NCBI GenBank assembly: GCA_025353195.1
Contig: JANXRC010000107.1
Span: 1 to 35,373 of the forward strand
Reading direction: 5' to 3'
DNA from: Rhodocyclaceae bacterium
GTDB lineage: Bacteria > Pseudomonadota > Gammaproteobacteria > Burkholderiales > Rhodocyclaceae
DNA length: 35,373 nt
Positions 1-35,373 of this stretch are shown here, piece by piece; position 1 is the stretch's first letter; each line of letters starts with the position of its first letter. Below the pieces are notes generated by a model, which saw only the letters and a list, made by a program, of their open reading frames with translations, made no database searches and had not been told where the DNA came from. Position numbers and translations under genes: made by a program.

Positions 1-339
1 GATGAACGAGGCCGCGTAGGCGATTTCGCCGCGCGCTTCGGCCAGCGGCTTGCCCTGCTCCAGGGTCATCAGTCGCGCCAGGTCCTCCTGGTTTTCCATC
101 ATAAGTTCGAACCAGCGTCGCAGTATCTTCGCCCGCTCGGCCGCCGTCTTCGCCCGCCACGGGTGAAACGCCTTTTCTGCCGCATCGATCGCGCGGCGGG
201 TTTCGGCCGCGCCGAAGCTGGGAACGGAACCGACCAGTTCACCCGTGGCCGGGTTGTGTATGTCGATGCTGGCACCGGTGGCCGCCAGCCACTCGCCGTT
301 GATCAGGCAGGCATTGCGCAGGAGTTCTGGGTTCTTCAT
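1..339 (-). CDS. gabD: NAD(P)-dependent succinate-semialdehyde dehydrogenase, N-terminal part (cut by window start)
   Basis: Only the first 113 codons lie in the window; the gene runs off the left edge in frame. The reading starts MKNPELLRNACLINGEW and continues through HNPATGELVGSVP and LMTLEQGKPLAEARGE, which is the N-terminal Rossmann-side sequence typical of the GabD/SSADH branch of aldehyde dehydrogenases. The catalytic Cys and Glu lie outside the window. The family oxidises succinate semialdehyde to succinate in the cytoplasm. The neighbour 15 bp upstream is an HpaI-type aldolase, whose classical products are pyruvate and succinate semialdehyde, so the two steps fit together. Another aldehyde dehydrogenase of the same superfamily cannot be excluded from the N-terminus alone. 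Confidence 0.8.
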   Translation of the reverse strand, partial: MKNPELLRNACLINGEWLAATGASIDIHNPATGELVGSVPSFGAAETRRAIDAAEKAFHPWRAKTAAERAKILRRWFELMMENQEDLARLMTLEQGKPLAEARGEIAYAASFI

Positions 340-354
340 GAGTCGCTTTCGTTA

Positions 355-1137
355 TCAAAGGATTGCCGAATTGTCCTGAAAGGAGGACGCCAACTTTACT
401 GCAGCATTGCGCAGCAGCGAGGTATCGCCGCCAACAGCGATGAAACTCGCGCCGCATTCCCGGTAGTGCTTCGCCAGCGACGGTTCGGTGACGAACACGC
501 CGGCTGCCTTGCCGGTCGCCGCAATGCGCTGCAGCGCATCCTCGATGGCGGCCTTGACCTCCGGCTGTCCTGGCTGGCCGAGGTAGCCCATCGAGGCCGC
601 GAGGTCGGCCGGGCCGATGAATGCGGCATCGACGCCCTCCACCGCCATGATCGCGTCGAGATTCGCCAGCCCTTGCTGCGATTCGATCTGCACGATGAGG
701 CAGATCTCGTCATCGGCATGCCTGGCGTAGTCCTTGATGCCGCCCCAATGCGCGGCACGCGCCAGCGAGGTGCCGACACCACGGATGCCGCGCGGCGGAT
801 AGCGCACGGCGCGTGCCAGCGCCGTCGCCTCGGCGACACTTTCGACCATCGGTACCAGCAGCGTTTGTGCGCCGATATCGAGATACTGCTTGATCAGCGC
901 CGCGTCGTGATTCACCGGCCGCACCACCAACTGGCCGGGATAGGGAGCAGCCGCCTGCAGCTGCGCCAGGACGCTCGCCGGATTGTTGGGTGCGTGCTCG
1001 ACGTCGATCAGCAGCCAGTCAAACCCGGCGGTGGCGAGTATCTCCATGCTGTAGGCACTGGCCAGCGCGACAAAAAGGCCGATCTGCAGGCGCCGCTGCT
1101 GGAGCATCTGCTTGAAAACGTTCCCGGGCATATCCAT
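355..1137 (-). CDS. hpaI: HpcH/HpaI-family aldolase (4-hydroxy-2-oxoheptanedioate aldolase-like)
   Basis: A 260-residue protein of normal length for the class II metal-dependent pyruvate aldolases. Recognisable blocks are DVEHAPN (catalytic His region, about residues 46-52), VVRPVNHD (pyruvate-binding Arg), RGIRGVG, and the metal ligands in QIESQQG (Glu) and GPADLAASMG (Asp). The family cleaves 4-hydroxy-2-oxo acids retro-aldol fashion. HpaI itself gives pyruvate plus succinate semialdehyde at the end of the homoprotocatechuate pathway. The following gene is a succinate-semialdehyde dehydrogenase, which supports that product. No other homoprotocatechuate genes are visible here, so the true substrate may be a related keto-hydroxy acid (GarL or RhmA type). 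The gene starts 6 bp after the LysR gene ends, so co-transcription is likely. Confidence 0.85.
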   Translation of the reverse strand: MDMPGNVFKQMLQQRRLQIGLFVALASAYSMEILATAGFDWLLIDVEHAPNNPASVLAQLQAAAPYPGQLVVRPVNHDAALIKQYLDIGAQTLLVPMVESVAEATALARAVRYPPRGIRGVGTSLARAAHWGGIKDYARHADDEICLIVQIESQQGLANLDAIMAVEGVDAAFIGPADLAASMGYLGQPGQPEVKAAIEDALQRIAATGKAAGVFVTEPSLAKHYRECGASFIAVGGDTSLLRNAAVKLASSFQDNSAIL

Positions 1138-1143
1138 GGCAAG

Positions 1144-2058
1144 CTATTCCAGTTCCAGACCGCGGTCCCAATAGGGCTCGGGACCGAGCCTCTCGGCAAG
1201 AAAATCGACGAATGCCCTTACGCGCTGCGGCACGAAGCGAGTGCCTGGAAACACCGCGAACATGTCCAGTATCGGCGTCGGGAACTTCTTCAATATCGGC
1301 ACCAGCTTGCCCTGTCGGATCGACTCGGCGGCAATGAAGGTCGGCTCGTAGACGATCCCCATTCCCTGCAGGGCGGCTTCCTGCAAGGCGTTGCCGTTAT
1401 TGGCAGTGATCGGCCCGCTGATATCGATCCAGTGCTGCGCACCGTCGATAATGAAGGACCAGCTCGAACGCGAGGTCAGCGAATAGGCGAGACAGGCGCG
1501 CTGGGTCAGTTCGTCCGGGTGCTTTGGCTCGCCATGGCGTTGCAGATAGTCGGGGGAAGCCACGACTACCGAGCGGCAGGTGGTCAGGCGCCGCGCCACC
1601 GTGGTTTCGGGCAAGCGATCAGTGATGCGCAGCGCGAAATCCATGCCCTCTTCGATCAGGTTCACCCGCCGGTCGTTGAAGTCGAGATCGATGCGGATGT
1701 CCGGGTGATTCTTGGAAAATTCCAGGATCAGCGGCGTCAGATGCAGCAGGCCAAAGGTCATCGGCACGCTGGCGCGAATCTCGCCGCGCAGGGTTTGCCG
1801 CTCGCCGGCGAGATTTCCCTCGGCTTCATCGATACGGTCGAGGATGTCGCGGCACTGCTCGATATACGTAGCGCCGGCCGAAGTGAGCGACAGCCGGCGC
1901 GTACTGCGGGCGATCAGCTTCACCCCGAGATGCGCTTCCAGCGCGGCAATCTGCCGCGTGACCGCCGAGCGCGCGACGTTCATCTGCTCGGCCACTGCCG
2001 TAAAGCTTCCAGCCTCGGCTACCCGCACAAAAGTCTGCATTGCCGTCAATCGATCCAT
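1144..2058 (-). CDS. LysR-family transcriptional regulator
   Basis: A 304-residue regulator with the LysR plan. A winged helix-turn-helix occupies residues 1-60 (MDRLTAMQTFVRVAEAGSFT, then SAVTRQIAALEAHLGVKLI), followed by a linker helix and a periplasmic-binding-protein-like effector domain. The reading frame is open 21 codons further upstream, but the ATG at 2058 was chosen. It begins exactly where LysR family proteins begin, and an AGGG lies 9 nt before it. The gene precedes the aldolase and dehydrogenase genes on the same strand, with a 6-bp gap. It therefore probably controls this operon and perhaps itself. A perfect inverted repeat lies about 100 bp upstream of its start. The inducer is unknown. 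Confidence 0.9.
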   Translation of the reverse strand: MDRLTAMQTFVRVAEAGSFTAVAEQMNVARSAVTRQIAALEAHLGVKLIARSTRRLSLTSAGATYIEQCRDILDRIDEAEGNLAGERQTLRGEIRASVPMTFGLLHLTPLILEFSKNHPDIRIDLDFNDRRVNLIEEGMDFALRITDRLPETTVARRLTTCRSVVVASPDYLQRHGEPKHPDELTQRACLAYSLTSRSSWSFIIDGAQHWIDISGPITANNGNALQEAALQGMGIVYEPTFIAAESIRQGKLVPILKKFPTPILDMFAVFPGTRFVPQRVRAFVDFLAERLGPEPYWDRGLELE

Positions 2059-2157
2059 GGATGCATGCCCTGTCACAAACGAAGTTTCAGCACAGGCTAA
2101 CGCCGGCTCTATCGACGTCAAGCGCAGCAGCCGAAGCGAAAATCTTCATATTCAGGC

Positions 2158-2184
2158 ATTGTATGGGGAACGCTGTCATACAAT
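2158..2184. promoter_or_regulatory. Perfect 8-bp inverted repeat in the lysR-dsbA divergent region (candidate operator)
   Basis: ATTGTATG at 2158-2165 and CATACAAT at 2177-2184 are exact inverted repeats separated by 11 nt. The dyad sits 33 bp before the dsbA start codon and about 100 bp before the lysR start. The right arm contains TACAAT, a possible -10 element for dsbA, so a bound protein could block that promoter. The geometry suits a dimeric regulator, possibly the adjacent LysR protein. Which protein binds it is inference. An RNA hairpin in the dsbA leader is an alternative reading. Confidence 0.5.
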
Positions 2185-2216
2185 TCCACTCAAAGAGCCT
2201 TTCCACGGAGATTTTC

Positions 2217-2861
2217 ATGAAGAAACTGATTGCCCTGCTGTTTGCCACCCTCGTTTCCTCGCTTGCCGCGTCAAGCACCAGCCTTGCTGCAGAACCGCAA
2301 GTCGGCCGCGACTTCGCGCCGATCAATCCGCCGCTGGCCACTGCCAAGGGAAAGATCGAGGTCGTCGAATTCTTCTCCTATGGCTGTCCGCATTGCAGCG
2401 ACTTTCATCCATATGTCACCCTTTGGGCGGCCAAGTTGCCGAAGGATGTCAGCTTCCGTCGCGTACCGGTCAGCTTCAATCGTCCCGAGTGGGCGCGCCT
2501 GTCCAGGGTCTTCTTCGCCCTCGAAGCCACCGGCGACCTGGCGAAGCTCGATGCCGCAGTCTTTCTGGCCATCCATGAGCAGCGCATGACATTCAAGACC
2601 GACGAAGCAGTGATCGCCTGGGCGGTGAGCAAGGGAGCCGACCGCAAGAAATTTGGTGACGCGCTGGCCTCCTTCTCGATGCAGAGCAAGGTGCAGCGCG
2701 CCGATCAGGAAGCCACTGCCGCGCGCATTTCCGGCGTGCCTGCGCTGGCCGTGGACGGCAAGTTCCTGGTCAACAACGAGGCAGCGAGCAACTTCGAAGA
2801 ACTGCTGAAACTCACCGACAGCGTGATCGTCAAGGCCCGTCAGGAACGCGCGGGCAAATAG
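2217..2861 (+). CDS. dsbA: Periplasmic thiol:disulfide oxidoreductase DsbA
   Basis: A 214-residue exported thioredoxin-fold protein that introduces disulfide bonds into secreted proteins. A signal peptide covers residues 1-25 (MKKLIALLFATLVSSLAASS, cleavage near SLAA-EP). The active site FFSYGCPHC has Cys57 and Cys60 with the classic DsbA CPHC dipeptide. The cis-proline loop is GVPAL (Pro175). The frame extends upstream, but the ATG at 2217 has GGAG 6 nt before it and gives a proper signal peptide. The partner membrane protein DsbB begins 3 bp after the stop, so the pair is one operon. Length is normal for the proteobacterial family. Confidence 0.95.
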   Translation: MKKLIALLFATLVSSLAASSTSLAAEPQVGRDFAPINPPLATAKGKIEVVEFFSYGCPHCSDFHPYVTLWAAKLPKDVSFRRVPVSFNRPEWARLSRVFFALEATGDLAKLDAAVFLAIHEQRMTFKTDEAVIAWAVSKGADRKKFGDALASFSMQSKVQRADQEATAARISGVPALAVDGKFLVNNEAASNFEELLKLTDSVIVKARQERAGK

Positions 2862-2864
2862 GGA

Positions 2865-3365
2865 ATGAACTTTCTGCGACTGCTATTCACCCCGCGCGGC
2901 CTGTTTGCCGCCACGGGCCTCACGGCGGTTGGCCTGGTTGCCGGCGGCATGTATCTCCAGCAAACCTTGAGCCTCGCCGCCTGTCCGCTGTGCATTCTGC
3001 AGCGCATGCTCTACCTGCTGCTGGCACTCGAAGCCGTTGCGGCGTGGATGCTGGCCGGGGCAGCGACGCCACGGCGCGCCGCGGCGCTCGTCATGATGTC
3101 CACCGCACTGACCGGTGCGTGGATTGCGGCCTATCAGACCTGGCTCCAGCGATGGGCCAAGGGCGTGAGCTGTACGGCCGATCAACCGTGGTGGGAGCAA
3201 TTCGTGAATTGGGCCGGCAGCCAGTGGCCGTTGCTGTTCGAGGCCTCTGGCCTGTGCTCCGAGGCGGGCTGGAAGTTTCTCGGCCTGTCGATTGCCGAAT
3301 GGTCGCTGATCGCCTTCACGTCCATGACGATTGCGATGGTGATTGCGCTGCAGCGCAGAGCCTGA
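2865..3365 (+). CDS. dsbB: Inner-membrane disulfide bond formation protein DsbB
   Basis: A 166-residue integral membrane protein with about four hydrophobic segments (roughly residues 10-31, 42-65, 70-91 and 141-162). It carries the two cysteine pairs that define DsbB. Cys40 and Cys43 form CPLC at the first periplasmic loop, and Cys103 (GVSCTADQ) and Cys131 (GLCSEAG) lie in the second loop. The QR motif after the first pair (CILQR) is the region linked to quinone interaction in the family. DsbB reoxidises DsbA and passes electrons to quinone. The 3-bp gap to dsbA makes coupled expression nearly certain. Confidence 0.95.
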   Translation: MNFLRLLFTPRGLFAATGLTAVGLVAGGMYLQQTLSLAACPLCILQRMLYLLLALEAVAAWMLAGAATPRRAAALVMMSTALTGAWIAAYQTWLQRWAKGVSCTADQPWWEQFVNWAGSQWPLLFEASGLCSEAGWKFLGLSIAEWSLIAFTSMTIAMVIALQRRA

Positions 3366-3374
3366 TCGCCGCCC

Positions 3375-3400
3375 CGCCGGCACCGACTTTCGGGCCGGCG
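3375..3400. terminator. Stem-loop between convergent dsbB and livM (possible bidirectional terminator)
   Basis: CGCCGGC at 3375-3381 pairs perfectly with GCCGGCG at 3394-3400, and a smaller CCGA/TCGG stem nests in the loop. It occupies the 38-bp gap between two converging genes. There is no U-tract on either strand, so intrinsic termination would be weak. The hairpin may instead protect mRNA 3' ends. Confidence 0.45.
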
Positions 3401-3403
3401 TGC

Positions 3404-4336
3404 TTAGGGCTTCTGGCCAATCATGCGGCGATACAGCGCCAGCGACTCGCCGACGATGCCGCGCCGGAAGGCCAGCACGCAGATCACGAAAATTGCACCC
3501 ATGATCACCGTCACCAGCGAACCTACCTTGTCCGCCAACTCGTTCTGCAAGGTCACAATGACGGTCGCCCCCACCAACGGTCCGAACACAGTGCCCATGC
3601 CACCCAGCAATGTCATCAGCACCACCTCGCCCGAGGTGTGCCAGTGGGCGTCGCTCAGGGTGGCGAACTTGAACACCAGGGTCTTGGTAGCGCCGGCCAG
3701 CCCGGCCAGCCCGGCCGAGAGCACGAAGGCCAACAGCTTGTACTTGGCCACGTCGTAGCCCAGCGAAATCGCGCGCGGTTCGTTTTCGCGGATGGCCTTG
3801 AGGATCTGTCCGAAGGGGGAATGAATGGTGCGCTGGATCAGCCAGAAGGAAGCGGCGAAGATCGCCAGCACCAGGTAGTAGAGATTCATGTCATCGGCCA
3901 GGTCAAAGCCGAACAGGGTGCCGCGCGGCACGCCCTGCAAACCATCCTCGCCGCCGGTGAAGGGTGCCTGCAAAAAGTAGAAGAACACCATCTGCGCCAG
4001 CGCCAGTGTCACCATCGCAAAATAGATACCCTGGCGGCGAATGGCCAGGCTCCCGATCACCCAGCCCATCACAGCGGCTGCTCCGGTCCCGGCGAGCAAG
4101 CCCACCAGTGTCGGCACTTCCCATACCTTCAGTGCATGTCCCGTGACATAGCCTGCGGTGCCCAGAAATACGGCGTGACCAAAAGACAGCAGGCCCGTAT
4201 AGCCCAGCAGCAGATTGAAGGCGCAGGCAAAGAGTGCGAAGCACAGCACCTTCATCACCAGCACCGGGTAGATGAAAAAGGGGGCGATCAGGCCGAAAGC
4301 CACCAGTGCGATGTAGCCGATTGCGCTCCTGCTCAT
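3404..4336 (-). CDS. livM: Branched-chain amino acid-type ABC transporter permease LivM
   Basis: A 310-residue polytopic inner-membrane protein of the HAAT (LivM) family. Recognisable segments are LLLGYTGLLSFGHAVFLGTA near residues 42-61, and further on AIRENEPRAISLGYDVAKYK, the cytoplasmic loop that contacts the ATPase. LLGGMGTVFGPLVGA follows near the C-terminus. It forms the translocation channel with LivH for import of a substrate bound by LivK. It overlaps the livH stop by 4 bp (ATGA), a sign of translational coupling. It is the last gene of the five-gene transporter operon. The substrate cannot be read from the permease; these systems also carry amides, urea or aromatic acids. Confidence 0.93.
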   Translation of the reverse strand: MSRSAIGYIALVAFGLIAPFFIYPVLVMKVLCFALFACAFNLLLGYTGLLSFGHAVFLGTAGYVTGHALKVWEVPTLVGLLAGTGAAAVMGWVIGSLAIRRQGIYFAMVTLALAQMVFFYFLQAPFTGGEDGLQGVPRGTLFGFDLADDMNLYYLVLAIFAASFWLIQRTIHSPFGQILKAIRENEPRAISLGYDVAKYKLLAFVLSAGLAGLAGATKTLVFKFATLSDAHWHTSGEVVLMTLLGGMGTVFGPLVGATVIVTLQNELADKVGSLVTVIMGAIFVICVLAFRRGIVGESLALYRRMIGQKP

Positions 4337-5220
4337 TTTTCTTTTCCGAACAATCCGGCCGGTCGGATCATCAGCACGATGGCCATAATGATGAAGACCA
4401 CGGTCGACGACGCCTCGGCATAGAACACCTTGGTCAGGCCCTCGATCACCCCGAGACCGATGCCGGTAAGGATCGAGCCGAGGATGGAACCCATGCCGCC
4501 GATCACCACCACGGCAAAGACGACGATGATCAGGTTCGAACCCATCAGCGGACTGACCTGGATCGCCGGGGCTGCCAGCACCCCGGCAAAACCGGCCAGC
4601 GCGGCGCCGAAGCCGTAGGTCAGCATGACCATCAGCGGCACGTTGATACCGAAAGCCTGCGTCAGTTTTGGATTCTCCGTGGCGGCGCGCAGGTAGGCGC
4701 CGAGCCGGGTCTTTTCAATAACGTACCAGGTGGCAAAACAGACGACCAGCGAACTGACGATCACCCAGGCGCGGTATTTCGGCAGGAACATGAAACCCAG
4801 GTTGAACGCGCCCGAGAACTCGTCGGGAATCGAATAAGGCTGGCCGGAGACGCCGAATATGTTGATAAACAAACCTTCGAGCACCAGGGCCAGGCCGAAT
4901 GTCAGCAGCAGACCGTAGAGGTGATCGAGTTTGTACAGCCATTGCAGCATGGTTCGCTCGATCAGCACGCCGAAGACGCCGACGCACAGGGGAGCGAGCA
5001 CCAGTGCCTGCCAATAGCCAAGATCCAGATAGGTGAGACCCAGCCAGGCCATGAAGGCACCGACCATGTACAGCGCACCGTGAGCAAAGTTGATGATGTT
5101 CAGCATGCCGAAAATCACCGCCAGACCCAGACTCAGCATGGCGTAGAAGGAACCGTTGACCAGGCCCAGCATCAATTGGCCCATGAAGGCCTGGATGGGA
5201 ATACCGAATATCTCGCTCAT
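4333..5220 (-). CDS. livH: Branched-chain amino acid-type ABC transporter permease LivH
   Basis: A 295-residue membrane protein with the typical LivH start region (MLGLVNGSFYAMLSLGLAVI, about residues 17-36), FGMLNIINFAHGALYMVGAF, the loop ENPKLTQAFGINVPLMVMLTY, and VVIGGMGSILGSILTGIGLG near the C-terminus. It is the second channel subunit beside LivM. No convincing Shine-Dalgarno precedes the ATG at 5220; the closest purine run, GGGAG, is about 16 nt away. Translation may thus depend on an upstream cistron or be weak. A strong hairpin lies between this gene and livK. Confidence 0.93.
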   Translation of the reverse strand: MSEIFGIPIQAFMGQLMLGLVNGSFYAMLSLGLAVIFGMLNIINFAHGALYMVGAFMAWLGLTYLDLGYWQALVLAPLCVGVFGVLIERTMLQWLYKLDHLYGLLLTFGLALVLEGLFINIFGVSGQPYSIPDEFSGAFNLGFMFLPKYRAWVIVSSLVVCFATWYVIEKTRLGAYLRAATENPKLTQAFGINVPLMVMLTYGFGAALAGFAGVLAAPAIQVSPLMGSNLIIVVFAVVVIGGMGSILGSILTGIGLGVIEGLTKVFYAEASSTVVFIIMAIVLMIRPAGLFGKEK

Positions 5221-5257
5221 GATTTTTGCAACATGACTCCCGGGTACGCTGTGATGA

Positions 5258-5282
5258 GGGCGGCACGAAGTCCGTGCCGCCC
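5258..5282 (-). promoter_or_regulatory. Strong intercistronic stem-loop between livK and livH
   Basis: GGGCGGCACG (5258-5267) pairs perfectly over 10 bp with CGTGCCGCCC (5273-5282) around a 5-nt loop. It starts 9 nt after the livK stop codon on the minus strand, with no U-tract after it. Such hairpins downstream of binding-protein genes are known to stabilise the upstream message (as at malE-malF). That would allow more binding protein than permease. This role is inferred. Confidence 0.65.
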
Positions 5283-5291
5283 AAGGTCAGT

Positions 5292-6530
5292 CTACTTCTT
5301 CTTCAACATCGGACACGTCGACAGCGCCAGAGGCTGGAAGGCCTCTTCGGCCGGAATCACTTTCTTCAGCTGGTAATAGTCCCATGGATATTTCGAATCT
5401 TCCGGCTTCTTCACCTGCATCAGGTACATGTCGTGCACCATCCGGCCGTCGGCACGAACATATCCCCCCTTGGTGAACACATCGTTGATCTTGGTCTTCT
5501 TGAGCACCTTCATCACCGCGTCGGCATCGTCCGTGCCGGCTTCCTGCACCGCCTTGAGGTAGGTCAGCGTCGCCGAGTACACCGCCGCCTGGTCGAAGGA
5601 CGGCATGCGCTTCATCTTGTCGAAGAAGCGCCGTCCGAACTTGCGGGTCTCTTCGTTCGTGTCCCAGTACCAGGCATCGGTCAGCATCATGCCCTGCGCC
5701 GTCTTCAGGCCCAGGCTGTGCACGTCGGAGATGAACATCAGCAGGCCGGCCAGGGTCTGGGTCTTGGTCAGGCCGAATTCATTGGCCGCCTTGACCGAGT
5801 TGATGGTATCGCCACCGGCATTGGCCAAACCGATGATCTGCGCCTTGGAGGCCTGCGCCTGAAGCAGGAAGGAGGAGAAGTCCGAAGCCGACAGCGGATG
5901 GCGCACGGCGCCTTTCACCTCGCCGCCTGAAGCCTTGACGACTGCGGCCGTATCGGCTTCCAGCGCATGACCGAAGGCATAGTCCGCAGTGAGGAAGAAC
6001 CAGGTCTTGCCGCCGGTCTGCACAATGGCCTTGCCCGTACCGTTGGCCAGCGCGTAGGTATCGTAGGCGTAATGAACCGTGTACGGAGTGCATTCCTCAT
6101 TGGTCAGCGCCTTGGTCGCCGCTCCGGTATTCATATAGACACGCTTCTTCTCGTTCGCCACTTTGGCGATCGCGATGGCGACCGAGGAAGTGGGCACATC
6201 GACGATCATGTCGACGCCCTGGACGTCGAACCACTCGCGAGCCTTGGAGGCTCCGACGTCCGGCTTGTTCTGGTGGTCGGCGAACACCACTTCGATCGGC
6301 TTGCCGAACATCTTGCCGCCGAAATCGGCGACTGCCATCTTCGCCGCCTCGACCGAGCCGGGACCGCCGATGTCGGCATACACGCCGGCCATGTCGTTCA
6401 TCACGGCGACCTTCACCATGTCGCCCGAAAGCTTGCCGGTCTTGGCTTTTGCCGCTTGTGCGAATGCCCCCTGCGTGCCTAATGTGGCCAGCGCCATTGC
6501 CGTCAGGCCTACCAGTATCTTCTGTTTCAT
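5292..6530 (-). CDS. livK: Periplasmic substrate-binding protein of the Liv-type ABC transporter
   Basis: A 412-residue type I periplasmic-binding protein (Peripla_BP_6 style). The start at 6530 is set by AGGAGGAG placed 6 nt upstream and by the signal peptide that follows (MKQKILVGLTAMALATLGTQ, cleavage near GAFA-QAAK). The mature part opens with MVKVAVMNDMAGVYADIGGP, then KPIEVVFADHQNKPDVGASK, the usual first-lobe strand pattern. A longer reading to 6599 exists but overlaps livF and has no signal peptide at its start. It delivers the substrate to LivHM. At this length it resembles binding proteins for aromatic acids or other carboxylates as much as the E. coli leucine protein, so the ligand is open. 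Confidence 0.9.
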   Translation of the reverse strand: MKQKILVGLTAMALATLGTQGAFAQAAKAKTGKLSGDMVKVAVMNDMAGVYADIGGPGSVEAAKMAVADFGGKMFGKPIEVVFADHQNKPDVGASKAREWFDVQGVDMIVDVPTSSVAIAIAKVANEKKRVYMNTGAATKALTNEECTPYTVHYAYDTYALANGTGKAIVQTGGKTWFFLTADYAFGHALEADTAAVVKASGGEVKGAVRHPLSASDFSSFLLQAQASKAQIIGLANAGGDTINSVKAANEFGLTKTQTLAGLLMFISDVHSLGLKTAQGMMLTDAWYWDTNEETRKFGRRFFDKMKRMPSFDQAAVYSATLTYLKAVQEAGTDDADAVMKVLKKTKINDVFTKGGYVRADGRMVHDMYLMQVKKPEDSKYPWDYYQLKKVIPAEEAFQPLALSTCPMLKKK

Positions 6531-6591
6531 GTCGTCTCCTCCTGTAAAAGCGCAGCTATTTTCTGCTCTCGCTGGTCCGACTGCGCAAACC

Positions 6592-7299
6592 TCAGACACC
6601 GAGATACTCCTTTAACATTTCCTGCTTCTCCGCAATCTCATGCCGCTGAATTTCCGCCGCTACCTGGCCGTGTTCGACGATGTACATACGATCGGCCAGT
6701 GGCGCGGCAAAACGGAAGTTCTGTTCCACCAGAATGATCGTGTAGTCGCGTTCCTTGAGCTTCCTGATGACCTCGCCCAGCTTTTGCACGATCACCGGAG
6801 CCAGTCCTTCGGAAACTTCGTCGAGCAACAGCAGTTTGGCCCCGGTGCGCAGGATCCGCGCCATGGCCAGCATCTGCTGTTCGCCGCCGGACAGCCGCGT
6901 GCCCTGGCTGTTGCGACGCTCCTTGAGATTGGGGAACATGTCGTAGAGTTCATCCAGGCTCAGTCCGCCGCTACCGACCTGGGGTGGCAACAGCAGGTTC
7001 TCCTCGCAACTGAGGCTGGCATAAATGCCCCGCTCTTCCGGGCAGTAACCGACTCCCAGTTGCGCAATCCGGTGCGAAGGCAAATTGATGACTTCGCGGC
7101 CGTTGAGCATGATCGATCCGGTGCGCCTCCCGGTCAGGCCGAGGATGGCGCGCAGGGTGGTGGTGCGGCCGGCGCCGTTGCGGCCCAGGAGCGAAATGCA
7201 CTCCCCGCGCCGCACGGTGAAATCCATGCCGTGAAGCACATGCGATTCGCCATAGAAGGCGTGGAGATCGGATACACGGAGGAACTCGGTGGCGCTCAT
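6592..7299 (-). CDS. livF: Liv-type ABC transporter ATPase LivF with Arg in the Walker A motif
   Basis: A 235-residue ABC ATPase. The ATG at 7299 was chosen because AGGA lies 7 nt before it and it begins 1 bp after the livG stop. Motifs in order are Walker A GRNGAGRTTT (residues 39-48), the LivF-type stretch GVGYCPEERGIYASLS, signature LSGGEQQMLAMARIL, Walker B KLLLLDEVSEGLAP and H-loop region ILVEQNF. Walker A carries Arg45 where Lys is standard. The codon is CGC, two changes from AAG, so it is not a simple single error. LivF pairs with LivG to drive import. A 61-bp gap separates it from livK. Confidence 0.93.
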   Translation of the reverse strand: MSATEFLRVSDLHAFYGESHVLHGMDFTVRRGECISLLGRNGAGRTTTLRAILGLTGRRTGSIMLNGREVINLPSHRIAQLGVGYCPEERGIYASLSCEENLLLPPQVGSGGLSLDELYDMFPNLKERRNSQGTRLSGGEQQMLAMARILRTGAKLLLLDEVSEGLAPVIVQKLGEVIRKLKERDYTIILVEQNFRFAAPLADRMYIVEHGQVAAEIQRHEIAEKQEMLKEYLGV

Positions 7300-7300
7300 C

Positions 7301-8089
7301 TCAGTGTCCTGCCGGCGAAGCCAACTCGTCAACTTCAGTGCCCATATAGGCCTCTATGACCAGCGGGTTGGCGGCGACCTCGGCATAGGGACCTTCGGCC
7401 AGCACCGAGCCGCGGGCGAGCACGGTCAAGGTATCCGAAATTCCGGCCACCACTTTCATGTTGTGCTCAACCATGAGGATGGTGCGGTTGGCCGAGACCT
7501 GCTTGATCAGTTGCATGACCCGATCGACGTCCTCGTGTCCCATCCCCTGGGTCGGTTCATCGAGCAGCATGAGTTCCGGGTCAAGCGCCAGCGTAGTGGC
7601 GATTTCCAGCGCTCGCTTTTGGCCGTAAGGCATTTCCACTGTCACCAGATCGGCACAGCCTTCGAGACCGACCGATGTGAGCAACTCCATGGCGCGTTCG
7701 TTGAGCAGATTGAGGCTGCGGTCGGATTTCCAGAAATGAAAGCTGGTGCCCAGCTTTCTTTGCAGGGCGATGCGAACATTTTCCAGCACGGTGAGGTGGG
7801 GAAATACGGCTGAAATCTGAAAAGAACGAACAATCCCGCGGCGCGCTATCTTCTCGGGAACTTCGCGGGTGATGTCGATGCCATTGAAGCGGATCTGCCC
7901 ACGCGTCGGCTCGAGGAACTTGGTCAGCAGATTGAAGAATGTCGTCTTGCCGGCACCGTTGGGACCGATCAGCGCATGAATGTGACCACGCCTGACTTTC
8001 ATGTCCACGCCATTGACCGCCACGAAGCCGCGGAATTCCTTGACGAGACCAACGGTCTCAAGAATGCAATCTTCTGCCATCAAGCTCAT
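7301..8089 (-). CDS. livG: Liv-type ABC transporter ATPase LivG
   Basis: A 262-residue ABC ATPase, first gene of the transporter operon. Walker A GPNGAGKTTFFNLLT is canonical, with Lys present. The LivG-specific stretch IARRGIVRSFQISAVFPHLT is followed by a degenerate signature MPYGQKRALEIATTLA and Walker B LMLLDEPTQGM. The H-loop is MVEHNMKVV. The start is uncertain between the ATG at 8089 and the ATG at 8080; neither has a clear Shine-Dalgarno. It forms the ATPase heterodimer with LivF, and because LivF has a substituted Walker A, LivG may be the main hydrolytic subunit (inference). Confidence 0.93.
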   Translation of the reverse strand: MSLMAEDCILETVGLVKEFRGFVAVNGVDMKVRRGHIHALIGPNGAGKTTFFNLLTKFLEPTRGQIRFNGIDITREVPEKIARRGIVRSFQISAVFPHLTVLENVRIALQRKLGTSFHFWKSDRSLNLLNERAMELLTSVGLEGCADLVTVEMPYGQKRALEIATTLALDPELMLLDEPTQGMGHEDVDRVMQLIKQVSANRTILMVEHNMKVVAGISDTLTVLARGSVLAEGPYAEVAANPLVIEAYMGTEVDELASPAGH

Positions 8090-8090
8090 T

Positions 8091-8288
8091 TCATGTCATC
8101 AGGGCGCCGCCGATCAGCGCCTCTGCTCTGTTGCCGATGATTATGCGGTCGCCTTCCAGTTTGCGCAAGCGGTTGAGGATACAAATGTTGAGGCCACAAA
8201 TCTCCGCCCAGCCGCATGGCAAACTGTCGTCGACTTCTGTCGGTTGCGCTACACTAAAACCTGACGCTGGAGGAAATCGAATCGCCAT
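8091..8288 (-). CDS. Possible small ORF directly upstream of livG (doubtful)
   Basis: A 65-codon frame starting MAIRFPPASGF and ending IIIGNRAEALIGGALMT stops 1 bp before the livG start codon, a spacing seen in coupled genes. The second half uses GC-ending codons like its neighbours. Against it are the absence of a recognised family, of a Shine-Dalgarno, and of any protein match I can name. Its ATG also overlaps the ATG of the divergent gene at 8287. It may simply be the leader of the liv operon. Confidence 0.2.
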   Translation of the reverse strand: MAIRFPPASGFSVAQPTEVDDSLPCGWAEICGLNICILNRLRKLEGDRIIIGNRAEALIGGALMT

Positions 8289-8607
8289 GATCCGACCTGC
8301 TGCCATGATCCTGCTTGGTGCCGGCGCGCTTGCGCTTGCCGGCGCACGGTCGACATTCGCTCAACCCGTCATACCGGGATCGACCGCGTTTTGCCTGTAC
8401 GAAGTTCCCGTCGATGAAACCGGCAAGCGGCGCTGGATCAATCTCGGCATCGTCCAGTATGTCGAGGCGACCCGCACCGAGGTGAAGATTGCCTACGGCG
8501 GGGGGGCCTTCGGCAGCGGCTACGACGCCAAAATCCCTGTCACCGGCATGGAAGAGGCCTTGACCGTAGTGGAGAAAATACGCAAGGTGGCTGCCGCCTG
8601 CCGTTGA
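8287..8607 (+). CDS. Small secreted protein of unknown function
   Basis: A 106-residue protein that I do not recognise. A clear signal peptide opens it (MIRPAAMILLGAGALALAGA, cleavage near TFAQ-PV), so the mature part of about 80 residues should be periplasmic. It contains two cysteines, one near the start of the mature chain (TAFCLYEVP) and one two residues from the end (AAACR), which could form one disulfide. The middle contains KRRWINLGIVQYVEATRTEV and a Gly-rich turn YGGGAFGSGYDAKIPV. GGAGG lies 13 nt before the ATG, which is rather far. The gene stands alone between two minus-strand operons and converges with the MFS gene 12 bp away. Confidence 0.75.
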   Translation: MIRPAAMILLGAGALALAGARSTFAQPVIPGSTAFCLYEVPVDETGKRRWINLGIVQYVEATRTEVKIAYGGGAFGSGYDAKIPVTGMEEALTVVEKIRKVAAACR

Positions 8608-8619
8608 CCGGGCGGGAGA

Positions 8620-9909
8620 TCAGATTTCGAAGGCCGCCTCGCGGCCGCGCTTTGCGTCGATGCCGATCAGCAGAACCAGACCGGCGACAAAATAGAGCCC
8701 GGTAACCGCCAGGGCCAGTCGGTGATTGCCGCCGGACAGCCAGGTCGTGAGGCCATAGGTCATCGGACCCGCGATGGCGGCCAGCTTCATGGCCAGACCC
8801 CAGAGGCCAAAGAATTCAGCTCGCCTTTGCCGTGGCGCGAACAGGCCCACCAGAGCGCGCGACGCCGACTGACTGGAGCCGAGACACAAGCCGGCGATAT
8901 TGGCGGCTACCCAGAACTGCTCACGACTATCGGAACTCAGGGCTATGGCGGTCATCAACAGCCAGCCGCACAGAGTCAGGGCGATGGTGCGCACGTGGCC
9001 GAACCGGTCCTGCAGGTAGCCGAACGCGAAGGCGCCGATCGCGGCCGTGCCGTTGACCACGAAGAACAGCTTGATGTTGTCCTCCGCCGTGAAGCCAATC
9101 GCCTCCTGCGCGTAGATGGCTGCCAGCGCAATGGCCGCGAAGACCCCGGACTGATAGAACAGCAGGCAAACCATGAAGCGCGCCATGTCCGGAAAGCGGC
9201 GCGCCTCGCGCGCGGTGCGCAACAGGCGTTGCGCCAGGGCGGACAGTTCCGCGCCGATCTCCGCCACCGGCCTTGCCTGTACCCGCTCGCGCAGCAAAAG
9301 GAAGGTCGGCGCCGAGGCCACGGCGAAGAAGGCGGCGGTGATCAGCATGGTGGCCGGCACAAAGCTCTCGGCCCCTTCGCCGCGGCTCTTGGCGGCGACG
9401 ATCCAGGCGAGGCATAGGCCAAGGCAGGCCATGCCGCCGAGATAGCCCCAGCTCCAGCCCCAGCCGGAAACCTTGCCCAGATCGTCCTCACCCGCCAGTT
9501 CCGGCAAAAAGGCGGCAATGATGTTTTCACTACTGCCGAAAAAGAAGCTCGATATCACCACCAGGGCCATGGCCAGCAGGACGTCACCGGGACCGACCCA
9601 GAACAGGCCGGCGGTGCCCGCCACGCAGCCAATCGTGGTTACGGCCAGCAACTTCTTCTTGGTTCCATGGCGGTCGGCATAGGCCCCGACGCCGGCAGCG
9701 GTCAGCATGATGGCAAGACTCGCAAGGGCCTGTGTCGTGGTCCAGGCCAGCGTCGCCCAGGGCGCGCCAGCCGCCACCACGGCCACGAAATAGGCATTGA
9801 AGATAGCCGTCACCACCGTGGTGGTGTAGGCCGAGTTGGCGAAGTCGTACATGGCCCAGGCCCACACCTCACGGACCTCGACGCCCTCGGCAAGAATCTT
9901 CCGGCTCAT
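8620..9909 (-). CDS. MFS transporter, UMF1/Atg22-like family
   Basis: A 429-residue integral membrane protein with about 12 hydrophobic segments. The sequence WAMYDFANSAYTTTVVTAIF near the N-terminus, ADRHGTKKK after the second helix pair, and FLPELAGEDDLGKVSGWGW with WGYLGG are characteristic of the UMF1 (Atg22-like) branch of the major facilitator superfamily. The ATG at 9909 overlaps the stop of the preceding ACP-ligase-acyltransferase gene by 4 bp (ATGA), with GGAAAG upstream, so the two are translationally coupled. The coupling to an acyltransferase recalls E. coli lplT-aas, where the MFS protein flips lysophospholipids for reacylation. A lysolipid substrate here is inference only. Confidence 0.85.
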   Translation of the reverse strand: MSRKILAEGVEVREVWAWAMYDFANSAYTTTVVTAIFNAYFVAVVAAGAPWATLAWTTTQALASLAIMLTAAGVGAYADRHGTKKKLLAVTTIGCVAGTAGLFWVGPGDVLLAMALVVISSFFFGSSENIIAAFLPELAGEDDLGKVSGWGWSWGYLGGMACLGLCLAWIVAAKSRGEGAESFVPATMLITAAFFAVASAPTFLLLRERVQARPVAEIGAELSALAQRLLRTAREARRFPDMARFMVCLLFYQSGVFAAIALAAIYAQEAIGFTAEDNIKLFFVVNGTAAIGAFAFGYLQDRFGHVRTIALTLCGWLLMTAIALSSDSREQFWVAANIAGLCLGSSQSASRALVGLFAPRQRRAEFFGLWGLAMKLAAIAGPMTYGLTTWLSGGNHRLALAVTGLYFVAGLVLLIGIDAKRGREAAFEI

Positions 9910-12713
9910 GGCGCGTGTCTTTCCAGATCGGGCTCGCCGCAGTACTTCAGGATTTCCGTCCGCGTCGCATCGCGCATCTGCAATGCGGCCTGCCATCCAT
10001 CGCCGGCCGCGACGATGGGCGCGCAGACCGTGACGCGAACCGTGCCGCGCCGGGGCAACCAGGATTCGTCGCGCAGGATCTCGCGGGTTCCGGCCATGGC
10101 CACCGGCGTCACGGCCAGTCCTTTCTGGATCGCGATCTGGAAAGCCCCCAGGCGAAAAGGTCGCAAGCCCGACTGACGGGTGAACGTCCCCTCGGCGAAG
10201 AAGAACAGGGGCCGCTGGCCGACAACCTCGGCCAGACGACGCACATCATCGACTCCCTGGCGCGCGTCGAAGCGCTCGACGAAGACCGCACCCAGACGGC
10301 GCAGCAGCGGACCGGCGAGCCGATGCGCAGCCAGCTCCTGTTTGGCGACAAAACCGACGGGCATCGGCAGCACCGCCGCCAGCACGATGCTATCGACATA
10401 GCTGGCATGATTGGCGACGAACACCCCGGTTGTTTTCATCATTTGCTCCAGCCCATCGACCTGCAAACGAATGCCGCACAGCCGCACGCAGCAACGTGCC
10501 ATTGCGCGCGCAAAGCGCCAGCGCAACACGACGCCGGGCAGCAGCAGGATGCCCGTCAGGGCGGGCAGGACCAGTAGGCCATACACACACCATGCATAGC
10601 CGCCGTAGAGCAGCTCCAGGCTGCGCCGCAAGGCTGCGCGCAGCCCCTGCCAGAAGCCGGCCAGACCAAGCCGAGCCACTTGCAGCCAGAGCGACCGGCT
10701 GCCACCGCCAAATCCTTCGCCGCAATACAGATCGCGCGTCGCGGAGCGCCGGATTTTGCCACTGGAAGTCTTCAGCACGGCGTGAGGCGGTGCCAGCACC
10801 ACATCGTCCGGCGGCGTGCCGAGCAGGTCCACGGCTAGTGCGTTGATGCGGTGCATCAGGTCCTGCCGCGCCACGGCATCCGTCTCGCGGCTTTCGGCCA
10901 CCACCACCAGTTTCTCGGTGCCCTGCCCCGCCACCGCCACGCCGAACACCGCGACGCAGCCGCGACGCACGCCGGGAATCGCGCCGACCGCTTCTTCGAG
11001 CTCGTAGGGATAGAGATTGCGTCCACCCCGAATGATGGTGTCCTTGATCCGGCCGGTAATGACAATGTCACCTTCGGCAAGATAGGCCAGATCGCCGGAG
11101 TCGAGCCAGCCGTCGCGGATCAGCTGGCGACTCGCCTCCGCGTTGCGGTAGTAGCCGCGCGTCGCCGACGGCCCGCGGAACTCGAGGCGGCCGACGCGAC
11201 GCGGCGCCAACTCACGGCCGCCGTCGTCGACGATGCGCACCTCGTGGCCCGGCAGCGGCCGGCCGCAGGCCACCAGTTGCAGCGCATGGAGATCATCGGC
11301 CGCGGCCGGAACCGCCTCGCCCGCAGCCAGCGGCTCGCGACGGACACGGTCGATCAGCGGCCCGCGGCCAGGCGGCGATACGGCGAGGCCGACCGAACAC
11401 TCGGCCAGACCATAGACCGGCGCCAGCGCATCGGCGCGAAATCCGTAAGGCGCGAAAGCTGCCGCGAAACGGGCCAGCGTCTCGGCCACTACCGGCTCGG
11501 CGCCATTTGCCGCGTAGCGCCAGGAGCTCAGGTCGAGGCCTTGCAGCTTGGCCGGATCGAGATGGCGCAGGCAGAGCTCGAAAGCGAAATTGGGCGCCGC
11601 GGTGACCGTGCCGCGATGCTGATGGATGGCCCACAGCCAGCGTTCGGGGCGCGCCAGGAAATCCAGCGGCGACATCAACACCAGCGGGCAGGCGTGATAG
11701 AGGCTGCCCAGCCAGGCACCGATCAAGCCCATGTCGTGATACAGCGGCAGCCAGCTGACCACTAAATCCGCGGGCGTCACTTGCACCGCCCGGCCATAGG
11801 CGCGGATGTTGGCCAGCAGGTTGCCGTGATCCAGCGTTACGCCCTTGGGATTGCCCGTGGAGCCCGAGGTGTATTGCAGCAGCGCGATGTCATCGCCACC
11901 ACCGCAATGATCTTCTCCGGATACCGCGGATGTTCCCGCTTCGCGCAGGTCAGCGGGCGTCGTCACCTCGCGCAGGCTGGGCACCAGACCGGAGAGAATC
12001 CGCGCCACCAGCCGCGCCGCGTCGAAGGTGATCAGCGCCGCCGCCTCGCAGTTCTGCAGGATGCCGGCCTGGCGGCGCAGATGGTCCTCGATCTGGCCCG
12101 GCCGCGTTGGCGGATAAATCGGCACCGGCACCGCACCGGCAAGCAGGATGCCGTAGAAGCTGTGAAAGAATTCGAGTCCCGTCGGCAACATCAGCGCCAC
12201 GCACTGACCCGGAACGATGCCGACCCGACGCAAGCCGGCAGCGACCTGCCGTGCAGTCTCCAGCAGCGTCCCGTAATCGAGCGTATCGGTTTCCGTGGCG
12301 CTGCGCTGAAAGAGGACATGCGGCCGCTGCGGATGCCGGCGAACATGCCATTGCAATACCTCGACCAGCGTCGCAGCCTGGTCAGGGTTGCCCTCCTCGA
12401 CCTTGGCCGGAGCTTCCCACGGCGCTTGATTGACCGCTACTCCTGGCGCAACCGGTGCAGTGGCCGCCATTGCCAGCAGCAAATCACGCGGCGTTTCCGC
12501 GGAACCCAGCAGATCATCGGCCAGGCGAACACCAAAAGCCTGCTCGATGCGCGCCAGAAGTTCCACCCGGGCCAGGCTGTCGAGCCCCAGATCCCGGTCC
12601 AGCGAGCTGTCCAGCCCGGCCTTCGAGCGCCCGGCCGGGCGCACTTCAGTCACCAGCCGATCTACGATGGACAGCAGTTGCGCCGCCTGATCTAGCGCCG
12701 GAACCTGCTCCAT
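9906..12713 (-). CDS. Three-domain protein: acyl carrier, acyl-AMP ligase (FAAL-like) and PlsC acyltransferase
   Basis: A 935-residue fusion. Residues 10-85 form an acyl-carrier domain with the phosphopantetheine serine at 46 (LGLDSLARVEL). Residues 115-660 form an AMP-forming ligase with YTSGSTGNPKGV (281-292), WLPLYHDMGLIG, GLAECSVG, ITGRIKDTIIRGGRNLYP and the catalytic Lys653 in SSGKIRR; the style is close to fatty acyl-AMP ligases. Residues 700-735 are hydrophobic. Residues 750-920 form a PlsC-type acyltransferase with NHASYVD (His769, Asp774; HX4D) and FFFAEGTFTR (841-843). The simplest reading is that the protein activates a fatty acid, loads it on its own carrier domain, and transfers it to a lysolipid or glycerolipid at the inner membrane. 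This resembles E. coli Aas, but with the domain order reversed and a built-in ACP. All key residues are intact. No strong Shine-Dalgarno is visible. Confidence 0.88.
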   Translation of the reverse strand: MEQVPALDQAAQLLSIVDRLVTEVRPAGRSKAGLDSSLDRDLGLDSLARVELLARIEQAFGVRLADDLLGSAETPRDLLLAMAATAPVAPGVAVNQAPWEAPAKVEEGNPDQAATLVEVLQWHVRRHPQRPHVLFQRSATETDTLDYGTLLETARQVAAGLRRVGIVPGQCVALMLPTGLEFFHSFYGILLAGAVPVPIYPPTRPGQIEDHLRRQAGILQNCEAAALITFDAARLVARILSGLVPSLREVTTPADLREAGTSAVSGEDHCGGGDDIALLQYTSGSTGNPKGVTLDHGNLLANIRAYGRAVQVTPADLVVSWLPLYHDMGLIGAWLGSLYHACPLVLMSPLDFLARPERWLWAIHQHRGTVTAAPNFAFELCLRHLDPAKLQGLDLSSWRYAANGAEPVVAETLARFAAAFAPYGFRADALAPVYGLAECSVGLAVSPPGRGPLIDRVRREPLAAGEAVPAAADDLHALQLVACGRPLPGHEVRIVDDGGRELAPRRVGRLEFRGPSATRGYYRNAEASRQLIRDGWLDSGDLAYLAEGDIVITGRIKDTIIRGGRNLYPYELEEAVGAIPGVRRGCVAVFGVAVAGQGTEKLVVVAESRETDAVARQDLMHRINALAVDLLGTPPDDVVLAPPHAVLKTSSGKIRRSATRDLYCGEGFGGGSRSLWLQVARLGLAGFWQGLRAALRRSLELLYGGYAWCVYGLLVLPALTGILLLPGVVLRWRFARAMARCCVRLCGIRLQVDGLEQMMKTTGVFVANHASYVDSIVLAAVLPMPVGFVAKQELAAHRLAGPLLRRLGAVFVERFDARQGVDDVRRLAEVVGQRPLFFFAEGTFTRQSGLRPFRLGAFQIAIQKGLAVTPVAMAGTREILRDESWLPRRGTVRVTVCAPIVAAGDGWQAALQMRDATRTEILKYCGEPDLERHAP

Positions 12714-12748
12714 GGCTTCAACGACGCCGTATCACCAGCGCCGACTCT

Positions 12749-13543
12749 TCAGCAGCCCTTCCACTCCGGTTTGCGCTTCTGCATGAAGGCATCAATGCCT
12801 TCTGCCGCGTCGTCGGCCATCATGTTGCAGGCCATGGTTTCCGACGCCAGCTGGTAGGCGCCGTCGAGACCCATTTCGAGCTGCTTGTAGAACATCTGCT
12901 TGCCCATCCCGATGGCTACTGCCGACTTGGCGCAGATCGAATCGGTGAGCTTTTTCACTTCGGCATCGAGTTGTTCGAGCGGCACCACGCGATTGATCAG
13001 GCCGCGCCGCTGGGCCTCGGCGGCGTCGATGAAGTCGCCGGTCAGCAGCATTTCCATCGCCTCTTTGCGGCCCATGGCGCGTCCCAGCGCGACCGAGGGC
13101 GTGGAGCAGAAGAGGCCGACGTTGATGCCGGACACCGCGAACCGCGCACCCTCCGCCGCCACTGCCAAATCGCACATGGCGACCAGTTGGCAACCCGCGG
13201 CCGTGGCGATGCCGTGGATCCGCGCGATTACCGGCTGCGGCATTTCGACGATGGTCATCATGACCTTGCCGCAAGCCTTGAACAGTTTCTGCATGTAGGC
13301 CTTGCTGTGGTTGGCGCGCATCTGCTTCAGATCATGGCCGGCACAAAACGCCTTGCCGGCGCCGGCGATCACTACGGTCCGCACCGCCTTGTCCCCGGCT
13401 ATGGCGTCTAGCGCCGCTTGCAGTTCGGCCAGCATTTCTTCCGAAAGCGAATTGAACTGGGTCGGACGGTTGAGCGTCAGGGTCGTCACGCCATCCCTGT
13501 CCTCGCGCATCAGGATCGGCAATGTGGATTCGGGTGCATTCAT
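12749..13543 (-). CDS. Enoyl-CoA hydratase/isomerase-family protein lacking both usual catalytic glutamates
   Basis: A 264-residue crotonase-fold protein of normal length. The oxyanion-hole segments AGAGKAFCAGHDLKQM and IHGIATAAGCQLVAMCDLAV are present. At the position of hydratase Glu144 (GGGCELA in rat) there is Gln (AAGCQLV). At the position of Glu164 (GQPEILLG) there is Gly (AVSGINVG). The chain resembles the ECHDC3 branch, whose reaction is not well defined. It should bind an acyl-CoA or acyl thioester but probably does not hydrate enoyl-CoA in the standard way. AAGGAG 8 nt before the ATG fixes the start. It lies 30 bp after the penicillin-acylase gene and 35 bp before the ACP-ligase-acyltransferase gene. 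Confidence 0.88.
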   Translation of the reverse strand: MNAPESTLPILMREDRDGVTTLTLNRPTQFNSLSEEMLAELQAALDAIAGDKAVRTVVIAGAGKAFCAGHDLKQMRANHSKAYMQKLFKACGKVMMTIVEMPQPVIARIHGIATAAGCQLVAMCDLAVAAEGARFAVSGINVGLFCSTPSVALGRAMGRKEAMEMLLTGDFIDAAEAQRRGLINRVVPLEQLDAEVKKLTDSICAKSAVAIGMGKQMFYKQLEMGLDGAYQLASETMACNMMADDAAEGIDAFMQKRKPEWKGC

Positions 13544-13573
13544 GGCGCTGTCTCCTTGCTGTGTTCGATGGGC

Positions 13574-15991
13574 TCATTTTGCCGCAGAGCGGCCTTGAAG
13601 TACCAATTTATGCTCGCCCTTGCCCCATAGCGGCAGATCGCCGACGGCAGCCCATGGCGCTACAAAGCGGCGGTAGTCGGGTGCGAGGACCAGGCCGGAC
13701 TGCCCGCTGGAGTGCATCACGCCGGAATTTGCGGGATCGCCCAGATCGTAGATTGCGCGCAGGCTGGCGGCGTGCTCGTTGAGATAGGGCTCGTCGCCCT
13801 TCAGAAGATGGCGGGCGACATTGATCGTGTAGTTGTCGCCGCCGGTGGCAACGCGCAGTTCGAACCATGGGGCGAGCGCCTTGACCATCGAGAACGGCCG
13901 GTGCTCCGAACGCGCCTGATGCACCGCGCCCCACTGCCAGCGCGCAATGTCCGTGCCGAGGCGCTGCTGCAATTCGTCGAGCGCGCGATCCAGCGAGCGG
14001 CTGACCAGTTCGGCGCAAGCTTCAACCGCCGGCGTGGTCTTGTCGTCGCACCACCATGCATCGTTTCTTTCGAGAACGCCTTCGAGTGCGGCACGGAAAT
14101 CGCTGCGCCCGACCTGGCGCAGGTACGCCTCATTGCCCCCCATTTCATCGGCAAATACGGCCCGCGTCATCTCTCTCGCCCAAGCCGCGAAGATCAGCGG
14201 CGCCGCATCGTCGGCACGCATTTCGCCGTCGAAGGCAGCCAGCCGCTGCATCGCCGCAGCGCCGAGGGCGTGGGTCGGTTTGGCCTGGCGCAGCCACGGC
14301 AGCAGGCGCTGCGCGGCCAGCGACATCACGTCGCCCTGAATCCGGCGCAGGCTTTCCTTGTCGTGCTTCGGCCTGGCCTTGAGCAAGCTTTCAATGCGTT
14401 CCTGGCGATACGGCACCGCCCATTCGCTGGTGATGTAATACGGATAGTCGGCGCTGGTGATACGGTGATTGGCGGTGGCGATCCAGCCACGCGACGGATT
14501 GATCTCGCGCGGCGTCCGGCCTGGATCGAGAAAACCGGCCCAGTCGTAGCGTGGCTCCCAGCCCGGCGCCGGAACGAGCCCATGCAGGTCGTTGTCGGCG
14601 CGACGCAGCGGCACACGACCGGCGGCGACGAAACCGATATTGCCGTCGACATCGGCCACCACCATGTTCTGCATCGGCGCCACGTGCTTTTCCACCGCAG
14701 CGATGAACTCCGCCACCGATCCGGCGCGATTCATCGCCAGCCCCGCATCGATGCCTCCGGCGTCGACGTCCAGCGCCGTCCAGCGCAGCGCCAGCGCGTA
14801 GGTGGGAGCAGCCGCATTTCCGGTCAGGCCGGCAACGGCTGCAGTCCCTGCATCCGAAATCACCGGCCCGTGGCGGGTGGCACGGACCGTCAGCTTGACC
14901 TCGCCCTGCCCCTTGACGCGAATGATTTCGCTGAACGATTGAAACTCGGCCCAGCCGTCCGGCGTTCGATAGCGCGAGGCATCGCCCGGCTTGATCTGCT
15001 CCAGATAGACGTCCTGCACATCCGGATTGGTGTTGGTCGCGCCCCAGGCGATGCGTTCATTCTGTCCCAGCACGACGAAGGGAAACCCGGGCATGGTGGC
15101 CCCGGCCACCTTCAACCCGGGTGCTTCGAGGCGCGCGAAGTACCACAGTGCCGGCGCCGTCAACTTGAGATGCGGATCGTTGGCCAGCAGCGGCTTGCCG
15201 GACACGGTATGCGATCCGGCGACCACCCAGTTGTTCGAACCGACGCCTTCGACACCGGATTCGGGCGCATCGAGCAGCGCCTGCTGTCCGAGTTCGCCAC
15301 CGACTTTCAACTCACGATACAGCGCGGCGTAGTCACGCACCGGCAACGGCTTCTCGCCCGGGTAGGGCGGCAGCAACTGGTCGATGCGAGCCACCGGCAT
15401 GGTCAGGGCGAGACGCATGCGCAGCAACTCATTGCTCCAGTTGCCGCCGAGATCCCAGGCCATCATGATGCCCCAAGCCAGAGTGTCTTCCGGTGTCCAT
15501 GGTTCGGGGTCGAGGCCGAGGATCAGGAATTCCGGGGGGCGCGCCCGCACGTGTCCGCTGATGAAGGCGTTGATGCCGGCGGTATAGGCTAGCACCGCAG
15601 CCCGTGCGTCGCCGCCGAGTTTCTCCCATTGCGCTGCTGCCGCGCGGCGGACGCCGAGCGCCCGCAGGAACTTGTCGTTGTCCAGCGCGCCCGGCCCGAA
15701 TGCTTCTGAAAGCCGCCCGGAGCCGATGCGGCGATGCGTGTCGAGTTGCCACAGGCGATCCTGCGCATGGACGAAGCCGAGACCGAACAGCACCGCATCG
15801 CGATTCGCGCCGCGCACGGTCGGAATGCCCGCTGCGTCACGCTCGATGCTGACCTCGCCGGCCAGACCGCCGACCTCGAGCCGGCCCTCCGTCACCGGCG
15901 CTGCGCGCTGCCACCAGATCACGACAGCGATGACCGCCACGCCGAGCAGCAGAAAAACTACAGCCGCGACACGCGGCAGCCAGGTCCTCAT
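13574..15991 (-). CDS. Penicillin acylase-family Ntn hydrolase (N-acyl amide hydrolase), membrane-anchored or secreted
   Basis: An 805-residue precursor of the penicillin amidase family. Residues 7-28 form one hydrophobic segment (signal anchor or signal peptide). The alpha-chain region has VSIERDAAGIPTVRGANRDA and LGFVHAQDRLWQLD. The autocatalytic cleavage point precedes Ser252 in GVGSNNWVVAGSHT, which would become the N-terminal nucleophile of the beta chain. Further family blocks are LLANDPHLKL, PGFPFVVLGQNERIAWGATN and the Asn of the oxyanion hole. The family hydrolyses amide-linked acyl groups, including acyl-homoserine lactones, beta-lactam side chains and other N-acyl compounds. Placement among lipid genes suggests release of a fatty acid from an N-acyl lipid or signal, which is inference. 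The gene begins 10 bp after the acyl-CoA synthetase stop. Confidence 0.92.
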   Translation of the reverse strand: MRTWLPRVAAVVFLLLGVAVIAVVIWWQRAAPVTEGRLEVGGLAGEVSIERDAAGIPTVRGANRDAVLFGLGFVHAQDRLWQLDTHRRIGSGRLSEAFGPGALDNDKFLRALGVRRAAAAQWEKLGGDARAAVLAYTAGINAFISGHVRARPPEFLILGLDPEPWTPEDTLAWGIMMAWDLGGNWSNELLRMRLALTMPVARIDQLLPPYPGEKPLPVRDYAALYRELKVGGELGQQALLDAPESGVEGVGSNNWVVAGSHTVSGKPLLANDPHLKLTAPALWYFARLEAPGLKVAGATMPGFPFVVLGQNERIAWGATNTNPDVQDVYLEQIKPGDASRYRTPDGWAEFQSFSEIIRVKGQGEVKLTVRATRHGPVISDAGTAAVAGLTGNAAAPTYALALRWTALDVDAGGIDAGLAMNRAGSVAEFIAAVEKHVAPMQNMVVADVDGNIGFVAAGRVPLRRADNDLHGLVPAPGWEPRYDWAGFLDPGRTPREINPSRGWIATANHRITSADYPYYITSEWAVPYRQERIESLLKARPKHDKESLRRIQGDVMSLAAQRLLPWLRQAKPTHALGAAAMQRLAAFDGEMRADDAAPLIFAAWAREMTRAVFADEMGGNEAYLRQVGRSDFRAALEGVLERNDAWWCDDKTTPAVEACAELVSRSLDRALDELQQRLGTDIARWQWGAVHQARSEHRPFSMVKALAPWFELRVATGGDNYTINVARHLLKGDEPYLNEHAASLRAIYDLGDPANSGVMHSSGQSGLVLAPDYRRFVAPWAAVGDLPLWGKGEHKLVLQGRSAAK

Positions 15992-16001
15992 CGCCCGGCG
16001 T

Positions 16002-17639
16002 CTATTCGAAGGAAGTGGCTGATTTGGCTTTTTCCCGCAGCACGAATTTCTGTATCTTCCCCGTCGAGGTCTTGGGCAAGGCTTCGAAAATGAAATGCTT
16101 GGGCACCTTGAAGCGCGCCATGCGTTCGCGGCAGAACGCGGTCAGTTCTTCCGCCGTGACGCTGGCTCCGTCACGCACTTCGATAAAGGCACAAGGCACC
16201 TCGCCCCACTTCGCATCGGGCGTGGCGACCACGGCGGCGCCCATCACCGCCGGATGGCGATACAGCGTATCCTCGACCTCGATCGAGGAGATGTTCTCGC
16301 CGCCGGAAATGATGACGTCCTTGCTGCGATCCTTGATCTTGATGTAGCCGTCGGGCTGCATCACGGCCAGATCGCCGGTGTGATACCAGCCGCCATGAAA
16401 GGCCTCCGCGGTCGCCGTCGGATTCTTCAGGTAGCCCTTCATCACGATGTTGCCGCGGAACATGATCTCGCCCATGGTCTGGTCATCCCAGGGCACTGGC
16501 TGCATGGTCTCCGGATCCATCACGGTGATGCCTTCCTGACAATGGTAACGCACGCCCTGGCGGCCGTTCAGGCGCACCTGCTCATCGAGCGGCAGATCCA
16601 GCCATTCGTCGTGTTTGGCGCAGACCGCGGCCGGGCCGTAGGTTTCGGTCAAGCCATAGACGTGGGTGATGTTGAAGCCGATCTGCCCCATGCCTTCAAT
16701 CACGGCGGCCGGCGGCGGCGCGGCGGCCACCAGCGCCGAGACCTTGTGGTTGATGCCCTCGCGCCACGCCGCCGGCGCGTTGATCAGCATCGAATGCACG
16801 ATCGGCGCACCGCAGTAATGGCTGACCTTGTGTTCCCGAATGGCATCGAGAATCAGCTTCGGATCGACGCGGCGCAGGCAGACATTGGTACCGGAATTGG
16901 CCGCGACGGTCCACGGGAAGCACCAGCCGTTGCAATGGAACATCGGCAGTGTCCACAGATACACCGATTGCGGCGGCATGCCCCATGAGACGATGTTGGA
17001 CAGCGCATTGAGGTAAGCGCCGCGGTGGTGATACACCACGCCTTTGGGATTACCGGTAGTACCCGAGGTGTAGTTGAGCGATATCGCTTCCCACTCGTCC
17101 GTCGGCGTCTTCCACTCATAATCGGGGTGACCGCCGGCCAGCAGGGTTTCATAGTCGATGCTGCCGACACGCTCGCCGGGGCCGGAGTACTCCGGATCAT
17201 CGACATCGATGACCAGTATCTGGCGACCCAGTTCGGCCAGGGCCTTCTTCACCATGGCCGAATACTCGCGGTCGGTGATCAGTACCTTGGCTTCGCCATG
17301 GTTGAGCATGAAGGCAATCGACTCGGCGTCGAGTCGCGTATTCATGGTGTTGAGCACTGCCCCGCACATCGGCACGCCGAAATGGCACTCGAACATCTCC
17401 GGCGTGTTGTTGAGCATCGCCGCCACCGTATCGCCGGCGCCGACTCCATGCGCCGCCAGTGCGGATGCCAGGCGCCGGCTGCGCTCGTACTCCTGGTCCC
17501 AGGTAAAGCGGCGCTGGCCGTGGATCGTCGCCACCCGCTCCGGATAGATGTATGCCGAACGCTCGATGAAGGTCAGCGGCGTCAGCGGAACATAGTTGGC
17601 CGGATTCTTGTCCAGTCCGGTGGCATAGGGATTGCTCAT
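16002..17639 (-). CDS. Medium/long-chain acyl-CoA synthetase (AMP-forming)
   Basis: A 545-residue AMP-forming ligase of full length. Motifs are YTSGTTGNPKGVVYHHRGAY (P-loop), LPMFHCNGWCFPW, HVYGLTETYGPA, the GWYHTGDLAVMQPDGYIKI hinge region, DRSKDVIISGGENISSIEVE and the catalytic Lys near the end in KTSTGKIQKFVLR. This pattern is that of the FadD/DmdB-like acyl-CoA ligase group, which forms acyl-CoA from a carboxylic acid, ATP and CoA. The start at 17639 has AGAGGG 8 nt upstream. It follows the lipoprotein gene by 21 bp and precedes the penicillin-acylase gene by 10 bp, fitting use of a fatty acid in the same pathway. The 3-methylmercaptopropionate ligase activity known in this group cannot be excluded. 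Confidence 0.93.
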   Translation of the reverse strand: MSNPYATGLDKNPANYVPLTPLTFIERSAYIYPERVATIHGQRRFTWDQEYERSRRLASALAAHGVGAGDTVAAMLNNTPEMFECHFGVPMCGAVLNTMNTRLDAESIAFMLNHGEAKVLITDREYSAMVKKALAELGRQILVIDVDDPEYSGPGERVGSIDYETLLAGGHPDYEWKTPTDEWEAISLNYTSGTTGNPKGVVYHHRGAYLNALSNIVSWGMPPQSVYLWTLPMFHCNGWCFPWTVAANSGTNVCLRRVDPKLILDAIREHKVSHYCGAPIVHSMLINAPAAWREGINHKVSALVAAAPPPAAVIEGMGQIGFNITHVYGLTETYGPAAVCAKHDEWLDLPLDEQVRLNGRQGVRYHCQEGITVMDPETMQPVPWDDQTMGEIMFRGNIVMKGYLKNPTATAEAFHGGWYHTGDLAVMQPDGYIKIKDRSKDVIISGGENISSIEVEDTLYRHPAVMGAAVVATPDAKWGEVPCAFIEVRDGASVTAEELTAFCRERMARFKVPKHFIFEALPKTSTGKIQKFVLREKAKSATSFE

Positions 17640-17660
17640 GGGGTTTCCCTCTCAGAGTGG

Positions 17661-18269
17661 TTAGTAAGTGCGGCAACGTTCGACGATGGCAGGCTTCTCG
17701 CGCCCCGTTGTCTCCAGCCATGCCCCCAGATCGTCGGCCAGAGCCTGTACCGCATCGCGCGTTGCGGCCGCCCCGCCTCCTGCAGTCGCGCTTGCCGCCG
17801 GTTTCTGGATCAGGAAGGTCCGCCTGGAAATCGTCTCTGCGCTGCGCAAGGGTGTCAATAGCGCGCGAACTTCGAGCACCTGCATGCTGCCTTGCGGATC
17901 ATCGTAGCGCTGCTCCAGTTCGTCGAGAACCAGTTGCAGGCGACAGCCGGCGCTGCTTACGTCGGGCTGCCCGAACACGATCCGGCGCTTCAGAAAAACC
18001 TCCAGCAATTCGGCGGGCGGTGCCGCCCAGCGGCTTTCCGCATAGCTCTGGCGACGCAGGGGCTCGGCATAGGCAAGTCGATAATGCATGTCCGCACCGG
18101 AGAGCCACGACGACGCCTGCACATCGACCGCTGCAATTGCGATGCGCGACCCCGTCCAGTTGCCCGCCAGGCTGCCAAAATCGTAGCGAACCGGTTCGGT
18201 CGTTCGCACATTGCCGCCGCAGGCCGCCAGCAGGAGGCCTGCAAGAATCGACACTACCCGCTTCATCAT
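17661..18269 (-). CDS. ABC-type transport auxiliary lipoprotein (PqiC/DUF330-like)
   Basis: A 202-residue lipoprotein. The lipobox LLLAAC places the lipidated cysteine at residue 17 (signal MMKRVVSILAGLLLAAC). The body has the pattern of the ABC-type transport auxiliary component family, with PVRYDFGSLAG at the start and RLQLVLDELEQRYDD in the middle, and a C-terminal Cys in VERC. Such lipoproteins sit at the outer membrane beside MCE (MlaD-like) proteins and help lipid passage across the periplasm. GGGAGGAG precedes a double ATG. The first overlaps the mlaD-like stop as ATGA; the second, 3 nt later, has better spacing and may be the true start. Confidence 0.83.
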   Translation of the reverse strand: MMKRVVSILAGLLLAACGGNVRTTEPVRYDFGSLAGNWTGSRIAIAAVDVQASSWLSGADMHYRLAYAEPLRRQSYAESRWAAPPAELLEVFLKRRIVFGQPDVSSAGCRLQLVLDELEQRYDDPQGSMQVLEVRALLTPLRSAETISRRTFLIQKPAASATAGGGAAATRDAVQALADDLGAWLETTGREKPAIVERCRTY

Positions 18270-19213
18270 CGCACTCCTCCCTGTTTGATTGGTGCTGCAA
18301 AGCCTGCCTCACCCGGGCCCGGCGATGCTTCGCCACGGCCGAATAGCAACATCTGCGGGTTACTCTCAAGGCCGTCCAGAACGCGCGACAGCTGCCGCGA
18401 ATTGGTCGCCAGCTCACGCATCAGCGCGTTGGCGCGTGGCAGCGTGCCGGTCGTCAGTTCATCGCCGGTGCTGCTTACCAGCTGATCGAATCGATGCGAC
18501 AGGGCGCTCATCGACTTGACCAATTCGCGTATTTCCGCGGTGAGTGGCGCGCTCTCCCCCGCCGTCTTTTCGACATGCACCAGAATCTGCCGCAAGTTGC
18601 GCATATTGCTGTCGGAAAGCGCCTCGCGCACCGATGCCAGAATGGCAGGCATCTCGCGCAAGCCATCCGACGCCGTGGCCACATTTTCCAGCGCGCGCGA
18701 GAGGTTCTGCACGTTCTTCTCGTCCAGCACTTTGGCCAGCCGCAACGATGCCGTGCTGATCTGGTTCACGATGTCGCCTGCCTTCTCATCCAGCGTGTCG
18801 AACAAGGTGGGCCGCAATGCAATGCGGGGCGTTTTGCCGCCCTTCCCCACCAGCGGCTCGATCGAAGAACCATCATCTTCGATCTGTACATAGGCCAGGC
18901 CCGTAACGCCCTGGTAGCCTAGTTGGGCGGTGCTGCCGCGGGTCAGCTTGAAGCGGTTGTCGAGGTTGATGCGCACCAGGATCACTCGCGGATCGGCTTG
19001 ATCCGGCTCGATGGCTTCCACCTTGCCGGCGCGAATGCCGCGATAGCGCACCTGCGCCTGGACGTTGAGTCCGGTCACGTTTCGCCGCGTTTCCAGAAGA
19101 TAGGTTGTCGTCGACTCGTCGCTCTGCCCCAGCCACCAGATTGCAACGGCGGAGGCAAGGCCGAGCAGAAGGGTGAAGATTCCGGCGGCCAGCGCGTGGG
19201 ATCGGTTTTCCAT
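18266..19213 (-). CDS. mlaD: MlaD-family (MCE domain) lipid-transport protein
   Basis: A 315-residue protein with one N-terminal membrane anchor (residues 8-29), then a single MCE domain, about residues 38-115 (TTYLLETRRNVTGLNVQAQV, VRYRGIRAGKVEAI, GYQGVTGLAYVQIE). A long mostly helical tail follows, up to residue 300. MCE proteins form hexameric periplasmic rings that carry phospholipids or other hydrophobic compounds for MlaE/MlaF-type ABC transporters. The tail is much longer than in E. coli MlaD (about 180 residues in all), so the protein may reach further across the periplasm. It lies between the ATPase gene (12 bp) and the lipoprotein gene (4-bp overlap). Confidence 0.9.
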   Translation of the reverse strand: MENRSHALAAGIFTLLLGLASAVAIWWLGQSDESTTTYLLETRRNVTGLNVQAQVRYRGIRAGKVEAIEPDQADPRVILVRINLDNRFKLTRGSTAQLGYQGVTGLAYVQIEDDGSSIEPLVGKGGKTPRIALRPTLFDTLDEKAGDIVNQISTASLRLAKVLDEKNVQNLSRALENVATASDGLREMPAILASVREALSDSNMRNLRQILVHVEKTAGESAPLTAEIRELVKSMSALSHRFDQLVSSTGDELTTGTLPRANALMRELATNSRQLSRVLDGLESNPQMLLFGRGEASPGPGEAGFAAPIKQGGVR

Positions 19214-19225
19214 GGTTCGGCGCTT

Positions 19226-20011
19226 TCAGTGCGGCGCCGCCGCGAGCCCGGAATGTTGCAAGGCTCGTACGCTGCGCTCGGAAAGGAAGAAGTTGCGAAT
19301 GAAAGGATGGTCAATTTGCATGATTTCCTCAGTGGTGCCATAAGCCAGGATGTGTTGCTCGGCGAGCACGGCGACACGCGTGGAGAGTGCCGCCAGTGTA
19401 TCGAGGTCATGCGTGACCAGCATGACGGTGAGGCCCAATTCTTCGCCCAGCATGCGGATCAGCCGCACAAAACTGTCGGAACGATCCGGATCGAGGCCGG
19501 CGGTCGGCTCGTCGAGCAGCAGCAATTCCGGCTCGAGCGCCAGTGCGCGCGCCAGCGCGACGCGCTTGATCATGCCGCCGGAAAGTTCGGCCGGCATCAG
19601 CTTGCCATGGCGCGGCAGCAGTTCGACCATGGACAGCTTGAGCATCACCAGATCATGAATGGCATCCTCGTCGTAGCGTTTCAGTTCGCGCAAGGGGAAA
19701 GCGATGTTGTCGAACACGTTGAACGCAGAAAACAGCGCGCCCTGCTGAAACAACACGCCGAAGCGCTGCCGCAACTCGCGTTCGCGCGCGACGCCGCCGC
19801 CAAACAGGGGCTCACCGAAAATCTCGATGCTGCCGCTGGCAGGCAGGAGCAAGCCGACCACCATCCGCAGCAGCGTGGTCTTGCCGCTGCCGGAACCGCC
19901 CACCAGCGAAACCAGTTCGCCGCGCTGAATGTCGAGGTCGAGCCCCTTGTGAATCCACACCTCGCCGAAGCGGGTGGAGAGATCGCGAATTCGGATGACA
20001 GGCGTCGTCAT
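19226..20011 (-). CDS. mlaF: MlaF-type ABC transporter ATPase for lipid transport
   Basis: A 261-residue ABC ATPase. The ATG at 20011 was preferred because the protein then begins MTTPVIRIRDLSTRFGE, as in the family, and it lies 10 bp after the permease stop. Walker A is GGSGSGKTTLLRM (Lys44). The segment FGVLFQQGALFSAFNVFDN, the signature AELSGGMIKRVALARALALE and Walker B ELLLLDEPTAGLDP are the form typical of Mla/Ttg2A ATPases, not amino acid importers. It powers lipid movement by the adjacent MlaE-type permease. Confidence 0.93.
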   Translation of the reverse strand: MTTPVIRIRDLSTRFGEVWIHKGLDLDIQRGELVSLVGGSGSGKTTLLRMVVGLLLPASGSIEIFGEPLFGGGVARERELRQRFGVLFQQGALFSAFNVFDNIAFPLRELKRYDEDAIHDLVMLKLSMVELLPRHGKLMPAELSGGMIKRVALARALALEPELLLLDEPTAGLDPDRSDSFVRLIRMLGEELGLTVMLVTHDLDTLAALSTRVAVLAEQHILAYGTTEEIMQIDHPFIRNFFLSERSVRALQHSGLAAAPH

Positions 20012-20021
20012 GGCTGTGCAC

Positions 20022-21140
20022 TCATCCCGGCAGGCCGATGCTACGGGTGGCGACAGCAAACAAGGCGTCGATCACAATCACCACCGTGATCGCCGAGACC
20101 ACCGAAGCCGTCGTGTTGCTCGACAGGCTTTCCGTGTTGGGTCGCACCCTGAGACCGAAATGGCAGGCAATCAGTGCAACGAACATGCCGAATACCGTGC
20201 CCTTGACCAGACCGATCCACAGGTTGGCCGCCGGCACGACACGTGGCAGGGTCTGGAAGAAGAACCCGTAGGAGATGTCGAGTTGCAACTGCGCCGAGAG
20301 CATGCCGCCGATCAGCGCTATCGCGGTGCTCCACAGTACCAGCAGCGGCATGGCGATGGTCAGCGCCACCACCTTGGGAAAGATCAGCCGCAGCCCGCGC
20401 GGAACGCCCATCGTCGCCAGCGCATCGATTTCCTCGGTAACGCGCATCACGCCCAGTTGCGCCGTCATCGCAGAACCGGAACGCCCGGCAACCAGAATCG
20501 CTACCAGAACCGGCCCGAGCTCCCTGATGATGCCGAGGCCGATGATATTTACGATAAAGATATCCGCCCCGAACTGCTTGAGCTGCAGGGCCGACAGGTA
20601 GGAAAGCACGACGCCGATCAGAAAGCCTACCAGCGCGGTAACCGGCATCGCGCGCACGCCGCTCTTGTACAGGTTGGCCGAAATCTCCCGGCGCGGAAGC
20701 TCGGCGGGGTTGCGCAGGACATGCGCCAGATCCAAGCCGAATTGCCCCACCATGGCAACAAAATCGACCAGATGACGACCAATGCCGATCACGACCGTGC
20801 CGAGGAACATCACGCCGTGCAGGGGTGAAACCGGCACGATCGCCGCCCGCGGCTCGTGGTCGGCAGTATCAATGCGTTCGAAGACCCGCCAATGCTCCGG
20901 TTTGATCGACAACTGGAGCGGCAAGGCGCGACCCCAGGCGCGCCAAAGCAATATGGCGCCGGCGCTGTCAATCGCCTCAAGGTCGAGGCAGTCCCAGTTG
21001 CTGTCCGCATCGGCAACGCGACTCAGTTCCTCGGCCAATCCCGCAGCACGCCGTGAAGTGGTTGCCACCGTCCACCGTCCGGAGAGCTTGACAACGCGTC
21101 CGCCTTCGCGAACGATCACTTCAATGCGCGCGATGGACAT
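20022..21140 (-). CDS. mlaE: MlaE-type lipid ABC permease with an N-terminal STAS domain
   Basis: A 372-residue protein. Residues 1-95 form a soluble STAS-like domain (RVVKLSGRWTVATT, WDCLDLEAIDSAGAILLWRA), equivalent to MlaB fused to the permease. Residues 105-372 are the MlaE permease, with about five or six membrane segments and the blocks LVGFLIGVVLSYLSALQLKQ, GIIRELGPVLVAILVAGRSG, AEIDALATMGVP-like (EEIDALATMGVPRG) and GLVKGTVFGMFVALIACHFG. It would move lipids between the inner membrane and the MCE protein. The fusion removes the need for a separate mlaB gene. A perfect TATAAT lies 39-44 nt upstream of the ATG, so this is the likely first gene of the lipid operon. Confidence 0.93.
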   Translation of the reverse strand: MSIARIEVIVREGGRVVKLSGRWTVATTSRRAAGLAEELSRVADADSNWDCLDLEAIDSAGAILLWRAWGRALPLQLSIKPEHWRVFERIDTADHEPRAAIVPVSPLHGVMFLGTVVIGIGRHLVDFVAMVGQFGLDLAHVLRNPAELPRREISANLYKSGVRAMPVTALVGFLIGVVLSYLSALQLKQFGADIFIVNIIGLGIIRELGPVLVAILVAGRSGSAMTAQLGVMRVTEEIDALATMGVPRGLRLIFPKVVALTIAMPLLVLWSTAIALIGGMLSAQLQLDISYGFFFQTLPRVVPAANLWIGLVKGTVFGMFVALIACHFGLRVRPNTESLSSNTTASVVSAITVVIVIDALFAVATRSIGLPG

Positions 21141-21178
21141 CAGGCAGATGCTGGCGTTGGAGGGATGAGGGAAGCCTG

Positions 21179-21184
21179 ATTATA
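21179..21184 (-). promoter_or_regulatory. -10 element of a likely promoter for the mla-lipid operon
   Basis: On the minus strand the sequence reads GTGGCTATAATCAGG, a perfect TATAAT, 38 bp upstream of the permease start codon. No good -35 hexamer is seen at 16-18 bp, so an activator may be needed. Expected transcription start is near 21172. Confidence 0.55.
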
Positions 21185-21189
21185 GCCAC

Positions 21190-21213
21190 GCCTCATGTCC
21201 GGCGACATCAGGC
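21190..21213. promoter_or_regulatory. Imperfect inverted repeat at the ppx stop, upstream of the mla-operon -10
   Basis: GCCTCATGTC (21190-21199) faces GACATCAGGC (21204-21213) with one C/C mismatch and a CGGC loop. It includes the ppx stop codon and lies just upstream of the TATAAT at 21179-21184, where a -35 or operator would sit. It could be an mRNA 3'-end hairpin for ppx or a protein-binding dyad; the sequence does not decide. No U-tract follows. Confidence 0.4.
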
Positions 21214-22692
21214 CTCGCGATGAATCCGCAGTTCGCTGCCGATGCCAGCCCATTGCTGCGCTTCGTCCTCCAGCGTAGCGGCGGTGAGCGGCAATGCCTC
21301 CAGCCCGCAAGCGCCCAGCTTCAACTGAAATCCGTTGCGGGTGAGTCCGATGGAAAGCGGCGGCAAGGGCTGGTCGTCGCGCGATCGATGCAGCAAGACG
21401 GCAACCCGCAAACACAGGATCAACGTCCATTCCGGAGCTTCTCCGCGCAAGGGCTGGGCTCGTTCCAGCTTGCCGCGATGCGCCAGCACCAGCCGCGAGA
21501 GGCGCGCCTGATCCCGCCGGGAGAATCCCGGCATGTCGGCGTTGGCGATGACGTAGGCGCTGTGTTTGTGATAGCTCGAATGCGCCACGGATATCCCGAC
21601 CTCATGCAAACGCGCAGCCCAGACCAGGAATTGCGCGTCCGGATGCCCCGCCTCCTGGCTCGCGGGGACCATCTGATGGAACAACCCGACTGCGGTATGA
21701 GCGACACGGGCCGCCTGCCGCCGGTCCACCTGGTAGCGCTGCATGAACAGATTCACCGTGGCTTCGCGCAGATCGTCGTGATGATAGCGGCCAAGTTGGT
21801 CATACAGCACGCCGAGGCGAAGGGCTCCTTCGGAGAAGACCATGCGCTCCAGCCCGAACTCCTTGAATACGGCTGACATGATCGCCAACCCGCCCGGCAG
21901 CACCGGAATCCGGTCGGCGCGCAGGCCCTGCAGGCGCATGTGCGAGGCATCACCGGCGTGCAGCAGTTCGTTGCGCAACTTCTCCAGTCCCTCGCGAGTG
22001 ATGCCGTGATCCGAAAGACCGTTCAATTCGAGCAGATCGACAATGGCCTTGGCCGAACCCGATGAGCCGATCGCCTCGTCCCAGCCCGTCTTGCGATAGA
22101 CATGGACGATGGCCTGCAACTCGCGCCGTGCTGCCAGTTCGGCTTCCTTGAACGAACGCTTGTCGACGCGTCCTTCCGGAAAGAAGCGCAGGCTGTAGCT
22201 GACACAGCCCATGTAGAGCGACTCCAATTGAATCGGATCGATGTTCTGGCCGATGATGAATTCGGTGGAGCCACCGCCTATATCGACCACCAATTGGCGC
22301 GTCTGCGGATTGGCCAGAGTGTGGGCAACGCCGAGATAAATCAAGCGCGCTTCTTCACGCCCGGCAATCACTTCGATGGGAAAACCCAGGGCGGCCTCGG
22401 CCTTTTCCAGGAACTGCCCGGCGTTCTTCGCCACCCGCAAGGTGTTGGTCGCCACCGCACGGACGGCTCCCTGGTCGAAATCACGCAAGCGTTCGCCGAA
22501 GCGCGACAGCGCCTCTATACCGCGCTGCTGGGCCGCCGCGTCGAGCCGCTTGTCGGGGGTCAAGCCCGCGGCAAGCCTTACCGACTCCTTGAGCCCGTCA
22601 AGAGGGTAGATCTGGTTGGCCACAATCCGCCCCACTTGGAGGCGAAAGCTGTTGGAGCCGAGATCGACCGCAGCAATCAGTTCGTAGGCCAT
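21208..22692 (-). CDS. ppx: Exopolyphosphatase / guanosine pentaphosphate phosphatase family (Ppx/GppA)
   Basis: A 494-residue protein of the ASKHA fold. ATPase-like motifs are AAVDLGSNSFRLQVGRIV (residues 8-25), AVATNTLRVAKNAGQFL, the catalytic Glu region AGREEARLIYLGVAHTL, and VVDIGGGSTEFIIGQN. The C-terminal half carries the HD-like helical domain with AARLHEVGISVAHSSYHKHS. The enzyme removes terminal phosphates from polyphosphate or from pppGpp. AGGAGGT 11 nt upstream supports the ATG at 22692. It is divergent from ppk, which makes the polymer this enzyme degrades. The usual polyphosphate role is favoured over GppA by that linkage. Confidence 0.94.
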   Translation of the reverse strand: MAYELIAAVDLGSNSFRLQVGRIVANQIYPLDGLKESVRLAAGLTPDKRLDAAAQQRGIEALSRFGERLRDFDQGAVRAVATNTLRVAKNAGQFLEKAEAALGFPIEVIAGREEARLIYLGVAHTLANPQTRQLVVDIGGGSTEFIIGQNIDPIQLESLYMGCVSYSLRFFPEGRVDKRSFKEAELAARRELQAIVHVYRKTGWDEAIGSSGSAKAIVDLLELNGLSDHGITREGLEKLRNELLHAGDASHMRLQGLRADRIPVLPGGLAIMSAVFKEFGLERMVFSEGALRLGVLYDQLGRYHHDDLREATVNLFMQRYQVDRRQAARVAHTAVGLFHQMVPASQEAGHPDAQFLVWAARLHEVGISVAHSSYHKHSAYVIANADMPGFSRRDQARLSRLVLAHRGKLERAQPLRGEAPEWTLILCLRVAVLLHRSRDDQPLPPLSIGLTRNGFQLKLGACGLEALPLTAATLEDEAQQWAGIGSELRIHREA

Positions 22693-22726
22693 GGATTGAT
22701 TCTACCTCCTGCTCCAGGTTTGATTC

Positions 22727-22760
22727 GTGTCATGATGCGGCAATAAAATTGAAACATAAT
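22727..22760 (+). promoter_or_regulatory. Candidate Pho box and -10 for ppk
   Basis: GTGTCAT (22727-22733, 6 of 7 to CTGTCAT), 4 nt, then CGGCAAT (22738-22744, 4 of 7) form a weak PhoB-type direct repeat. Ten nt later is CATAAT (22755-22760), 5 of 6 to TATAAT. The distance from box to -10 is that expected of PhoB-activated promoters, and no -35 hexamer is present. The second half-site is poor, so this is tentative. Confidence 0.4.
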
Positions 22761-22789
22761 TATCCGATTCGAATCGTCTGAAAGCCGTC

Positions 22790-24874
22790 ATGCCGAACTC
22801 GCGCCGATTTCGCACCGAGCAGTTCCTCAATCGAGAACTATCCCTGCTCGCTTTCAACCGGCGCGTTCTCGCCCAAGCCGCCGACAGCCGGGTACCGTTG
22901 CTGGAGCGACTGCGCTTTCTGTGCATCGTCTCCTCCAATCTCGACGAATTCTTCGAAATTCGCGTCGCCGGCCTCAAGGAACAGATCAAGCTGGGCAGCC
23001 ATGCCGCCGGCGCCGACGGCGTGCCGCCGCTGGAGGTCTTCCGCCGTGTCACGGACGAAGCCCACCAGGCGATTGCCGAGCAGTACGCCCTGCTGAACGG
23101 GGAGATACTTCCTGCGCTGGAAAAGGAAGGCATCGCCTTTTTCCGCCGCAGCCTGTGGAATGACGCTCAGCGCGCATGGATACGCGATTTCTTCCTCAAG
23201 GAAGTAATGCCGGTGCTGACCCCGATCGGACTCGACCCCTCGCATCCCTTCCCGCGGGTACTGAACAAGAGCCTCAACTTTGCGATTGAACTCGAAGGAA
23301 CCGACGCCTTCGGCCGCAGCTCGGGCGCAGCCATCGTCCAGGCGCCACGCGCCCTGCCGCGAGTCATCCAGCTACCCAAGGAACTTTGCGGCGTAGATTA
23401 CGGTTTTGTCTTCCTGTCATCGGTGGTCCACGAATACGTCGGTGAACTGTTCGCCGGCATGAATGTTCTCGGCTGCTACCAGTTCCGCGTCACGCGCAAT
23501 TCCGATCTGTTTGTCGATGACGAAGAAGTGAAGAACCTGCGCATCGCGCTGCAGGGCGAACTGCCGCAACGCCACTTCGGTGATGCCGTGCGCCTCGAAG
23601 TGGCCGACAATTGTTCGGAGGTCATGACCGACTTTCTGCTGCAGCAGTTCGGCCTGGCGCGAAACGACCTCTATCGCGTGCCGGGCATCGTCAATCTGGT
23701 AAGGCTGATGTCGGTGCCCGATCAGGTGGATCGCCCCGACCTCATGTATCCGCCGTTCCAGCCGGGCATGCCCAAAGTGCTGACCAAGCGCTACGACATT
23801 TTCGCCAGCATCCGCAGACAAGACATCCTGCTGCATCACCCGTTTCAGTCATTCACCCCGGTCATCCAGTTGCTGCAGCAGGCAGCGGACGATCCTCAGG
23901 TGGTGGCCATCAAGATGACTGTGTATCGCACCGGCACCGACTCGGTACTCATGGAGCATCTGCTGCGCGCCGCGGAGAAGGGCAAGGAAGTCACGGTCGT
24001 GGTGGAACTCATGGCGCGCTTCGAGGAGGAAGCCAATCTTTCCATCGCGGCGCGGCTGGAAGAGGTCGGAGCCCACGTAGTCTACGGCGTGGTCGGCTAC
24101 AAGACCCACGCCAAGATGCTCATGGTATTGCGGCGCGAGGATCAGGGCTATCGCCGCTACATACACCTCGGCACCGGCAACTACCATCCGCGCACCACGC
24201 GCTTCTACACGGATTTCGGCCTGCTGACGGCCAATCCGGAGATCGGCAGCGACGTCAATGAGGTATTCAAGCAGCTTACCGGCCTGGGCAAGGCCAGCGC
24301 ACTGAAGCACCTGTGGCAGGCACCTTTTTCGCTCCACTCGAAAATGCTGGGCGCGATCCGCGCCGAGACCGAGGCAGCCAGCGCAGGCAAGCCGGCGCGC
24401 ATTATCGCAAAAATGAACTCCCTGCTTGAACCGGAGATCATTGCGGCTTTATATGAGGCCAGCGCCGCCGGCGTCACCATCGACCTCATCGTCCGCGGCG
24501 TTTGTTCGCTACGCCCCGGCGTGAAGGGCCTCTCGGAAAACATCCACGTGCGTTCGGTGATCGGACGCTTCCTTGAGCATCACCGCATCTTCTATTTCCA
24601 CGCCAACGGCAAGCAGAACATCTACCTTTCCAGCGCCGACTGGATGGAGCGCAATTTTTTCCGCCGCATTGAAATCAGTTTTCCGGTGCTGGAACCCAAA
24701 CTGAAGCGGCGGGTACTCAAGGAAGGGCTCAAACCCTATCTCGCCGACAACAGCCAAGCCTGGGAAATGAATGGCAACGGCGAATTCCGCATCAAGCCGA
24801 CGCGACGCGCCCGCATCTGCGCTCAGGAACTCCTGATGGCCGACATGGGCGTCGGCGCCATCAGCGTAGCGTAA
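22790..24874 (+). CDS. ppk: Polyphosphate kinase 1
   Basis: A 694-residue enzyme of standard Ppk1 length. The N-terminal domain begins FLNRELSLLAFNRRVLAQAA and has CIVSSNLDEFFEIRVAGLKE. The catalytic core has VTVVVELMARFEEEANLSIA and YGVVGYKTHAKMLMV with the autophosphorylated His440. GTGNYHPRTTRFYTDFGLLT follows, and the second conserved His region lies in FLEHHRIFYFHANG. It reversibly polymerises ATP gamma-phosphate into polyphosphate. It is divergent from ppx across 97 bp, an arrangement that allows joint control. Its last 14 bp overlap the 3' end of the convergent sppA gene. The Shine-Dalgarno is weak (GAAAG). Confidence 0.97.
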   Translation: MPNSRRFRTEQFLNRELSLLAFNRRVLAQAADSRVPLLERLRFLCIVSSNLDEFFEIRVAGLKEQIKLGSHAAGADGVPPLEVFRRVTDEAHQAIAEQYALLNGEILPALEKEGIAFFRRSLWNDAQRAWIRDFFLKEVMPVLTPIGLDPSHPFPRVLNKSLNFAIELEGTDAFGRSSGAAIVQAPRALPRVIQLPKELCGVDYGFVFLSSVVHEYVGELFAGMNVLGCYQFRVTRNSDLFVDDEEVKNLRIALQGELPQRHFGDAVRLEVADNCSEVMTDFLLQQFGLARNDLYRVPGIVNLVRLMSVPDQVDRPDLMYPPFQPGMPKVLTKRYDIFASIRRQDILLHHPFQSFTPVIQLLQQAADDPQVVAIKMTVYRTGTDSVLMEHLLRAAEKGKEVTVVVELMARFEEEANLSIAARLEEVGAHVVYGVVGYKTHAKMLMVLRREDQGYRRYIHLGTGNYHPRTTRFYTDFGLLTANPEIGSDVNEVFKQLTGLGKASALKHLWQAPFSLHSKMLGAIRAETEAASAGKPARIIAKMNSLLEPEIIAALYEASAAGVTIDLIVRGVCSLRPGVKGLSENIHVRSVIGRFLEHHRIFYFHANGKQNIYLSSADWMERNFFRRIEISFPVLEPKLKRRVLKEGLKPYLADNSQAWEMNGNGEFRIKPTRRARICAQELLMADMGVGAISVA

Positions 24875-25805
24875 AGCTGGTCAGGACATTCGCCGCACTC
24901 TCGGCCATGTCCGCCCCGAACTGCCTGGCAAACTTCTCGGCAAAGTTCTGCTTGACGCTGAAATCGCGCACGTCGCTCGCCTTGAAAACATCGCGCGCGA
25001 CGCTATCGACACTGCCGTAGCCGTCGGCCAGACCCAGTTCAATGCTCTTGGCTCCGGTCCACATCAGGCCGGAAAACATGTCGGGTGTTTCCTTCAGCCT
25101 CTTGCCGCGGCCTTTTCTCACCACATCGATGAATTGCGCATGGACTTCGCTGAGCATTTGCTTTGCATGGTCCTTGTGCTGTTCATTTTGCGGCGAAAAA
25201 GGATCGAGAAAGCCCTTGCTCTCGCCCGCCGTCAGCAGCCGTCGCTCGACGCCAAGCTTCTCCATGGTGCCGGTAAAACCGAAGCCGTCCATCAGCACGC
25301 CGATGGAGCCAATGATGCTGGCCTTGTCCACAAAGATCTTGTCCGCTGCCGCCGCAACGTAGTAGCCGCCGGAAGCGCAGACATCCTCCACCACGACGTG
25401 AAGCGGAATGTCCGGATGCGCGGCACGCAAACGCCGCATTTCGTCGTTGATGATGCCTGACTGGACCGGGCTGCCCCCCGGACTGTTGATGCGCAGGATG
25501 ACCCCCGCCGTATGCTTGTCTTCGAAGGCTGCCTGCAGGCCGCTGATGACATGCTCGGCATTGGCGTCACCCTTGGCCTTGATGACACCGTTCAGATTTA
25601 CCAGGGCCGTGAATTTCGACCCCTCGGCGAGCTTATCGGCCTGGCCCCAGTCCACCACCAAACCAAGAATCACCGCTACATAGCCGAAGCCGAGCAACTT
25701 GAAGAAGATGCCCCAGCGGCGACCGCGTCGCTGCTCGGCGAGGGCCTCCATCGCGAGCTTTTCCAGAACCTTGCGTTCCCACTGCGTATCATCGCTATCC
25801 GACAC
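24861..25805 (-). CDS. sppA: Signal peptide peptidase SppA (S49 family, short form)
   Basis: About 314 residues. The GTG at 25805 is preferred because GAGGAAGG lies 8 nt before it, giving an 11-nt overlap with the Rieske gene. The open frame extends to a TTG at 25823 without better support. A cytoplasmic N-terminus and one membrane segment (about residues 31-52) are followed by the S49 domain: ILRINSPGGSPVQSG, VEDVCASGGYYVAAAADKI with nucleophile Ser145, IIGSIGVLM, and AGESKGFLDPF with the likely general-base Lys197. It degrades leftover signal peptides in the membrane. The short form has one S49 domain, unlike the 618-residue E. coli enzyme. Confidence 0.93.
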   Translation of the reverse strand: MSDSDDTQWERKVLEKLAMEALAEQRRGRRWGIFFKLLGFGYVAVILGLVVDWGQADKLAEGSKFTALVNLNGVIKAKGDANAEHVISGLQAAFEDKHTAGVILRINSPGGSPVQSGIINDEMRRLRAAHPDIPLHVVVEDVCASGGYYVAAAADKIFVDKASIIGSIGVLMDGFGFTGTMEKLGVERRLLTAGESKGFLDPFSPQNEQHKDHAKQMLSEVHAQFIDVVRKGRGKRLKETPDMFSGLMWTGAKSIELGLADGYGSVDSVARDVFKASDVRDFSVKQNFAEKFARQFGADMAESAANVLTSFTLR

Positions 25806-26172
25806 TTTCCTTACCTTCCTCAATCAGTAGAATTTGCCCGTCCTGCTCGATCACGGACAGGGCGGCGAGCCCTTTGCCGTTGCAGCGCCCGCCTAGACAA
25901 TGCCCCGATTCCGGGGCATAGAGCGCGCCGTGTGTGGCGCAAATCAAGTATAAGCCTGAATGATCGAAGAACTCGCCTTGTTGCCAGTCCATTTCGACCG
26001 GCACATGGGCGCAGCGATTCAGATAGGCATGAACCCGCCCCCTAAAACGCACCGCAAACGCCGCCTCACTGACCCCGTTGCAATCCACCGTGAAGCGCAC
26101 ACCGCGCCCGCCATCAACCAAATCGTCGCCGGCGCAGATCAGGCGCTGATTCAAGCGTGTTGCCGCAGCCAC
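25795..26172 (-). CDS. Rieske-type [2Fe-2S] protein
   Basis: A 125-residue cytoplasmic protein with one Rieske domain. The cluster ligands are Cys54 and His56 (NRCAHVP) and Cys78 and His81 (LICATHGALY). Two further cysteines (92, 97; HCLGGRC) follow. Spacing is that of ferredoxin-like Rieske proteins of the NirD/BphF type. The first start is a GTG at 26172, overlapping the phosphatase gene by 22 nt. A TTG at 26154 overlapping the phosphatase stop is another possibility. It lies between an HAD phosphatase and sppA, a grouping I recall from other betaproteobacteria. Its redox partner is unknown. Confidence 0.88.
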   Translation of the reverse strand: MAAATRLNQRLICAGDDLVDGGRGVRFTVDCNGVSEAAFAVRFRGRVHAYLNRCAHVPVEMDWQQGEFFDHSGLYLICATHGALYAPESGHCLGGRCNGKGLAALSVIEQDGQILLIEEGKESVG

Positions 26173-26807
26173 CCGGCCAATTCCGCCATATTGGCCGCGC
26201 AGAAGACAGGGTCTTCCGCCTCCAGCGCCGCGCGCGGATGGGCGCCATAGGCCACACCAAGGGCGGCCACGCCCGCGTTGCGGGCCATCAGCAGATCGTG
26301 TGTGGTGTCACCGATCATCAATGTCGCTTCCGGTTCCACACCGAACTCCGCCATCAGCTCCTCGAGCATTTGCGGATGGGGTTTGGAATGGCATTCGTCG
26401 GCGCAACGTGATGCATGGAAGCGCGAGCCCAGCCCGCTGACCGCGAAGGCCCGATCGAGTCCTTTGCGCGTCTTGCCCGTCGCCACGGCGAGATGATGGC
26501 CCGCCTGAGCCAGTTCCCCGATCAGTTCCGCTGCACCAGCGAACAGCAACAGGTCCTGGTCGCGCGACAGATAGTGATGCCGATAACGCTCCGCGACGTC
26601 TTGGTAGCGCTCCGTCGGCAGGTCAGGCAAGGCGTGGCGCAAGGCATCGATCAACCCGAGACCGATGATGTGCTGTGCGCGCTCGTCGGACGGCTCCGGA
26701 ATTCCCAGATCCCGCGCCGCAGCCTGGATGCTGGCGACGATAGCACCGGTCGAGTCCATCAGAGTGCCGTCCCAGTCGAACACGATCAGTTCAAAACGTT
26801 TGGCCAT
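26151..26807 (-). CDS. HAD-superfamily phosphatase (phosphoglycolate phosphatase-like)
   Basis: A 218-residue HAD subfamily IA hydrolase. Motif I is VFDWDGTLMDS with nucleophile Asp11 and acid/base Asp13. Motif II is LAVATGKTRKGLDRA (Thr), motif III Lys is in ECHSKPHPQML, and motif IV is TLMIGDTTHDLLMARNAG. The helical cap lies between motifs I and II. The closest named relatives are Gph-type phosphatases, but the substrate could be another small phosphorylated metabolite. AAGGG lies very near the ATG (3 nt). It follows rluC by 50 bp and overlaps the Rieske gene. Confidence 0.92.
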   Translation of the reverse strand: MAKRFELIVFDWDGTLMDSTGAIVASIQAAARDLGIPEPSDERAQHIIGLGLIDALRHALPDLPTERYQDVAERYRHHYLSRDQDLLLFAGAAELIGELAQAGHHLAVATGKTRKGLDRAFAVSGLGSRFHASRCADECHSKPHPQMLEELMAEFGVEPEATLMIGDTTHDLLMARNAGVAALGVAYGAHPRAALEAEDPVFCAANMAELAGWLRQHA

Positions 26808-26837
26808 AATCCCTTTTTTAGTTTCGGCCGCTACGCT

Positions 26838-26860
26838 TAACGTCGATGAGGCCGACGTTA
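26838..26860. promoter_or_regulatory. Inverted repeat at the rluC stop codon
   Basis: TAACGTCG (26838-26845) pairs exactly with CGACGTTA (26853-26860) around a 7-nt loop, and includes the rluC stop codon. On the minus strand it would be a hairpin just before the HAD gene. No U-tract follows it, so mRNA-end protection is more likely than termination. Confidence 0.4.
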
Positions 26861-27817
26861 GCCTGCACTGAAACTCCTGTTTTCGTTTCTATCGAGCTTT
26901 TCGGTAAAGCTGCGCAATTCCGGCGGCAGCGGCGATTCGAGGGCCAAAGGCGTCCCGGACAACGGATGCGGCAGCGCAAGCTTTCCTGCATGCAGGAACA
27001 TGCGGCCTAGCCCCGTCTTCTGCAAGGCCTTGTTCAGCGGGAAGTCGCCATATTTGTCGTCGCCGGCGATCGGGAACCCCAGATGGGCGAGGTGCACGCG
27101 AATCTGGTGAGTCCGCCCCGTCTTCAGTTCCACCTCGACCAGACTGAAATTCTCCCAGCGCGCCACCAGCCGCACGATCGAATGCGACGCCTTGCCCTCG
27201 GGATCGACGCTGACCCGTCGCTCGCCCTCGGCCGTCAGGTACTTGTGCAAGGGCAGGCGAACATGCTGCAATTCGTTGCGCCAGCGACCCTTGACCAGCG
27301 CCAGATAGCGCTTGCTGATGCCGCCGTCGCGGAACTGGTCATGCAGCCTGGTCAGCGCCATGCGCTTCTTGGCCACAATCAGGAGACCGGAGGTGTCCCG
27401 ATCCAGCCGGTGGGCGAGTTCAAGGAACTTCGCCAGCGGCCGCGCCCGGCGCAACTGCTCGATGACCCCGAAGGACACGCCGCTGCCACCGTGCACCGCT
27501 ACGCCCGCCGGCTTGTCGATCACGATAAGCGCCTCGTCTTCAAAGGCGATATCAAAATCTCTTGGTGGAACAGCAGCTTGCGACGGCCGCTCGGCGGTTC
27601 GCATGGGTGGCACCCGCAATCGGTCGCCAAGCTGAAGCCGATACTCGGCCTGTACGCGGCCCTTGTTCACCCGCACCTCGCCGCTACGCACGATGCGATA
27701 GATGTGGCTTTTCGGCACGCCCTTGGCGATGCGTAGCAGGAAATTGTCGAGGCGCTGGCCTTCGGACTCCTCGCCTACCTCAAGCCATGTAACCGAATCT
27801 TTGCTTAAGTCCTTCAT
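26858..27817 (-). CDS. rluC: 23S rRNA pseudouridine synthase RluC
   Basis: A 319-residue RluA-family enzyme. An S4 RNA-binding domain covers about residues 20-80 (EGQRLDNFLLRIAKGVPKSH, VRVNKGRV). The catalytic domain contains IVIDKPAGVAVHGGSG, LAHRLDRDTSGLLIVAKK with catalytic Asp139, and TGRTHQIRVHLAHLGFPIAG. RluC modifies U955, U2504 and U2580 of 23S rRNA in E. coli. The ATG at 27817 was chosen; a TTG two codons upstream is also open. Neither has a Shine-Dalgarno, so the message may be short-leadered. The gene is divergent from rne as in E. coli, which supports RluC over RluD. Confidence 0.94.
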   Translation of the reverse strand: MKDLSKDSVTWLEVGEESEGQRLDNFLLRIAKGVPKSHIYRIVRSGEVRVNKGRVQAEYRLQLGDRLRVPPMRTAERPSQAAVPPRDFDIAFEDEALIVIDKPAGVAVHGGSGVSFGVIEQLRRARPLAKFLELAHRLDRDTSGLLIVAKKRMALTRLHDQFRDGGISKRYLALVKGRWRNELQHVRLPLHKYLTAEGERRVSVDPEGKASHSIVRLVARWENFSLVEVELKTGRTHQIRVHLAHLGFPIAGDDKYGDFPLNKALQKTGLGRMFLHAGKLALPHPLSGTPLALESPLPPELRSFTEKLDRNENRSFSAG

Positions 27818-27829
27818 TTGCAATATACT
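27801..27829 (+). promoter_or_regulatory. Sigma-70-type promoter for rne, overlapping the rluC start
   Basis: TTGCTT (27801-27806) and TATACT (27824-27829) are separated by exactly 17 bp. The -10 lacks only one match to TATAAT. Expected start of transcription is near 27836. The promoter covers the first codons of rluC on the other strand, so the two genes may interfere with each other. Confidence 0.65.
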
Positions 27830-27835
27830 GATCGC

Positions 27836-28292
27836 TTGGTTAGCCGTCCCGAGACGGTGTGCCCGGCGGCCCGAAGTGGCGTCGGTGGCACGGTTCCCGG
27901 GGTGTCGTTGCCTCCAATGCAGTATCGCTTGTCAGTGATCAAATGCAGAGAGGCAACAAGGGCGCGAAAGCAACGGAAGACAACCGCCGGACTTCACAAA
28001 CCGACCGGTAACGCGACCAGCCGACCACAGGGTATTTCGCTCGCCCGAAAGAGCGATACTACTTGATTGCGCGCAATACACGCACAGATTTGGGCACAGA
28101 TTGCCGGACGCTGATCATGAGTCAGCGACCGCCTAACCGAAGACAAGTCATCAACCCCGTTTGCCACGCCACACCATAGGCACCATGAATCTGCCAAACC
28201 AACCGCAAACCCGACTCGCACCGCCCGCGTCCTGACGCCTGTGGTGCGTGATTTGTCGTGCCCGCCTGGCTTGAATGCGCGCGGGAGCACAC
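27836..28292 (+). ncRNA. Long structured 5' leader of rne (candidate autoregulatory element)
   Basis: This 457-nt stretch holds no convincing gene. It contains a run of stem-loops in the rne sense. CCGTC/GACGG with a CCGA loop lies at 27844-27857. A long arm at 27907-27957 is closed by the 8-bp pair GTTGCCTC/GAGGCAAC and contains inner TGCA/TGCA and ATCGC/GTGAT helices. A bulged hairpin, GTATTTCGCTC with GAGCGATAC, lies at 28032-28059. A 12-nt palindrome ATTGCGCGCAAT is at 28066-28077, and CGCTGA/TCAGCG at 28109-28127. In E. coli a 361-nt rne leader with hairpins lets RNase E control its own mRNA. The same role here is inferred from position and structure, not from sequence match. Confidence 0.6.
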
Positions 28293-31031
28293 ATGAAACG
28301 CATGCTTTTCAATGCGACGCAGGCTGAGGAACTCCGCGTCGCGATAGTTGATGGTCAGAAACTGATTGACCTCGACATCGAATCAGCCAACAAGGAACAG
28401 CGCAAGAGCAATATCTACAAGGCAATCATCACCCGCATCGAGCCGAGTCTCGAAGCCGCCTTTGTCGACTATGGTGCCGAGCGCCACGGCTTTCTGCCGT
28501 TCAAGGAAATTTCGCGCACTTACTTCAAGCCCGGCGTCGACGCCGGCAAAGCGCGTATTCAGGATGTCCTCAGCAATGGCCAGGAAATCATCGTCCAGGT
28601 TGAAAAGGACGAGCGCGGCAACAAGGGCGCGGCGCTGACCACCTACGTCTCGCTGGCCGGCCGCTACCTCGTGCTGATGCCCAACAACCCCCGTGGCGGA
28701 GGCGTTTCGCGTCGCGTCGAAGGTGATGACCGGCAGGAACTGCGCGACATCATGGACCAGTTGGTCGTGCCCAGCGGCACCAGCCTGATCGCCCGCACCG
28801 CGGGCATTGGCCGCGGGCTGGAAGAACTGCAGTGGGATCTGAACTACCTGCTGCAGCTGTGGAGCGCCATCGATGGTGCATCCAAGGCACAGAGCGGCGC
28901 TTTCCTGATCTATCAGGAATCGAGCCTGGTAATCCGCGCCATCCGCGACTATTTTCATTCGGAGATCGGCGAAATCCTGATCGATACCGATGACATCTTC
29001 GAACAGGCGCAACAGTTCATGGCACATGTGATGCCGGGGACCGTCAATCGCGTCAAGCGTTATCAGGATGACGTGCCCCTGTTCTCGCGTTTCCAGATCG
29101 AACACCAGATCGAATCGGCCTACTCCCGGCAGGTTACCCTGCCCTCGGGCGGTGCCATCGTGATCGACCATACAGAAGCGCTGGTATCGGTCGACGTCAA
29201 CTCCGGCCGCGCCACCAAGGGCAGTGACATCGAGGAAACGGCGTTGCGCACCAATTGCGAAGCCGCGGACGAAATCGCCCGCCAGCTGCGCCTGCGTGAC
29301 CTGGGCGGCTTGATCGTGATCGACTTCATCGACATGGAATCGGCCAAGAACCAGCGTGAAGTCGAAAATCGCCTGCGCGACGCCCTGCACTTCGACCGCG
29401 CGCGGGTCCAGACCGGCAAGATCAGCCGTTTCGGCCTGCTCGAACTGTCACGCCAGCGCCTGCGCCCGGCGCTCGCCGAGACCAGCTACATCACCTGCCC
29501 GCGCTGCACCGGCACCGGCCACATCCGCAGCACCGAATCCGCCGCGCTGCACATCCTGCGCATCCTCGAAGAGGAGGCCATGAAGGAAAATACCGGCGCC
29601 CTGCACTGCCAGGTTCCGGTTGATGTCGCTACCTTCCTGCTCAACGAAAAGCGCGTCGACATTTCCCGCATCGAGATGCGTCATCGCGTCAATCTGGTGA
29701 TCGTGCCCAACCGCCACCTCGAAACGCCGGCGCATGAAATCGTCCGCCTGCGCCATGATCAGCTGAACGCAGAGGGAATCGCCCTCGCCAGCTACCAGAT
29801 GGCTGAAAAGCCGGTTGAAGAAACCTATCAGCCACCGTCCGCACAAGCGGAGGCCAAGCCCGTCAAGATCGAAGCCGCAGTGAAGGGCATCACTCCCGAT
29901 CAACCGGCGCCGAATGTGGAACCCAAGGCAGCTCCGATCCTGATCCAGCCCGCAGCACCCGCTCAAGGCGGTTTCTTCGCCAGGATGGTCGCCTTCCTGA
30001 TGGGCGACAAGAAGGTGGAAGCACCTGTCGCCATCGCAGAAAAGGCAGACAGGCCGCCGCGCCGCGACAGCGGACGCGACCGCAACCGGGATGGCAATCG
30101 CGAAGGGGGTCGCGGTGGACGCGACCGCAACAGTCGCCGTGACGGGCGCGACACCCGCGAAGGCGGCGAACGCAAGGACCGTGGCGAGCAAGCGCCGCGC
30201 CCCCAGGCAAAACGCGACGAGACACAAACCGAAGGCGGCAACCGCCGCCCGCGCGACGGTCGCAACGAACCGCGCGAGCCGAAGGAGGCACGCGAGCCGA
30301 GGGAGGCACGTGAACCGCGTCCGCCGCGCGAACCGAAGGAACCGAGAGAACCGCGTCCGCCGCGCGGCGACGCAGGCAGCGCGCAAAACGCCGTGCCGTC
30401 AGCGCCGACTCCTGACAATGGTCAAGGTCAAGACGGAGAAGCCCGTAGCGGACGCAGAACTCGCGGTCGTGGTCGTGGTCGCAGCGAAGAAGGCAGCACA
30501 CCAGAAGCCGCTGTAGCCGAAATCGTCGCCCATCAACCGGGCGATTTCGCTCCTGTCGCGACGGAAGCCGCTGCCCCGCAGCAGACCGCCGCGCCGGCCT
30601 TCGAGCCGATGGCAGCAGCGCCGATCGTCGAGGCGGTTGCCGCCCCTGTGGCCCCTGCGGAACTGGCACCGGAGCCCGTCGCGGCCGAACCCGTCGCCTC
30701 GACCGCCGTAGCGGTCATGGCGCCGATTCCATTGCCCGTCGCGGTTCCCGCACCGGCCCCCGCCGCCGAGCCTGCTCCGCAATTCGTCGCAGCGCCGCCT
30801 CAGCCGGTGACTCCCGTTGCCGATCCGATCATCGTTCCGCCTGCGCCGAAAGCCGCCCCGGTGGATATTTCAGGCTCGCTGCAGCAGGCCGGTCTGGTCA
30901 TGATCGAAACCAGCCATGCGGCACCCGCGGCTGACACCTTCGCACCGGCACAACCTCTCGGCCGCAAGCCGAAGCCGGCGCCGGTGATCGTCAACGAACC
31001 CTTGCAGATGGTGGAAACCAAGAACGACTGA
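28293..31031 (+). CDS. rne: Ribonuclease E
   Basis: A 912-residue endoribonuclease, the core of mRNA decay and rRNA/tRNA processing at the inner membrane. The catalytic half (1-510) starts [20 protein letters not shown]. It has an S1 domain (about 35-120), the DNase I-like site with Asp301 ([12 protein letters not shown]) and Asp344 (LIVIDFIDM), and the zinc-link cysteines Cys402 and Cys405 (TCPRCTGTG) that join dimers. The C-terminal 400 residues are low-complexity. They comprise an Arg/Gly/Asp-rich RNA-binding stretch, repeated REPKE/REPRPPR units (about residues 660-695), then a Pro/Ala-rich tail. This tail should be the disordered degradosome scaffold. GGGAG 6 nt before the ATG at 28293 fixes the start. 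Confidence 0.97.
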
Positions 31032-31051
31032 CCCTCGCAACCAGGAGCAGC

Positions 31052-31086
31052 AATGGGCGTCATACGAAGGTATGGCGCCCATTTTT
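31052..31086 (+). terminator. Rho-independent terminator of rne
   Basis: AATGGGCG, one T/G wobble and CATAC (31052-31065) pair with GTATG and CGCCCATT (31070-31083) around a GAAG tetraloop. The stem has 14 bp and is followed by TTT. It stands 20 nt after the rne stop and ends 3 nt before the convergent phosphatase gene. Confidence 0.9.
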
Positions 31087-31088
31087 CA

Positions 31089-31598
31089 TTATGGTGTCCT
31101 CGGCGCAATTTCGGGAACGGTCTCCCGGCGATTCGCGCTCAGTTGCAATATCAGTTGGGCGGCCGCATCCTCCACCAGATCGAGGACATGCTCAAATCCC
31201 TGCACGCCACCGTAGTAGGGATCGGGAACCTCATCTTCGTCGAAGCGCTCGCTGAAATCCAGAAACAGCCCGAGCTTCTTCTGATGGGCCCGCGGGCAGG
31301 CACGCTGCAGCGACTCCAGATGCTCGCGATCCATCGCCAGCAGACGATCGAAACGGATGAAATCGAACTCGGTCACCCGCCGCGCACGCAGCGGCGCCAG
31401 ATCATAGCCGCGTCGCAAGGCCGCCGCGATCGAGCGCGGATCCGGCGGGTTGCCAATATGGTAGCCGTGGGTTCCTGCGGAATCGAACTCGAACAGATGT
31501 TCCAGGCCTCGCTGTGTCGCCAGTCCGCGCGCCACCCCTTCAGCCGTGGGCGAACGGCAGATGTTTCCGGTGCAGACGAACAACACCTTGTGCGGCAT
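31089..31598 (-). CDS. Low-molecular-weight protein-tyrosine phosphatase
   Basis: A 169-residue phosphatase with the family P-loop near the N-terminus, VLFVCTGNICRSPTAEG (nucleophile Cys9, Arg15). The general-acid Asp is in EVPDPYYGGVQGFEHVLDL. The ATG at 31598 overlaps the uvrB stop by one base (TGATG); a GTG one codon upstream is also open. Family members act on phosphotyrosine proteins, often in exopolysaccharide control. Those that stand alone, as here without a cognate kinase gene, have less certain targets. The position behind uvrB suggests shared transcription. Confidence 0.93.
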   Translation of the reverse strand: MPHKVLFVCTGNICRSPTAEGVARGLATQRGLEHLFEFDSAGTHGYHIGNPPDPRSIAAALRRGYDLAPLRARRVTEFDFIRFDRLLAMDREHLESLQRACPRAHQKKLGLFLDFSERFDEDEVPDPYYGGVQGFEHVLDLVEDAAAQLILQLSANRRETVPEIAPRTP

Positions 31599-33670
31599 CA
31601 CGCTGCATCCCCCGGCGCATCGTGCGCCTCACCGCCAAAGGCGAGGCGCTGGATGCGGAACAGCTCATCGCGGGCCGCCGCCGCCGCCTCGAACTCGAGA
31701 TTCCTCGCATGCTCCTGCATCGCCTTTTCCAGCCGCCTGATTTCGCGTGACAGCTGCTTCTCGCTCATCACCTCATAGCGCGCCGCTTCCTGTGCGGCCT
31801 TGAGCTCCCGCACCGCGATTTCCGAATCGTAGATGCCATCGATCATGTCCTTGATGCGTTTCTTGACGCCGATCGGGGTAATGCCCATGGCCTCGTTGTG
31901 CGCCAGCTGCTTCGCCCGGCGGCGGCCGGTCTCGGCCATCGCCCGCTGCATCGAATCGGTGATTCGATCGGCATAGAGAATCGCCCTGCCGTTGAGATGC
32001 CTGGCGGCGCGCCCCATGGTCTGAATCAGCGACCGCGTCGAACGCAAGAAACCCTCCTTGTCGGCATCGAGGATCGCCACCAGTGAAACCTCTGGAATGT
32101 CCAGACCTTCACGCAACAGGTTGATGCCGACCAGCACGTCGAACACGCCCAAACGCAGATCGCGAATGATCTCGACCCGTTCCACGGTATCGATGTCCGA
32201 ATGCAGGTAGCGCACCTTGATGCCATTGTCGTTGAGGTACTCGGTCAGCTGCTCCGACAGCCGCTTGGTCAAGGTCGTCACCAGCACCCGTTCGCCGAGC
32301 GCGACGCGCTTCTTGGCCTCCGCCAGCAGGTCATCCACCTGCGTGCTGGCCGGCCGCACCTCGACCACCGGGTCGACCAGCCCGGTCGGCCGCACCAGTT
32401 GCTCCACCACCTGACCCTGATGGGCTTCCTCGTAAGCAGACGGCGTTGCCGAAACGAACACCGTTTGCGGCATCAGCTTCTCGAACTCCTCGAACTTCAG
32501 CGGCCGGTTGTCCAGCGCGGACGGCAGGCGGAAGCCGTAATCGACGAGATTTTCCTTGCGTGAGCGGTCACCCTTGTACATGCCGCCCACCTGAGGAATC
32601 GTCACATGCGATTCGTCGACAAACATGATCGCATCGGCCGGCAGATAATCGTAGAGCGTCGGCGGCGGCTCGCCGGGCTGACGCCCCGAGAGGTGCCTCG
32701 AGTAGTTTTCGATGCCCTTGCAAAAACCCAGCTGGTCGAGCATTTCCAGGTCAAAGCGGGTGCGCTGCTCGATCCGTTGCAGTTCGACCAGTTTCTGCTC
32801 CCGGCCAAAGAACTCGATGCGCTCGCGCAGCTCTGCCTTGATTGCCTCGATGGCCTTGAGCACCGTCCCGCGAGGCGTAACGTAATGGCTGGAGGGAAAC
32901 ACCGTAAAGCGGCCGAGCTTCTGCCGGGTATGCCCGGTAAGCGGATCGAAGATCGTCAGGGTCTCGATCTCATCGTCGAACAGGGTGATGCGCACGGCGC
33001 TTTCGGCATTCTCGGCCGGGAATACATCGATCACATCGCCGCGTACGCGATACACGCCACGCTTGAAGTCCACCTCGTTGCGCTCGTACTGCATTTCCGT
33101 CAGGCGACGAATGATCTCGCGCTGGCCGATCTTCTCGCCTTGGCGCAAGTGCAGGATCATGCTGTGGTAATCGACGGGGTCGCCAATGCCGTAGATCGCC
33201 GAAACCGTGCACACGATCACCACATCACGCCGCTCCAGCAGGCTCTTGGTCGCCGACAAACGCATCTGCTCGATGTGCTCGTTGATCGACGAGTCCTTCT
33301 CGATGAACAGGTCGCGCGATGGAACATAGGCTTCCGGCTGGTAGTAATCGTAGTAGGAAACAAAGTACTCGACCGCATTCTCCGGAAAGAACTCGCGGAA
33401 TTCCGAGTACAACTGGGCCGCCAGGGTCTTGTTGGGCGCCAGCACCAGCGCCGGACGGCCAAGCCTGGCAATCACGTTGGCCATGGTGAAGGTCTTGCCC
33501 GAGCCGGTCACCCCAAGGAGGGTCTGGAACGAAAGCCCATCGCCGAACCCTTCGGTCAGCAGGCGAATCGCCTCAGGCTGATCCCCTGCCGGCAGAAACG
33601 GCTGATGCAGGCGCCAGGGACTGCCGGCAAACTCGACCACCCGTTCTTTCAACTCATGAATCTCGGCCAC
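31598..33670 (-). CDS. uvrB: Excinuclease ABC subunit UvrB
   Basis: A 690-residue helicase-like DNA repair protein that verifies lesions and loads UvrC. Walker A is [17 protein letters not shown] and the damage-probing beta-hairpin is [16 protein letters not shown]. Walker B is [11 protein letters not shown]. Helicase motifs V-VI are [20 protein letters not shown] and [15 protein letters not shown]. The C-terminal UVR domain ([20 protein letters not shown]) contacts UvrC. It begins with GTG at 33670 with AGG 7 nt upstream. No canonical LexA box (CTGT-N8-ACAG) was found upstream, so SOS control is not supported here. Confidence 0.97.
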
Positions 33671-33791
33671 TGGCTAACCTGTCTGTCCGCTTGTGGGAAC
33701 CGGGGCAAGACCTGCTCGAAGCAGCCCCGACGATAGAGTATTATTGCCTGTTTTAAAGCTTCCCGCCCTTGCCTTCCTCTCTGGAGTTGTC

Positions 33792-35000
33792 ATGACCGCA
33801 TCAATCTTCGCCGCCGTCGAAATGGCGCCCCGCGATCCCATCCTCGGCCTTACCGAAAGCTTCAATGCAGACACCCACGCCACCAAGGTGAATCTCGGCG
33901 TCGGCGTGTATTACGACGACAACGGCAAGGTTCCGCTGCTCGGAGCCGTCCGCGCCGCCGAGAAAACCCGCCTGGAAGCAGCGCCCGCGCGTGGCTACCA
34001 GCCGATCGACGGCCTCGCCGCCTACAACCAGGCCGTCCAGGCCCTGATGTTCGGTGCCGATTCGCCCCTGATCAAGGACGGCCGCCTCGTTACCATCGAG
34101 GCGCTCGGCGGCACCGGCGCACTCAAGGTCGGCGCCGATTTCCTCAAGCGCCTCTACCCGGAGGCCAAGGTCTACATCAGCGACCCGAGCTGGGAAAACC
34201 ACCGCGCCCTGTTCGAGTCTGCCGGCTTCACCGTGGAGAGCTATCCCTACTACGACGCGGCGACGCGCGGCGTTAATTTCGCCGGGATGAAGGCCTGCCT
34301 TGCCAGCCTGCCGGCCAACTCCATCATCGTGCTGCACGCCTGTTGCCACAACCCCACCGGCGCCGACATCAGCGCGGAACAGTGGAAGCAAGTGGTCGAC
34401 GTCGTTCGCGCCCGCAACCTGATTGCCTTCATCGACATGGCCTACCAGGGCTTCGCCGACGGCATCAAGCAGGATGCGGTAGCGCTGGACCTGTTCACCG
34501 CGTCCGGTTTGCAGTTCTTCGTTTCGAGCAGCTTCTCCAAGTCCTTCTCGCTCTACGGCGAACGCGTCGGCGCGCTGACCATGGTCGCCACCAGCCGCGA
34601 AGAAGCCGCCCGCGTGATGTCGCAAGTCAAGCGCGTGATCCGCACCAACTACTCCAACCCGCCCACCCACGGCGGCGCCATCGTCGCCGCCGTGCTCTCC
34701 AGCCCGGAACTGCGCAAGCAGTGGGAGGACGAACTGGCGGGCATGCGCGAGCGCATCCGCGCCATGCGCGTGTCCCTGGTGGAAAAGCTCAAGGCCAAGG
34801 GCGTGGCGCAAGACTTCAGCTTCATCGTCAAGCAGCGCGGCATGTTCTCCTACACCGGCCTCACCGTCGAACAGGTCGAAAGACTCAAGGCCGATTTCGG
34901 CGTATATGCAGTCGGTACCGGCCGAATCTGCGTCGCGGCCCTGAACACCAGGAATATAGACTACGTCGCCGACGCCATCGCCAGCGTACTGAAGAAGTAA
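33792..35000 (+). CDS. tyrB: Aromatic/aspartate aminotransferase (class I, TyrB/AspC-like)
   Basis: A 402-residue PLP enzyme of the Ialpha aspartate aminotransferase group. The start at 33792 has GGAG 5 nt upstream, while the longer open frame lacks support. Motifs are KVNLGVGVYYDDNGKVPLL (32-50), LHACCHNPTGADIS (Asn of HNPTG), IAFIDMAYQGF (Asp215 binding the PLP nitrogen), SSSFSKSFSLYGERVG with PLP Lys250, and GTGRICVAAL with the substrate-carboxylate Arg near the end. It exchanges amino groups between aspartate or aromatic amino acids and 2-oxoglutarate. AspC versus TyrB preference cannot be read with certainty. It is divergent from uvrB. Confidence 0.92.
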   Translation: MTASIFAAVEMAPRDPILGLTESFNADTHATKVNLGVGVYYDDNGKVPLLGAVRAAEKTRLEAAPARGYQPIDGLAAYNQAVQALMFGADSPLIKDGRLVTIEALGGTGALKVGADFLKRLYPEAKVYISDPSWENHRALFESAGFTVESYPYYDAATRGVNFAGMKACLASLPANSIIVLHACCHNPTGADISAEQWKQVVDVVRARNLIAFIDMAYQGFADGIKQDAVALDLFTASGLQFFVSSSFSKSFSLYGERVGALTMVATSREEAARVMSQVKRVIRTNYSNPPTHGGAIVAAVLSSPELRKQWEDELAGMRERIRAMRVSLVEKLKAKGVAQDFSFIVKQRGMFSYTGLTVEQVERLKADFGVYAVGTGRICVAALNTRNIDYVADAIASVLKK

Positions 35001-35008
35001 CAAAACCA

Positions 35009-35037
35009 TTGCGAGCGAAAACCGGCGCGGCTATAAT
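35009..35037 (+). promoter_or_regulatory. Sigma-70 promoter of tRNA-Asn with GC-rich discriminator
   Basis: TTGCGA (35009-35014), 17-bp spacer, and a perfect TATAAT (35032-35037), followed at once by CCGCGCC. The GC-rich discriminator is the hallmark of stable-RNA promoters under stringent (ppGpp) control. Transcription should begin about 10 nt before the tRNA. Confidence 0.85.
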
Positions 35038-35053
35038 CCGCGCCTCTTGATAT

Positions 35054-35129
35054 TCCTCGATAGCTCAGTTGGTAGAGCGCCGGACTGTTAATCCGTAGGT
35101 CCCTGGTTCGAGCCCAGGTCGAGGAGCCA
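35054..35129 (+). tRNA. tRNA-Asn (anticodon GTT)
   Basis: A complete 76-nt cloverleaf. The acceptor stem TCCTCGA (35054-35060) pairs with TCGAGGA (35119-35125); discriminator G and encoded CCA follow (35127-35129). The D-arm contains AGCTCAGTTGGTAGAGC, the anticodon GTT is at 35087-35089 in loop CTGTTAA, and the T-arm contains GGTTCGAGCC. The sequence closely follows E. coli tRNA-Asn in layout. The integrase gene abutting its 3' end suggests that this tRNA is an integration site. Confidence 0.98.
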
Positions 35130-35133
35130 GTAT

Positions 35134-35373
35134 TCAAGCGGCCCGCAGCGATGCGGGCCGTTTTTCATTTCTGGATCCCGTAGCTGAATCGTAGCCAGAC
35201 AGTACGCTATCCAGTCGCGCGGCAGCCGTCGCCAGATGTTCCGGGGCAAGATGGGCGTACCGCTCCACCATCGCCCCGCTACGCCATCCACCCAATCGTT
35301 GTAACTCATGGGTAGGTGTTCCGGCTTGTCGCTGCCATGTCGCCCAGGTATGCCTTAAATCGTGCCAGCGAAA
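35134..35373 (-). CDS. Tyrosine recombinase (phage-type integrase), C-terminal part
   Basis: The last 79 codons of an integrase enter from the right edge in frame. HDLRHTWATW holds the catalytic His and Arg of the HxxR box, LGGWRSGAM has Trp at the position of the second His (common in this family), and MVERYAHLAPEHL holds the catalytic Tyr. The rest of the catalytic domain and the N-terminal DNA-binding part lie outside the window. The gene points toward and ends 4 nt from tRNA-Asn, the layout of integrases of islands or prophages inserted at tRNA 3' ends. The final KRPASLRAA residues are encoded by the DNA of the tRNA terminator hairpin. Confidence 0.93.
   Translation of the reverse strand, partial: FRWHDLRHTWATWQRQAGTPTHELQRLGGWRSGAMVERYAHLAPEHLATAAARLDSVLSGYDSATGSRNEKRPASLRAA
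35139..35166 (+). terminator. Rho-independent terminator of tRNA-Asn
   Basis: CGGCCCGC (35139-35146) and GCGGGCCG (35153-35160) form a perfect 8-bp stem with a 6-nt loop, followed by TTTTTC. On the opposite strand this same DNA encodes the last residues of the integrase. Confidence 0.92.

Follow-up and report, generated by a model that had tools for sequence, protein, structure and literature searches.

The closest described counterpart of the locus reported here is the LplT-Aas system of E. coli (lplT, b2835; aas, b2836), in which, likewise, an MFS gene overlaps a gene for a protein that combines acyl activation with a PlsC domain. The overlap amounts to 8 bp in strain K-12, and a flip-then-acylate logic has been proposed for the two proteins (PMC11416262). 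Aas, of about 720 amino acids, carries its PlsC domain (residues 15 to 137) ahead of its AMP-binding domain (residues 233 to 568) and works with free ACP. Transport and acylation are likewise joined, in this case physically, in fused MFS-PlsC-AMP proteins of approximately 1,140 amino acids (NCBIfam PRK08633/PRK06814). In contrast to the transporter described below, the MFS part of these proteins was of the LplT type in seven of seven cases and never matched an ATG22-type profile, and the idea that they might carry such a transporter was dropped; an eighth locus (L275) gave no match. PA3267 of P. aeruginosa has been described as LplT with an Aas acylation domain (PMC8926400), and its role against lipase effectors is backed by a 2025 study (PMC12663445).

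Both halves of the present locus also have other described relatives. Fatty acyl-AMP ligases (FAALs) such as EcFAAL (3PBK) and the Synechococcus OLS FAAL (7R7E-G) have the ligase fold and the CoA-rejecting residues in common with the protein studied here, in which, in contrast to these FAALs, the ligase is joined to a PlsC acyltransferase. In EcFAAL, the CoA pocket is blocked by W224, M231, and F279 (PMC8460268). One sentence in the Conclusions of the same eLife 2021 article speaks of FAAL-like domains fused with lysophospholipid acyltransferases and assigns them no function, and a term search of a 2025 FAAL review (PMC11837247) found neither phospholipid nor membrane lipid nor PlsC. A further source lists the bacterial substrate of the ATG22/UMF1 transporters (TC 2.A.1.24) as unknown (PMC3924187). 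We found no paper tying bacterial ATG22/UMF1 transporters to lysolipids or phospholipid acyltransferases in a search that left most subscription journals out of reach. Yeast Atg22 mediates amino-acid efflux, the only function that we associate with the ATG22 family.

The window, i.e., the whole stretch of DNA that was analyzed, comprises 35,373 nt of the forward strand of contig JANXRC010000107.1 from a Rhodocyclaceae bacterium (GCA_025353195.1; here G000). It contains nine codirectional genes on the minus strand, spaced by 35 bp at most or overlapping slightly, in the order MlaE permease, ATPase, MlaD/MCE protein, lipoprotein, acyl-CoA synthetase, amidase-family protein, enoyl-CoA hydratase, ACP-FAAL-PlsC fusion, and MFS transporter, so that the fusion and the transporter come last (Table 1). 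Presumably, the nine genes form one transcript. Gene calls by script are mechanical ORF picks, and the longest frame of the MFS gene begins farther upstream, at 9996; read from the ATG at 9909, the gene overlaps the stop of the fusion gene by 4 bp and ends at 8620. The identical array order is found in loci L001 to L003 and L005, and in three more (L014, L018, and L020) it is kept minus the amidase and MFS genes. A preliminary description of this DNA covered an interval that extends to 13543 and takes in the enoyl-CoA hydratase gene, which went unmentioned in its text, as did the remaining same-strand array (13574 to 21140).

Table 1. Features of the minus-strand array in the window and the basis of each assignment
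Feature	Position	Strand	Basis
ATG22/UMF1-type MFS, proposed lysolipid importer	8620..9909	-	429 aa from ATG 9909; PF11700 136.4 bits
ACP-FAAL-PlsC fusion, 935 aa	9906..12713	-	Pfam; NF006624 424.4 bits of 600; Foldseek top = FAAL structures
Acyl-carrier domain, fusion residues 33-78, Ser46	12480..12617	-	PF00550 37.5 bits, cut-off 20.8
Acyl-AMP ligase N-terminal part (FAAL-type), fusion residues 120-522	11148..12356	-	PF00501 244.9 bits
PlsC-type acyltransferase domain, fusion residues 750-873, HX4D 769-774	10095..10466	-	PF01553 81.1 bits
Enoyl-CoA hydratase family gene	12749..13543	-	NF006008 433.8 bits, cut-off 313; 35 bp from fusion
Penicillin-amidase-family (Ntn hydrolase) gene	13574..15991	-	PF01804 746.5 bits
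Acyl-CoA synthetase	16002..17639	-	NF006020 985.3 bits, cut-off 677
ABC_trans_aux lipoprotein of lipid transporter	17661..18269	-	PF03886 30.4 bits, cut-off 26
MlaD/MCE protein	18266..19213	-	PF02470 55.3 bits
MCE-system ATPase (MlaF-like)	19226..20059	-	PF00005; best NCBIfam MlaF 195.6 bits, below cut-off 441
MlaE-family permease	20022..21140	-	PF02405 229.3 bits; TIGR00056 214.6 bits, cut-off 212.2

The preliminary description had proposed a three-domain protein with a built-in carrier, a FAAL-like ligase, and a domain order different from that of Aas, followed with a 4-bp overlap by a transporter from an MFS branch other than that of LplT. Closer analysis upheld each of these points. The three Pfam domains of the fusion, including the carrier domain, all score above their gathering thresholds, and their order, ACP-FAAL-PlsC in 935 residues, differs from the PlsC-AMP order of Aas, the PlsC domains of the two proteins also falling into separate clades. 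A string search located Ser46, Lys653, and His769/Asp774 as had been described. The motif KTSSGK starts at residue 648, placing Lys653 at approximately position 10755, and the C-terminal part of the ligase extends to there. All four residues are among the invariant columns of an alignment of 51 relatives, with D45 and S46 of the carrier domain invariant in 51 of 51. By sequence and predicted fold, the ligase is of the FAAL type: the best NCBIfam models for the fusion are fatty acyl-AMP ligases, albeit all below their cut-offs; the nearest solved chains are FAALs both in sequence and in Foldseek comparisons; and W321, M328, and F376, which correspond to the CoA-rejecting residues of EcFAAL, are invariant in all 51 relatives. 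These correspondences are our own count on the 3pbk alignment, in which the chain index equals the published number minus one. With regard to the FAAL-specific insertion, this alignment is nearly gap-free past residue 440. The PlsC domain (PF01553 cut-off, 23 bits) has its HX4D motif in NHASYVD and matches a solved 1-acylglycerol-3-phosphate acyltransferase (PDB 5kym; E value, 1.2e-10). Because the carrier resides in the same chain as the ligase, the likely path leads from fatty acid via acyl-AMP and acyl-carrier to an acceptor. We consider it likely that the fusion is a self-loading acyltransferase acting on a lipid acceptor.

The transporter scores far above the PF11700 (ATG22) cut-off of 24.1 bits and less well with MFS_1 (77.4 bits) and MFS_2 (46.8 bits). 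It is, by PF11700, a member of the ATG22/UMF1 family, PF11700 being the profile that we take to represent TC 2.A.1.24. E. coli LplT, on the other hand, matches MFS_1 only, and a profile of 150 ATG22-type loci found no match in two LplT sequences; at the level of profiles, the LplT-type and ATG22-type transporters are unrelated. An AF2 model of the transporter has the MFS fold (mean pLDDT, 87.8), with unspecific matches that are headed by VMAT1, MCT8, and OxlT, with MFSD2A at ranks 41 and 50. Since many MFS folds gave similar scores, reading a substrate from the modeled pocket was abandoned.

Taken together, the pair probably works like LplT-Aas while being built from different proteins and belonging to neither family. 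We infer that the MFS protein plays the part of LplT, to which it is not homologous, and the fusion that of Aas, with which it shares domain families only. In such a scheme, the ligase would convert free fatty acid to acyl-AMP, the acyl group would be loaded onto Ser46 of the built-in carrier, and the PlsC domain would transfer it to a lyso-phospholipid that the MFS protein would have moved across the inner membrane, from its periplasmic to its cytoplasmic leaflet. The remaining array genes, which encode the MlaE/MlaD-type lipid transporter, acyl-CoA synthetase, enoyl-CoA hydratase, and acylase, would supply or dispose of envelope lipids and fatty acids. Whether the transporter moves lysolipid seems to us evenly poised, and the reading in which both functions operate as a unit, a lysolipid re-acylation module, is a possibility that we place just short of even. 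The locus suggests a second, separately built bacterial route for recycling broken membrane lipids.

How closely fusion and transporter are tied was judged from their neighborhoods. Of 103 fusion loci, 22 have the MFS gene as the immediate neighbor of the fusion gene; five loci in this set (L128 and L137 to L140) were included because the two genes lay close together. All four gene arrangements occur (downstream on the same strand, 15; upstream opposite, 4; upstream same, 2; downstream opposite, 1), while among 15 other recurrent families of fusion neighbors only a GGDEF/EAL sensor was seen in a second arrangement. The two genes adjoin directly in 18 of 80 named loci, comprising 12 of the Sulfuritalea group and 2 of Acidobacteriota, with the MFS gene downstream, and 4 of Nitrosomonadales or related bacteria with divergent genes; at L033 the MFS gene is cut, and at L049 one gene lies in between. 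In the family of the window, however, none of the 18 loci fetched for the fusion (L099 and L101 to L117) has the MFS gene as a neighbor. Outside the clade of the window, a common pathway was sought in the Pfam families of 20 fusion neighbors and dropped, as these proved unrelated (TctC, UDP-glucose dehydrogenase, AtuA, PGA_cap, SHMT, NfeD, DAP epimerase, and others); many genomes have a near-monocistronic fusion gene amid mixed neighbors.

At the level of genomes, fusion and MFS genes co-occur above expectation. In a sample of 150 genomes from the family of the window, 53 have the fusion, 32 the MFS gene, and 20 both (11.3 expected; P = 0.0006), and among 321 genomes of the class the respective numbers are 53, 128, and 31 (21.1 expected; P = 0.003), both P values being uncorrected for kinship. 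The genes adjoin in 5 of the 20 family genomes that have both (four of one genus and G036, in which the MFS gene lies upstream) and lie apart in 15, and 12 of the 32 MFS-bearing family genomes have no fusion. In the class sample, G000, G458, and G249 have the two genes side by side, and in G214 a distance of 1.9 kb separates them. Eight near relatives in the Sulfuritalea group that have the fusion without a neighboring MFS gene yielded no MFS match at E values of ≤1e-15 anywhere in the genome. The co-occurrence and the 22 adjacent loci speak for the "coupled" pair of the preliminary description, but the word is too strong given the 15 family genomes that keep the genes apart and the eight near relatives without a detected MFS gene.

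The linkage was also examined from the side of the transporter. We collected 150 MFS loci, 128 of them covering all MFS places in the class sample but that of the window (L138 to L156 and L158 to L266), with 22 from the family sample or earlier (L100, L118 to L137, and L157). A PlsC profile, which was built from its own matches, so that its scores are inherently high and more distant PlsC genes may have escaped detection, gave 24 matches in these loci. Fourteen lie within 250 bp of the MFS gene and the others either within the large protein next to it or separated from it by one gene (L140, L195, and L225), with none in the 150 loci at more than 4 kb (541,044 bp in the 145-locus count). Excluding the five loci that had been chosen because of the fusion, PlsC is found beside the MFS gene or one gene away in 19 of 145 loci, from 14 families; the class sample alone gives 22 of 128. 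Control loci contain 1 PlsC match outside the fusion per 1,172,462 bp. MFS and acyltransferase genes are therefore linked above background, in keeping with the association first proposed, although 126 of the 150 loci have no PlsC match nearby. Neighbors in loci without PlsC (RecG, UbiA, PBP, MraW, RapZ, ParB, RF3, ClpB, deformylase, and ValRS) were considered as pointers to an alternative function, and none emerged.

The 19 loci comprise nine with a stand-alone PlsC, six with Aas (L185, L195, L216, L231, L234, and L248; assigned by NCBIfam for L231 and by tblastn for the remaining five), and four with AMP-ACP-PlsC fusions (L187 and L266, identified by Pfam, and L174 and L176, probably of this kind according to tblastn and the PlsC tree). 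In L185, the PlsC and AMP parts of Aas are in separate frames. The AMP-ACP-PlsC proteins, of approximately 900 amino acids, resemble the fusion of the window in their built-in carrier, their C-terminal PlsC domain, and the adjoining MFS family; in contrast, their carrier lies between ligase and PlsC, and their ligases have AMP-binding_C domains and match CoA-ligase models best. In the PlsC tree, Aas forms one clade and AMP-ACP-PlsC another, eight of the nine stand-alone PlsC proteins group together, and the domains of the ACP-FAAL-PlsC fusions group apart, with E. coli PlsC inside on a very long branch. In the MFS tree, the label "PlsC neighbor" needs about 20 changes, at least 13 of them forced by well-supported branches, which implies many separate origins of the association, or its repeated retention and loss. 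Each tree is the result of one search, and the large MFS tree is a quick tree from which the partial L139 was left out.

The five genomes in which the MFS gene lies directly beside aas, at 11 to 144 bp (G184, G192, G273, G333, and G440), are the best indication of a role with lysolipids, as LplT was not detected in any of them (E value, ≤1e-25). Judging from this position, the ATG22-type protein would appear to stand in LplT's place. The lack of LplT in five of five is weak on its own, since 56 of 84 Aas genomes are without an LplT match. At the same threshold, LplT is found in 34 of the 321 class genomes. In G355, one Aas adjoins LplT, and a second lies 1.4 kb from an ATG22-type MFS gene. Within the family, MFS and Aas genes occur together less often than expected (2 versus 9.4; P = 0.0008); given the kinship clustering of this sample and the MFS genes that do adjoin aas in the class, we do not use this avoidance as evidence. 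The fusion as a strict replacement of Aas was also discarded, because 11 of 150 family genomes have both (15.5 expected; P = 0.095), which is only a weak tendency.

The genome of the window complicates the assignment, as it encodes, at a separate site (C70:24272-25474), a homologue of LplT with 41% identity to the E. coli protein and has no Aas match at E values of ≤1e-60, a combination also found in three sampled genus mates. A second importer is therefore not needed by default, and the fusion may have LplT as its partner, either alongside the new transporter or in place of it. In one rival reading, the fusion would be the missing Aas partner and acylate lysolipid imported by LplT, with the MFS protein carrying an unrelated solute and linked by operon position only, which would also fit the near relatives that have the fusion without a detected MFS gene. 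We regard this as rather unlikely, since the transporter repeatedly adjoins four PlsC-type kinds, among them Aas in genomes without detected LplT. The same Aas neighborhood bears on the idea that the product of the fusion is a dedicated acyl lipid or an acylated metabolite and not repaired phospholipid, with the transporter exporting that product or its precursor: Aas, whose function is known, has the same MFS neighbor. FAALs described so far work in dedicated pathways for lipids and natural products (PMC8460268), and the near-monocistronic setting of many fusions would suit a self-contained enzyme; neither the array nor the 20 Pfam-scanned immediate neighbors include a ketosynthase, NRPS, or assembly-line gene, and we believe this explanation to be unlikely.

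Conceivably, the transporter is an effluxer of amino acids or other small molecules, as its Pfam family and yeast Atg22 would have it, and is found near acyltransferases by chance or housekeeping synteny; many MFS loci indeed adjoin housekeeping genes (recG/ubiA, prfC, def, clpB, and valS). Chance, however, does not explain the 19 of 145 loci against the control of 1 match per 1.17 Mb, nor the occurrence of all four arrangements with the fusion, making this the explanation to which we attach very little weight.

With respect to the re-acylation reading, the stronger and newer statement concerns the whole transporter family rather than the pair. On the evidence of gene neighborhoods, ATG22/UMF1 may constitute a second family of lysophospholipid importers that has been combined, on separate occasions, with at least four PlsC-type kinds, and eukaryotic Atg22 may also export lysolipids, a tentative proposal that we consider somewhat unlikely in this full form. 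The four kinds are ACP-FAAL-PlsC, AMP-ACP-PlsC, stand-alone PlsC, and Aas itself, with the transporter in LplT's place. The extension to Atg22 would have lysolipids, besides amino acids, leave the vacuole, the site of autophagic membrane breakdown. If the proposal holds, a large MFS family of unknown function gains a testable substrate class, and lysolipid repair has been assembled several times from differing transporters and acyltransferases. It would also account for possible lysolipid import in bacteria with Aas and without detected LplT and for lipid re-acylation without Aas in bacteria such as the Rhodocyclaceae bacterium studied here. Of practical use, the carrier-bearing fusion would be a handy single-chain enzyme for studies of fatty-acid salvage without CoA or free ACP.

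An AMP-ligase/ACP/PlsC fusion of about 900 residues was recognized at two fetched loci and, with less certainty, at two more, as listed in the table. Its carrier domain is central, and the gene adjoins the ATG22-type MFS family, as does the fusion of the window. Judged from its sequence, this protein is probably a second acyltransferase with its own carrier, separately built. Aas was not found in the genome of the window at E <= 1e-60, although an LplT homologue has been kept there.

Coordinates of features in the window and in fetched loci (L numbers)
Feature	Location	Remarks
AMP-ligase/ACP/PlsC fusion	L187:3293-5986	Pfam
AMP-ligase/ACP/PlsC fusion	L266:7348-10077	Pfam
AMP-ligase/ACP/PlsC fusion, probable	L174, L176	tblastn and PlsC tree
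LplT homologue	L098:8270-9535 (G000:C70, the window's genome)	adjoins LysR-type gene
Release factor 3 (prfC), example	L243:7470-9068	upstream of ATG22-type MFS
Small ORF, hypothetical	window 8131-8607	+ strand, opposite MFS; between MFS and livG-like gene
Penicillin-amidase-family gene	window 13574-15991	flanked by acyl-CoA synthetase and enoyl-CoA hydratase genes
MlaE/ATPase/MlaD/auxiliary-lipoprotein lipid ABC transporter, four genes	window 17661-21140	first in array holding fusion and MFS
Exopolyphosphatase and polyphosphate kinase genes	window 21208-24874	divergent; just upstream of array

Within the array of the window, an acyl-CoA synthetase gene comes next after the lipid transporter. 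The product of the penicillin-amidase-family gene could release acyl groups from amides; the arrays of L014, L018, and L020 lack this gene.

Other neighbors recur. In 8 of the 103 fusion loci (L058, L062, L065, L069, L114, and three others), the gene immediately downstream of the fusion encodes serine hydroxymethyltransferase (checked with Pfam in L062). In 12 of the 150 MFS loci, prfC precedes the ATG22-type MFS gene by one or two genes. Relatives of the small ORF occur in 15 related loci (cluster 3).
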